Positions 1 to 64,000 of a stretch of DNA of 64,000 nt are shown here, one piece after another. The translations under genes and the position numbers were made by a program. This DNA comes from Hydractinia symbiolongicarpus (taxonomy: Eukaryota; Cnidaria; Hydrozoa; Anthoathecata; Hydractiniidae), in contig NC_079884.1 of assembly GCF_029227915.1 (NCBI RefSeq), positions 27,094,001-27,158,000 of the forward strand, read 5' to 3'. Numbering within the stretch: the stretch's first letter is position 1; every line of letters starts with the position of its first letter. Below the pieces are notes generated by a model, which saw only the letters and a program-made list of their open reading frames with translations, searched no databases and was not told the origin of the DNA.

Positions 1-75
1 TAGAAGTGTCCAAATGATAAATCTACTGTATTGGTACAACTATCAATTCCCGTTTCTACCATTATAGTAGACTTT
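1..75 (+). repeat. Left terminal inverted repeat of the KDZ element
   Basis: The first 75 bases match the reverse complement of about 8838-8927 in several blocks: TAGAAGTGTCCA, CTACTG.ATTGGTA and TTTCTACC.T.TAGTAGA. Small indels separate the blocks. The outer edge is cut by the window start, because the right copy continues outward with TATTATGG before TAGAAG. Confidence 0.6.
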
Positions 76-341
76 GAACTTATACTGTAACGGTACAAAT
101 AAGGCTAAAATGGTAGCCTATTTTATTGAACAAGCTAATGTCGATGAAGTTACTGGTTTACTAAGCTTCTTCCATATTTTCTATAGACTCAGGTAATGTC
201 ATATTAGAGTTGAAGAAGCTAGGTCATATTCAAGGTTTCATCCCTAATGCTTTGTAGTAGCTAGTGTAAAATATGTGTTACTGTAAATAAATAGCCAGCA
301 GATATACTACTACCTGTCAACTGGAATTTGAAAGTTGTTTT

Positions 342-3300
342 ATGATGGCTGATGTATTGGAAGAATTTTTGGAAGGTATGTGTATACCATTCTTTTGAGA
401 TGAGCTACACTACTAGCTGACTTGCTAGTTTAATAATGAGCTACTTGTTACTTAAATAGCTGACTGTTGTGCTGGAGTATTTTGAAATATATGGGTTTAA
501 AGCTTTCCGTCCCTTTTCTTATTTGAATTTATTTTTCAATGTACCTATGGTAGATAGCCTCCCCTGCTTCTTGATGGGAGAGCGCAACTCTTCAAGGGTT
601 TGTCACCTCAAATATAGAAGCCTAGATATACCACATAATTGCATTTGAGTAAATATAACCACAATAATCTAGCTATACAGTATACCATAAATTCATTATC
701 CATCAAGGTGAGTCAACGCGAGTGGAAGATGAGGCTGATGCCTTACTAGCATCATGTTCTGGTAACACGGTGAAAAAGAAAAAGGAAAGTGTGTATTATG
801 TAAAAGGTGGAAAGAAAAGAATCAGGAAATGTCCTCGAAAAAAGCAACCCACGAAAGCACCAAAAACAGGTTTGAGCTGATCATTTTCATTACCGTAGGT
901 CAAATCATAATATATATGTTTTTGTTGTCCTAAACCAGTGCAAAAACCAGGCACAGCTCAGACGGTTTCAGTACTATGTGAGACACGAGTTGTGGACCCA
1001 TGTCATGATGAACGTTTTCTTTTTTATATACATTACTGTATTGTGGACATGCACTGTTTTGAACGGGGTTTTTTTCAGTACAAGCATTGACAGATGATCA
1101 TGAAGATTCAATCTCTGATCATGGAGTTGAAATATCAGATGACTTTTCTGTTGAAATAGTAGGTATATATATACTGAATTGTTTTCATTTCATACCAACA
1201 TGTGTGTACAGATAAATGCCTTTCATAATCGAACAATATTTATCGATTATTCTATACCACTACCTTCAACGCAGACTTTTCATGATGGTGAAATAAAAAA
1301 CATAGGTATATTCACATTTAAAACACTTAGAATTCAGTATTATTTTGAGGTCTCGCAAAAAGGTAGTATATAACAATAGGTTTTTTCATCGAACTGGGGT
1401 ACTGTTTTCATATATACAACAAGTTATTTTTTAATAGATAAAATTGTACCACTTACCTTTCCTAAATGTGACTGTGAGAGTGGTGTGATGGGAATTGAAG
1501 TTTCAAGAGAATTGGTAGCAGTAATAAGAACTGATGGTAAACATAGTGTTTGTATATACCATACAAATTTTATCTTTTGGATTTGGAAATTTGATTTCTT
1601 TTCATTGAAATTCATTTTAGGAAGATTCGACCTCAACAAGTTCGTCATGAGATGTTCATGTGGAAAACGTTATGACCCATTTTGTTTGAGTAATTTACTT
1701 GGATCTGGTTATTGGCCTGGATCATTGAAGCAAATTAACTGCATTTTTCATGAAAGTTGCTTCATGATGTGGGACAGATTTTCAAAGCGAATGCCTGGTT
1801 CATCAATTAGTAGTTTTGTAAAGTCATTGGAGGATGTTTCTCGATTTCATTCCAGGGTAATTATAGAATTGCTTCTGAAAAAGGGATATAGCATATTCAA
1901 GTGAATTCTGTATTATTTCAATGATACAAATCTTCTCACAATCCTACCTACGATAGTAGATGTATTGCATTATTATTGTGTAAAAATTTAGACGGATGTG
2001 ATCAGTTGCACATTATTCACCAGAACTTTCAGAGAATGGAAATATGGGCAACACGAACTTGACAAACTGACGACTGTACCAATATTTTCATGTCCTGCTT
2101 GTGATCAGCATCAACACTCTTGTCATGTTGATGGTAATAATAACCTTGTTGTACCGTTATAAAACGTCAGGAAAGTAAGTTTGCAGATCATATATCATTA
2201 TTTAGGACCCTATTGGATAACAGTACTATTTTGTAACTGAAAAAGAAGAAAGGCAAAAAAGTTTTATTTTGAGAAATATTTCTAAATCTGTCGGTGAATA
2301 ATAACAATGAAAAAAGACAAGCTGCTATAATGATTATCACTGCAGCCTGATTACACACATTTTGCAATGAAAATTGATACATATAGTGTAAAATGCTTGA
2401 AATTTTTCTTTCCAAAGATTTCTTTAACAAGAAAACTGTACCTTTACAGAATTCTCTATTTTCCAAAAAATTAATGTTTATCAGTTGTTTCCTCAAATAA
2501 TTATTTTTTTCAAAAACTTAGATATTTTTTTGGTATTTACCTTTTGTACTTTAGGAGATCTGGTGATTCATATTACAAAGATTTATTTATATCATCAAAT
2601 GAAAAAGTTGGTGAACATTTACAAAGTCTAGATTATTCAAAACAAACATCGAAGGTAGGTTTTAGTGTGTTCTCATACTTTCTTGTGTCACTGTGAGTGA
2701 AGACTTGCCAGTACAGTATTCCTTTTCTGTCTCCATACTCATTTTTATATTTCTTTTATTTCTGTTTATATTATTCAAGAAGTTGCACAAAGTTGCATGC
2801 GGTTCTAGTATACTTAAAGCAGCTCAGGACATATCACGAAGAAAGGCTGCCTTAGATGAAACTGGATTGGAATATTGTGTATGTCGACATGGCATTGCCC
2901 TAAAAGGAGTAAATATGTTCCGTGGTGAAATCTTTGGCTATGCACATTACTTACAGACAATTTTCATGTTATCCCAGAATGTGGAATTCTTTTGGTATGA
3001 TGTTGTTTGTAAGTATTGGCCATGGCTCAAATCACATGATCCTTTCGCTGCTGATCAAATGAAACCCGCATTGTCTGTAATGCATGGGAAAATACATCAG
3101 ATGTCATGTCAGGTGAACTCATTTTTGCCATCTTTTTATAATTGTAATGCTTGCTAGCAAAATCATAATATCAATTTATATTCAGGCAAAATTTTGTAAT
3201 ATAGTGATATGTATTTGAAATGATCGATCTATAGGTTCAATGGAGTGGAAGATGGCAAGAAGGGTCAGCTAAATCATCGGGTGAAGAAGCTGAACAAGTG

Positions 3301-4193
3301 AATAGTTATTTGTCGCGTATTGGAAATACAACAAAGTACATGCTTCCCCAAAGTAATTTCTAATTGTGATTTCTATGTATTCCAATCCTTCTAATTATTA
3401 TTGTTTATTAGAAGAATAAACCTTTTGGTAAAACCAACTTCTTGTGTAGATAGAGAAGATGTGATAACTGAGTTTGCAATTGATTGGAACAAAAGAAAGG
3501 TTGATGGCTTAGCTAAATCTCTTATTAAACGGTATAAAAAGGTAAATAAGAAAACCTGGATAACAAGGTCTAATTATGATATTGTATTTATTTTTTTAAC
3601 AGGTTTTAATATTCAAAAGTGTTAGGTTGCCTTCAATTTTTTCTTTCTTTTAAAATGCTCTGAACATTGAGAACTCCAAAGCTGTGTGGGAAAATAGTTG
3701 TAAAAGTGCTGGCATTCTTACATCTATTTCTACCATGACAAGTTTAACATCGGAGGTGGTAAATTTTTTCACAGGTATGATGTTATAGACAAAAAGGTTT
3801 TTCTATTTGTATTTTGTTTAACAAAAGGTATTTATACATCACTCCATGATATTTGTTATATAGTTGCTGAAGAAAGAAATGATGTTCTGTCTCCAAAGGA
3901 AACTTCAGCACTATATTCTCTTCGTTTAAAACAACTTGATGCTGATGTTGAGTCTAGTGTTCACAGCATCCTAGTTCACTATGTACTGAAATGTGGTAAC
4001 ACGCAATCTGTGATTCGGACAAAGTTGGGTATTATTGTAACAAAAATTAGAAATTAACCATCATTTGATCCTGATTGTGAAGATATACAAAATGCTGTCT
4101 TAAAAAAAATTATGGATGCTATTAAAGAAAAAATTATAAACCATCAGTTTCAAGCAAAAATAAAAAGACTTTCAATGAGCAAGTTAACAGGTT
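342..4193 (+). pseudogene. KDZ transposase, multi-exon, with in-frame stops
   Basis: Phase-compatible exons with GT..AG borders are visible at 342-375 (starts MMADVLEEF), 708-869 (lysine-rich), 939-977, 1079-1158, 1212-1305, 1438-1536, 1621-1856, 1992-2174, about 2556-2654, 2780-3111, 3235-3350 and 3447-3540, with further exons to about 4193. Exons 7 and 8 carry a cysteine cluster (RCSCGKRY and later CPACDQHQHSCHVDGN) like the CxC motifs and first catalytic Asp (VDGN) of KDZ transposases. The 2780-3111 exon has ALDETGLEYCVCRHGI and FFWYDVVCKY, the family's central block. The 3235 exon has the GEEAEQVNSYLSRIGN stretch. In-frame TAA codons at 2160-2162 and 4055-4057 imply this copy is inactive, unless an exon border is misread. 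Exon choice from 2556 onward is less certain. Confidence 0.7.
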
Positions 4194-4730
4194 TTTTTTA
4201 CTCTTTATCAGTTATTATTACATTATTATATCGCACCTTTCTGAAGGCGTTCATTTAATCAAAAGACAATGTTGACAAGTTTACGCAAACGAGAACGCCA
4301 TTCAAGTCTAATACATATCCAGCTTGTACACATGAGGATTTCAACCTGGGATTGGGAGAACAAAGCTCGTGATTAAACAGTAATCACAAGGTTATGTTCG
4401 TTGTTATAACTGACAAATGACACTCGTAATAACTAAATTTTTCTCGTTCTGACGTTTCGAACTTTAGCTCTTTTAGTCATTATTTGTACAATTTATCAAT
4501 ATTTGTACTCAATATCACGCTATACCCGCATACTCGTTTTTTTTACTTCATAATTCAAAAACCGAACACGAAACCGCATGCAAAAGAAAGCGTATCTACA
4601 TCATCAAGAGTTCATTTGCCATGACATTCGAAATTACTTTCCCTTATCAGTAATGGTTTGGCATATGGAGAAAAAAACTTCAGTAAAGGGGGGAAGCACG
4701 TTGTATAGACACTGTTAAGTCTTGATTTTA

Positions 4731-5175
4731 ATTATATCAGATTCTCAACGGAAGGAAGGTAGTTTCTGAACATATCTTTCATCACTCCATCTATCCGGTC
4801 ATTTTGTTAATATTAGATATAAACAAGATAAAAAAGTTTTACATCACTGTTTTCTGTTTAAAATATACATCTAAAAGTTGAGGTACATCTCAATATATAA
4901 ATATTAAAAATACTATATAGTGTCGGTATTTACAACATAAACACTTTCTTATTTTTTTTTATTATATCAGATTCTCAACGGAAGGAAGGTCTGAACATAT
5001 CTTTCATCACTCCACCTATCCGGTCATTTTGTTAATATTAGATATAAACAAGATAAAAAAGTTTTACATCACTGTCTTCTGTTTAAAATATACATCTAAA
5101 AGTTGAGGACATCTCAATATATATAAATATTAAAAATATTATATAGTGTCGGTATTTACAACATAAAAACTTTCT
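4731..5175. repeat. Direct tandem duplication, about 230-bp unit x2
   Basis: The block from ATTATATCAGATTCTCAACG through the A/T-rich stretch ending ACATAAA.ACTTTCTT occurs at about 4731-4956 and again at 4962-5175. The copies differ by only a few substitutions and short indels. It lies inside the KDZ element between the transposase 3' end and the convergent gene. No coding sequence is seen here. A run of 13 C follows at 5205-5217. Confidence 0.85.
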
Positions 5176-5831
5176 TTTTTTTGGCAGTTAACTATGACAT
5201 AACTCCCCCCCCCCCCCACAAAAAAAAATAATACTAATAATAAAAAAACACAACACAAAATAAACCAAAATGTTATCTGTCAATAAAACTGACGAATGCC
5301 ACGGCTTTAAGTTTCTTTTAAAAAGTCAAAAGCGTTTCCATCTTCAGTATCTACAAAAAAAAATCATATAGTGATAGAAAAGAAACAAGAAAAACACCCA
5401 CATGTATCATAAAGGAAGAAATTACTTAGAGAAGAAATTTGTGTGGAATTTATTTTTGCAGATGAGTGTCCCAAAAATGACATATTTAGTGAAAGAAATT
5501 TTTAATTAATTCCGCAAAAAAAGTTCCGCACAATTTCTTCTGCAAATAAATTCTTCCCTTAAATGATATGATAAATATTAAGACACTTCAGGCTTGTTGT
5601 TGCCAGAAGCATGAATTAGGAGAAACATCACATAAAACTGATCACTTATTCGCAAAGATACAGATCGGACAAATATTATTCTATACCTGTATTTTGATCA
5701 CACACCTCTTCTTCGAGTCCTTAAAAATGACAAAGAGACAATTTGAAATTTGAAGTAGGACTGAACTTTCTTCAGAAAAAAATAATTATTTGAGGAAACT
5801 ATTTTGACTAAAAAAAAAAAATCACGTCATC

Positions 5832-7164
5832 TTATTGAAACCACAGACTTTCAATCTGCTGTACATCCTGCCCATGTTCCTCTCCATCACATTGCTCACT
5901 TTCACACTCTAAAAATAAATTAAAAAAAAATTCAGATTTGATTTGGTGCAAATCCCTCTTGGTGCAATTCTCTTTGCAATACTTAGGAAGTCTGTGTGTA
6001 GCTATAAATATATAAAAATTAACCTTCATTTTGAATGTTGTTGTTTTTTTGAGGATGCCTGTTGCTTGCTGAGGTACTGTTCTTTTGATCTACATATTAA
6101 TAATGGAAAATAATAAAAAAATAATAATAATAATAATGACGAGAGAGAAAATATGCAAAAGAGAAAAAACAAGAAAAACAGTGCTTTGTACTATGTAAAA
6201 CAATGAGAAACACTAGAAGACATCCGTCTTAAGGAAGAAGACATTTGTCGTAAACTATCCGTATAAATGTAAATTCTAAAAGCAATTTTAGTTGGAAAAA
6301 CTCTTGAAGAAAATAATAATAATAACAATAATAATAATAATAACAACTATAATAATAGTAATAAAAGCTATCTGTGTGAAATATGACTGTCGACCCTTCC
6401 ACTTTTAAAACTGTATATAGCATGGTTTGAAAAATTGAATGATAGCATTTTGCACGTTGCTTCTTCAAATTATCCAGTGTAAACGAACATAGAAAAATGC
6501 AATACCTTTGTGGAGACTTTCAAAAAACTTTGACAATGCTTGCCCTTGTCTGGTAAACACACCATCAATAAATAGGAAATCGGTCATGCGACCGTTTGTT
6601 GCCTTGATGTCAATGTATGTGCGATTAAATGGTGTTTTTCGCACATACACAACTGCAACATCGTAACCGAGGACATCCTTCATATTATTGCTCTGAAAAT
6701 ATGATTAAATTCCAATTTATATCACGGCAGATAGAATAATAATGATTATCGAGGAATAAACAACTTACAATGTCTTCGCTCTTCCTCTTACTTCTTGTAA
6801 GATTGCAAGTTTTGTTGCTTGCAACCTTTCTCCTTTTGATGCAATCCCTTTTACAGAAAGGGCATTGTCTCAAGGCTGCCGCTATTGCTTCGCCACATTC
6901 ACTACATTTCTAAAAGTACGATATCATAATGAAACTTGTTATTATCTTTTTTATTAAATTATGCCCAAATCAATATTATACATATCCATGTACTACATTG
7001 AAACAATGAGTAGCATTCAACTCAAATGTTTTTAACGAATAAATCAATTAAAATATATATTCACTTACTTTTACTGCCACAAAACCCTTCTGACCAAATT
7101 TTTTTTTGTTATTATTATCGTTATTATTGTTATTGCTGTTGTTTTGATCTTCAGCACTAATCAT
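5832..7164 (-). CDS. Spliced companion gene of the KDZ element, zinc-ribbon-like, unknown function
   Basis: I assembled five exons with standard splice signals and consistent phase: 7069-7164 (start MISAEDQNN, Asn-rich), 6769-6909, 6506-6692, 6024-6089 and 5832-5908 (stop TAA). The predicted protein is about 190 residues. Exon 2 encodes KCSECGEAIAAALRQCPFC, a C-x2-C-x10-C-x2-C pattern typical of a small treble-clef or zinc-ribbon fold, followed by a basic stretch (KRRKVASNK). Exon 3 encodes a compact segment (DVAVVYVRKTPFNRTYIDIK). Exons 4-5 are polar and acidic (CDGEEHGQD). The gene runs opposite to the transposase within the same TIRs. I do not recognise the family. A DNA- or RNA-binding accessory role is inference. 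All five exons are open, unlike the transposase. Confidence 0.6.
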
Positions 7165-7169
7165 ATTTC

Positions 7170-8837
7170 ACTTAAAAATTCTATGTACAGTAAAGAGAGC
7201 ACCTACACCTTCAAGTAGCTAGGGACTAGCCAGGGATTAGCTAGCCTGCTAACTGCTTTAAATAGAGCAATTAGTCTAGTAGCAGACTATTAGGAGTTTT
7301 TTGGTGAAATTTCAAAATTTTTCGATTGAATAGAACTAAGAAAAAAACCCATTTGGCCCACTTGTAGAGAGGTTTCCTCAGCCACCATGTGCAAGAAATC
7401 TAGTCAATTTATACTATAAAACGCAAAAAGAAATGTTGGCGTGGAAGGTCAAACTGGTGGTTCAACCATAACACAAAACAATTCCCTGCCCACATCACTA
7501 TTTTCAACACAAAAGAGACATGGTGAACTGAGCGAGCAAGTGCGAGGGACTGTACCATCAGCATCAGAGAGGAAGAAGTAGGAGTAAAAGCCAAACAAAA
7601 AGGATCATGGAAAGTCAGTGTTCTCTTCCTTTCATCAACCACCATCGAGAAGAAGACATGGCCGAGCTGATAGGAAGCTACTATTAGTCAGCTAGTTAGG
7701 CTAGACAGGCTTAACAGACAGCTTGACTGTCAGTCTAGCCTGGATTTACTATAGCCTACTCATGGGAATCTTTTCTCATCGCTCTGACCGCATCACAACG
7801 ACTTTTGATGGAAGGTCGAAGACATATGGCTCCCCTTAGCTAATCAGACTAAACAAGAACTTTTTAAGTATTTTGATAACCTTTTAAATCCAAGCTTTGT
7901 TCGAGGACCATCGTATTAAATCAGGGAAACGAAAATTACACGATGGTCGCTGTAAACTGGGATACGGGAAATCTCGATGACATCAGCAAGTTTTACTTCG
8001 AGGCCGGCGAATCCAATCGAAATCCGATTCTCAAAAAAAGTTTATAAAAGGGAAAAAAGGGACAGGGTGATCAAATTCATCGTATGTGATAATCAGAAAA
8101 ATGCACCTATCATGTATTAAAAATGTGTTGATGAGATTATTGCCTATCGTATAATCAAATACACGATTCTAGTAATATCCCATATTATATCGGGAATATA
8201 TCGGGAATGTAGTGTGTATGCAACGTGTGTTTAATTTTGGCTTGTGGCGCACCTGGCGCAAAACAACTTCGGGATTGAGAAGGATCACATCAGAAGGTAA
8301 ACTACTCTTTCGCAACAAAATGTAATACATATTCAGGCCCCTGGACTACCGAGACAGCTTGTACAGTATGGCCGGGCTTGTTTACTGGGAATGACTTCTC
8401 TTTCCTTCGCATCTGATTGTGAAGTTTCCTAATTGACCGTTCCCCTAAAATTAAAAAGCTAGTATCAAATTCTTATTAGAAAAATTAAAGCGGTCTCTCT
8501 CGACCAAATCATCACCGAACAAATCACTGGCAGTGATTTTGCTTTATCTCCACCAACAGTATACCGTGCTATCATTCAATCCAGGAACGGCTTTTTCTCC
8601 GCTGCAGGTATCACAGCGCAGACCGAGCAAGGGGGGGGGGGGGGGGGGGGCTTCGAGGTTCGGTTGAAGTATTAGCGAATAGTGCTGTTGCCCAAAACAT
8701 TTTCTCCAGGCTCTAAATGTTGTCAATTTCATTGTTCAGAACAGGTATACATACACAAGTTCCCTGCAAAGTATGAAACAACTTTGAACGGCTTGGTCCG
8801 GGGATTCGAAGTAATAACTACTAACTAAGTAGTTTTG
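7170..8837. other. Non-coding right interior of the KDZ element
   Basis: No supported gene is seen. Subterminal TAGCTAG/CTAGC-rich palindromic sequence lies at 7190-7320 and 7660-7770. A run of 20 consecutive G occupies 8631-8650. Confidence 0.5.
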
Positions 8838-8935
8838 CGGCTTCTACTATATAGGTAGAAATAGGCCAATCAAATACTACCAATGCAGTAGAATTTGGGA
8901 GATGGACACTTCTACCATAATAGTACATTCTTACG
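8838..8935 (-). repeat. Right terminal inverted repeat of the KDZ element
   Basis: Read on the minus strand, this gives TATTATGGTAGAAGTGTCCA then CTACTGCATTGGTA and TTTCTACC.TATAGTAGA, matching bases 1-75. The outer end is near 8927-8935. No clear host-flank duplication can be tested because the left flank is outside the window. Confidence 0.6.
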
Positions 8936-9777
8936 GCGCGACTGGCCTGTTTAGGATGACGCTGCTGTGAATATAGAAACGATGTCTTTACTTATTTTTT
9001 AAAGCTTTCTAAATCCACCTCTTTGAGCTTAGGACATTAATTTATCAAATGTGTACATATTTTTAAAGAAATATAAAAATATTGTGGAAAAGAATTAAAG
9101 GGAGACGAAGAACAAGTGAGCCGGGAGAAGAAGGTATTAATATGTACTAATATATTTCGTAGGGTATATGACAGGCAAGTGTTGATACTGCTAAGAACCT
9201 CAAATATGACTTTTTTTGTTATTCAAAATGCATTGCAGAACCCCGAGATCTGATTTTGTTATTATATAATATGTATTTATGCATCGAAACACTATATGGA
9301 TGAGATATTGAAGATGGTTAAAGCAAAAAAGTTCGCTGCAGGTTGTAGGATAAGTACAATGGTTGACTTGCTTTGAATGCTAAATATTAACGTGAAGCCT
9401 TTTGTATTCCCTCCTTGTAACTTTTTATTAATTTTATTTTCACTTTGTTCATTAGATATTTATTTAGAAAATGGATTAACGCTGTGAAAAGCAAAAAGAT
9501 TAATCTAGTACCTTTCTTTTGACCAAAGGCTGTTAACCGGTATGCAAGGAAGAGAGGCTTGATCTAAAGATACACATGATGCTAGGCATGGAATAGAGGG
9601 CCCAAAGGCCTGCATAAAAAGCCAACTACTGTCCAGTGACAAGATGACATAAAGTGATTATTCTATTATGCACTATTTGGTTGTACTTTTGTGTACTGAC
9701 GTGTCTTTCTTATCTCATGATACATTTTTTCATCGTGATCACTGTTCTCTTTTTCCCCGCCAGGTTGTTTGAAGAAC
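8936..9777. other. No supported feature
   Basis: AT-rich sequence with no open coding segment, clear repeat or structural signal that I could identify. Confidence 0.4.
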
Positions 9778-10180
9778 AGAAAACCATCTAAGACAGACCA
9801 ATAAAGTTAAAGATGTCATCTACAAAAAATTACTTAAAGCAGCTGTAACTGAAACTGATGGCAGTATTGAAAGAGATCACGAAAAACTATTAGCAGAAAC
9901 TACCGATGAAAGTGATGATGATTATCAACATTTTAAACGCCTTGTCAAATCAAACGCATCCAACATAAAGGAGATTAAAAAGGCGAATAGTTTCTGCCAA
10001 AGATCCAAATAATGACCCATATAATCCATGTGACGCAGATTGGCTAGTTCAAAAACTGACTGATGCTGTGATGCACAAACACAAAAGAAACAAAACGTTA
10101 AGAATTAAGAATTGTGTTACATACAATAACCACATTGGATTACTACATAATCATAATACAATCCTCTTTTTCATACCTCG
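9778..10180 (+). pseudogene. Decayed coding segment of unknown family
   Basis: After a CAG acceptor-like site, one frame is open to about 10012. It reads as a charged, helical protein (KVKDVIYKKLLKAAVTETDG, then HFKRLVKSNASNIKEIKKAN). A second frame takes over near 9980 (SAKDPNNDPYNPCDADWLV and onward), which suggests a frameshift. Amino-acid composition looks coding, but I do not recognise the protein. It sits just left of the pogo element, and other short open segments lie just right of it (13445-13922), so the pogo element may have landed inside an older unit. Confidence 0.3.
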
Positions 10181-10524
10181 GTTTAGATAACAGATTTGTG
10201 GGACATCTTTTTTAAGATACAAAACGTACAACTAACGGTCGTTACACAAAAACTGACAACATGAAAACAGAAGACAGACATTACGACAACAATACAAGGA
10301 AGACTGCTATCGAATTAACCTGTCCACTGTTACTATCAACACCATTGATTTGAGGAAATATCAAGCCTAAAAAGGTCTGGTGTCTACTTCATAGTGGGCA
10401 TTAAATGCGATTTAGAAAATAACAGTTAGTAACAAAAGAGCTGGCGACATTGCATATGGTAAAAAAAGGATTTGTGAAAAATGAAATTTAGGATTGTGTT
10501 AATTATCAAATTATCAAACCTGAA

Positions 10525-10630
10525 TACCGTATTTCCTCTAATAAGCGCCGCGGCGCTTATTTAATTTTTGTGATTTTAGGTGCGGCGCTTATTAGAGGGC
10601 GGCGCTTAATAGAGGGCGGCGCTTATTTCG
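10525..10630 (+). repeat. Left TIR and subterminal GCGCCGC repeats of the pogo element
   Basis: A TIR of about 26 bases (TACCGTATTTCC.. start) is followed by repeated AATAAGCGCCGC/GCGGCGCTTATT units in both orientations. They are GC-rich islands in AT-rich DNA and are candidate transposase-binding sites by analogy with other pogo and mariner elements. Confidence 0.8.
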
Positions 10631-10827
10631 AAATTTCAGATTTCAAGTTTCTGAAGTTTTTGCCTATTCTTCAAATTCAATCCGTTGGTTGAATGCTATC
10701 CTTAGTAAAAGTTTTTTTGATAGATTTGGGGTTCTATAGAGGGGTAAGTAACGTACGAGAAAGAAATAACGGGTGAATTATCGTGTCTTTTCCTGTTCTC
10801 TTTCTATCAAATATAACAAAGATAATT

Positions 10828-12246
10828 TCAAACATCAATTTCTTCGTCGCTTTCTTGATCAGAGTCAATCAAATGAAACGGCCCGCATGCATCCTCAACA
10901 TCCGAATCTGTTATGTTCTCAAAAGGATTTATTTGACTCTCTTCCTCTTGCAAGATATTCAGGGATTCTCTTAGCCGTGATGCCCCATCAGGACAAGCTC
11001 CCTCCTTTTTAAAACAGTGGATCTTGTCATCTTCACTACCATCGACTGGAAGGCTTAAACCGCATGTTTTAAAAGATTTCACGATGAGCTCACTTGACAG
11101 CTTTTTCCAACCTTCTAAGATCCACTCGATTACTTTCCTTCGCGGAGGTGGCTTCATATTACCTGCTTTTGTATATTCGTGGATCCCTTCACTAAGCCAT
11201 GTATCGTAAGCTTCGGTAACATGAGCTTTGAATGGCTTATTCCACGAAACATCGGGGGCTTGAATATACGGAGTACAACCACCGGGGACGATAACTGAAT
11301 CAACATTGAAACTTTTCAAACGTTGCTTGATTGTTTGCATCATGTGGCATTCAAAGGAATCCCAAGCTAACAATCGCTTTTGAAAAGAAAATTTACCAAT
11401 AACTGTTTTAATGTATTCTAATGTCAATTCCTCATTCATCCAAGCATTTGAAGATGAAGCGATAATACATTTAGATTTGTATTCTTCGTTTAGAGCATTA
11501 CATTCCCGCTTTGCACCCCCAAAAACGATGAATGGTTTGAGCCGTGTTCCATCAGCCTTTGCTGTAAGGCACACAGAAACTCTGACTTTCTCATGGCCAG
11601 TGGTCTTTAAAGGAATGTCTTTCTTTCCTTTGCTTTCTACAGTTGTCCCTGAGAGCATGTCAGACCAAATTGCAGTTTCATCCATCGCAATGATTGAACC
11701 AGCGGAGTATTTAAATTTTCTTTGTAATCGTCGGCACTGTAAAACATACATGACAAGTTTGTCGACCATACAACTAGGATTCTTTTGAGCGGTAGTTGTT
11801 CTTCTCCTTAAAGAAAGTCCGTTTCTTTTCATAAATTTTTCCAACCATCCACGACTGGCTACAAAGCTCTCTTTTACAGCAGGGTCATCGGTGCTTTTGT
11901 CATGGATAATCTTTGCTTTCTTCATTATTAATTTTCGAGAAACTCTAAGCATTGCTGATCTACGATCCATTATCCAGATGAGTACTTCTTCTTCTAAGTC
12001 GTCGTTCGTGAGCTTTCTTCCCCCACCATCAAGTCTTCTTCTTTTCAGTCCACCTTTATCAGCAACCCTGGCTTTGATGTCTTCCATTTTTGCTCTCCAT
12101 TCACGAACTCTCCTCTCGTCAACATTGTATCGCCTTCCTGCTTGGCGATTTGAATAATTGATTGCATATTCCACGACTTCCTTCTTCAGATCCAAGGAAT
12201 AGGATTTGATTTTTTCTCCTTTGTGTGAATTCTCGGTTGGAGCCAT
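10828..12246 (-). CDS. pogo-like transposase (CENP-B/Tigger type, DDD)
   Basis: The protein is about 472 residues from the internal Met (MAPTENSHKG). An in-frame upstream Met at 12264 would add six residues from a CA-repeat leader. The N-terminal part has an HTH region (SYSLDLKKEVVEYAINYSNR ... ADERRVREW-like), followed by a Tc5/CENP-B-type HTH (RLIMKKAKII ... GWLEKFMKRNGL). The DDE_1 catalytic core shows AMDETAIWSD (first Asp), LLAWDSFECHM (second Asp) and APDVSWNKPFK (third Asp), so the DDD triad is present. The C-terminus is acidic (DSDQESDEEIDV). No stop or frameshift is seen and the length is normal for the family. It is expected to bind the element ends and catalyse cut-and-paste movement at TA. 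Confidence 0.9.
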   Translation of the reverse strand: MAPTENSHKGEKIKSYSLDLKKEVVEYAINYSNRQAGRRYNVDERRVREWRAKMEDIKARVADKGGLKRRRLDGGGRKLTNDDLEEEVLIWIMDRRSAMLRVSRKLIMKKAKIIHDKSTDDPAVKESFVASRGWLEKFMKRNGLSLRRRTTTAQKNPSCMVDKLVMYVLQCRRLQRKFKYSAGSIIAMDETAIWSDMLSGTTVESKGKKDIPLKTTGHEKVRVSVCLTAKADGTRLKPFIVFGGAKRECNALNEEYKSKCIIASSSNAWMNEELTLEYIKTVIGKFSFQKRLLAWDSFECHMMQTIKQRLKSFNVDSVIVPGGCTPYIQAPDVSWNKPFKAHVTEAYDTWLSEGIHEYTKAGNMKPPPRRKVIEWILEGWKKLSSELIVKSFKTCGLSLPVDGSEDDKIHCFKKEGACPDGASRLRESLNILQEEESQINPFENITDSDVEDACGPFHLIDSDQESDEEIDV

Positions 12247-12422
12247 GTTATTTTGCACACACACACACCTCGCTCGCTAGAAATATTTTGTTTATTATAC
12301 ACTAGAACGACTTCATTTTTCGTACCAAAATCAAGCATTACAATAGCTTCCCGCATTCCATTTTTTCAAAAGGTAAACAAACAATGCAATGACTTCGCTG
12401 TACATTCAAGAGAGGGCGAAAC
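12247..12422. promoter_or_regulatory. Shared intergenic region between the two divergent pogo genes
   Basis: This short region separates the transposase start (minus) from the second gene's start (plus), so any promoter here must serve both directions. A CA repeat lies at 12255-12270 and A/T-rich stretches follow. Promoter function is inferred from layout only. Confidence 0.4.
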
Positions 12423-13184
12423 ATGGCTAGAACTATTCCAAGAAACTTTTCATTTGCCTTTATTGTGAAGTTTGAAACAAACATACGAGGCCACCATGTC
12501 TACAAAGATGTTTGGACTCCAACTCTGGGAGAGAAACTTAAGTGCAAACCAGACGAAAGAGAAGAGGCCAAAGAATATGATCAAAACGCCATAGGTGTAT
12601 ACAAACTAAAGCCACAGGTTACAGTAAAAGGTGAAGATGAATCCGACAAAAAACCTACAGAAGAAAATAAAAAGACAGAATCAGAATCAAGTACTACACC
12701 AGCGGTTGAAAACGAGAAAAGTGAACCAAGCGAAACAAACAAAACGAACAAAGTAACCAAAGCCAAAGGAAGAAAATCAACCAAAGGAAGTAAAGCAGCA
12801 AAGGAAACTGAAGCAGTCAAAGAAACTGAGGTCGCGATCGAACCAGTATCTAAAGAGGTCAATAAAGAAGTTGTCGAAATAGATTCAGACGATCTGGGAG
12901 AAAAGGATGATGAGTTTTTAGTCGGACATTTACCCATTGAACTATCCAAACTAACGAAACAATTTTTGAAATCTGATAAAAACAACACGATGATCGCAAA
13001 AGTAACGGGAAAAAGGAAACGAGAGCTTGGCTTGGTCGTCCCTGCCAAGTTTCTTTGCTGTTCAACCAACAGTAAAATTGCAAACATTCTTTATGAGGAA
13101 CTTAATAAGAAGAAATGTAAATTTAGCTATTTAGAACTTAATGTAAATGAATATTGCAATAAGAAGACTATAGAGTTCGAATAA
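12423..13184 (+). CDS. HIRAN-like accessory protein of the pogo element
   Basis: The predicted protein is 253 residues and intact. The N-terminal third has RGHHVYKDVWTPTLGEKLKC and EYDQNAIGVYK. After a long Lys/Glu/Ser/Thr-rich low-complexity insert (about residues 75-160) comes VGHLPIELSKL, then VTGKRKRELGLVVPAKF. The combination G-E-x-L..D-x-N-A-I-x-V ... VGHLP matches the HIRAN layout (a beta-rich domain known from HLTF/Rad5 helicases that binds DNA 3' ends), here split by the insert. The gene lies within the same TIRs as the transposase and reads away from it. A role in recognising excised or broken transposon ends is possible but is inference. Family assignment is moderate because the match is to pattern only. 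Confidence 0.6.
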   Translation: MARTIPRNFSFAFIVKFETNIRGHHVYKDVWTPTLGEKLKCKPDEREEAKEYDQNAIGVYKLKPQVTVKGEDESDKKPTEENKKTESESSTTPAVENEKSEPSETNKTNKVTKAKGRKSTKGSKAAKETEAVKETEVAIEPVSKEVNKEVVEIDSDDLGEKDDEFLVGHLPIELSKLTKQFLKSDKNNTMIAKVTGKRKRELGLVVPAKFLCCSTNSKIANILYEELNKKKCKFSYLELNVNEYCNKKTIEFE

Positions 13185-13199
13185 AAGCATTGAAATCTC

Positions 13200-13283
13200 A
13201 TTTTCTCTTGATTTTCTAATAAGCGCCGCATTTGAGGGTGCGGCGCTTATTAGAGGGCGGCGCTTATTGGAGGAAATACGGTA
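13200..13283 (-). repeat. Right TIR and subterminal repeats of the pogo element
   Basis: Reverse-complement reading begins TACCGTATTTCCTCCAATAA, matching the left end. At least three AATAAGCGCCGC-type units are present. The terminal TA is at 13282-13283. Confidence 0.8.
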
Positions 13284-13444
13284 TCTAAATATTGAGAAGC
13301 AGTAATTTGCACATGACAATGTATTTAATAATCAAAATTTTTTTGAAATTAACAGTATTATATTTTTTATAGGGTAAAAGTAATCGATTGAAGGAATAAA
13401 AACATTATGTTTTAGCTGGTAATTTCACCTACGAACAGCATAAA

Positions 13445-13922
13445 GATGGAAGAAAGATGCACTGCTGTTTTTGTGTGTAAACAATTGGTTTATCGAATGC
13501 CAAAACCTTTTAAACTACGAAGAAAAGAGGATTTTAAGGCGACCATAAGCCATGCGAGAGAAAACACAGAGTGCATTAGCATTGTAAAAAAAAAGTAAAC
13601 CAATGTCTGTTGCTAACTACACCCCCTTGCATTGTTTTGGAGTTTATGATAAGAAAACGCTTCACAGATACTTGGGGATCTATTAGGCTAAAAAACATCT
13701 TCAAAGACCAATAGCTCCGACGTAAAGGCTAGCAAAATGCTTTTGCATGAAAGTTTACCAAAAGACAGCGAATTTAAAGATTTAAAGGCACAGCTTTTAT
13801 CACGCATGATGAAAGTTAAAGTCTTTAGCATCCGTAAAGACAACGAGGGTGTGCTGCTGTATGGCTACGCACTGTTTGATAATGGCGGTGGTACAGTATT
13901 AAAGAAATACCCATTAAATTAA
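13445..13922 (+). pseudogene. Two short open segments of unknown origin
   Basis: At 13445-13600 a roughly 50-codon segment begins MEERCTAVFVCKQL and ends in lysines. At 13737-13922 a 61-codon segment ends DNGGGTVLKKYPLN. Both have plausible amino-acid composition, but neither is recognised. They may be exons or remnants of an older unit split by the pogo insertion. Confidence 0.2.
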
Positions 13923-13929
13923 GACGTCT

Positions 13930-15690
13930 GAGAAGATTGATGCTGCAGAAAAGTAACTATAATAAACGCCATTAAAGATCTGGACGTAAAGGTAACGACG
14001 CAGTAGGTGTTCCTAGCTTCTTATTGCGAGTTTGACGGTTCCTTGCTTGGGGTATTCGTTCGAAAAATAAAGAAGTGATCCGCATTTTATTCAAAACAAG
14101 GGATAATATGGGAAAAGTAACTGGGTTAGCGATTATTCAGACCACTCAGTGGACGTGCATAAAACATGGTATCGACAAAAGGAATCAACAATCGAGCTAA
14201 AGAAATTCAATGCAATATTATTTTGCGCACTATTCAACACCGACAAGCAACTTGCCGTCATTAAGGATAGTCAGGGAATGGTTGAAAAAAAAAGAAAAAG
14301 TTTGACTTAAATGCTTTCTTAAATTACTTTTATCAGATTTATTGCTTGCATAAAAAAGAGAAAGTAAATTACAAGGTGCAAGCACAATGATAAACTCGAC
14401 TAGTTAAGTCTTTATTTAAAGTCTAGAGCTTTGGCTCCTCTAAAGAATGTGCTTCCATGAGTTTTTTGTGAACTAATTTTAGATATGAGTTAATTAATTT
14501 TAATAATCATATGCTTAGATTTAACACTTTTAGGACAAGAAGGAAAGTCAACAAAGTACTATGCATAACGGTGACGTCTATTTTCACGGTATTTTTTGTT
14601 AAAGCATTTTTGATAACATAGCTATAAAAAATATATAACGTGCACAATAATATAGCTTACTTGCTTTTAGCCTTAACAACAAACACTTCTTCAGTAATAA
14701 CACATCCAGACAACGTCGAAAAGGCAAATAGTAGCTTTAGATAATCTTTTTCACCGCTACCTCAACCTATTCCAATAAGATAAAAAGCATATGGGTCGTC
14801 ACTTTCACCTACTAAAAGGCCACAGATGCAATGAATTTATATTTATTTACCAATGTGTTCCTCTAAAACCAATAGTAAAATTTCAAATTAATTTCGAAAA
14901 GTTGGGTACCTGAAAAACTATTCTCTATCAACTATTCTTAGTTGTTGATGACATATATCAGCGCATATGTTGAATGACTTCAAAAGAAAAAAATTACCAT
15001 TAACGCCAATGAAGGTAAGTATGTTTCCATAAGGTGTATTACATACGCATTGCATAATTTATTTAATGTATTTTATTTAGGATGAGATGAAGCGAATATT
15101 TGCATAGAGCACTGAAGAAATGAATGCAAACACTTAATTACGAACAAGACTGTTTCATGAGTGCTGGTTGTCGGCAAGAAAAAAAATATTCTATATTAGA
15201 GCGGAGAAGTATTTCGTCAATCAGACCGAAAGTACATCCTATTATTAAACGAAACAAAGAGTGAACATAAACTAACATTTACTATCTTGCAGGTTTTTTT
15301 AGAAATATTTTTAAATTCAATGTTTTTACATTTATTGTATACTAGCATTTTCTCTCAATTACAAAAACTTCCTGCCCTCTTGTTATAGAGAACTAGTTTT
15401 GTTGCTATGAATGATTGGTAAAACATACATTTTTTATCTTACGCTACAGTATTATTACTAACCTAAACCATTATTGTAAGCGAAAATTTCACTTTTTTCT
15501 AATTTCTTTCGCCAAATTATTAGTATAGTGGATTGGAGAGAAAATATAAAAAAATTGAAAAAATAAGTTCTTGTTCAATATAACAAAGGAAAACTAATTT
15601 GATGGCGAAGGAACTTAAAGAGTTTAAACTAATATATTTTCTACAATGGCACTGATTATTTAAAGCGTGAGAGGTTTAAAACCATTATGT
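13930..15690. other. No supported feature
   Basis: AT-rich, with frequent stops in all frames. I saw no repeat family or structural element here. Confidence 0.4.
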
Positions 15691-15708
15691 TGAACAGGAT
15701 CAGAAAAC

Positions 15709-16086
15709 ATGGTTGTTAATACAGTAGAAATAATTTTCACGAGACTGGAATCAAATTTTATTTCTAGACCAGTAGCCCACACATGCACACCGAGCTTAGA
15801 ACTTTCATCAACTTATAATTATTACTGCGAACTCCGTGAAGAATTCAGCAAAATGTTGCAGTCATCTGAATGGGAGATGGACATCATTCAAACTGACTTT
15901 GGATCCTTTTTAGTTTTGTTTGAACTGACAAAGAGAGTTTTATTTACTCCTTTCGCTTACTTCCAGTATTCTGTTTTGTTAACACTTTCTTATACAATTT
16001 TTGAGAGAGTTCTTAGGTGCAATAAAAAACTTTGTGTCAATTTATTTTTAATGAGTTTTTTTTTATCAATTGTATGGATATCTTAA
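15709..16086 (+). pseudogene. HECT-like C-terminal active-site fragment in a mobile-element remnant
   Basis: The first half reads RPVAHTCTPSLELSSTY followed by CELREEFSKMLQSSEWEMD. This resembles the end of a HECT E3 ligase, where a catalytic Cys sits in a TC motif (here Cys26) before an L-x-L..Y strand. The remaining residues are hydrophobic and probably read through non-coding sequence. The rest of a HECT domain is missing, so it cannot be functional alone. HECT-like proteins occur as passenger genes in some invertebrate transposons. The opposed integrase-like remnant 200 bp downstream fits such a two-gene element. I am unsure of the exact family. Confidence 0.4.
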
Positions 16087-16288
16087 AAGATTGAAAAATA
16101 CCCGAACATTATGAAGGGGTGTTTTCATACTTCAATATGAATGAATATATAAACAATATGAACTAAATTTGAATTGAAAAAAAAAGCTTAAACAGTATAT
16201 CTTCATAAATACTGTTTGATCTTTGATTACATGTACAGATGTAACGCATCTGAAAAAACATTAGGAAAGTCCCACTCATGTTGTTGCA

Positions 16289-16640
16289 TCAAAGTTTGTG
16301 AAACATCTTAACTGTGTTGTAGGTAAAGCAAAGATAAAATTGTTTAATTTCTTCAGCATCTACGTTTATTAGGCAATCAATGGAATGATGCAAATGTGGC
16401 AAGTAATACATTGCATCCGGTCTTCTACGAGGGCCAGAATTCCTACTCTTATAAATAATGTGTGAATTCCACTCATTCCGAACATTCTGTAACTCCTTGT
16501 GGATAAACAGCATGAAGCAAAAACGTATGCAAATCGACTAACACAGGATCCGAACTTGTGGAAACATTTAGGTCGGTCATATCTCTAAAAAAAACACTTT
16601 CATCAACCAATCCGATCATGCTTTAAGGTAGACTAGTAGA
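16289..16640 (-). pseudogene. Integrase-like transposase C-terminal fragment
   Basis: The minus strand reads HKELQNVRNEWNSHIIYKSR, then RRRPDAMYYLPHLHHSIDCL. This matches the tail of an integrase-core transposase family whose consensus is roughly L-x-x-V-x-x-x-W-N-x-H-x-I-R-x-S-R ... GRPD-x-x-Y-x-LP. Upstream, another frame continues (FFRDMTDLNVSTSSDPVLVD), implying a one-base frameshift near 16520. No catalytic DDE residues remain visible. It is tail-to-tail with the HECT-like fragment. The family could be IS3EU-like, but that name is tentative. Confidence 0.45.
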
Positions 16641-16929
16641 ACTCAATTCTTTGATGTTCAGCCAAGAGATAATTCTAAAAGAGCCGAAGCTGTTTTGACT
16701 GTCCGTTGAACTATGTAAATAAACATGAATTAGCTTAATGAAAAAATGTCTGCCTTGATCTGACTGGGTATGCCTTACAATTCCTTGATCTTATCTTCAT
16801 CGGATCTTGATCTATCGTAATTTTTATAATTAAGGTTTTTTTTCTCGACAAATATAAATTCTTTTGTAGTTGTTTTCTCCATTGAAAAATACCGAAAATT
16901 ATTTGAGCAGCAAACAACTAATACCAAAT

Positions 16930-19560
16930 AGAATACTGGTCGCTAAAATAAAGAGACTCTCTCTCAAAAGATCAGCGTAGTTAGAAATTAAATTGGAAGT
17001 GCAGTAGATAATAGACCATAAAATTGTTCTCTCAATAGACAAGTGAGAAAACAACGGTTAATATAACTATACATATCAACTAAAAAAGCTATCATTTGAA
17101 ACCAGAAATTGATGATGATTGATGATGATTGATGATGAGGTGACAAAACAGTTAACCGTAATGATAATACTTGTTTAATGACAAACGGTATTAAAATGTA
17201 GAGGCTCTCTAAAGGATTTGCATTTAAACAAAATCTCGCTTATTACAAGAATTTTAAATAAATAAACCATTAACCATAGCAGGAGAACATTGGGAACACA
17301 ATACAATTATGAGATAACAAAAAAGCAAGCTGTAGTGATTTGACTAGTCTAATGAGTCATATTTTAAGTGGTTGAGGTTAAACCTTCTAAACAACCACCT
17401 GGGCATATCATGGATTCCAAACCAAATCGTTGCATTTGTTTCTTTGAAATATGTTATATCTCTTTAATTTAGAGTTGACGCAACCAAGACGGAATCTATT
17501 TGCAAATATGTCAATGATTCTGCGTTTCCGAACTGTGTGATGAATAAAGTTAACGTCAGAAGTTTGCCTTTTTTTGTGTCTCTTCGCCGTCCAAAGACAT
17601 ACTATCGGGTATAGAATTGTGGTATGACTATAAGGATAGAAAAAATCTCTGGTGGAAAGAAAAAGTAAATTTAACTTGATTTGTAACCATGTAGCCAGCG
17701 TTAAATTAAATTAAAATGATTACTCTATATCATCTAAATCAAATGAGAAAGCATTATTGGATTGTCACAGATAACATTTTGAAGCAAACATCGGTCCCTT
17801 TAGAATAAATGAATACAAAAACATTGAGGTTTTAACAGACAAGAATAACTTGACACCGCTGCGCACTACTTTTTAAATTCGTCAAAATAACTTTATATTA
17901 AAATACTTTTTTTCAACTCAACTTCGGTGGTTAGTTCCCTAACGTAACGCAAAACAATCGATCACGTGGCGTCATTGTGTATTAATTAGTCAATTATTTT
18001 TTTTTAAAAAATTAGAAAAGTTGAAATTGCATTCAGACTGTACTGTAAGCTACAAAAACTGACGTAAAGTACATAAGAAATTTTCTATATGTATGTAAAT
18101 AATCACCCTGAAATGCCACGATTCCAAAAAGAGAGCGAGAGCAGAAAAAAAATTTGAAGAAGCAAAGGAACGACAGGAATTGGAATACTGGGTATATATG
18201 CATAAAACATGTACTTCACAAGTTCCGCCTGAGGTAACATGTGATGAATAGGTTGTCATTAGTGTTAGGTATGTTACACTAAGAATCAGGCGTCGTAATT
18301 TTTCACTGGAAAGCTTTGTTTCTCAGTGTATATAACTTGGTAGGCTTATTATCAAAATTGCCAACGCTCTTCGGTTATACAAGGCACCCAACATACAGAT
18401 ATCATATCATGAAGTTGAGAAATATGCATTCTGTCTCTTGGGGACGCTTGAGGTCACGGAAGATGAGTCAAACTGTTACGGTCATTGATGGATATCCATA
18501 TGCTGACGGTGAAGCATAATCTTCAACTAACAATATTGGAGTCGAACAATGGATGTGTGGTGCCCATTATTAAGAGAACTAGTGGTTTATAAGCTCTCTG
18601 ATTTTAAAGTGCTTACGGCTTCTTATCTCAGGGTCGATGGTAACAGGAAGGGATAAGAAGTCTGGAAAACAAGAGACTGGCGACACTTGTTTTGAGATAT
18701 AACCATTTCACATGATGAAACGTTTTAAACAAGTGATACATACATTTTATAAGTATATGGCTTATTTCTTTTTTCTAAGCATGGCATAATCAAGTGTCTT
18801 GCTTAAGAGAAGTACACTTTCTTTTAAAAGAAATGGTGGAAAATATTGTAGCTTAAAACTGCTAAAATATAAGAATTGGTCAAGAAACTAGAGCTATAGA
18901 CAAAATTTATTAATACATATAAATTTAAAAACAAATGCATAGTGAAACTCGCAAGTTGCCTAATTTTGGGTCCATTTTGAGGCATGAACCCATAGCAACT
19001 GGGTTGCCTGTAACAAAATAATTAAAGTAGATAAACTTCGCAGCATATTTTCATAATGTAATTTCAGTTTTGTTAAATATTACTTTCGTTGTATAGATGG
19101 TATTGGTTGATGATGGGTGTGCAGATGGTTATTTACGATGAATACCATACCAAATTTTAAATACAGACAACCTGGCTCTATCAGCGTTTCGCGTGTCTTT
19201 ATTACGTTTTTTTCTCTCAAATCAAAAAAAAATCTTAAAGATTGGGTTACAGTCCATAATAACCCTTCAGTTAGGACAGATGCAACGTTGAGGTTCCACA
19301 ATAAACTCTAAGAGAGATCTCAGTGCTAAAAAAAATAATTACAACCTTAATTTGTGCGATGTAACCTTTTTTTCGGATGTTTTTTAGTTAGTCAGCCGGG
19401 ACTTTAGTCCGCTGAGTATTAGAATGGTTGTTTTCCGTTTTTTTTAGTCGTCGACATCACTTTCCCAGTCTAATACACTAGCCTGTTTATCCGTTTTAAA
19501 GGTTATCTGAGCTACCTTTTACATCTCCCTTATACAATGCGTACCAATGTTACGCAGCTT
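16930..19560. other. No gene supported; minor simple repeats
   Basis: The region is AT-rich. Three imperfect TTGATGATGA units lie at 17108-17138. No coding segment is convincing on either strand. Confidence 0.4.
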
Positions 19561-19845
19561 CACATGTTTCAAGGCAGTTCGTGTAAAATTTTTGAGAAGT
19601 GTTGCTGCTCTCAAAATTTGTTTTGTAAGAATTTTGTGTTTTACTACTGAGCATTTTAGTTGTGTTTCACTTCATTGTGTTTTTAAGAAAGATATATATG
19701 CTGTATACTCTAGCTAGCTAGACAATTTCCAATTTTACAAATAAAACTTCCAAACACAATTCCAATAGATAGCTACATCGACTTCTAAAAGACTTAAAAC
19801 TTTTGTGACGTAGCTAGCTAGCTACGGTTTCAATTATATGCCTTT

Positions 19846-19992
19846 TAAAAACTTACCTGTAACGTACAGTTTCCATTACGTTAAAAACTTATTGTAAAAG
19901 TACAATTTCCAGTACGTTTTAAAAACTTGCCTGTAACGTGCAGTTTCAAGTATATACGTTAAAAAACTTACACGTAGCGCACAGTTTCCAAA
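19846..19992. repeat. Short minisatellite beside a retrotransposon copy
   Basis: Four diverged units of about 35-45 bases follow the pattern AAAACTT.CCTGTAACGT.CA then GTTTCCA.TACGTT. The array runs into the truncated end of the minus-strand USP retrotransposon copy at about 19968-19990. Confidence 0.6.
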
Positions 19993-22262
19993 CTTTGAAG
20001 AACACCTACAAATGCTTCGCCTAACTTTGAGGTTGTTTTGCTGACAAAAATGGCTTCTTTAACTTTTGGGAGGTTATAAAAACATCGTAAGATGGAGTTT
20101 GCATAACATGTGTTTCCCAAGTTTGTTAGACCGCTATTCCTAAAATCAGGGTTAGACGGCAATGCGACTGTTGTTTTGGAAGACCTTGTAGCAAGTTTTT
20201 CGGGTTTTTTGATTTTACAAGATTTTATGTGATTTGTGGAAGATTTCGAAGGGGGTTTTGACTTCTTACATTCCATATTTGTAACAGAAGAAACTGCAGG
20301 AATGATTGGGGCCTTTTCAGGCTCAACCCAAGTGGTAGAATTTTGAGACATCCAGATGTAAAAAGAAGCACTCATGGAGGTAAAAGTTAGGGATTTTAAT
20401 AGGGAACGTAAAGGCTTGTTAGGGAAACAAGGCAACGAAAACATGTCGTTACTGATTCTGAACACCACCTCAATGGCAAATAAATGCACGATCCATCCAT
20501 TGTTTTTCATAGCATAACAAAGTGAAGAATATTTGTTAAGCTTTCGTTTCTGCCAATATTCCATGTTCTCTTCACATGGACAAGTGAGTTCTAACATACT
20601 TACAGTTTTGGAAGAACTGGATATTAATAACACGTCTGGGCGTAGTTGTGTTATTGCAATGTATGGTGGAACAACTAAAACGGAATCTAAATCTGACAGT
20701 ATTTTCCAATCGGAAGCAAGGTGAAGAAGGCCTAGACACTTTGTATGCCTCTTCTTAGATGGTGATTGACTGATCGGAATGAAATTAATTTTGTTGCACT
20801 TGGAAACTTAAGAGGTTCATATGATACTAAAAACTCTTTTAATGCCTTAACCAAAACTATTAAAACCGAGTCATGACGGTATGTTTATTTACCCTGAGTA
20901 AGGGAGGTCCTACAGGCACCCAATATGTGAGAGACATTCGAGGATGGTTTCTTGGACAGATTGCAACTTTTGTCTTTCTCAATTCCCCATCTCACAAGAT
21001 TGGTTGGAGATGGAAGGGTGTCGTAGGTTGCCTGTATACAAAAGGAAGTTAGACATTGTGGCAGTGAAAGAATTGTTCCCCAAGATAAATCATTTTTCAC
21101 ATAAAAGCACCATTTTGTCCAATTGCCTTGCAAATGCAACTTTACAGCTCTGGCATGGTAAAAATATCGTCTTTATTTTCTTCAATGACATTGGAAACAA
21201 GCTTTTTTGGTTGTATATTTTTGTGCTTTAAGAGCCCTAAGCCAGCTCACCCAGTCTGATAACAACCTAAAATCTTTTTCAAATTGAGCTGACTATCCGC
21301 CCAAAAAACTGCCTCACTAACTTTCCAATTTCCAGCCTTTATATCTGGAACGCACTTAGACACACAAGGGTTGACAGATCTCTTAGTAACAGATGTCCAC
21401 TGATTTTGACAGATTTGAGAACAGATGCTAGACTTTTCAGGGAAAGAGGACAAGGCGATGTCGAGGAATTTAAGGAAATGTTGGAAATTGAATGTAGTTT
21501 TAACCATTTCCTAATGAAAACAGAAAATCTTTGCTCTAGGTTTGTGATAGTAAATAGCGAAACTTCATAAATTAATAATGGCCAGCGGATTCTGGGAATT
21601 AACAGATGGTGTAGAAACCAAACATTATGGAACCCTTTATGAAAGGACCTGTCTATAGCTATAGGTTTGTCTTCGGCATCATTTAGAAATTCTTGTATTG
21701 CAGCAGAATCAGACAAGGATGAGTTTATTGTTCTGCCTTTGTGGCGCCGTAGATTAGTGGTTATTGCTCTCGTACTCTGTGCGGGAGACCGGGGTTCGAT
21801 TCCTCTTGACGGCGATTCAACTCGGGCGAGTGAATGTTACCATAGCCTCGGGTTAACCCAAGCCATGTGAGGGAAATTGGGAAGATGGCACACTGTGTGG
21901 GCCGTTGGATGTTGCAGGGAGTTGTCTAGTAGAGCGCGCGCTCTAATTGGGTCTGCGTAGCTCAAAATGAGCTCTAAATACTCTAGGACTCTCCATCTAA
22001 GCCATGGCCCCTCCTGGAAATAATAGACAGGGTATATCCCTCGATATTTGTGAGGCTAGCCATGTAAAATATGCACATTTATCTATCTATCTATCCTAAA
22101 AACCTAATTGGATTAGAATGAATAGATGGAATTTTTTCGCTGCCAACTGTAAACGGTGAACTTCGGACAACTTTTCCCTTATCAATAACAATGCTGCGTG
22201 ATTTAGAAGGCCTAAACGACATGCCTACCCAATCAAGAGCTGCCAGAATAAGACTCCCTACA
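19968..22262 (-). mobile_element. Truncated copy of the RT-RLE-USP retrotransposon, interrupted by a SINE
   Basis: Read on the minus strand, this aligns with the plus-strand copies at 42390-44120. It starts just after the RT catalytic motif (LDWVGMSFRPSK-like, near 22250), passes through RT thumb sequence and a decayed zinc-knuckle region (about 20900-20950), then the endonuclease core (LTCPCEENMEYW) and a C-terminal USP Cys box (SGLTNLGNTCYANSIL at about 20060-20110). It ends before the rest of the USP. Frameshifts and stops are present. The 5' truncation is usual for target-primed reverse transcription. The intact Cys box is informative because the related copy at 40.4-45.4 kb has lost it. 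Confidence 0.8.
21739..22094 (+). mobile_element. tRNA-derived SINE inserted in the retrotransposon copy
   Basis: The 5' part contains a polymerase III A-box-like TAGATTAGTGG and a B box GGTTCGATTCC within a tRNA-like 70-base head (GTGGCGCCGTAG ... GACGGCG). An unrelated body follows and the tail is repeated ATCT. Alignment with the uninterrupted sister copy near 42518-42535 shows that the retrotransposon sequence is broken exactly here. CCT is duplicated on both sides (21736-21738 and 22095-22097). The short duplication is unusual for a SINE and may be partly chance. Confidence 0.8.
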
Positions 22263-22664
22263 AATTTTTGATTGTAAAGCTAGGTAGTTAGTCATTGTTC
22301 TCAGCTGCACAACAAACTCGTGGTTAGAACTTTTTGCTCCTTTAAGTATATAGTTTTGCTACACGATTTTATGTATATGCGTAATCGATCGCCTTTGCAA
22401 ATGACTGCCGCAGAATTTTCACCCGAAAGCGAATACGGTCAAATTTGCCTTCAGCACCAACGATCCTAAACCACCAATAATATAAATCCAACAAGCCACA
22501 ACGATCCAAAGTATCAACCTATTACGCCCCAACGATCCAAATTTTTAGTTTTAAATGAGCTACTACTATCAAAACAAGTTCCAACTAGTTCAATATACTT
22601 TTTGTCGCGCATTCATCCATCAACCATATTTGATTTTTAGCGTTCTGTTTAATTCTACTCTTCT

Positions 22665-23000
22665 TTTTCCAATGTTTAACAAAAGTTAGTGGTTTTTGCG
22701 GATAGTGTCAATGAGTGTGGCCGGTGTCTTGCAGGAGGCAGGGGATGCTTACTCTAGGGCCCGCACCAGATCCCAAGCATGAGTGAATTTCACCAATCCT
22801 TAAGTTTCCACAATCATAGGTGTTTGTTTCAGTAGAGCCGAAATCTATTAGCTTTTTGATCATCCCTGTAAAGGGGAGAATACAGAAGTTCTCCAGTGGC
22901 TTCTTGTTCTTTGGAGAGAAACCTTTTTTCATTAACATCTCTGTCTTAAAAGGCTAGTTATATCTGTCTTCCGATGTAGTTACTCCTACTCTTTTTGTCA
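22665..23000. repeat. Dispersed repeat R340, copy 1
   Basis: About 335 bp, nearly 90% identical to 26205-26543. It begins CTTTTTCCAA.GTTTAACAAA and ends GATGTAGTTACTCCTA. It joins a decayed RT fragment of the USP retrotransposon family immediately downstream. The minus strand has a fairly conserved open reading in both copies (RIGEIHSCLGSGAGPRVSIP). It is not recognised and could be an old gene piece, UTR or SINE-like element. Confidence 0.6.
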
Positions 23001-23510
23001 GAAAAAGTTCAGCTTCTCGAGGAATCTCTTAACAATGAAGGAGAGCTTGCTTTTGGTCATCTTAGCAGTAAATGTGGCAAAAATCTCTCAGAAAAAAATC
23101 GAGGAACAATCCGCTCAATTAACCTATCAAAGAGAAAAATTCTGTGACTATGCAGGTTGAATTATCTGTCAACTCCAGTCAGCGAAAAGAATTACAAAAA
23201 CTTCTACTTGAGTTAAAAGACAAAATTACTTTAATGCGTCGAGCAGAGAAAACAGGAAGAAAACGTCAACGAAAAGATACAGACTGCGTTTAGAAGCAAC
23301 CCATACAAGGCAGGCAAGGATCTTCTTGACCCTAAATGTCTTTCTATTTAAAAAGGTTGACCAAGAGAGCTTGGAATCTTTTAAGTCTCGTTTGTAACTG
23401 ATGACTATGTACCATTAGGCAAGTTGATGGATTACCACACCCTCCATCTCTTTAAAAGGCGCTTCCTTCATCTATGCTCAAATATGAAGATTATCCCAAG
23501 ATTCTTACAT
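23001..23510 (+). pseudogene. Decayed N-terminal RT region of the USP retrotransposon family
   Basis: Frames here read KVQLLEESLNNEGEL, then RGTIRSINLSK, RKRQRKD and NPYKAGKDLLDPKC. These correspond to the RALRSISLV, RKRRWKI and NPYQAGKNILDPKC stretches of the better copy at 41053-42225. There are many stops and frame changes. The region upstream of the RT catalytic core ends near 23510, where family 3' tail sequence begins. Confidence 0.7.
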
Positions 23511-24030
23511 GCAACAGGTTGAGTTTATCATTGCGGGGGCTAGTCACCTCTTTGTAAATTATTTTCTTCTCAATACGCTGTAATAAGAAATGTTCTCAAG
23601 AAATAATATTCTGTTTTGGAGAGTGACGACTCCACTTATTACACCACAAAAAATATGGGGGAGGAAAATGTAAATCCGAGCGGTTTTGTATTACCTCAGC
23701 TGGTTCATACAAGCCAGTTTACCGTTTATACCCAGAGGGTAAAGAGTTCAGCTCACTCTTCTCTGGTAACTTATAAGAAGCTTAGCTAGGGGGTTACTTT
23801 TAGCTTGTCTTTGGGTGTAACGACCCCACTTTTTACCCCAGTTCAGTGAGGTGCCCAAGTTTACTAACTTGGTCTTCAGGCTTGACAACCCTGCTGTCCT
23901 TAGTGAAAATATCGACAGGCTGGTGCTCTTGTAACAACCTCCTGTGTAAGGCTGAGTGTTGGGGCCCTGTAACACATGTGGAAAGCTACAGCCAGAGTCA
24001 CAAGTTCTGGCGCACAGGAGGGTCTTAATA
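23511..24030 (+). repeat. 3' UTR modules of the retrotransposon family (type I tail)
   Basis: The region contains a tail segment (GTTGAGTTTATCATTGCGGG, then ACCTCTTTGTAAATTATTTT), then two or three CAAGGGGG..TTACCCCAG-type units, then the conserved stem-loop module at 23938-24021. Matching series occur after the USP genes at 35432 and 47072. It is non-coding. Confidence 0.7.
23938..24021 (+). ncRNA. Structured RNA module in retrotransposon 3' UTR, copy A
   Basis: A closing stem CCTCCTGTG/CACAGGAGG (23938-23946 with 24013-24021) encloses a hairpin GTGTT/AACAC and a hairpin GCCAGA/TCTGGC with loop GTCACAAGT. The same fold can be drawn for copies at 35821 and 47465 with paired base changes. This looks like an element-encoded RNA structure rather than a host RNA gene. 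Confidence 0.6.
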
Positions 24031-24339
24031 ATTCTTTTGTATACTAATATATTTTTGACATATACATTTTTCTATTTGTGTTTGATCTGTAACCAGTCCG
24101 TTTATGTTGTTAGCTCTGTCTTGTGTCCTATTGTTTGTGATAGAAGGATTGTTTTTTCTCTTTACGATTTTCTTAAAGAATAGTTTTAGGTCCAAGTTGG
24201 ACAGTACGCATGCTTGTAAGAAGCAAGAAAGTGTATTCGGCACCTTCTTCTGGGAGCCTAACCACAGTTTTGACAACCACCGTCCCTGTAGACAAGATAC
24301 TTCAGTGCAGCTTGCTGTATTGTAAACCTTTTTTATATT

Positions 24340-24778
24340 AGCAGGACGGTTTCATCACACATGATCTTGTCTTTGGAGAGTATCGACTCCACTTATTACC
24401 TGAGTTAAAAACAAAGAAAAGCACAGATAAACAGAAAGTGGTCAAAGTTTACTTTAGGGAGATAGGGATGTCTAGTTTCTGCTGATGACCGACCATCTGC
24501 GGACATCTTCGAGGTGACCCAGCTAGACATCCAAAGTACTTAGGTTCAGAAATATGCGTCGAAACCCACCTGCCTTGGTTAAAGTTCTGTTCATCTTTTC
24601 AAATGTGTTGTGTCCTTTTTATTTTTTTAATTAATTCCTTGAAAAAAAAGGAGAATTGTGCTTTAGAGGCATTTTCTCTGGAGGAGTACAACCTCTAGCT
24701 TATTTCCAAAGACCTAACAGGTTGCGTTCATTGCAGGGGCTGGCCACCTCTTTGTAAATTATTTTCTTATAGTTAATA
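24340..24778 (+). repeat. Solo 3' tail of the retrotransposon family (type II)
   Basis: It carries the GTCTTTGGAGAGT..CGACTCC module, the GAGGTGACCCAGCTAGACAT block, the hairpin TAGAGGC..CCTCTAG region and the terminal CCTCTTTGTAAATTATTTTC. No coding sequence is attached, so it is a strongly 5'-truncated or broken copy. A Tc1-like remnant follows directly. Confidence 0.65.
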
Positions 24779-24839
24779 TAATTAACAAATTTATTAACTC
24801 TAACCCTTTGTAAAACAAGGAAGACAAAATATTTGTTTA

Positions 24840-25602
24840 TCTACAATCGTGGACATAAATTATGAGACAAATCAGAAATTCATATAAAATTTAAGTTTGT
24901 CACTTCCCCCTTCCCCAATCTCTTCAACACAACTCCGTGATTGTAAGAAATTGCCACCATAAAGTTTGCATTAACTAAGCCTTCTTTTGACCCCTTGGCA
25001 TTGCAGTGGAGGCTAAGGCCTTCCCCCTTTCTTTGCGACCATCAGGTTCGTTTTGTATTGGAATCCTTTTCCATCTAAGTACATGACGATACCTTGTGTC
25101 CAAAAATAAGTTCCCAAGTCACGACTCTTTGCCTTCTTGCAAAAATTCATTCTCTCCTTTAGATCTTTGGCGGTAAAAAGCCATTTCTTATGGGCTTGCA
25201 AGTATGCGTACCTAGCTTTGTAAAGGACTCTCTGCACTGTCCGCACTGAATATATTTTCTCTGTGTCACTCTCCAGTCGTACACGTGGAGTTGTGAATGA
25301 ACCGTCTGATTCTCGAAGTTTTGCAAAGGTTCGCAATATGCGTCTTTCTGCAAGCTTGTTGACTTTGCGTGGTCGCCCAGGGCTTTCTTTGCGATAGTCT
25401 GGAGCTGCTCTGATTGGCCTGGTGGTGTGTTGATAAACCATTGCTTTGCGATACCAAGGGAACAACTGCAACAACTTTTTCCTTTTAACAAAACCTTTCT
25501 GACACAAAACAGATTTTCTATGGCATGCTGGACCGTAACTTTATTTTTTTGTTTTCGCTCCGCCATCTTTTTTTTAACACAAGACATTTTTAGTTTGTTC
25601 AC
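24840..25602 (-). pseudogene. Tc1/mariner transposase, N-terminal half
   Basis: The minus strand encodes an HTH region (VNKLAERRILRTFAKLRESD after GRPRK), a second HTH (YSVRTVQRVLYKARY), then KDLKERMNFCKKA and YLDGKGFQYKTN, the block around the first catalytic Asp of Tc1 transposases. The frame then stops, so the second and third catalytic residues are missing. N-terminal residues from a different frame (25602-25500) imply a frameshift. GTGGACATAAATTATGAGAC at about 24849 resembles a Tc1-type terminus. It separates retrotransposon pieces. Confidence 0.7.
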
Positions 25603-25740
25603 TATGGTGAGAAAAACACAATGTTAACATCTCATTACTTTTTAAACTTCAAACTTAACTTAGAAATAGACAACACGAAGGTGAAACTACAGACCAAAAA
25701 TTAATAAGAAACAAATTCTCTTTTAATGTACAAGCTGCTC

Positions 25741-26043
25741 GTCAACTTGGTGACATGTGCATGAAAGCTTCTTTCTGTATTTGAGTCGCTAGAAATACAA
25801 AGGTATGGAATGAACACAGCCACATCCCTATTTCAACCAACTTTTCCATACCCACTCCTCTAATGCCAACGACCAAACAACCAACAGTCACCAAGCCCAA
25901 TACACCTGTTAAAGCAGGCCCAGACCCACCTACCCACAGCAAAGTAATTCACACAGGATTAATAAATAAAGGAAACACCTGTTACGCCAATTCCATCCTG
26001 CAAGCATTAACTGCAATCCCATCATTTTGGTTACATCATGTCT
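25741..26043 (+). pseudogene. USP Cys-box fragment of the retrotransposon family
   Basis: After a decayed end of the endonuclease region and a Pro/Thr-rich linker (TTKQPTVTKPNTPVKAGPDP) comes GLINKGNTCYANSILQAL, the canonical catalytic-Cys box of ubiquitin-specific proteases. The frame ends at 26043, where R340-containing sequence interrupts the domain. The linker shows that endonuclease and protease belong to one reading unit. Confidence 0.75.
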
Positions 26044-26204
26044 AAGGTCAGAAAGCTTTTCTGTTTCCAGGTTTGCTGCTTTTTATTCTTTGTCACTACC
26101 TCTCTAAGGGCTGGGTTTCAAGTCTACCTCTCTTAGCCCTGGGCTCTGTGTCAGTAGGTAAAAGCAACAACGATACGATTTGCAGCTGTCGACTTTTCTT
26201 TTTC

Positions 26205-26543
26205 CAAAGTTTAACAAAAGTTATTGGTTTTGGCGGACGGTGTCAATGAATGTGGCTGGTGTCTTGCAGGAGGCAGGGGATGCTTACTCAAGGGCCCGCA
26301 CCAGATCCCAAGCATGAGTGAATTTCACCAATCCTCCTGTTTCCACATTCATAGGTGTTTGTTTCAGTGCAGTCGAAATCCATTAACTTTCCGATTTTCC
26401 CTGTAAAGGGGAGAATGCAGAAGTTCTCCCGCAGCTTCTTATTCTTTGGAGAGAAACCTCCTTTTTTTAATTAAACTTTCCGTCTTAAAAGACTAGTTTT
26501 ATCTGCATTGCGATGTAGTTACTCCTATTCTCTTCGGAATCTT
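26205..26543. repeat. Dispersed repeat R340, copy 2, inside USP coding sequence
   Basis: This second copy of the 22665-23000 repeat interrupts the USP domain between the Cys box (ends 26043) and the next USP block (starts about 26556). The sequence at 26044-26204 is unassigned and may be part of the same insertion. Confidence 0.6.
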
Positions 26544-26555
26544 CTCTTGTTTCTC

Positions 26556-27200
26556 CTCTATTGAAGTCTGTTATGCTCAGTATGTCCATGCTGTTCCAGT
26601 CTTCCACAGCTGTTGAACCTTCCGCCTTCTTAAGAGCCTTGCCGCTTGAGATGGCCAGCATTAGGAAGACCCCATTTGACATTAATACCCAGCAGGACGT
26701 GCTTCATGTCTTGGGTGAATTAACAGGACCTTCAGTTATCGCAAGTAATATCATCACCAACATTATAACCACTACGACGTCATGTAATGCATGCTTCTTA
26801 TCAACTAACAGGGAGGAAAGTACGCCTATTGTGCCACTCCCTATCTCAAACAGCGTTACAGGTTCAATTAATTGTTTTTTGCAACCCCACCTCTTTTGAG
26901 GTGACTCAGCTAGACATTTTGGGTACCTTGGTTCAGGAATATGAGTCGAAACCCTTGTACCCTGCACAGAAGTCCTGTTTCTATACCTATCACTTTAGAC
27001 TTGTGAAGTCTCTTGTCAAAAGCACTACAACTTCAGGGCTGTAATTAACCACTCGTTTGAACAATGGTCATTACACTACTGTTGCTTATAACCAAGTGCA
27101 TGGTAAGTGGTTTCATTGCAACGACAGAGCAGTGGTCCCTTGCAAACAAAACTTGCTAAATGGTGTCCAATCTTTTCCTTGAAGAGCTTAGGTAAATTTC
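26556..27200 (+). pseudogene. USP middle and C-terminal fragments of the retrotransposon family
   Basis: The frame 26561-26898 has PSAFLRALPLEMASIRKTPF and NTQQDVLHVLGEL (QQD box), then TTTTSCNACFLST (one zinc-binding Cys pair). Type II tail sequence is spliced in at about 26898-26975. Then NNGHYTTVAYNQVHGKWFHC (His box, with a frameshift) and an end at about 27190 follow. The copy is a mosaic rather than a simple truncation. Confidence 0.65.
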
Positions 27201-27659
27201 AGTCACCAGTTTATGTCAGCAAGGGGGGGTTGACGATTCTTATTTTTATTTATTTTATTTTTTTATAATTTTTTTTTGTAGTCTTCTCTTTGAAGAGTGA
27301 CGACTCAATTTATTACCCCAGTCAAATTAAATGCGAAAAACAAAATAAAAATTACGTCAGCAAGGGGGGGTTGACTGTACCAGGTCCTATCTTTGGAGAG
27401 TGACGACTCCACTTCTTACCCCAGTCACACAAGACTGTACAGAGTAGGACAGCTGAAAAGTTATGGATGAAAGAAATGCCTAGTTCCTGCTGAAGACTTC
27501 GCAGGCCTCTTTTGCGGTGACTCATCTAGAAATTTTGGGTACCTTGGTTCATGAATATAAATCGAAACCCTTGTACCCTTTACAGAAGTCCTGTCCTACT
27601 CTCTCTCTGTCTGTTTGTTGGTTCAATTTTGTGTCAATTATCTCCTTGGAAAAGGAAGA
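27201..27659 (+). repeat. Retrotransposon 3' UTR modules (type II)
   Basis: Two GCAAGGGGGGTTGAC...CTTTGGAGAGTGACGACTCC modules lie at 27230-27320 and 27360-27425. The TGACTCATCTAGAAATTTTG / GGGTACC..GTACCC block lies at 27515-27580, followed by the terminal tail. Confidence 0.65.
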
Positions 27660-27824
27660 ATTGTGCACTTTTATATGAGCATATTCTTTAGAGGAGCAAA
27701 ACATCTAGAATTTAAATTTTAAGACTTAACTGGTCGAGTTTATCATTGTGCGTGCACTTTGTAACTTCCATTCTTCTCTTTTATTATAATTATGAAAAGT
27801 TACATTCAACGCAGCTTTTTCAAG

Positions 27825-28705
27825 CTAAGTAGACATAAATGTGGCACCTCTGAGTAAGCTGTGGTTTAGTAATCGATGAATGGCTTTATTTGCTTCTGTT
27901 CCTTCTCCAGGGGCAATTCCAGGGAGACAACATTTTACTGCATGATCAGACAATTTTTCTAATTCGTTATAAACTTTAATTGATTTTTCAATGCACTGCT
28001 TCTTAATTTTTTTAATATTTTCCACTGTTTCAGTAGGGTAGGGGTTTTCACAGTACGAACAGCCCCCAATTCATTTTTATATCGAAACATGTAAGTGATT
28101 TCGTTCATAAGGGAGTAATAATAAGGTTATTTTAAAATTTTGTATGTTATTCTCTCAGCAGCATGAAAGAGATATAACTTTATATCAGCATAAAGTAAAT
28201 GACGGTGGTAAAAGTTTCATTCAGTGCAACATATATTAATTTTACATCATTAAATAAGTTTTGCCTTGAGAAAATTTCCATCCAATTTGTGATGTCTTTT
28301 TGTGATGTTGACCTGCAAAGGCATCACTGAGCAATTTGTAATAAATGCATTCTCATATTCCCGATGACAGCCACCAGACTTAAATGTATGGTCAGTAGAT
28401 TTATAAGTTGTTTTTTCCGCCTTGATTCTTGCTCTAAAAATAAGTTCATAATCTTATCTTTACTGGGGGAACCAATATCTGATTATCATTAAATTTTGGC
28501 ATTGGTTATGTGGACATGTTACTCATTTGTGTAAAGTTCGCTCCACGTACAACTTGATCAAAAACATATTTTCACAAATGGAATGTAAAGTGAGTGCTGG
28601 ATAAACTAAAGCGTTCAAAATGAATATGCGACAAACAAGAGTTTGTTCAGGGTCTTCATCTTGAAGGAAAAGTCTCCCGCACTGTTTTATTCCACATTCA
28701 AACAT
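27825..28705 (-). pseudogene. Decayed mobile-element gene fragment in the tandem unit (copy 1)
   Basis: The minus strand reads CCLPGIAPGEGTEANKAIHR, then LLNHSLLRGAT, a block resembling an invertebrate transposon protein with consensus GIPPG-x-GTxxNExLHxxLN. Upstream frames hold scattered coding-like pieces (FRARIKAEKTTYKSTDHTFK; ECGIKQCGRLFLQDEDPEQT) separated by stops. The exact family is unknown. Copies recur at 29902-30782 and 31980-32180 plus 36570-36752. Confidence 0.4.
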
Positions 28706-28799
28706 TACGGAAAAGCAATCTCTGAAAAACTACGCACATGTTTCACTACTGAAGCCACCTACATAATGATGACAATCCATTACTCCTTTTCCATATTTA

Positions 28800-29260
28800 T
28801 CTCATTTGTACCTATTCAATTCATTTTGAATTGCTTTAATATTTATTGTTTAGTGTTGTGTTTTTAGTCGCTGTTGTATTTTTTTGCCTTTTACGGTCAA
28901 TGTTTTTAGGAAATCCTTGCAAAAAGGGGGATTTTGCTTTTTTGAAAAATCTCTAGAGGGTTGCAACCTCTAACTATAGTAAAACCAGCTGTCATTAGAC
29001 AAGAAATATCATTACAGCTAGCTGTTGTTTATAACCAAGTGCATCGTAAGTGGTTTCATTGCAACGACAGAGCAGTGGTCCCTTGCAAACAAAACTTGCT
29101 AAATGGCGTACAATATTTTCCTTGAAAAGCTTAGGTAAATTGCAGTCACCAGTTTATGTCAGCAAGTGGGGTTTGACGATTCTTATTTTTATTTATTTTT
29201 CCAAAGACCTAACAGGTTGAGTTCATCATTGTGGTGGCTTGCTACCTCTTTGTAAATTAT
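28800..29260 (+). repeat. Retrotransposon 3' end and USP C-terminal scrap in unit 1
   Basis: 28800-29015 is a type I tail (AAAAAGGGGGATTTTGC, TAGAGGGTTGCAACCTCTA hairpin, GCTAGCTGTT). It is followed by a short piece encoding YNQVHRKWFHCNDRAVVPC, the end of the USP domain, and then the type II terminus to about 29270. The same sequence recurs in unit 2 (30877-31345). Confidence 0.7.
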
Positions 29261-29269
29261 TTTCTTATT

Positions 29270-29736
29270 GCTACTGTCCGAAAGGATAACGAATGATAAT
29301 CTGGAAAGACAGATTGACACTGGGAAAGACTAGACTCTTTTTATTTATTTGTTTATTTTGTTTTGTGTGTGTGTATGTATGTCTGTTGTTTTTCTGTTAT
29401 TCTTCTGTTACATGTAACATCACACTCCCTACTGTCAGTCACTATTATAAGTGAAGTATTCAGCAATAAACAGATAGTACTGTCACGCAAGGGGTCAATA
29501 GGTAGAGTCGTGGGATGGCATGAAAAACATGCCTGCTGAGCCCACGTAAAAGTTGGCACCCCCAACCCAATTGTTATCTGTCGCTCCCACCAAGCTTAGG
29601 CCGGCCCGTGGGATATTTATGGTCTATGACAAAGTTAAATTTTTTAAACAATGATACCCCCAACGATATAGACCCTGACCGTATTAGGACTACCCCTCCG
29701 GATATCGATTTCGTTATTACTAACTCCTCTGTCCCC
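29270..29736 (+). repeat. Retrotransposon 5' UTR and N-terminus in an internally deleted copy (unit 1)
   Basis: It matches 40406-40870, the 5' end of the near-complete element. It includes the nested hairpin CGTGGG..CCCACG at 29509-29546, the hairpin GTTGG-CACCC-CCAAC at 29552-29566, and the start of the N-terminal reading (NDIDPDRIRTTPPDIDFVIT). At 29736/29737 it jumps directly to the 3' tail, so this is a 5' end plus 3' end derivative. The second copy is 31347-31814. Confidence 0.7.
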
Positions 29737-29901
29737 ATTGTGCACTTTTATATGAGCATATTCTTTAGAGGAGCAAAACATCTAGAATTTAAATTTTAAG
29801 ACTTAACTGGTCGAGTTTATCATTGTGCGTGCACTTTGTAACTTCCATTCTTCTCTTTTATTATAGTTATGAAAAGTTACATTCAACGCAGCTTTTTCAA
29901 G

Positions 29902-30782
29902 CTAAGTAGACATAAATGTGGCACCTCTGAGTAAGCTGTGGTTTAGTAATCGATGAATGGCTTTATTTGCTTCTGTTCCTTCTCCAGGGGCAATTCCAGG
30001 GAGACAACATTTTACTGCATGATCAGACAATTTTTCTAATTCGTTATAAACTTTAATTGATTTTTCAATGCACTGCTTCTTAATTTTTTTAATATTTTCC
30101 ACTGTTTCAGTAGGGTAGGGGTTTTCACAGTACGAACAGCCCCCAATTCATTTTTATATCGAAACATGTAAGTGATTTCGTTCATAAGGGAGTAATAATA
30201 AGGTTATTTTAAAATTTTGTATGTTATTCTCTCAGCAGCATGAAAGAGATATAACTTTATATCAGCATAAAGTAAATGACGGTGGTAAAAGTTTCATTCA
30301 GTGCAACATATATTAATTTTACATCATTAAATAAGTTTTGCCTTGAGAAAATTTCCATCCAATTTGTGATGTCTTTTTGTGATGTTGACCTGCAAAGGCA
30401 TCACTGAGCAATTTGTAATAAATGCATTCTCATATTCCCGATGACAGCCACCAGACTTAAATGTATGGTCAGTAGATTTATAAGTTGTTTTTTCCGCCTT
30501 GATTCTTGCTCTAAAAATAAGTTCATAATCTTATCTTTACTGGGGGAACCAATATCTGATTATCATTAAATTTTGGCATTGGTTATGTGGACATGTTACT
30601 CATTTGTGTAAAGTTCGCTCCACGTACAACTTGATCAAAAACATATTTTCACAAATGGAATGTAAAGTGAGTGCTGGATAAACTAAAGCGTTCAAAATGA
30701 ATATGCGACAAACAAGAGTTTGTTCAGGGTCTTCATCTTGAAGGAAAAGTCTCCCGCACTGTTTTATTCCACATTCAAACAT
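29902..30782 (-). pseudogene. Decayed mobile-element gene fragment in the tandem unit (copy 2)
   Basis: This is a near-identical repeat of 27825-28705, with the same GIAPGEGTEANKAIHRLLNH block and the same stops. Confidence 0.4.
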
Positions 30783-31814
30783 TACGGAAAAGCAATCTCT
30801 GAAAAACTACGCACATGTTTCACTACTGAAGCCACCTACATAATGATGACAATCCATTACTCCTTTTCCATATTTATCTCATTTGTACCTATTCAATTCA
30901 TTTTGAATTGCTTTAATATTTATTGTTTAGTGTTGTGTTTTTAGTCGCTGTTGTATTTTTTTGCCTTTTACGGTCAATGTTTTTAGGAAATCCTTGCAAA
31001 AAGGGGGATTTTGCTTTTTTGAAAAATCTCTAGAGGGTTGCAACCTCTAACTATAGTAGAACCAGCTGTCATTAGACAAGAAATATCATTACAGCTAGCT
31101 GTTGTTTATAACCAAGTGCATCGTAAGTGGTTTCATTGCAACGACAGAGCAGTGGTCCCTTGCAAACAAAACTTGCTAAATGGCGTACAATATTTTCCTT
31201 GAAAAGCTTAGGTAAATTGCAGTCACCAGTTTATGTCAGCAAGTGGGGTTTGACGATTCTTATTTTTATTTATTTTTCCAAAGACCTAACAGGTTGAGTT
31301 CATCATTGTGGTGGCTTGCTACCTCTTTGTAAATTATTTTCTTATTGCTACTGTCCGAAAGGATAACGAATGACAATCTGGAAAGACAGATTGACACTGG
31401 GAAAGACTAGACTCTTTTTATTTATTTGTTTATTTTGTTTTGTGTGTGTGTATGTATGTCTGTTGTTTTTCTGTTATTCTTCTGTTACATGTAACATCAC
31501 ACTCCCTACTGTCAGTCACCACTTATAAGTGAAGTATTCAGCAATAAACAGATAGTACTGTCACGCAAGTGGTCAATAGGTAGAGTCGTGGGATGGCATG
31601 AAAAACATGCCTGCTGAGCCCACGTAAAAGTTGGCACCCCCAACCCAATTGTTATCTGTCGCTCCCACCAAGCTTAGGCCGGCCCGTGGGATATTTATGG
31701 TCTATGACAAAGTTAAATTTTTTAAACAATGATACCCCCAACGATATAGACCCTGACCGTATTAGAACTACCCCTCCGGATATCGATTTCGTTATTACTA
31801 ACTCCTCTGTCCCC

Positions 31815-32290
31815 ATTGTGCACTTTTATATGAGCATATTCTTTAGAGGAGCAAAACATCTAGAATTTAAATTTTAAGACTTAACTGGTCGAGTTTATCA
31901 TTGTGCGTGCACTTTGTAACTTCCATTCTTCTCTTTTATTATAATTATGAAAAGTTACATTCAACGCAGCTTTTTCAAGCTAAGTAGACATAAATGTGGC
32001 ACCTCTGAGTAAGCTGTGGTTTAGTAATCGATGAATGGCTTTATTTGCTTCTGTTCCTTCTCCAGGGGCAATTCCAGGGAGACAACATTTTACTGCATGA
32101 TCAGACAATTTTTCTAATTCGTTATAAACTTTAATTGATTTTTCAATGCACTGCTTCTTAATTTTTTTAATATTTTCCACTGTTTTAGTAGGGTAGGGGT
32201 TTTCACAGTACGAACAGCCCCCAATTCATTTTTATATCGAAACATGTAAGTGATTTCGTTCATAAGGGAGTAATAATAAGGTTATTTTAA
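31815..32290. repeat. Third tandem unit, left part, broken by a retrotransposon copy
   Basis: It matches the first 476 bases of units 1 and 2 up to AAGGTTATTTTAAA, then switches to retrotransposon coding sequence at about 32291. The unit resumes at about 36232. Roughly 55 bases present in units 1 and 2 at the junction are absent here. Confidence 0.8.
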
Positions 32291-35200
32291 ATGGAGAAAG
32301 TCCCAGGATGCTGGGAACACATGTCAATGGTTTGGTCTGCACTTAAAGAGGCCCGGGCCAACAAATCACACCTTGCAAATATATGGCTGGATATTGCAAA
32401 TGCATATCCTTCAATTCCACACAAGCTTATATTTTTTGCACTGGAAAGGTATGGAGTCCCTCAGAGTTGGATATCATTCATTAAGTCATACTACGTTGGT
32501 TTATATAGCAAATCGTTTTCTTTGTCTGCACCAAGCAACTGGCACAAGCATATGCGAGGTATTTTTGCAGGTTGCACTCTTTCCATCATTTTGTTTCTTG
32601 CTGGTATAAACATTATTCTTGAATACACTATTGCGGCACCAGCCCCAAATTATATTACTTCTAAAAACGTGCCCCTTCCTTTAGTCAGAGCTTCTATGGA
32701 TGATATCAACCTAATGTCATCCTCTGTCTGTGGAGCTCAAAGCCTCCTTTCCAGGTGCGTCACTGCTTTAAAATGGGCTGGCATGAGTTTTTGCCCTCGT
32801 AAGTCAAGGAGCATAATCCTTATAAAAGGTAGATCTGTAAACTCCACACCTTTTTCTGTGTCTCACATCTCGTCACAAACCGACTTCTCTTCATTCATTC
32901 CGTCAATCCATTCATCGCCAGTTCGTTTTCTCGGTCGCATTATTGATGGTACGATTTCAGATGCTAAAGCAATCGACGAGCTAGATAATAAGCTAATAAC
33001 CGGTCTTACAATCATAAACGGTTCGTGTTTCAAAGGGACCCAAAAACTATGGATTTTGCAAAACCTTCTAATTCCTCGAATCCAATGGCCAATTCTTATT
33101 TATGAAGTTCCAATATCTCGGGTTACAAGGCTGGAGCAGAAGATATCAACTTTCATTAGAAAATGGCTATCTCTGCACAATTCCACGTCAAATATTTGCC
33201 TATATAGCTCCTGCTCGCCTTGTCCAATGCCAATTAAGAGCTTGACGTCATTGCTTACATGCTCTAAAATAAGTGGTCATTTACTTTTACGCGATTCCAA
33301 AGATCCTCTTGTGTCTAACAGTGCACCTACTTTGAAAGTTGGCATGTGGAAAGTGGACAACGCAGTAAGAACAGCAGAGGCAGAGGTGAAAATAAAGTCA
33401 GTCGTGGGAACTCCCCAGTATGGCAAAGCCGGCCTAGGGATCAACGAATCTTTCAAAATTCCGATTTCAAAACAGTGCTATGCGTATCGTAAATTAATAT
33501 CGAACACAGCTAAAGATATCTATGAGGAAGGCAACATGGGTAGAGCATTGCAGTTGGAAGTGCAGGGTCAGTGGACGAGATGGGAAAATTACACAAAAAA
33601 CGATCTATCTTGGAAGTCCATTTTTGCCATGTCCCCACACTTGCTTTCCTTCTGTCTTGCTTCTACTTACGATGTTCTTCCCTCACCTAGCAATTTAAAG
33701 CGCTGGAACGTTTGTACTGAATCTGCTTGTGCCTTATGTTCCAAACAAGTATGTACAACAGCGCATGTTTTAGGCGCTTGCAAGGTTGCTCTATCACAAG
33801 GAAGGTTAACTTTCCGACACGATGCTGTGCTTCGCGGGCTCCTGTTAAGTCTACAGCGTTTTTCATCTGAAGTTGTCCCGGAAACGAAAAAGCACCTTAA
33901 AGTGTCATTTGTAAAAGCAGGTAGCTATTCCTCCGCTAAAAGATCAAAACCAACTGGTCTATTCCACCATGCTAGTGACTGGGTGATGTTAGCAGATCTG
34001 AATGAAGGATTTGTGTTTCCTCGCCATATTGCAATCACATCCCTCCGGCCAGACATTGAAATATACTCAAATTGTTCTAAGCGCATCATCATTATTGAAC
34101 TTACTTGTCCTTGTGAGGAAAACATGGGATCCTGGCATTCCACCAAGCTTTCCAAATACTTCCCTTTGGTCGAGGTAATACGTAGCAACGGGTGGTTTCC
34201 GCATCTTTTTGCAGTAGAAGTGGGTGCTAGGGGCTACTCTTCAAGGTCTCTAACTTGCTGTCTAAAAAGCCTCGGTTTCGCTAGCACATCTGCGTTTTTA
34301 ACCGCCCGCGAGCTTGGCGATATAAGCATGAAAGCATCCTTTTGCATTTGGATTGCACGAGACTCACCACATTGGTCACAAGATCTTACGCACTGCAGTC
34401 CGCCAACATTGACACGATCAAAGGATAGTATACCTCATGAAAAATCCTCGTCTGTTACCAAATCCATTAAAAGTCCATCTTCAGCCATCTCTGACATGCC
34501 AAAACCCACGGAACACCATAACCTTAGCCAGGAACTTAAACAAAAGGTGAGCATCGTTCACGCTGGTTTGATAAACTAGGGGAACACATGCTACGCAAAC
34601 TCCATTTTGCAAGCATTAACGGTTCTTCCAAGACTTTGGTCTCAATTACCATCAGAGTCCTCTTTGTCATCTCCTCTAGTAAAGTCTATAGTCCTAAATA
34701 TGTCACTACTGAATCGTTCTCGTTCACCAATTGATCCTTCCAATTTCTTACGAGCACTGCAAAACAGAATGCATGCTCTTAACAATAACGCGTTTTATCA
34801 CAATCACCAACAAGATGTGCCCGAGATCCTTCAAGTTGTTTTTGACGAAATTATTGGATCTTCCCCTTTGGTTGACAATCTACTGTCTGTAACTATGACC
34901 ACAACAACGTCATGCAACTCCTGTTGTTTCTCCACTTCCAGGGAGCAAAAGGATTCAATTTTAATTTTACCAACGTGTAAGTCAATAGCAGACTCTTTTA
35001 ACAAATTTTTACAACCTCAAGAACTTCTAGGTGACAACAAGTGGTTCTGCCCCCAGTGTTCATCGCATCAAGAGGCCACAATTGAAACTCAGATTTCTAA
35101 TTGCGGCGACTTCCTTGTTGTACAATTGTTAAGATACACATCAGTAAATGGGTCTTCTTTTAAAGACAACAAGTTAGTCAATTGCTTGCCTAAAAAACAT

Positions 35201-35431
35201 CATGTCTTAAAGGTAGCATCTCACCCAACTGACGATGTGTCTTTCAACAACAAGTATAACTTGGTTGCTACCATTAACCACTCAGGTACATTAAAAGCAG
35301 GTCATTACTGGGCCTTCATTAAGGACCAACAAAACACCTGGTTCAAATGCAACGATCGCTGTATTTCTCAAGTAGACACATTCCACTTGAATAATTCTTC
35401 GTCATACATACTTTTCTTTTCCAGAAGTTAG
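32291..35431 (+). pseudogene. RT-zinc knuckle-RLE-USP polyprotein, one internal TAG
   Basis: A single frame of about 1,046 codons is open except for one TAG at 34577-34579. Domains in order are: RT from mid-fingers, with motif A IWLDIANAYPSIPH (about residue 30), motif B IFAGCTLSIILF, and a catalytic MDD in place of the usual A/FADD (SMDDINLM); zinc knuckle C480-x2-C483-x8-H492-x4-C497; and an R2-type restriction-like endonuclease with RPD (D588), then ELTCPCEEN (E603) and K..KY. The C-terminal C19 ubiquitin protease has a Cys box GNTCYANSILQAL (Cys767), HNHQQDVPEIL, Cys pairs CNSC and CPQC, His box NHSGTLKAGHYWAF and a final WFKCND. The RT N-terminus is missing, so this copy is 5'-truncated. 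The TAG replaces the residue before GNTCY, which is Lys or Leu in other copies. All protease residues I can identify are retained. Confidence 0.85.
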
Positions 35432-36231
35432 CTTATTTGTATGTCACACAACAAATGGGGGAGGGAATCCATGACCCTAGCGGCTTTATTTACCCCAGCT
35501 GATTTATGTTGGTCAGTGCACCGTGAAACCGGAGTTTGCTCACTCCTCTCTTTGTATAGAGACAATGTAAGAAGCACAGCAAGGGGGCTTGATATCATAT
35601 CTTGTCTTTGGGTTTAACGATCCCACTTATTACCCCAGTCCAGTAGGGAGGCAGAGTTTGCTCACTTTGCTTTCAGGATTGACAATCCTGCTGCCCTTAG
35701 TCATTTTAGAAGAAGCTTTGCAAGGGGGTTACATTTTCTTATCTGGTCTTCGTGGTGTTACGCCCACGCATATTACCCCAGTTATGACAGGCTGGTTCTG
35801 TCATTAGGCAGGTCCACAGCAACAATTATCTGTGTAAGGCTGAGTGTTGGAGCTCCATAACACATGTGGAAAACTACAGCCAGGGTCACAAGTCCTGGCG
35901 CGCAGATAGTTGTTTGCTTCTTAAACACATTCTCTAAAGAATAATTTTAAATTTATCCGTTTAAGGATATTCACGTTATGATAAGTTTTATTTATCTCAT
36001 TTGTACCTATTCAATTCATTTTGAATTGCTTTAATATTTATTGTTTAGTGTTGTGTTCTGTCGCTGTTGTATTTTTCTGCCTTTTACGGTCAATGTTTTT
36101 AGGAAATCCTTGCAAAAAGGGGGATTTTGCTTTTTTGAAAAATCTCTAGAGGGTTGCAACCTCTAACTATAGTAGAACCAGCTGTCATTAGACAAGAAAT
36201 ATCATTACAGCTAGCTGTTTTGTCACCTCAT
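35432..36231 (+). repeat. 3' UTR of the 32.3-kb retrotransposon copy (type I)
   Basis: Four tandem units share GCAAGGGGG ... GTCTT.G.G.TTACG.CCCAC..ATTACCCCAGT (35440-35790). The RNA module follows at 35821-35914. The tail hairpin TAGAGG..CCTCTA at 36146-36168 comes next, and the terminus GCTGTTTTGTCACCTCATCA ends at 36231 where tandem unit 3 resumes. Confidence 0.75.
35821..35914 (+). ncRNA. Structured RNA module in retrotransposon 3' UTR, copy B
   Basis: The closing stem AACAATTATCTG/CAGATAGTTGTT (12 pairs, one G-U) encloses GTGTT/AACAC, whose loop includes the palindrome GGAGCTCC, and GCCAGG/CCTGGC with loop GTCACAAGT. Compared with copy A, both strands of the closing stem and the sixth pair of the last hairpin have changed together. 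Confidence 0.65.
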
Positions 36232-37080
36232 CATCAATAAAGTAAATGACGGTGGTAAAAGTTTCATTCAGTGCAACATATATTAATTTTACATCATTAA
36301 ATAAGTTTTGCCTTGAGAAAATTTCCATCCAATTTGTGATGTCTTTTTGTGATGTTGACCTGCAAAGGCATCACTGAGCAATTTGTAATAAATGCATTCT
36401 CATATTCCCGATGACAGCCACCAGACTTAAATGTATGGTCAGTAGATTTATAAGTTGTTTTTTCCGCCTTGATTCTTGCTCTAAAAATAAGTTCATAATC
36501 TTATCTCTACTGGGGGAACCAATATCTGATTATCATTAAATTTTGGCATTGCTTATGTGGACATGTTACTCATTTGTGTAAAGTTCGCTCCACGTACAAC
36601 TTGATCAAAAACATATTTTCACAAATGGAATGTAAAGTGAGTGCTGGATAAACTAAAGCGTTCAAAATGAATATGCGACAAACAAGAGTTTGTTCAGGGT
36701 CTTCATCTTGAAGGAAAAGTCTCCCGCACTGTTTTATTCCACATTCAAACATTACGGAAAAGCAATCTCTGAAAAACTACGCACATGTTTCACTACTGAA
36801 GCCACCTACATAATGATGACAATCCATTACTCCTTTTCCATATTTATCTCATTTGTACCTATTCAATTCATTTTGAATTGCTTTAATATTTATTGTTTAG
36901 TGTTGTGTTTTTAGTCGCTGTTGTATTTTTTTGCCTTTTACGGTCAATGTTTTTAGGAAATCCTTGCAAAAAGGGGGATTTTGCTTTTTTGAAAAATCTC
37001 TAGAGGGTTGCAACCTGTAACTATAGTAGAACCAGCTGTCATTAGACAAGAAATATCATTACAGCTAGCTGTTTTGTCAC
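36232..37080. repeat. Third tandem unit, right part
   Basis: From ATAAAGTAAATGACGG onward this matches 28185-29015 in unit 1, including the minus-strand fragment at 36570-36752 and the type I tail. It ends at GCTGTTTTGTCACCTCA near 37083 instead of running into the USP scrap found in units 1 and 2. Confidence 0.8.
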
Positions 37081-37363
37081 CTCATTATCATACCCATGGG
37101 TATATCATTGTGCGCACAATAAAATTTCAAGTTTTTAAAGTTAAATTAACTATACTTTTTTTCCAGGACTGATAAAAACAATATTTGTGTTACATCCGTC
37201 TAACAGTACGTTGTTGAAGTAAGAATGAGTAGAGCCACTAGCTGTCACAATGTCCTGCAATGAAAACGCGCTGACAGTCTTACGTAGTTGTGTCAAGTTG
37301 CGTAGTATGGATCCTTCATCCCTGTCACAAACTTTCCTTTGCCTGCCCCTGTTTCAATGGCGA

Positions 37364-37405
37364 CTGTTCATATGCCTAAACAATGTCGTTTAGACATATG
37401 AACAG
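37364..37405. repeat. Long near-perfect hairpin
   Basis: An 18-base arm starting CTGTTCATATG pairs with its inverted copy ending CATATGAACAG, with 17 of 18 pairs matching around a 6-base loop (AATGTC). It is not part of a recognised element. It may be a fold-back repeat or a hairpin RNA. Confidence 0.7.
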
Positions 37406-37664
37406 GCTGGATACCTTCTTATAATTTCTGCAAGAATAAAGTAATGTAAACATTCTTACGTTATATGGTGTTTCTTGCAATACGGTTGTTGGTAATTACA
37501 CTTTTAGATAGTAAATTATATATTTTTTCACTAATTTATCGACATTATCGACATGGAATTCATCACCAACAGAATCTAGATGGTCAATTATGTAACGTGC
37601 ACAATGAAGTTAGACGTGTATTCAATTATTTTCGTTTAACGTTGTTACCACTTCTATAAGCTAG

Positions 37665-37790
37665 AACTTTCGCTGGCAAAAACATGCGCTTTTCATAAAC
37701 TTTCGATCATCTCCAAACATATGCTTCATGGCAGTGAAAAACCACTCCACGGACTGTCGAATGGTATCAAGCAAGAGGGTTTGATCATAC
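37665..37790 (-). pseudogene. Possible Harbinger-type (DDE_Tnp_4) transposase scrap
   Basis: About 40 codons on the minus strand read LLLDTIRQSVEWFFTAMKHM, then FGDDRKFMKS, ending at a stop. The RxSVEWxF pattern resembles the region after the last catalytic residue of PIF/Harbinger nucleases. Too little remains for a firm call. Confidence 0.3.
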
Positions 37791-37794
37791 TAGG

Positions 37795-38060
37795 TCTTTT
37801 CTTTGAAGAGTGACGACTCCGAGGTGATCCAGCTGGACATCTAGGGTACTTAGGTTCAGAAATATGGGTCGAAACTTACCTGCCCTTGGTTAAAGTTCTG
37901 TTCATCTTTTCAAATATGTTGTGTCCTTTGTATTTTTTTAAATATTTTTTAATTAATTCCTTGTAAAAAGGGAGAATTGTGCTTTTAGAGGCATTTTCTC
38001 TAGAGGAGTACAACCTCTAGCTTATTTCCAAAAACCTAACAGGTTGAGTTCATCATTGCG
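37795..38060 (+). repeat. Solo type II tail of the retrotransposon family
   Basis: It contains a partial GACGACTCC module, GAGGTGATCCAGCTGGACAT, the AGGTTC..AAAC stem, TAGAGGAGTACAACCTCTAG and GTTGAGTTCATCATTGCGGT. It ends inside the terminal segment where the virus-like block starts. Confidence 0.65.
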
Positions 38061-38537
38061 GTGGCTAGCCACTGTGCTCTGCTGGCAAAAGGTGGGAATT
38101 GATCTCTCCTTGATCGGGGAATTATCCGAGATGTGCTTGATTATGGGGTGCTTATAGTTCTTGGCGAGCTCACTGATCCGGGCGTCAATCCTTTGCATAC
38201 ACTTGATATATTCGGCCTGATACGTATTTTCTGGGTCGATGATAAAGCACACTTGCCACTTGGCGGTCTCGTTATATTTTTGGATACCATAGCTGTTTTG
38301 CTTGGGAGCCTGGATGCACAGGGATGTGATCTTGTCTTCAGACACCTTGTATCCCACATAGATGCGCTTGAACTTGATCGTAGTGGCATGGGCTGAAAAG
38401 TCGACCATCGACGAGATCACTACCTTGTTCACATCGACTTCGGAAGGTTTCATGATTTTCGAGTCTACATTGATTAAAAAGTTCGTAGTTATTACTATTA
38501 CCGAAAAGTTTAGTGTTTTGTTCATTTTATCAGACAT
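38061..38537 (-). pseudogene. Large-DNA-virus-like protein (DUF5871-like), truncated or remnant
   Basis: The minus-strand frame starts at Met 38537 (MSDKMNKTLNFSV) and is open for about 160 residues. The core reads RIYVGYKVSEDKITSLCIQA, then PKQNSYGIQKYNETAKWQV. This pattern of paired strands, a short 'L-x-I-Q-x-P' and 'G-x-x-K-Y' is like a family of small proteins in nucleocytoplasmic large DNA viruses and related integrated elements. The last residues run into retrotransposon tail sequence near 38060, so the native C-terminus is probably lost. It lies downstream of, and on the same strand as, the repeat-protein remnant at 38735-39345. The function of the family is not established to my knowledge. 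Assignment is by pattern only. Confidence 0.4.
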
Positions 38538-38734
38538 GTCTCTTTATTTGTGGAAAAACAAAACCTCAACTAGCATCACATTTACAGCTACCACCGTTAT
38601 AGTGATGTACTCTTGGTAGCAGTGGCAGCACAGCAGCTTAGCTTTTACTAAGAACCTCCGTCCACACAAGCATCTGGAGTACTCGTTCACACTCATCGCA
38701 TTGTTCATTCATGGTTTATTTACTCCACAAGAGC

Positions 38735-39360
38735 TTAAGGGCTGCCTTTTCATCCTCTTAAAAACACCAGTCTATTGCTCTGTCGGGATGCCAAGCCCCT
38801 GGTAGCAATTCCTTTTTAATACTATACTTCTCCGCTTTCCGCTGACGATAGGCTTCGAGCAGATCATTGTTACCCATGCACATTTCCCGGGTCATGAACC
38901 AATCTGGAACATACTAGAGCATCTCCGGCACCTCTTGAACCGCTCTGGTACACATTTAGCGGGTTTTGAAATGATCTGGAACATCCTCTTGAACCGCCAT
39001 AGCGCACATTTTCTCTGTTTTGAAATATTCTGGAACATACCAGAGCATCTCCGGCACCTCTTGAACCGCTCTAGTACACATTTCGCGGGTTTTAAAATGG
39101 TCCATGCGTCCATGGGTTCTGCTGAACCGCCATGGCACACATTTCCTGCGTCTTGAAATGATTTGAAACATATTCGAGCGTCCATAGGTTCTGCTGAACC
39201 GCCATGGCACACATTTCCTGCGTCTTGAACCTGTCGGGAATATAATTGAATAGCCAGGGGTTCTTTGAACAACCTTGTTGCACATTTCCTGGGTCTTGAA
39301 TTGGTCCGATACATACCTTACCACCAGGGGATTCTCTTCAATCAATTTTCTCCATCTTTC
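38735..39360 (-). pseudogene. KTQEMC-repeat protein remnant (virus/Polinton-like cargo)
   Basis: Across three frames the minus strand holds about seven units of 23-24 residues with consensus YVPDxFKTQEMCxxAVQ. They end in a distinctive C-terminal segment (SIKKELLPGAWHPDRAIDWC near 38780). Frameshifts between units and an in-frame stop after that segment show that it is broken. Repeat units differ in length, which suggests unequal recombination. This repeat type, reminiscent of DUF4116-like repeats, is found in giant viruses and in cnidarian and other invertebrate genomes. The DUF5871-like fragment lies about 200 bp further along the same strand, so both probably came from one integrated element. 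Confidence 0.55.
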
Positions 39361-39544
39361 TTACCTCCAACTCATCTTTATTATTCCGACTTTGGCAAGG
39401 GATCCTTGAGTAAGGGACTTTCCCCTACTCAATTGTGCAATGTCGGCATTATTCCCGTTAGTCGCTATTGCGCATGCTCGAGAATTATCGGAATCGGAAT
39501 TGTTTTCGGATTATATTGAAATTGGGATTTCGAAAATTTGAGGG

Positions 39545-40405
39545 AATTTCCCTTGTCGTCCGTCGACTGTGCTAGAACATACATTTTCCTATCTCTCCAG
39601 TGAACCCTTCTTCATTTCTAAATGCATTAAAACCCATGTTTCTTATGCAAGGGGTGCTGCTTTTAATCCGATCTCTCAGCAAGATGCCTTAGGGATTCTT
39701 GAGTATCTTCTACCAGAGTTGTCCTGCCTTTCCTTTCTTTGGTAGATTATTCAACACTCGTGTGAAAATCTGCACTACTTGCAGCGCTAGCAATAATATT
39801 AGCAACTCTGAGCAAGTAAGTCCATTTCTTCAACTGCCCTTGACTGTACAATCTTCAATAGATAAGTTTTTGGAGAGCGAAGAATTGTCAGGTGTCAACA
39901 CGTACTTCTGTCACTACTGCAATAGTTACCAAACTGCAACAGGTAAAAAAGAGGTCGCAGAGTGTAGTTCTATTTTGGTTCTGCAATTAAAGCGCTTTGC
40001 CTATAACAAAGATCTTGTGTCTAAGGTTTGTTCTCCTGTCACATCTTACCCGCACACCCTTTCTATACCTATCACTTTAGACTTGTGAAGTCTCTTGTCG
40101 CAAGCACTACAACTTCAGGGCTGTAATTAACCACTCTGGAAGTTTACAATGGCCATTACGCTACTGTTGCTTATAACCAAGTGCATCGTAAGTGGTTTCA
40201 TTGCAACGTCAGAGCAGTGGTCTCTTGCAAACAAAACTTGCTAAATGGCGTACAATATTTTCCTTGAAGAGCTTAGGTAAATTGCAGTCACCAGTTTATG
40301 TCAGCAAGTTATGTTTGACGATTCTTATTTTTATTTATTTTTCCAAAGACCTAACAGGTTGAGTTCATCATTGTGGTGGCTTGCTACCTCTTTGTAAATT
40401 ATTTT
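39545..40405 (+). pseudogene. USP-domain copy with 3' tail, retrotransposon family
   Basis: The plus strand reads PSSFLNALKTH-like sequence, ISQQDALGILEYLL (QQD box), CTTCSAS..CHYCNSY zinc-binding pairs, LVLQLKRFAYNKDLVSK and, after a frameshift near 40080, NNGHYATVAYNQVHRKWFHC with the His box. It stops at about 40275. The Cys box is absent because sequence upstream is the virus-like block. The type II tail ends at about 40405 and the next element begins at once. Confidence 0.7.
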
Positions 40406-40645
40406 CTTATTGCTACTGTCCGAAAGGATATCGAATGACAATCTGGAAAGACAGATTGACACTGGGAAAGACTAGACTCTTTTTATTTATTTGTTTATTT
40501 TGTTTTGTGTGTGTGTATGTATGTCTGTTGTTTTTCTGTTATTCTTCTGTTACATGTAACATCACACTCCCTACTGTCAGTCACCACTTATAAGTGATAG
40601 CAATAGACAGATAGTACTGTCACGCAAGGGGTCAATAGGTAGAGT

Positions 40646-40683
40646 CGTGGGATGGCATGAAAAACATGCCTGCTGAGCCCGCG
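40646..40683 (+). promoter_or_regulatory. Nested hairpin in the retrotransposon 5' UTR
   Basis: An outer stem CGTGGG/CCCGCG encloses GGCATG-AAAAA-CATGCC. A separate hairpin GTTGG-CACCC-CCAAC follows at about 40689-40703. In the copies at 29509 and 31587 the outer 3' strand is CCCACG, so the change to CCCGCG here keeps pairing as a wobble. The role is unknown. Confidence 0.5.
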
Positions 40684-41052
40684 TAAAAGTTGGCACCCCC
40701 AACCCAATTGTTATCTGTTGCTCCCACCAAGCTTAGGCCGGCCCGTGGAATATTTATGGTCTATGACAAAGTTAAATTTTTTAAACAATGATACCCCCAA
40801 CGATATAGACTCTGACTGTATTAGGACTACCCCTCCGGATATCGATTTCGTTATTACTAACTCCTCTGCCCTTCCTGCTACCTGTGATTTTTCGTTACTC
40901 CCTTCCACTAAGCATTGGACATTAAAACCGTGTAAAGTTGTTTTGCATGATGTGCTAGCTGTTGATTCCACTGAAAAGTCTCGGCTGCTAACCGGGATAA
41001 CTCCCACAGTGTTCTTTCTCAGCAATCAACAGAACCTGACCATCTTAGCACT

Positions 41053-42225
41053 ATGAAATGGAAACAACCTATTGCTTGGCTGAAGTCAATTGACACAAAA
41101 TTGTGGAATTCCCTTGATGATGCAGTTTTCCACAATCTCCTAGGCTCTTACACTTTGTCCAAAAAAATGGAGCTGTTGGAATCAAGAATTTATTACCATG
41201 CGTCTCACCTGTTTGGTGTAAGGTCACTTCCCCAGCACAACGTATCAGGTTTGAACAGGAGAGCTTTACGCAGCATCAGTTTGGTGAACGAGAAGAACAA
41301 TCTACTCCGAACTCTTAAGAGCACATCTGACCCAGTTGAGAAAAGCAACATGCAAAACCTTTTAGATGATATAATGGCCAAGTTAAGGTTACTTCGCAGA
41401 GGTGAGCGGAATAGGAAACGACGTTGGAAAATCTCGGATGCACGCCGGGCTTTCTCTAAGAATCCTTATCAGGCTGGAAAAAATATTTTAGATCCTAAAT
41501 GTTCAATAAAACTTAAAGTTGCCCAGGACGAAATGGATTCACACAAACATTCAAGCCTGAACGATCCTTCACGCCATATACCTCTTTCCGATCTCCCTGG
41601 ATTGCCTTCACCACCAAATCTAGTCTCAGCTTTCGATTCTTTCAAGCCAAAGTTCAAGGATTCCCAAGCTGTCCTACATTCTCGTAGAAATGCTTCTTCT
41701 CCTGGGCTGAACCAAATTCCTTACACAGTATATAAGAATTGTCCTCATATTGCATCGTTTCTGTTTAACATCTTTCAAGCTTGTCTAAAGATGTCTTTTA
41801 TTCCTGTGCAATGGAGAATTGCATCAGAAGTTTACATACCTAAAAACAACACACCTTGTCCATCCAACATAAAGGATTTTCGCCCCATAGCTCTTCTGAA
41901 TGTTGAAGGAAAGCTATTTTTTACTTTGATTTCCAAGCGGTTAGAATCGCATATTATAAAGAAAAACAACTTCACTAATACTTCCATTCAAAAAGGTTGT
42001 ATGGAAAAAGTTCCGGTTTGCTGGGAACACGTGTCTATTGTTTGGTCCACATTTAAGAATGCGAAGGCACAACATTCTTCACTTTCAGCCATATGGCTTG
42101 ATATTGCTACGACAGCCTGTGGAGTAAGTCTTTTTCGGCTTCTGCTCCATCCAGTTGGCATCAACACTGTAGGGGAATTTTTATCGGCTGTACACTTTCC
42201 ATTATACTATTTCTTGCAGCTATAA
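41053..42225 (+). pseudogene. Retrotransposon RT domain, N-terminal half
   Basis: A basic N-terminal region (RRGERNRKRRWKISDARRAF, NPYQAGKNILDP) precedes NASSPGLNQIPYTVYKNCP, the 'PGPDGI'-like block found before RT in R2-related elements. WRIASEVYIPKNNTP, DFRPIALLNVEGKLF (RT motifs 1-2), IQKGCMEKVPVCWEH and AIWLDIA (motif A start) follow. After that the frame changes to unrelated residues (TTACGVSLFRLLL), because about 50 codons, including the rest of motif A, are missing compared with the 32.3-kb copy. An upstream N-terminal piece (40757-41045) lies in another frame. Confidence 0.8.
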
Positions 42226-43380
42226 ACGTTATTATTGAGTATGTGTGTGTTACCCTCGGCCTTATTGATACTGAAGGTAATAAAAACAAAATCCCAGACC
42301 AACCCCCAATAAAAGCTTTTATGGATGATATGTTCTTAATGTACTCCAAGTACTCAAAATTTATTAAACAGGTGTACAACAGCTCTTGATTGGGTAGGCA
42401 TGTCGTTTAGGCCTTCTAAATCACGCAGCATTGTTATTGATAAGGGAAAAGTCGTCCAAAGTTCACCGTTTACAGTTGGCAGCGAAAAAATTCCATCCAT
42501 TTATTCTAATCCAATTAGGTTTTTAGGCAGAACAATAAACTCATCCTTGTCTGATTCTGCTGCAATACAAGAATTTCTAAATGATGCCGAGGACAAACTT
42601 ATGGCTATAGACAGGTCATTTCATAAAGGGGTCCATAAGGTTTGGTTCTTACACCATCTGTTAATTCCCAGAATCCGCTGACCATTATTAATTTATGAAG
42701 TTTCTCTATCTACTATCACAAAACTAGAGCAAAGATTTTCTGTTTTCATTAGGAAATGGTTAAAACTACATCATTCAATTTCCAACATTTCCTTATATTC
42801 CTCGACATCGCCTTGTCCTCTTCCCCTGAAAAGTCTTCATCTGTTCTCAAATCTGCCAAAATCAGTGGGCATCTGTTACTAAGAGATTCTGTCGACCCTT
42901 GTGTGTCTAAGTGCGTACCAGATTTAAAAGCTGGAAATTGGAAAGTTAGTGAGGCAGTTCTTTCGGCGGATAGTCAGCTCAATTTCAAAAGGATTTTAGG
43001 TTTGCATCAGACTGGTCGAGCTGGCTTAGGGCTCTTAGACCACAAAAATATACCACCAAAAGGCACTTATGCTTACCGAAAGCTTGCTTCCAATATCATT
43101 GAAGAAAATGAAGAAGATATTTACCATGCCAGAGCTGTACAGTTGCATGTGCAAGGCAATTGGACAAAATGGTGCTCTTATGTGAGGAATGTTTTATCTT
43201 GGAGAACAATTCATTCACTGCCACAATGTCTAACTTCCTTTTGTATAGGGGCAACCTACGACACCCTTCCCTCTCCAACCAATCTTGTGAGATGGGGAAT
43301 TGAGAAAGACAAAAGTTGCATTCTGTGCAAGAAATCATCCTGAAATGTCACTCACATATTGGGTGCCTGTAGGACCTCCC
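42226..43380 (+). pseudogene. Retrotransposon RT C-terminal half and zinc knuckle
   Basis: FMDDMFLMYSK (RT catalytic motif C, around 42321), DWVGMSFRPSKSRSIVIDKG, NPIRFLGRTINSSLSDSAAI, the thumb (ISGHLLLRDSVDPCVSK, TGRAGLGLLDHKN), then YDTLPSPTNLVRWG and CILCKKSS with a TGA inside the knuckle before THILGAC. Several stops and frameshifts separate these blocks, so this copy cannot make a full protein. Confidence 0.75.
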
Positions 43381-44120
43381 TTACGCAGGGTAGATACACA
43401 TACCGTCATGACTCGGTTTTAATAGTTTTGGGTATCATATGAACCTCTTAAGGTTTCCAAGTGCAACAAAATTAATTTCATTCTGGCCGGTCAATCAACA
43501 TCTAAGAATAGGCATACAAAGTGTGCAGGCCTTCTTCACCTTGCTGCCGATTGGAAAATACTTTCAGATTTAGATTCCGTTTTAGTTGTTCCACCATTCA
43601 TTGCAATAACACAACTACGCCCAGACGTGTTATTAATATCCAGTTCTTCCAAAACTAAATATGGTAGAACTGACTTGTCCATGTGAAGAGAACACCGAAT
43701 ATTGGCACAAACGAAAGCTTAACAAATATTCTTCACTTTGTTATGCTATGAAAACCAATGGATGGATCGTGCATTTCTTTGCCCTTGAGGTGGGAGCAAG
43801 GGGTTTCTGTTCAGAATCAGTAAGGACCTGTTTTCGTCGCCTTGGCTTCCCTAACAAGCCTTTGCGTTCCCTATTAAAATCCCTAACTTTCACCTCCATG
43901 AGTGCCTCTTTTTACATCTGGATGTCTCGAAATTCTACCACTTGGGTTGAGCCTGAAAAGGCCCCAATCATTCCTGAAGTTTCTTCTGTTACAAATATGG
44001 AATGTAAGAAATCAAAAACACCTGAGAAATCTTCCGCAAGTCACACAAAATCTTGTAAAATCAAAAAACCCGAAAAACTTGCTACAAGGTCTTCCAAAAC
44101 AACAGTGGCATTGCCATCTT
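43381..44120 (+). pseudogene. Retrotransposon restriction-like endonuclease region
   Basis: After a frameshifted stretch, RPDVLLISSSSK is followed by MVELTCPCEENTEYWHKRK, LNKYSSL and HFFALEVGARGF. This is the PD-x(12-15)-E-x-T ... K..KY layout of the RLE in R2, NeSL, CRE and R4 elements. A Lys/Ser-rich linker (KSCKIKKPEKLATRSSKTTV) leads to the USP. Confidence 0.75.
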
Positions 44121-44783
44121 ACCCATCTCAGCTGCGAAGGGAAGTGCATTTAATATCTTTGCTCAGTACGACGTCCCCGAGGTTCTTGAATTTCTCCTAC
44201 CTGGTCTGTCATTAGACTTTCCATTTCTTGGAAGTCTTTTTAGTATTGGCATCATGACATCAACCACTTGCAATTCATGTCATGTTACCAGCTCCTCAGA
44301 AGTTATAGCACCATGCATCCAACTTTCTCTGCACCCTACGTTACAATCTTTCTTAGATAATTTCTTCGAAAGCGAGGAGTTGTCAGACACCAATGGCTAC
44401 TTCTGCCATGTTTGCAACGCTCATCAAACTGCTCTAGTTGAAAAAGAGGCAGTGTCGTGCGGTTCCCATCTCATTTTACAGCTAAAACGTTTTGCCAGTG
44501 CCAACGGCCTTGTGTCAAAAATTGCCTCTCGTATTACTGCTTACCCTGGTACCCTTTCCATACCTTTTCTGTAGATGGAGAAGTGAAATTTCGTAAAAAT
44601 TTTCAATTAAGGGCTATTATCAACCATTGCGGAAACTTAAATGATGGTCACTACACAACCATAGCCTTCGACCAAATGGTACGCAGGTGGATACATTGCA
44701 ACGATAGAGCAGTAATTTTCTGTGATGACCGCCTTATTAACAGTGACGAGTCATATGTTTTCTTTTTAGAAGAGCTGAGATAA
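44121..44783 (+). pseudogene. USP domain lacking the Cys box
   Basis: It starts at about GSAFNIFAQYDVPEVLEFLL (degenerate QQD box, with Gln replaced by Tyr), then CNSCH and CHVCNAHQ, LILQLKRFASANGL, and, after a one-base frameshift at about 44570, NHCGNLNDGHYTTIAFDQ (His box) and WIHCNDRAVI. The catalytic Cys block seen in the minus-strand copy at about 20110 is deleted, so this protease copy is dead. Confidence 0.75.
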
Positions 44784-44799
44784 GAATATTTTAACCGGA

Positions 44800-45435
44800 T
44801 TGAGTCAGCAAGGGGGCTTGACTACACTCAGTGTTGTCTTTGGAGAGTGACGACTCCACTTATTACCCCAGTCAAAAGTAAAACAAAATCAAATAAAAAT
44901 TAAGTTAGCAAGGGGGTTTGATCATACTAGGTCTTGTCTTTGGAGAGTGACGACTCCACTTAAAAAATAAAAAAATAAAAGTATAATATTAGCAGGGGGG
45001 TTTGATCACACATGATCTTGTCTTTGGAGAGTAACGACTATACTTATTACCTGAGTTAAAAACAAAGAATAGCAAAGTTGAACACAAAGTGGTCAAAGTT
45101 TATTTTAGGAAGATAGGGATGTCTAGTTTCTGCTGATGACCGTCCGCGGACCTTTTCGAGGTGACCCAGCTAGACATTCAGGGTACTTAGGTTCAGAAAT
45201 ATGGGTCGAAACCTACCTGCTCTTGATTAAAGTTCCGTTCATCTTTTTAAATGTGTTGTGTCCTTTTTATTTATTTTTTTATATTTTTATAATTAATTCC
45301 TTGTAAAAAGGGAGAATTGTGCTTTTAGAGGCATGTTCTCTAGAGGAGTACAACCTCTAGCTTATTTCCAAAGACCTAACAGGTTGAGTTCATCATTGCG
45401 GTGGCTTGCCGCCTCTTTGTAAATTATTTTCTTAT
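44800..45435 (+). repeat. 3' UTR of the near-complete copy (type II)
   Basis: Three tandem GTCTTTGGAGAGTGACGACTCC-type modules lie at 44838, 44937 and 45020. The GAGGTGACCCAGCTAGACAT block with its GGTA..TACC stem is at 45158-45220, the tail hairpin TAGAGGAGTACAACCTCTAG at 45340-45360, and the terminus CCTCTTTGTAAATTATTTTC at about 45412. Confidence 0.75.
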
Positions 45436-45439
45436 TTTC

Positions 45440-47071
45440 AAGGATTAGGGGCGTTCCATTTAATATTAACACCCAACGTTCCAGAGATACTTTTGCACAT
45501 CTTGGATGAATTAACAAGTACCGTTATTGCAAACAATAGCATTACTAATATTTTAACAACTACCATGTCATGCAATTCGTGACTCTTTTTATCTAGTAGG
45601 GATGAGAGGAGGACTATTGTGCCACTTGCTACCTCAAGTAGCGTTGTAAACTCCTGTCAATTGTTTTTCCTACCCGAAGAGCTGACTGGCAATGACATAT
45701 GGCTTTGTCGACAGTGTTCTTCCCTCCATGATAGTAATAATAATAATATAATAATAATGGTATATTTCGGGCATATCCATATTTTACAATGGCTCTTCAT
45801 CCCTAATTAAAAACAGCTATTTATAATAAAAATTAAAGAAAATTTTAAAAAGCGTAATATATATTTCAGTATAAACATTAATCAACTAAAATTAGACTCG
45901 AAATGGACATGAGAATAGAGTGGATAGAACTAGTGGAGAAATGGCTGGAGGCATGGTGGGATGCGATAGCGTGGAATCGATTGGTGAGAAAACGTATGGA
46001 CAAGGCAAAATCAACAAATAAACAGATTATATATTAAAGAAATACTATAGTATTAGTATATGTAATCAAATAAAGTCAGAGACTGAAATGGACTTGGAAT
46101 AGAACGAGTAGAACAAGCGGAGAGAACAAAAAACAGCCTGGGGGAAATAGTAACTTGATTGGCTGGAGCTATGCGCATACTGAGGACATACTGGGTAGAA
46201 TCGAGACTGTTGTTGGAATATATAAGAACAGGACAAAATCAACAAATAAACATGCAATCGTAAAGTCGTAAATAAAAGTGAACAGTGTGTGTATATATTG
46301 AATGTAATATTTTCTATAAAAAAAAAAACAAAAAAAAAAACCAATGTTTATTTATATATTTTGCAAGAGCTCTATCTGATAAATAACATTTAGCTCCGTA
46401 AACAAATTTTTTATAAACCACTTCTTTTCGTAGACTGGTGGGAAGATCGTTCAGTTGTCGACTACTTCTTCCAATAAAAGTTTTATCCGATGCGTTAACT
46501 TTGAATTCGGACACACATCTTTCAGAACTTCTTGTCGTTCTTTCTGTTTTCTTCATTTCCAGCCCTTTCAGGTATGTGGGAAATTCTGTTTCGTGCAAAG
46601 ATTTGTGAGCGAGTTTCAACATGTTCAAGTTAATTCTCTCTTTGGAGGGCAACCATTTCAAATTCAAAATATCTGCTGTGGTACAGTAGTGCGCTGTAAC
46701 AAAGGCTGCTGATAGTACAAGAGAGACGGCTTTTATTCAGTGTGGAGATTTGTTGATTCTCCAACTAAAAAGATTTACCTGTGTCGAGGGAAGATCAGTA
46801 AAAAACAACCAATTTGTTAATTGTATCTCTCAATCTGGCAACATATTGGAGGTACCTTCACATCTTTCAGATGATGTATCTTTTACCAACTAATACAAAC
46901 TAGTGGCAACTATAAATCATTCAAGCACACTAGCAGCAGGTCATTATTTGGCATTTATTAAGATCGGAATGTAGACGAGTGGTTGAAATGCGATGACAGG
47001 GCAGTAGTTAAGATTAAGCCTTCTGATATAAATAACTCAACAGTGTATATCTTGTTCTTTCTCAAGCTGTG
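45440..47071 (+). pseudogene. USP domain copy split by a LINE insertion
   Basis: The left part (45440-45736) holds a decayed QQD region, TTTMSCNS-like Cys sequence and LPEELTGNDIWLCRQCSSLH. The right part (46718-47071) resumes in the same frame as GDLLILQLKRFTCVEGRS, SHLSDDVSFTN, NHSSTLAAGHYLAFIKD and ILFFLKL. Between them lies a CR1/L2-like piece flanked by an 8-base duplication. One in-frame stop (in DVSFTN*YKL) and others show decay. The nearest relative in the window is the USP at 34580-35431. Confidence 0.8.
45737..46709 (-). mobile_element. 5'-truncated CR1/L2-like LINE nested in the USP copy
   Basis: The minus-strand frame 46667-46340 reads LKWLPSKERINLNMLKLAHK, then SLHETEFPTYLKGL and RQLNDLPTSLRKEV. 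This matches the C-terminal tail of CR1/L2/jockey-like RTs (LKWLPVxxRIxFKxLxLxxKxL ... LWNxLPxxIR). A 3' UTR with two diverged repeats (about 45895-46030 and 46075-46250) follows. The 3' end is an ATT-rich microsatellite, typical of these LINEs. TGATAGTA flanks both sides (45729-45736 and 46710-46717). Confidence 0.8.
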
Positions 47072-47835
47072 AAAACGCAAGTTTTGCTTTGGAAAAGGGG
47101 GAGGATTTCTCTTCCTAGCGGTTTTATTACCCCGGCTGTTATTTTCACCGCATGCCTACCGTAATTCAGGAGTTTGCTCACTCTCCACTCTCTTACAGAG
47201 TAATTAAAAGAAGCTAAGCAAGGGGGGTTGACAATCTGTCTTGTCTCTTGGCGTGACGGCCCCACTTTTAACCCCAGTCCATTAGGGAGGCCACGTTTGC
47301 TCACTTTATCTACAGGGTTAACGATCCTGGTGTACCCACAGTTATTGTTCTAAGAAGCTTTACAGGGGGGAGTTGAAATTTATTTTCTGGTCTTCGTGGA
47401 TTTACGCTCTAGTATTTTACCCCAGTAACTTCAGGCTGATCCTGACATAGAGCTGGTCCCAAGCGTCAATCACCTGTGTAAGGCTGAGTGTTGGGATCCC
47501 GTAACACATGTGGAAAGCTACGGCCAGTTTCACAAGTGCTGGCGCATGGTTGTTGTCTGCTCTTATTTATTGTTTTATATTTATAATATATTTATTTGTT
47601 TCTTTCAGTGTTGTATAGCAATTTGTAACTGTCAGTAGGTGTTTGTGATGAAATGTTTATAGAGGGTCATTAGTTCAATTACTTTAATTCTGCAGACTAT
47701 CCTTGTAAAAAGGGAGATCTTGCACTGAATATAGATCTCTAGAGGGTGTAACCTCTACACTTCGAAAACAAAAGAGTCAGTAGACTAGTTCCATCATTAC
47801 AACTTGCTGTTTTGTTATCTCACAATCAACCTTAG
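47072..47835 (+). repeat. 3' UTR of the split USP copy (type I)
   Basis: Tandem AAGGGG..TTACCCC units (47093-47425), the structured RNA module (47465-47555), the tail hairpin TAGAGGGTGTAACCTCTA (47743-47760) and the terminus GCTGTTTTGTTATCTCA (to about 47823) are present in the same order as after the 32.3-kb copy. Confidence 0.75.
47465..47555 (+). ncRNA. Structured RNA module in retrotransposon 3' UTR, copy C
   Basis: It has the same core (GTGTT/AACAC around GGGATCCC; GCCAGT/GCTGGC ending in a T-G wobble; loop TCACAAGT). The closing stem AATCACC/GGTTGTT is weaker, with one mismatch. Confidence 0.55.
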
Positions 47836-48041
47836 TTGTAAGAAAATTCACAGCAGCTGTACAAAAAACCAATTTTTTTACCGTAAATATTTTATTAAAA
47901 ACACACCAAAACACAAGTGAAACATACGTACAAACTGAAAATTGTTGCATAATTGCACTAATTTGAATATTAATTATGAATTATTTAGTTCGTTTGCAAG
48001 CCTAAAATATTTAACTAATTATAAAGTTTTAAAATTGCTTT

Positions 48042-49029
48042 TTAAAAAAATAATTTCACTTTGTAATTGTAGGTAATATAAGAAATTTTTGCATTGCTAA
48101 GTTTTCCAAAATATTTCATATTTATTACTGTGGAAAGTTTATCATTTCTTGAACATAATAGTTTAGTAGGCGACGTTTCGGGAGATCCTTCTCCCATCAT
48201 CGGGCAAAGTAAAATGGTGTTGAGCATGTATTTATATAATTGCAGAGGATCGAAATTCATAAAAATTAACCAATCAGAAACGGGCTGATAATTACGGTTA
48301 ATTTTCTGTAAGGCTGGTAACCAAATCTCAGGAAGTTGATACGAGATGCTGTTTATGTGTTTGTTACGTGCTACACTGTTGATGGTTTCTTTAATCTTCC
48401 TGGCTGTTGTTCTGGATTCTCTGCCAATGATTTTCTTCTCATCCCAATTAAACGGATGACTTCTGCTCCAGCTGTGGTCCGCAATTTCGTTTTTCTTCAC
48501 ATCTCCGTTTCTCACTGCGCGCATATGTTCTTGTACTCGTTGCTTAAACTTTCTTTTTGTTTCGCCTATGCACACTGCATCGATCTTTACACGGGATTTC
48601 GTGAACAACATTGCATTGTTCTTCCAGGTTTATTTTGTCTTTTGGTTTTGACAAAGTGCTTCTTAGGGTGTCTTTAGAGTTAAGAATGCATTTGATCTTG
48701 TGTTGCCTTAAAACTCGACGAAGGGTCTCGCTAGTACCTGGTACAAAGGGTAGGAATGCTGATGCGATGAAAACATCTGATGTTTCCTTGTTGTCTCCGT
48801 TGCATCTTCTCTTTATTTTAATTTCTACTTGCGTGATGACTTTATGACTGTATCCATTTGCGATTAATGCATTTCTCACACGTCGAATTTCTTCTTTCCT
48901 CTCTTGTTTGTCACTGACTACGCTGTTGGCATGATTCAGTAATGAAGATATGACACTTTCTTTGCAAGATTTCTGATGGTTTGATTCGAAGTTAAGGTAC
49001 TGGTCAGTGTGTGTTGGTTTACGATACAT
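48042..49029 (-). pseudogene. Penelope-like element fragment: RT tail plus GIY-YIG endonuclease
   Basis: The minus strand starts MYRKPTHTDQYLNFESNHQK, the end of the Penelope RT core, then FLPFVPGTSETLRRVLRQHK, TLRSTLSKPKDK and VVHEIPCKDR. After a frameshift near 48560 comes CIGETKRKFKQRVQEHMRAV, the start of a GIY-YIG-type nuclease, then ADHSWSRSHPFNWDEKKII. Most of the RT is missing upstream, so this is a 5'-truncated copy. The stop is at about 48042. A hammerhead-like motif overlaps the 3' coding end and UTR. Confidence 0.8.
48171..48204 (-). ncRNA. Hammerhead-ribozyme-like remnant in the Penelope element
   Basis: The minus strand reads CCGATGA, then a stem GGGAG/CTCCC, then GAAACGTC. The hammerhead core is CTGATGA-stem II-GAAA-C..GTC, so one core base differs (T to C). 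Hammerheads are known in Penelope-like terminal repeats. Stem I is not convincing here. It is probably inactive. Confidence 0.4.
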
Positions 49030-49545
49030 TGAAACTGAAATGGAACCATTCTTGCGTTAATTTTTATTTGTTGAAAAATACGATGACTAGTGTAAATAAA
49101 ATGTAACGTATGTTACTAAAAAATGAAACGAAAACAAAATTTGCTTAAATTGTTTTTTCTTTAGGTACGAGCGAAGATTTCAAAATTGTCAAAAAAAACA
49201 GTGTACACCAGAAGATTGAAAAATATACATCAAAACACTAAGTAAACCCTATATAAGTAGATATTTCTGGAAAGCTAATAGAAAGTGGAATGTAATTCGA
49301 CAAAAAAAAATTTATAGTGCTGATGTCAGTAAAAAATTTAATTTCGTTTAAAAAAAATATTAGTAAAATTTGAATTCAAACTGACCTGTAGTCTTCAAAA
49401 AGCGTCAAATTTACTTAAACTTTCTAATTTTTCTTTTTCGCCATTTTTCTTTCAAAACATGATGAACCGCAACACATTTCAAATAGAAGTAAGCCTTGGA
49501 CCCTAAAGAACATAAACATAATATATAACCTGAACATGATACAGT
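49030..49545. other. No supported gene
   Basis: AT-rich spacer. TGTAACGTATGTTAC at 49102-49116 is repeated at 51454-51468 on the far side of the piggyBac pseudogene. Confidence 0.4.
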
Positions 49546-49549
49546 TAAC

Positions 49550-51200
49550 TCAAAACCGCACAAAAAATACATAATAGTTCCTCATCTGATGAACATGATA
49601 AAAATCACTTTTTTGATCGGCTTTTGGTGTGATAAGCTTCAAAAAACCCCTTGCAAATGTACTTATCACATTTCGGATGATAGTTTGATGTTTTCTTGCG
49701 GATATAATTTCCGTCAACTTTCTTATACCCACAGACTGCAACACTTTCTGATTGGGTGTTGGATTTTGGGAAAGTGCTTTCCTTGCAATCGAGCACTTGG
49801 ATTATCACCTTTCCTTTTACCGACAATTCCACCAGAAGTTATTTTGTCTAGTAGTGGTGGCACAAGCTGGTGTATCAAATCTTCCCTGAATTTCTTGAGG
49901 CTTTGATAAGTGCTTTTTTGGTCTGGATTTTGTTTGAAATAAATTATCATACTGTTGATGACAGGCAATTCAAAAATCCTAACAAAAACTTTTTTCCACC
50001 ATTTCATCGTTTTCCGACAGAATGTGTTGGATGCTAAGTATTGTTATAACCAATGACCATCTACGGTTTTGTTATAGGGTCGCCATTTCTTCTTTCAACC
50101 ATTTCAACACCTGTTCCTTTGATGCTAGAGAGAACAAAGATATCTCTTTTATCTTTCCAATGGAACGCAAAAAGGTTACCACAACGCATAAATATGGATT
50201 CGCCACATTGTAATCTAGCGAACTTGAAAGTATCTGGAAACCTTCCTCTATCACTCCTGATTGTTCCACATGAATATGTATCTCTACTTCTAGATCTTGA
50301 AACAGTTTCACAGTGCTCTAAAAATTGTAAAAAAAAGATGGTGATTCTTATCCAAATAATCCTCCATAAGGTCAAATACAACCCTGTTAGCAAGTCCACG
50401 TTCTTGACCCTCATCAAGTTTACCGGTGTAAGTCTGGAATTTTGAACAATAACCAGTATCAGCCTCGCAAATAACTCAAACTTTAATCCCAAACTTTACA
50501 GGTTCCTTTGGCATATATTAAATAAAGGCGATGCGACAACATGTGCCTATCATTTGTTCATCAACTGCAAGATATTTGTTTGGCTTGTACCGACTCGAAA
50601 ACAATTTATTTATAACAGTTGGAAAATTTTCCAGTTTGTAAAGGGTATAATTCGGATTGCCCTTTGGTGGTTCCTCTTCATTGTTGGACAAATGAAGGTA
50701 TCTCAAAATTTGAAAAAATCTGTCTCTAGGCATAACACTTCCAAACCATGGAACAGAATAAAATTTACCAGTTCTACTAGCCCCATTGCAAGTAAGATAG
50801 CTAGAAAAGCTTTCATTTCTTCAATTGTAATGTCGTTCCATTTGGTACCATCATTCCCATTATTGTGTTGTTGGTGATAAAGGTTACTTTGTTCAACAAC
50901 AGCTGCGAGTATCACATCCTTGAAAAACAATTGTAAACAATCTAATGGAGTTTTCGCACACATCGCCATTCTGTCAGGTCTTTCTGTCTCATGAAAACCT
51001 CTCTGTGAATTGATAGAAAGGTTTCCATAGAATTAATTTCTTGGGTATTATAGCAGATGCCAAACCACGCCAAAACAACAAGGTCCGTCTTCTTCGTCTG
51101 ACCATTCAACTTCACTTGAATTACTTTCACTAAAGTCTTCTTCGGAGTCTAAAACTCTTTCAAGAACTTCTTCAAGAGACAGTGTAACCCGCCTAGCCAT
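49550..51200 (-). pseudogene. piggyBac-like transposase, frameshifted
   Basis: Minus-strand pieces occur in order: an acidic N-terminus starting at Met 51200 (MARRVTLSLEEVLE, EEDFSESNSSEVEWSDEED), then TPLDCLQLFFKDVIL, EEMKAFLAILLAMGL, MPRDRFFQILRYLHLSNNEE and NKYLAVDEQMIG (first catalytic Asp block). A middle section with NVDLLTGLYLTLW and LPVINSMIIYFKQNP follows, and then a C-terminal Cys/His-rich end (SNYHPKCDKYICKGF). At least four frame changes break it. The order and motifs match piggyBac (DDE_Tnp_1_7) transposases. Confidence 0.75.
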
Positions 51201-51340
51201 CTTGAAAAACTAAACTATGAACAAAGATTCCTTAAACCACTTAAAGCGGTTGAAAACGCAAATTTGAGCGTTTACATGACTGTACGTAGCATTTTTGTTG
51301 CAAGAATTAGCCCGCGCGGCTCAGAATTGGACTTTGATCT

Positions 51341-51364
51341 TATGGGGTCGTTAACGACCCCATA
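51341..51364. repeat. 24-base perfect palindrome centred on TTAA
   Basis: TATGGGGTCG-TTAA-CGACCCCATA lies about 140 bp upstream of the piggyBac start. TTAA is the piggyBac target site, and GGGTC/GACCC palindromes are common subterminally in such elements. It may mark the element's end or a former junction. Confidence 0.7.
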
Positions 51365-51544
51365 CGTACCCAAAGAGTTCAAAAGTGTATCTTAAAAACA
51401 CATTTATTTTTCATGACTGCCATTAAAAGGAACTAAAAAAGTTTATTGAATTATGTAACGTATGTTACCTACAACAACTCAAATGAAAGCAGAATAATAG
51501 AAAAATAAAAACCAAATGAAGAATGATTAAACATTTAAAAACAA

Positions 51545-52292
51545 TCAGTGTTTCTTGATCCAACATTTTAGCCTATATAATTTCATCTCCAGTACTGTTC
51601 CGTTTAAACTTTTCCTCTTTCCTCTTTTATCAAGAATCTCTGCATCCTTCAAAGAGATATGCATCATCATAGCAGTTGGAACAATAGTATGAAGTTTCTC
51701 GTGCTTTGATTTTGTTATTATGATTAGTTGATTTGACAGCATGCACTTTCATTGTGCCTTTCCCGGCTAGGATACCAATCATTAGGTCAGCAAAAATATT
51801 TTCGCTTTTTTCATAATCTTCAGCACTGATAAACAAGTAATCAATGTAACCTTCTTCGGAAGAAGCTCAGGAATGGAAGTCAAAAGTGTCTTGGATGACT
51901 ACTTTTCCATGTCTTCGGCCATATCGGCTAGAAACTTTGCTGTAATACCAATTGGGTCACATGGCCCCCTGCCGTGTCCAACTTCTGAAAAGTTCTAACT
52001 GACCTGTAAACCAAAATGTACCTTTTGACGATCAATGATCTTAAAAATGGTTTATTCCGGTATTGTGAGGGTTGCGAGTCACTGAAAAAATGACAATGCG
52101 TGGCATTTGGAACAAGCAATTTAACATGTGGAATAATTTTTTTAGAAGAACGAAAACTAACCTGGCGTCGTGCCGAGTTTCGTTTGACAGAAAAACCAAA
52201 CTCTTGACTTTGACTTTTTTTGATTCACGAAAATATACCACCGCTGGATGTGGTGTAACAGTGGACGTATTCCAATAAGCAAAAATTGTCAA
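51545..52292 (-). pseudogene. Decayed transposon protein with GHGKGPCDG-like motif
   Basis: Across frames the minus strand reads KVKSLVFLSNETRHDARLVF, then SEVGHGRGPCDPIGITAKFL ADMAEDMEK-type sequence, then SAEDYEKSENIF and ETSYYCSNCY. This order matches an invertebrate transposon protein family with 'ISDxxxHD ... SDGxxxQYK ... SHGKGPCDGxGxxxKR'. I recognise the pattern but cannot give the superfamily with confidence. Stops and frameshifts throughout show it is dead. Confidence 0.45.
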
Positions 52293-52719
52293 AATCGACT
52301 CCTAACATTTTCTAAAATTATAATGTTTTAAATCTGTAGTTACCCTATATTACCTTGTCAATATACTGCCGTTATGTTGCTATCATCGCTTCCTAGCATG
52401 GTGAAGTTATGAAGTTTGTTACTAAGATAAAACAAAGATAGAAAAAAATGATAATTCATGCAAATAAAATAGTAACGTTGTTATTGTGTTACCTAAGCAG
52501 CATGTGTAAGATGTGGGTTATTTGATACATACGTGATAGTAGTTTTGTTAAGATGTTTAAATTTTCCACTGAATTACTTTCACAATTCAACTTTTTAATA
52601 CAACATCGGTGGAGGATTTCGCAATTTCACAGGCTTCTCCTCCTACGTTGGTAAGGCTTACCAACAAATTAAACCGGTAGTTAAGATACATATATGAATC
52701 AGAAACACTTTAATACGAC

Positions 52720-54410
52720 CACATTGTTCCATCATTGCAGAACTAGTCGATTAGGCCCGTGGAAAAATCCACTCAGGCATAAGAACAATGAAAAACTAGA
52801 AGATTTTCCGAATTTTTATGACGTCAGCAGTGTCCTGTTCATCTACATAAAAATTGAATGCGTTTTTGATAGTTGGAAAGGCATGTGGAAAAATGACAAA
52901 AAAGCAGTAAAAATAAGGATAACTTACGAAAAAGATAATGTTACGAAAAAGAAAACGTGGGGTTTTGTTTTCCATAAACCTCCATAAACCTAAAAAATAA
53001 TAAATTATGATGATAATACTTTCCTATTTTTGTTTCCTGTAAAAAGATAATTCAATAGTTACATGCAGACATACAGAGCATATAATATTAATATATTGGT
53101 AGGTATAAGTTACCTGCAGTTGATGCTTCTTGAGTCTTTTCAATACCAAAAATATGTGATGCAATTTTAACATGGCATGCCCTGACTTTTAGTTCATGAA
53201 TTATCTTCCCTAAAAAGAAAATAATCCACCTAACGAAGCGCGCCACGGGCAAGTCATGGGGCTTTGCGCTTCAACCTAAAAAAGAAAAAGAAAAATACGT
53301 AGTGTGCTTTTGTACTAAAGAGAGTTACTAAGGTACGTTTTGGGCAATATGACCAATTCCAGTAGCTTGTTAGCCCTTAATACCAGTGAATGTTGAATTG
53401 AACTAAATGTATTTTAATGTTTGAATACATAATATAGATAACATTAAAAGTTTTTTATAAGAACAGAATGTTTGAACATATGGCTTCAGAGGCCAAAAAG
53501 TTTAGAACGTGTTAAAAAGATTTAAGTCTTTGACAATATCACGAAGTACGGAAATGCTCCTTTACACTTACACAAAAAATGCCGATATCAGAGGAAAATT
53601 ACGACCAGTTTAAGAACAATTTAAAAAGTTGAATGCCTTCTTTGAGTGTTCTTATAAAAAAAGATGTACCATAAAACAATTATTTTTTTTATTATCAAAA
53701 TAACTATTATATTTAGCTATTATAATTACTATATTAAAAATAAATTATCATTAAAATAAACCACTCAACAGACAAACAAAAAAACGAACCTCTGAGGTAT
53801 CGATTACAAAAAAAAACTGAGTAATAGCACATGCATGAAATTGATAAAAGTAGAGTATACAATGATCAATAATTATCGTACAGGGTGAAATAATGGTGCA
53901 GGGGACAAAAATAAGAACAAAACAATTGAATAAGCATTTTTTACAATTTTGTAATCATTGCTTAGATATAAATAATAATGCCAAATACAATAACTAATTG
54001 CCGTTGTGGCATTATTAGATACCTCAGAGTAAAAAAACTAAACACATACACGAACATAAAGTCTAATAATTTAAAAATTTGATACACTCATTTGTTGTTT
54101 GTAATGGTGCAGTTGTTGTACCTGAGTTTGAACAGTGTATGTGTGTTGATGTTTGTGCTTTCGTCTGCGGTGTTTGTTTTTCCACGAAAAATTCGGTATA
54201 TCCTGACCTCCATGTGTTCTCCACCACTTAAATGATTTATTGGACAAGGGGCCAGGGTTTGCTTTCTATAGGCCACGTAAGCTGTGTACGTCAATACTAA
54301 AAAAATATAAAACAAAATGGAATATATTATAAAAATAATAAAAATAGACACTATTTATTATGAAAATATCCGTACCTTCTTTCGTTTTTTCTACTTGTTT
54401 TTCTGTGTTA
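52720..54410 (-). pseudogene. Exon-like segments of an unknown spliced gene, block 1
   Basis: Minus-strand segments with splice-like borders are seen. About 54372-54410 encodes DNTEKQVEKTKEG. 54088-54302 carries NPGP..SFKWWRTHGGQDIP with a one-base frameshift. About 53235-53277 encodes VEAQSPMTCPWRAS. About 53119-53211 encodes GKIIHELKVRACHVKIASHI. About 52745-52785 encodes PEWIFPRA then a stop. Each has a counterpart about 4.05 kb to the right. The protein is not recognised. Small exons between AG and GT borders, kept in order in two blocks, support a real gene family, though block 1 looks partly inactivated. Confidence 0.4.
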
Positions 54411-54907
54411 TCTAAAAGTAATAATATTGCTGTTATAATAATCTGGAAGGAAAAAATATATTAAAAAAATTGAAGGCGGAGGTGACAAAATAGGACAACA
54501 AAATATACCGTGCACACTTTCAACTTCACCTTCTAAAAAATTTAAGAATAATATCGTATTTTCCGGTAAATAACCCGCACATAGTATAACCGCAGCTCAA
54601 GTTTTTTAGGGAGTTATAAACTAGATGCTATCAGATAGCCCGCACCTTCGTATAACCCGCATAAAATTTCAATCGATATGTTTTACTTAGCCGCAACTTT
54701 GCATAACCCGCATCGTGTTAAGAAAAAAAAAATCAGCATATTTTTACTTACCCTAATCATTTTATAAACATGTGCGTGTGTTCTGTTTTTTTCATGATGG
54801 AGACAAGTGGGGGACGTTTAACTCGTGAACCCCAAACACGAGAACCGAACGTCTGAACTAGCGACTGTCTCAGTCTTAACTTCCTTGTCTCCAATTGTCG
54901 AAATATT

Positions 54908-55180
54908 AATGAATAAAAATTAATTTGACAATGCTGTTTTCCTTTCAATTAAACAAACAAACAAATAAAAAAATAGAATCTCTGTTTTTTATGTATATTT
55001 AAGTTTTTTTGGCATAAAAATAAACAACATATTTTTTGTAACAACGATGTACGGAACGTTCTTTTCTAATGTTCATAGAATTTTGTTATCTATTTATATC
55101 CCAGCAATCAGAGTGTGTATGATAAAATGAATGGCGAAAATGAGTAGGAGATAGTTGCATGTGTCTTATCAATTGTATTT
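54908..55180. repeat. Repeat also found upstream of the Helitron gene, copy 1
   Basis: From AATGAATAAAAATTAATTTG onward, about 270 bases match 63728-64000 almost exactly, in the same orientation. It is non-coding. In the Helitron copy it directly precedes the Rep start on the minus strand. Confidence 0.85.
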
Positions 55181-55337
55181 CATATTTATTTTTGATATTT
55201 TCAGTAGCCACCTGTTGCTCGAAGGTAGCTAAGATAAAAAAAGAAAATTATTTTCTATACTTTAATTTTAACATTTTTTTAATATTTTTAACAGGAATTT
55301 ATAATTAAGTCCTGGGCACTAGGTTCTGAAATACGTG

Positions 55338-56086
55338 TAAATAATTTGAACAATGGCCAATACACTACTGTTGCTTATAACCAAGTGCATAGTAAGTGGT
55401 TTCATTGCAACGACATAGCAGTGGTCCCTTGCAAACAAAGCTTGCTTAATGGTGTACAACCTTACATCCTTTTCCTTGAAGAGCTTAGGTAAATTGCAGT
55501 CAGCACTGCAACTTCCGGCTTATGTCAGCAAGGGGGTTTGACTATCCTTACTTTTTTATTTTTTTATAATTTTTTTTGGAGTCTTGTCTTTGGAGAGTGA
55601 CGACTCCACTTATTACCTTAGTCAAAAAGAAAGAAACAAAAAACAAAATAAAAATTATGTCAGCAAGGGGGTTTGACTACACTGGTCTTATCTTTGGAGA
55701 GTGACGACTCCTCTTCTTACACCAGTAACACAAGATTGTACAGAGTAGGACAGATGAAAAGTTATGGATGAAAGAAATGTCAGTTCCTGCTGAAGACTGT
55801 TCGCAGACCTCTTTTGAGGTGACTCAGCTAGACATTTTGGGTACCTTGGTTCAGGAATATGAGTCGAAACACTTGTACCCTTTACAGACGTCCTGTCCTA
55901 CTCTTTCTGTCTGTTTGTTTGTTCAATTTTTGTGCCAATTATCTCCTGGAAAAAGGAAGAATTGTGTTCCTTTTTATGAGCATATTCTTTAGAGGAGCAA
56001 AACCTCTAGAATTTAAATTTTAAGACTTAACTGGTCGAGTTTATCATTGTGCGTGCACTTTGTAATTTTCATTCTCTAAAAATGAT
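55338..56086 (+). mobile_element. 5'-truncated USP retrotransposon copy (USP end plus type II tail)
   Basis: It begins within the USP C-terminus (NNGQYTTVAYNQVHSKWFHC, ending FLEELR at 55491). Two GACGACTCC modules (55580 and 55690), the GAGGTGACTCAGCTAGACAT block with GGGTAC/GTACCC stem (55815-55880), the hairpin TAGAGGAGCAAAACCTCTAG and the GTCGAGTTTATCATTGTGCG terminus follow. Strong 5' truncation fits target-primed insertion into the TIR element. Confidence 0.75.
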
Positions 56087-56559
56087 ACGTGATATATAAC
56101 GCTATTACCAGAAGCAAATCATTTCAATGTGCTCAATGTGATTGCAAAGATATAAATAGATTAGTATTACATTCAACACAAAAGAAAAATGATCTAATAT
56201 CGTAATATTAGCACTGGCAAGCAACAGAAATTTAAAGCAATTTCACTGTGTAAAAAAACTTAAATCACGCAGTTGAGGTAAGATTACGTAGATATAGGAT
56301 CGCGCATGCAGTTATATTAATGTATGCATTTTATCCCGTTGGTACTATTTTCTTCATTGAATGTATAATCTTTAAATTTCACAATAATTGATAGAAAATA
56401 TAAAACTTATCACATAACCCGCACCACATTATAACCCGCACCGACAGTGAAAGTCGTAAAAATCAACTTATAACCCGCGGGTTATATACCGGAAAATACG
56501 GTAAAAAATATTAATCCCATTATTTAACTTATGCTGTAGCCTGGAGTATAAGAAAATAT

Positions 56560-58600
56560 TAAAGTGTAAAATATAAGAATACCCTGCATTTCTGCAACTC
56601 GTCCGCTACTCTCTAAAAAACAAAAATACACGACAATAAGAACTATTAATCCCAATGTTTTCCTCATGCTGTACAAAGAAAATATTAAGATGTAAAAAAT
56701 TAGGAATACCCTGTCTGTTTTCAACTTGCCACCTTTTAAAAAATTGGAAAAACTCTTACTAATCACAATAAAAAATGGATACTTCCTTTGTGTTTGTGTG
56801 ATCATGGGTGTGTAAGTATATGAAATGTTTGTGCTGGCTGTTATTATGCTCTAAATAACTAGTCGATAAGGCCCGTGGAAAAATCCACTCAGGCAAGAGT
56901 ACATTGGAAAAGATAATCATAACTTACATTTGGATGTTGTCCGTCAATACATAATAATGATAGTTATCTTCAACCGCTTCCAAGGTATAAGTACATTGTA
57001 ATGTCTTCGTTAATTTAAATTAAGTTACGTTAAATTAAAGTCTTTGACGTTGTAACGTTTAATTTGTCGATTAGCATTTAAAAGACATATTTTTAGCAAC
57101 TAAAAAGAAAAATGAACATATCCAATATGCCTTTCACAGACTCATCGTATTAAGCATCATACATTAAAAAAAATAGTGAACAACTTACCTCCAATAAATC
57201 TGTGATGCATAAGATGCCATGCCCTGACTTTCAGTTTGTGATTTATCTCTATAGAGAAGAAATAAGTCACTTAACGAAGCGCGCCACGGGAAGGCAAGTC
57301 ATGGGGTTTTGCGCTTCAACCTAAAATTTAAAAAAAAGATATTGTTAAAAAGATTAGGAAAAATATTGTATGGAGCAAATATTAGTCAGTCAACAATATA
57401 CCAAAATATGAGCTAAGTAAGCTTATGACGGAAGATTACAACTTGAAATCTCTTTGAACATGTGCCTCGACTTTTAGACGATTAGTATATGGAAAACATG
57501 AGAATATAGAGCTACATTCCTACACGAAATATTTGCATCAGTTTTAGCTTACGCATTCTGAATATTAAATGTTTTTGGCAATAACATTTATATTCACATC
57601 AGAGGTCAGTTTTCTTTCGTAACGCCAATATAAATTACACAATAATCAGCAGAGATTTTAATCACAAAAGAAAAGTGAAGAAGTTCTAGTTGCTAAAATA
57701 AGTTTGGCAAAAATTTCTACCCTAAGGTATATTACTTTGACACATTAAATAAAAACATGTTCGGATATGATAACGTATATTTCTTAACACACATATATTT
57801 GAGTTTCATAACATCGCGCCTTCTTTAAACACTGCTTTAGTTAGTTTCTGCTCATTACATTCTTTTTTTTTAAAGTACGCGGTTCATTAATATCAACCGC
57901 TTAATGAAGAAACTAATCTATATTTAATACCATTATTTGATTTGTAAAAATACTTAACAAACTGCTGGGATGCTAACCTATTTCAAAACTACCTTCAGCG
58001 CTCAGAACGAAAATTCCATAAAATGTCTAACTAATGAAACAATTTAATTAAGGTAAAAATAAATAGCTATTAAATAAAAATAAATAAATAATTAAATAAA
58101 TAAATATTATATATAATTTAATGCATGTGTATGGTGCATTTAATGTATTTTGCATTGACGTGTGTATGCTTTTGATTGTTGTTATTTTTTTGTATTTTTT
58201 TATTTTGTTTTGACTTTCGCCATTTAAAGTTGGCTGAATCCTGACCCCCGTGCCGCACCCACCATTGGAACGAATTTCGTGACCGAGGGCCAGGATTCTC
58301 CTTCCTAAATTTGATATAGGCATCAAATGTCAATTCTAATTTTTTTGTACCATCATGCTCAATATCGTTACCTAAGTAATAAGCGAAATTATATATGTTT
58401 TATAAAACTGATATTTGTACGGTTAATTTTAACATAGTAGTGAAAATAAATGTAACATTCCAATAAACTTTTCCCAATAATATATTGCCCTTGATAAAGA
58501 AAAATATTAGGGTAGTAATGGAAGTAAGATCACGATTGAAGAGAAATGTGACATACCTTCTACAACTGTCTGACCTTCTGTATTTTCTTGTTCGTTTGTT
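56560..58600 (-). pseudogene. Exon-like segments of an unknown spliced gene, block 2
   Basis: Minus-strand segments are seen. About 58540-58562 encodes EGQTVVEG. 58150-58335 encodes FDAYIKFRKENPGPRSRNSF, then QWWVRHGGQDSANFKWR. About 57280-57326 encodes VEAQNPMTCLPVARF. About 57190-57253 encodes EINHKLKVRAWHLMHHRFIG. About 56860-56905 encodes LPEWIFPRALSTSYLEHNN and onward. Small AG..GT segments at 56580-56617 and 56715-56740 may be further micro-exons. This block is cleaner than block 1 (no stop in the PEWIFPRA segment). The function is unknown. Confidence 0.4.
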
Positions 58601-58739
58601 TGTTCTTAAGAAAAAAATATTTGAAAATAATAGCTTAGATTTATTTTGTATTGGCATATTTTTCTTTTGTATTATTATAACTATTAAACATAGTACGCAC
58701 ATGGTTTCCTATTTGGAGATTGTAATATTTCAATTTCAT

Positions 58740-60080
58740 TAATATCCATTTTTGTTATATATTGTCTGAAAAATAAATTTGTCAAAGTAAAAATAAACCA
58801 AAAGTCCAAACGACAAATTAATTATAAAACGGCCAAATTAACTCCATTTCCATTTTCTCTGCTTTTCCATGCCCAAATTTAAATTTTCTTTTTACATCCA
58901 ATTTGGTCTGGTATAGATACTACATACTACAGAAATTGTCTGACTTTCCCTTAACTATAAAAAATTGAAAATAATTGCCTTGGCTTTTAGTTTATGATTT
59001 GCATGTTAGGTAGAAATTCAACGAAACTTAAATCGTTTAAATTGAAGTTTAAAGAAAGTGTGAACTAAAAATATCAATTTACGTTTTAATTTATTTTTTC
59101 TAATAGATTATGTTTATGTGTTTTGTGTTTCAAAAAATTTAATGGAACTTCCTGATAAAATGTTATGTTTAAGTTTGGAAACATTAACCTTTTCTTCAAA
59201 ATCTTTTCCATAAAAATAAGAAACGAATTTTTTTTTTTTGCTAAGTCAATAAATACTATAAGAGATGATTGTTAAATACTATAAGAGATGATTGTTAAGC
59301 ATGCTTTACTATTACATAGCTACAATTTTTAAAGTTTTAAGAACAGAAAAAAGTAAAAAGCGATGCATGATTTTAACATTTACATTTTTTAAATTGTTAA
59401 GTCTTGAGGTAAAAAAATCGTCCACTTTTAAAAATTAGGACCCAAATGTTCTACGCTAATTCTAAATTTATCTTGTATATGTCTCTAACAATTTCTACCT
59501 AACATGCTAATCACTTAACGAAGTGCACCACGTGAAGGTAAGCCATAGGACTTTGCACTTCACCTAAAAAAAAAGAGATGCATGTCTAACACACATTAAA
59601 TAAAATGCATCCTTACAATATTTTTAGGATTAAATGGGACACAAAATACTCAAAATAGTAAACACGTAAATGAACTTTCAACATGCAATTATAAATACCC
59701 ACAAAGAGTAGTTCAACAGCCAGAAACCTGACACTTCCATATACACGTATGTGACGGAAGTGCACCCAACGTCAGTATTATTGCACACTGATACGCAGCA
59801 TATAACAATGTTTGTGAAACAGTATTATATAACTACGGTGGTGCACAACTACTCTCATGTTGTATAACATTAAGGTCATGCCAGCGTCAGAGGTTACCTG
59901 GCCATATACCTTCTATAGAGGTATACTTTTCCCTTTTTGACAGCACAAATGTGTCATATTATACAACATGGTGGATAATAAATACAACTTCTAGTAATTT
60001 TCAGATAAGGAGTAAAGATAATTTTCAAATCCAAAGCAAAACTGCTTTAAAATTAGATTCGCATATATTTATATATTGTT
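58740..60080. other. Mostly non-coding, with traces of a third exon block
   Basis: Traces of the spliced gene family remain: NHKLKAKA-like sequence (minus) at 58980-59005 and a diverged copy of the EAQSPM exon at 59520-59570. A 23-base tandem repeat (ATACTATAAGAGATGATTGT) lies at 59250-59297. No intact gene is seen. Confidence 0.4.
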
Positions 60081-60083
60081 TGG

Positions 60084-60215
60084 AAAATCACGTAAGAACT
60101 TGTCGGTAAACAATATTTTGAGTATAACATTTCCCAATTGTTCAATAAATTATGTAAGAACCTGACGGTAAACCACATTTTGAGTATAACATTCCCTATT
60201 AAAAAATCCTTGCCT
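60084..60215. repeat. 66-bp tandem duplication at the Helitron gene 3' end
   Basis: GTAAGAAC.TG.CGGTAAAC followed by TTTTGAGTATAACATT occurs twice, at about 60087-60135 and 60153-60200. The second copy is the end of the helicase coding region, and the first extends beyond its stop. Confidence 0.8.
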
Positions 60216-63200
60216 GGATGAGGGAACAACACTTTCTCGAACATCACCAAATGCTCTTGCTCTAGAAAAAGCAACATACAGCTGACCATGAGAAAAACAT
60301 GGCCTGCGCAGCAATATTCCAACCTTTTCAAGGGTTTGACCTTGTGCCTTGTTTATTGTCATAGCATAAGACAGCCTTAGTGGAAGCTGTCTGCGACGTA
60401 AGACAAAAGGCATACCTGTATCCGAAGGTGCAAGTTGCACCCTTGGAATAAGTACCCTATCTCCAATGGCATTACCAGTGAGTACTTCAGCATCGACACA
60501 GTTGTCATGAAGACGTCTTATAATTAGGCGAGTGCCATTACATAAACCATTATTTATGTTTATGTTTCTTAATAACATAACAATGGCACCAGTTTTTAAT
60601 TTAAGGCAATGAGGAGGCATACCTGAAGGTGTGATACTATTTAAAAATTCTACCGGATATTGATTCCGCTCCTCCTCATCATCACACACAACATCATCTG
60701 CGCTAAAATAAACTTTTTCTTCACCAGGCAACAGCGCCAACACCTGATCATTAATGATAAGTGAGTCATCATTTGTGGGTGTTAGTACCACAGATGATGC
60801 CATAATTTCCGGTGAAAGATCCCTAAACAAAGTATCAACAATACATTCATTTTGTATCACACATTGGGATGGCACTTCAATTGCACCTTGGAAAGGTTCA
60901 TGCTCCCGAACAGGTAAAACACCTTTCCCAAGTTGCAGAAGCCATGCAGCAAATTGTTGTTCTCCTGGCCTTGTTCTCATGTTTCGATGTAATCGAAATT
61001 CTTTAACCAAGTGCCATAATGGAGAACTTTTTAAACACATGTCCACAATTTCAGTTGGTTTTCCTATTCTGACAACAGGCAGTAACTGTGAAAAATCACC
61101 ACCTAAAAGAACAACTTTACCTCCAAATGGAAGCTCATTATTACAAATATCTTGTAGAAGACGATCTATTGCATGAAAAGCATGCTTAGGAATCATGGAA
61201 GCTTCATCAAGTAAAAAGAGACTCTTTTGTCGCAATTCTGCAGCATAAGCAGAAACCGGGGTTATGCTGCATGTACTGTTCTCTACAATAGGAACAGGCA
61301 ACCGGAATAGTCTATGAATGGTGGTACCATTTTTCAAAAGTGTTGCTGCTATGCCAGTAAATGTAGCATTCCAACTTGAAAACCTCTACCTGCAATTTCA
61401 GAAATAAGGTAATTATAAGTAAAGGTTTTACCACTACCACCAGCACCTTCTAAATAAAACAGACGGTTGTTTTGGGCTGCATTGTTAGCAACATTTACAA
61501 CAGCTTCTATGACTGCATTAGCCAGTGCAGTCTGTTCGTCAGTAAGTTGACCCCCTAGTTGAGAATCTCTTTCAGCCTGCATAGCTACATCAATGTTTTC
61601 AACTGGGGGTAATTCATCTAAATGAGGAAGATTATAATCAGTAAGAGATTTACCAAATTGCCTAAGTACAGAATTAATATCTTGAAGCAGCCTGTACTCA
61701 GCCTGTTCCTCATTCATTTGGTGAATATAATCTTCATACATTGCATCCTTGTACCTTGTCCAGAAAGTAAAAGGACCAGAAGGTTCGCAGTGAGTAAGTA
61801 TCACAGCAAACAGTTGCCTTAATTGTCGAGGCATCTGAAAGTTAACAGCTTCCTGCAAAGTATTGTTCCATTCAGTATCATCTTGCAGGAGACCACGCAG
61901 TAAACAGGCGTCACGAAATGTTTCAGCAGCATTGCCATTGACAGTTCGTAAATCTTCAAAAGAAGTTGCACCAGGTGTATGCAATAGCAACATACGTAAA
62001 TAAAAAAGCTCCCCTGCGCGAAGACTCACACTATACATTCTGGACACAATTTTACCATGACCGCGTTGTCTTGGTTTCCAAACTTTGTTCTTATTAAAAA
62101 CAAAATAAAGAGGAATATCTGGATACATATATTGGCGAGCATCATGATTCTCTGCATTTAACACAAACCAAGCTGTTAATTTTGTGGTCTGATCTGCAGC
62201 TCTGTCCAGAGCCTCTTCAGCCTGTCCTTGCTGAAAATAAACAATATGGTTATTTGACAAGTGCACTGGCAATCTATGGACAACATGAGATTGTTGGTGC
62301 ATGTTAAATTTAAAATGACGCCATATTGCTTCTGGTGCACTGACGTACCGAGCATCCTAAAATGTCTGCACCTCATCATGATCAACATGTTCGTTGATCT
62401 CAATGTTGGCACAATCATGACCTTTATAAATATGTTTATAGAGGCATTCAACAGATTTAACAGAGCCTCCAAGTTTATATGTGCATTTTACTTCTTGGAA
62501 AACCACAAATTATGTGGAACAATCTAGCGACTATCTATGTCAACATTGTTGACATTGACATGTATACCATTATCACGACGTCTATATAATGGATATCCGT
62601 TGACTTCAGCTACCGTAGATGCTAAACATTTATTTGGAAAACTTTTCGTGCAAGCACCATCTTCCATACATCTGGAATTAGGATTCAGATGTCCACATGG
62701 TCCATGAATCATACACGATCGTACAATTTCAAACAGCTCAGGGTGTTCCTGTTGATTAGGAATTTCTGCTGAAATAACACTGTCTATGTCATCTGCATTC
62801 CTAAGTTTGTCATTGGGATCTAAATGAATTAACAAATGACAATGAGGCAAACCCCTGTTTTGAAATTCTATAACATACACATGTGCTATAGTCTTACCTA
62901 GAACTCCCATTTCAGTAACATCTTTAAGGAGTTCATTTAGTTTCAATTTAAAAACTCGAGAAACTAAATCAGGCCGATCGTGTGTACGTTGGCCTGCAAA
63001 CAAATTTTCTGTAATTTCACGCCATTTTGGATTGCACGTAAAAGTCAGAAAAAAATCAGGTTTTCCAAACTTACCAATAACTGCCATAGCATCTTGATAG
63101 TTTTAAGCCATGGCACGTGGACTTCCTTGAAAACTCGAAGAAAGAACAACAATACGACCTGGTTGAAGGCCTCGCTCTTCAGCTCGTGCATTCAAATGGT

Positions 63201-63723
63201 CAGCTAAACGTTCATAACTAACAACACGAAGGTTGGTTTGATTTGCTCGAATGTAATTTAAATTATTACCTTCAACTTTAACATAAGAATCAACACAATA
63301 CTGCTGAAACAATTTCTTACCATAATGAATCGGGCTGAAATATTCCCGAGCAGCTAAACGGTAAGTATAATACTGCAACATTGTAGTAGTGTTGCGAGTA
63401 CGGGTTGCACGTACAGCAACATGAGGTATCCTATTATGCCAACCTGGTTCACCCCTTGGGAAAAAAAGAGGATACACCATTGGCTCCAAGTTTGCAGACA
63501 TTGTGGAAATATTCTGTAAATCACCTCCACGCGGATAGATAACAACATCCCTGTGTCCAGGAGGTGCTCTATCTTGGCCAACAAATACTGCCGCAACTTC
63601 ATCATGATGTGGCAAGTTGTAGCGCCTTCGGTCATTGCCAACTCTCATGTACATACGCACTTCAGATGGAGCACGGTTTTGTGCTGCTGCCTGATTTAAT
63701 TTTTCAGCTTCAACTTCAGCCAT
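60150..63723 (-). pseudogene. Helitron Rep/helicase, frameshifted
   Basis: The reading starts at Met 63723 (MAEVEAEKLNQAAAQN). Helitron N-terminal domain sequence follows (FSPIHYGKKLFQQYCVDSYV; GKPDFFLTFTCNPKWREIT). The HUH relaxase motif is GLPHCHLLIHL (about 62840). The two-tyrosine motif CLYKHIYKG lies near 62435, in a frame separate from its neighbours. The PIF1-type helicase has Walker A GAGGSGKT (about 61430-61455), Walker B LFLLDEASM, LLGGDFSQLLPVV, MTINKAQGQTL and YVAFSRARA. Breaks are visible near 63100 (stop), 62520-62300 (stop and frameshift) and 61345 (frameshift). Helitrons move by rolling-circle replication. The catalytic residues that I can see are kept, but this copy cannot make a full protein. 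Confidence 0.85.
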
Positions 63724-63727
63724 GTAC

Positions 63728-64000
63728 CTAATGAATAAAAATTAATTTGACAATGCTGTTTTCCTTTCAATTAAACAAACAAACAAATAAAAAAATAGAA
63801 TCTCTGTTTTTTATGTATATTTAAGTTTTTGGCATAAAAATAAACAACATATTGTTTGTAACAACGATGTACGGAACGTTCTTTTCTAATGTTCATAGAA
63901 TTTTGTTATCTATTTATATCCCAGCAATCAGAGTGTATGATGTGTATGATAAAATGAATGGCGAAAATGAGGAGGAGATAGTTGCATGTGTCTTATCAAT
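63728..64000. repeat. Repeat upstream of the Helitron gene, copy 2
   Basis: This is the second copy of 54908-55180 and continues to the window edge. On the minus strand it ends TTCATTAG immediately before GTACATGG with the Rep start codon. It is therefore either Helitron 5' leader, an intron-like leader, or the sequence into which the element inserted. Confidence 0.8.

What the first reader, a model, noticed from the sequence alone, without database searches (positions are those of the whole stretch)
32291..35431. Non-LTR retrotransposon polyprotein fused to a ubiquitin-specific protease
In one frame, RT motifs are followed by a CCHC knuckle (C480-x2-C-x8-H-x4-C497), an R2-type PD..E endonuclease (D588, E603) and a C19 protease with Cys box, QQD box, two CxxC pairs and His box. 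Known protease-bearing relatives (NeSL group) carry Ulp1- or OTU-type proteases. A C-terminal USP is, to my knowledge, unusual and may be undescribed. Several copies in the window keep the same domain order (minus strand at 20 kb, plus strand at 26, 32 and 40 kb), so the fusion is a family trait, not a chance junction. A cleavage or deubiquitination role during the element's life cycle is inference.
Basis: partly seen in the sequence, partly recalled or inferred. Interest (0 to 1): 0.88.

Follow-up and report, generated by a model that had tools for sequence, protein, structure and literature searches.

The report
Jumping gene with built-in deubiquitinase
A family of copy-and-paste jumping genes in what appears to be a colonial sea animal (a hydroid) carries, as part of its own protein, a complete enzyme of the kind cells use to remove ubiquitin tags, and natural selection seems to have kept that enzyme intact.

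Summary
Copy C (32292-36236 +) is one insertion into a 2077-bp tandem unit whose empty copies lie in the window. It encodes RT, CCHC knuckle, R2-like endonuclease and a ubiquitin-specific protease (USP; PF00443, 4e-32). It is 5' truncated, with a premature stop in the Cys box. The assembly matches Hydractinia symbiolongicarpus HSymV2.0 (two scaffold statistics). Elsewhere in it, 7 nearly identical copies (family F1) keep the whole architecture in one open frame of 1423-1426 codons; copy C's own family has a 1422-codon one. At least five divergent families (USP about 30-55% identical) share the layout; EN and USP trees agree on family order, suggesting one capture. Catalytic and zinc residues are kept. 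F1 against its nearest relative gives dN/dS about 0.13 for USP, 0.65 for the linker; young F1 copies show no constraint on USP (few changes). Of the 20 best endonuclease hits of one family, 18 have USP sequence downstream. Nine literature searches gave no non-LTR element with a USP; relatives carry Ulp1, and a C19 domain is reported on a DNA transposase. Best reading: an RLE retrotransposon lineage with a selected deubiquitinase, probably protecting its RNP or acting on local chromatin; the substrate is inference. Other animals could not be tested.

The parts
32292..36236 (+). Copy C: one 5'-truncated retrotransposon insertion (3945 bp) in a 2077-bp tandem unit; 53 bp of the unit (28137-28189 in an empty copy) are missing at the filled site
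   Evidence: Comparison with empty units at 28100-28260 and 30177-30337; both junctions checked base by base against 28136/28190; repeats
32291..33490 (+). Reverse transcriptase, from motif 2/3 onward (motif A D, motif B GIFAGCTLS, motif C MDD) and thumb
   Evidence: PF00078 E 2.3e-10 over residues 17-216; translation; motif and thumb names recalled, read by eye
33728..33781 (+). CCHC zinc knuckle (C480, C483, H492, C497)
   Evidence: zf-RVT 5.6e-4, below Pfam cut-off
34046..34159 (+). R2-like restriction-like endonuclease core (PD588...E603...K..KY)
   Evidence: P, D, E and K invariant in four aligned copies of other loci; colinear but individually insignificant match of family F1 to R2
34565..35428 (+). 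Ubiquitin-specific protease (peptidase C19) domain: Cys box, QQD, two CxxC pairs, His box GHY, CNDR; premature stop at 34577-34579
   Evidence: PF00443 E 4.2e-32 for the part after the stop; positions; residues kept in 33-35 of 35 aligned rows
35432..36236 (+). 3' untranslated region with two copies of a GGGG...CCCC module, ending in CATCATCA
19968..22255 (-). Copy A (broken): RT, knuckle, EN, first part of USP
25710..27161 (+). Copy B (broken): end of EN and USP in pieces
39591..40246 (+). Copy D: USP fragment
40922..44765 (+). Copy E (broken): N-terminus, RT, EN, USP lacking its Cys box; eight stretches 91-97% identical to copy A
45451..45735 (+). Copy F: USP fragment
46591..47545 (+). Copy G: end of USP (to 47066) and 3' UTR similar to copy C (76%)

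Best explanation
This is a lineage of R2-like (restriction-like-endonuclease, single-ORF) non-LTR retrotransposons in what is very probably Hydractinia, whose protein ends in a complete ubiquitin-specific protease. Shown: the fusion is inside the mobile unit, is intact in several near-identical copies, is shared by at least five divergent families with agreeing EN and USP trees, and between families the USP domain is under purifying selection with its catalytic and zinc residues kept. Inferred: the enzyme is an active deubiquitinase acting in cis with the element's own RNP. Most likely it strips ubiquitin from the element protein itself, or from histones and repair factors at the nicked target, so that target-primed reverse transcription can finish before the protein is degraded or the site is repaired.
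For: Empty site for copy C. Seven F1 copies with whole open frames (six of 1426 codons, one of 1423) at 99-100% identity on five contigs, and one 1422-codon frame in copy C's family. Pfam order RVT_1, zf-RVT (below cut-off), UCH in L010, L015, L016 and L017. RT matches R2 best in PDB (3e-20), USP matches USP8 and USP2 best. EN and USP trees have the same unrooted order of families. F1 against F1b: USP pS 0.72, pN 0.26; RT 0.71, 0.14; EN 0.76, 0.14; linker 0.47, 0.35; approximate Fisher test USP 3e-31, linker 0.17. Catalytic Cys in 35 of 35 rows, His 34, Asn/Asp 34, zinc Cys 33-35 (the 35 rows are 30 places, and one search had dropped rows with under 85% cover or more than one stop). 18 of the 20 best EN hits have USP sequence downstream (9 beside a hit, 9 of 11 fetched).
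Against: Among the young F1 copies, pooled against L010, the USP differences are 19 nonsynonymous to 5 synonymous (ratio 1.02, no constraint visible), against 0.15 for RT and 0.57 for EN, on very few changes, shared ones counted more than once. Synonymous sites are saturated between most families, so dN/dS there is only a bound. Of 20 EN hits two have no USP in the 1.2 kb downstream and one keeps only its first 20 residues. USP is the least conserved enzymatic domain. Pairs of broken copies give USP w 0.62-0.67. No transcript, protein or activity data; the substrate is not shown. One structure prediction was uninformative (pLDDT 38).
Confidence: 0.72

Rival explanations
1. The USP is a polyprotein-processing protease that cleaves the element's own protein into RT/EN and USP parts.
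For: The linker between EN and USP evolves fast (pN 0.35), as a cleavage region might; proteases of LTR elements and viruses do this (recalled).
Against: USPs recognise a ubiquitin fold followed by Gly-Gly (recalled). Pfam found no ubiquitin domain in the four element frames scanned (a weak APG12 match, below cut-off, in three of them and in copy C lies just after the RT, in the thumb, and is probably spurious), and the linkers of the four sequences hold no Gly-Gly.
Confidence: 0.1
2. The USP is a passenger captured from a host mRNA, now without function.
For: Ratio near 1 in the young F1 copies; USP is the least conserved enzymatic domain (30-48% between F1 and the other families, against 53-73% for RT).
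Against: dN/dS about 0.13 between F1 and F1b with a weakly constrained linker as internal control, triad and zinc residues kept in all five families aligned, persistence through the family splits.
Confidence: 0.08
3. The USP acts in trans on the host, for example by damping an antiviral, piRNA or DNA-damage response by global deubiquitination.
For: Conserved catalytic site; closest solved relatives are the general deubiquitinases USP8, USP2 and USP15.
Against: It is fused to the RT/EN rather than a separate ORF, which favours local action; no data on free protein.
Confidence: 0.17
4. Chance neighbourhood of an RT element and a host USP gene, or an assembly artefact.
For: The window copies are broken and clustered, and two fetched loci hold USP without an EN match upstream (L021, L026).
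Against: Empty site, seven intact single-frame copies on five contigs, five families. L024, a host-like USP gene with no EN hit, is only 28% identical.
Confidence: 0.01

Closest known systems
NeSL and Utopia (RLE non-LTR retrotransposons; some with a Ulp1-like protease)
   Same: Single-protein, RLE-type non-LTR elements, of which nematode NeSL families and Utopia-1_TSP add a ubiquitin-like-system cysteine protease (PMC4640811 passages)
   Different: There the protease is Ulp1-like and N-terminal; Utopia has 1-3 N-terminal zinc fingers; targets are U2 or spliced-leader genes. Here it is a USP, C-terminal, with no C2H2 pattern in the N-terminal part and eight different outside flanks among nine F1 loci.
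R2 clade
   Same: RT best PDB match (9nl2, 9nl3, 9dou), colinear CCHC knuckle and PD..E endonuclease
   Different: No C2H2 or Myb-like pattern by a simple regular expression, no fixed insertion site, extra USP
Ginger1 DNA transposons; a T. vaginalis transposase with Peptidase C19
   Same: C-terminal OTU or Ulp1 domain on a transposase; one Trichomonas transposase carries a C19 domain (PMC2836005 passages)
   Different: DNA transposases, not reverse transcriptases
Cellular USPs (USP8, USP2, USP15, USP36)
   Same: Full C19 domain with triad and four zinc cysteines
   Different: Here without introns in the copies read, fused to RT/EN, mobile

Membership tests
RLE-bearing non-LTR retrotransposon | RT followed by CCHC knuckle and PD..E endonuclease in one ORF | tested here: met
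RLE-bearing non-LTR retrotransposon | Constant 3' end and variable 5' truncation | tested here: met
   BLAST ends of nine F1 loci lie within 18 nt of each other at the 3' side, with different 5' starts; copy C truncated
R2 clade | N-terminal zinc finger and Myb domains (recalled) | tested here: not met
   no pattern match in the first 270-416 residues of four proteins (a regular expression, not a profile); no such domain in Pfam
R2 clade | 28S rDNA insertion | tested here: not met
   eight different outside 3' flanks among nine F1 loci, the ninth followed by the next array copy; no Rfam match in the window
NeSL / Utopia | Ulp1-like protease, N-terminal (in nematode NeSL and Utopia-1_TSP) | tested here: not met
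   no C48 match in Pfam at E up to 1 in four element frames
NeSL / R4 / CRE / Hero clades | RT phylogenetic position | not testable with these tools
   no reference RT sequences of these clades held; protein database switched off
Peptidase C19 (USP) | Cys, His, Asn/Asp triad and zinc CxxC pairs | tested here: met
Peptidase C19 (USP) | Deubiquitinase activity | not testable with these tools
   needs a biochemical assay

The most novel reading that the evidence does not exclude
An RLE retrotransposon lineage has made a true deubiquitinase an obligatory part of its integration machine, and at least two of its families (F1, F3) copy themselves from transcripts that start in the 3' UTR of an upstream head-to-tail copy (a pseudo-LTR cycle). 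The USP would edit ubiquitin at the target or on the RNP during target-primed reverse transcription; it would be, to my knowledge, the first non-LTR element to do so with a USP.
Probability: 0.3. Interest if true: 0.85.

Novelty: new variant of a known kind. Interest (0 to 1): 0.66.

Why it matters
Several unrelated mobile elements have gained proteases of the ubiquitin and SUMO systems (PMC2836005 and PMC4640811, passages), which suggests that ubiquitin helps decide whether a transposition attempt succeeds, but what these domains act on is, as far as I know, open. Here the domain is a canonical deubiquitinase (USP), on a LINE-like element with intact and nearly identical copies in what appears to be a laboratory model animal. 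That makes the question testable with catalytic mutants. It also adds an architecture that repeat annotation may miss: 48% of this genome is unclassified repeat (PMC10411563, passages).

Tried and rejected
Nested or chance junction: rejected by the empty site and intact copies. A family that had lost its USP (C13:23678939-23698042, no USP match): one unit fetched as L038, the USP is present but frameshifted. Polyprotein self-processing: no ubiquitin domain and no Gly-Gly in the linkers read. Relatives outside this genome: none in viral contigs with the RT-EN part of copy C, none in viral contigs or genome contigs with alignment A2 (14 and 75 pattern matches, none confirmed); these collections are viral and prokaryotic, so this says nothing about other animals. 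Structure of the window USP: pLDDT 38, not used. EN alone against PDB: no match. dN/dS at intermediate dS: no usable pair until L038. F4 (L030) against window copy E: EN w 0.79, USP 0.62, a pair with broken copies. F4 against L005: USP 0.67, but L005 holds two USP pieces and may be mosaic.

Full report
CHECK. It is not one open frame: a stop at 34577-34579 splits it into 762 and 283 codons. Pfam gives RVT_1 2.3e-10, zf-RVT 5.6e-4 (below its cut-off) and UCH 4.2e-32.

COPY C IS ONE INSERTION. A 2077-bp tandem unit in the window exists without the element at 28100-28260 and 30177-30337 (repeats). The unit stops matching after 32291 (105 identical bases before it) and resumes at 36237 (270 identical bases after it); 53 bp of the unit (28137-28189) are missing between. 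The 3945 bp inserted hold RT to USP plus an 800-bp 3' UTR, so the USP lies inside the mobile DNA. The copy starts inside the RT: it is 5' truncated, as non-LTR insertions often are (recalled).

GENOME. The window is G000:C10:27094001-27158000. Contigs C1 (42,572,105) and C7 (33,314,500; both lengths) have exactly the maximum length and N50 of Hydractinia symbiolongicarpus HSymV2.0 (PMC10411563, passages). The total differs slightly (480.9 Mb in 76 contigs, against 482.9 Mb in 84), so the naming rests on two numbers.

INTACT COPIES. The PF00443 search scored 149 of 1016 candidates and tallied 150 matches. Twenty stretches were fetched, nine shorter ones later (chosen for long open frames), one more and eleven downstream pieces. 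One search, with the 1426-codon frame as query (33 of 3449 candidates scored, 40 matches), lists nine places covering residues 1-1426 at 99-100% identity: six open frames of 1426 codons without a stop, one of 1423, and two with one stop. Copy C's own family (F2) has a 1422-codon open frame at L015, and L016, L023, L029, L032 and L034 are near-identical to it in the domains compared. F1 and F2 are about 55-57% identical over most of the protein. Pfam finds RVT_1, zf-RVT (below cut-off) and UCH in L010, L015, L016 and L017. The host-like gene L024 (886 codons, no EN hit) is only 28% identical to the element USP over 146 residues.

FAMILIES. I grouped copies as F1 (L010 and others), F1b (L038), F2, F3 (L020, L025, L031), F4 (L026, L028, L030, L035, L037 and window E), F5 (L021, L022, L036); these names are mine. 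Of 29 fetched USP loci outside L002 (no match to the element USP; I take it for a host gene) and L024 (that is, L005, L009-L023, L025-L037), 27 show an EN match upstream; L021 and L026 do not. The choice was not random: best USP hits and long frames were preferred. Identity between F1 and the other families is 53-73% in RT, 41-61% in EN and 30-48% in USP. EN and USP give the same unrooted order of families, though not the same order inside F4, which points to one capture before the families split; the RT tree, with fewer families, places F3 slightly differently.

CONVERSE TEST. The 20 best EN hits of an F4 query, the first being the query itself (148 of 869 candidates scored, 152 matches, not all listed), were examined for a USP downstream. 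Nine have a UCH hit next to them (compared by eye). The other eleven were fetched: nine show USP sequence, often in pieces, of which L039 only the first 20 residues; L049 shows linker only and L044 nothing. So 18 of 20 carry USP sequence.

SELECTION. F1 against F1b is the only usable pair: pS and pN are 0.71 and 0.14 for RT, 0.76 and 0.14 for EN, 0.72 and 0.26 for USP, 0.47 and 0.35 for the linker. With a Jukes-Cantor correction the USP dN/dS is 0.125 and the linker 0.65; an approximate Fisher test, with site numbers estimated, gives 3e-31 for USP and 0.17 for the linker. In six comparisons between families (F1-F2, F1-F3, F2-F3, F1-F4, F1-F5, F4-F5) USP pS is 0.77-0.87 (saturated) and pN 0.28-0.50. 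Against this: inside the young F1 family, pooled against L010 with shared changes counted more than once, the USP shows 19 nonsynonymous and 5 synonymous differences (ratio 1.02), RT 3 and 6, EN 4 and 2, so recent insertions show no constraint on USP. I take that as decay after insertion on few changes, but it could mean relaxed constraint in F1. In the 35-row USP alignment Cys is kept in 35, His in 34, Asn/Asp in 34 (one gap), QQD Asp in 33 and the four zinc Cys in 33-35 rows. The 35 rows are 30 places (five fetched twice), and rows with less than 85% cover or more than one stop had been dropped, which favours conserved copies.

RELATIVES. In PDB the RT is closest to R2 (9nl2, 9nl3, 9dou; about 3e-20 to 7e-20), then LINE-1 ORF2p. 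The knuckle and endonuclease align colinearly with R2 only at insignificant scores on their own, and EN alone finds nothing. The USP is closest to USP8, USP2, USP15 and, over its whole length, USP36. There is no C2H2 or Myb-like pattern N-terminal of the RT in four proteins.

ELEMENT ENDS. The 3' ends of nine F1 loci agree within 18 nt by BLAST. Eight have different outside flanks and the ninth (L010) is followed by the next array copy; I see no evident target-site duplication (by eye). Upstream, five F1 copies carry 116, 208, 291, 480 and at least 764 nt of their own 3' UTR before the body start, and an F3 copy at least 427 nt. L009 and L010 are head-to-tail arrays with a period of about 5.37-5.39 kb. 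Copies therefore seem to derive from transcripts that begin in the 3' UTR of an upstream copy, resembling HeT-A or Penelope pseudo-LTRs (recalled). The F2 loci L015, L016 and L023 show no such repeat in the stretch fetched.

MECHANISM. Target-primed reverse transcription by an R2-like RT/EN follows from the domains, truncation and 3' ends (established for R2, recalled). The USP probably cleaves ubiquitin (kept triad, zinc cysteines and selection); the substrate is inference. I favour action in cis on the element's own RNP or on ubiquitinated chromatin and repair factors at the nick, because in the copies read that still have both, the USP follows the endonuclease. Self-processing is unlikely without a ubiquitin fold in the protein.

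KNOWN OR NEW. Nematode NeSL and Utopia-1_TSP carry an N-terminal Ulp1-like protease (PMC4640811, passages). Ginger1 transposases carry C-terminal OTU or Ulp1, and a Trichomonas transposase carries Peptidase C19; those authors already proposed that the ubiquitin pathway takes part in transposition (PMC2836005, passages). Nine searches (listings only) gave no RT-USP non-LTR element. In the main texts of the two Hydractinia genome papers, PMC10411563 and PMC11067881, the words ubiquitin, protease, reverse transcriptase and non-LTR do not occur (word searches). PMC6338049 (word search and passages) treats accessory domains of retrotransposons without the word ubiquitin. Supplements, Repbase and most bioRxiv preprints could not be searched. 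I therefore call it a new variant of a known kind.

Noticed in passing
L009-L014, L017, L020, L038: Head-to-tail arrays (period about 5.3-5.4 kb) and single copies preceded by variable lengths of their own 3' UTR joined to the body: a pseudo-LTR-like arrangement suggesting that transcripts start in the 3' UTR of an upstream copy.
   Followed up: partly
35581-35636, 35722-35779, 27362, 44810, 47095 (+): A 39-61 nt 3' UTR module (AAGGGGG...TTACCCC) occurs in each of ten element loci searched; five times in the window on the + strand, none on the other, 0 in 50 mononucleotide shuffles (+ strand only). Some of eight copies fold into a GGGG/CCCC-closed structure. Possibly the RT recognition element.
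   Followed up: partly
27660-32291 and 36237-37090: A 2077-bp tandem repeat, 97-99% identical, which itself contains sequence of the 3' end of an element copy and was interrupted by copy C.
   Followed up: partly
RT motif B (e.g. L010 residues 483-491; window copy C): GIFAGCTLS where the R2 protein in PDB has GVKQGDPMSP: an altered motif B in a lineage with intact open frames.
   Followed up: no
10831-12276 (-): Open 482-codon Tigger/pogo-type transposase (DDE_1, HTH_Tnp_Tc5).
   Followed up: no
60153-62356 (-): PIF1-like helicase in two overlapping frames, probably a decayed Helitron.
   Followed up: no
L024 2349-5006 (+): Single-frame 886-codon host-like USP gene with a weak ubiquitin-interaction motif and no EN upstream (perhaps USP37-like, recalled).
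   Followed up: no
L005: Two USP pieces of different identity in one locus, possibly a mosaic or nested copy.
   Followed up: no
22998-23773 (+): Diverged N-terminal part of a related element on the strand opposite copy A.
   Followed up: no
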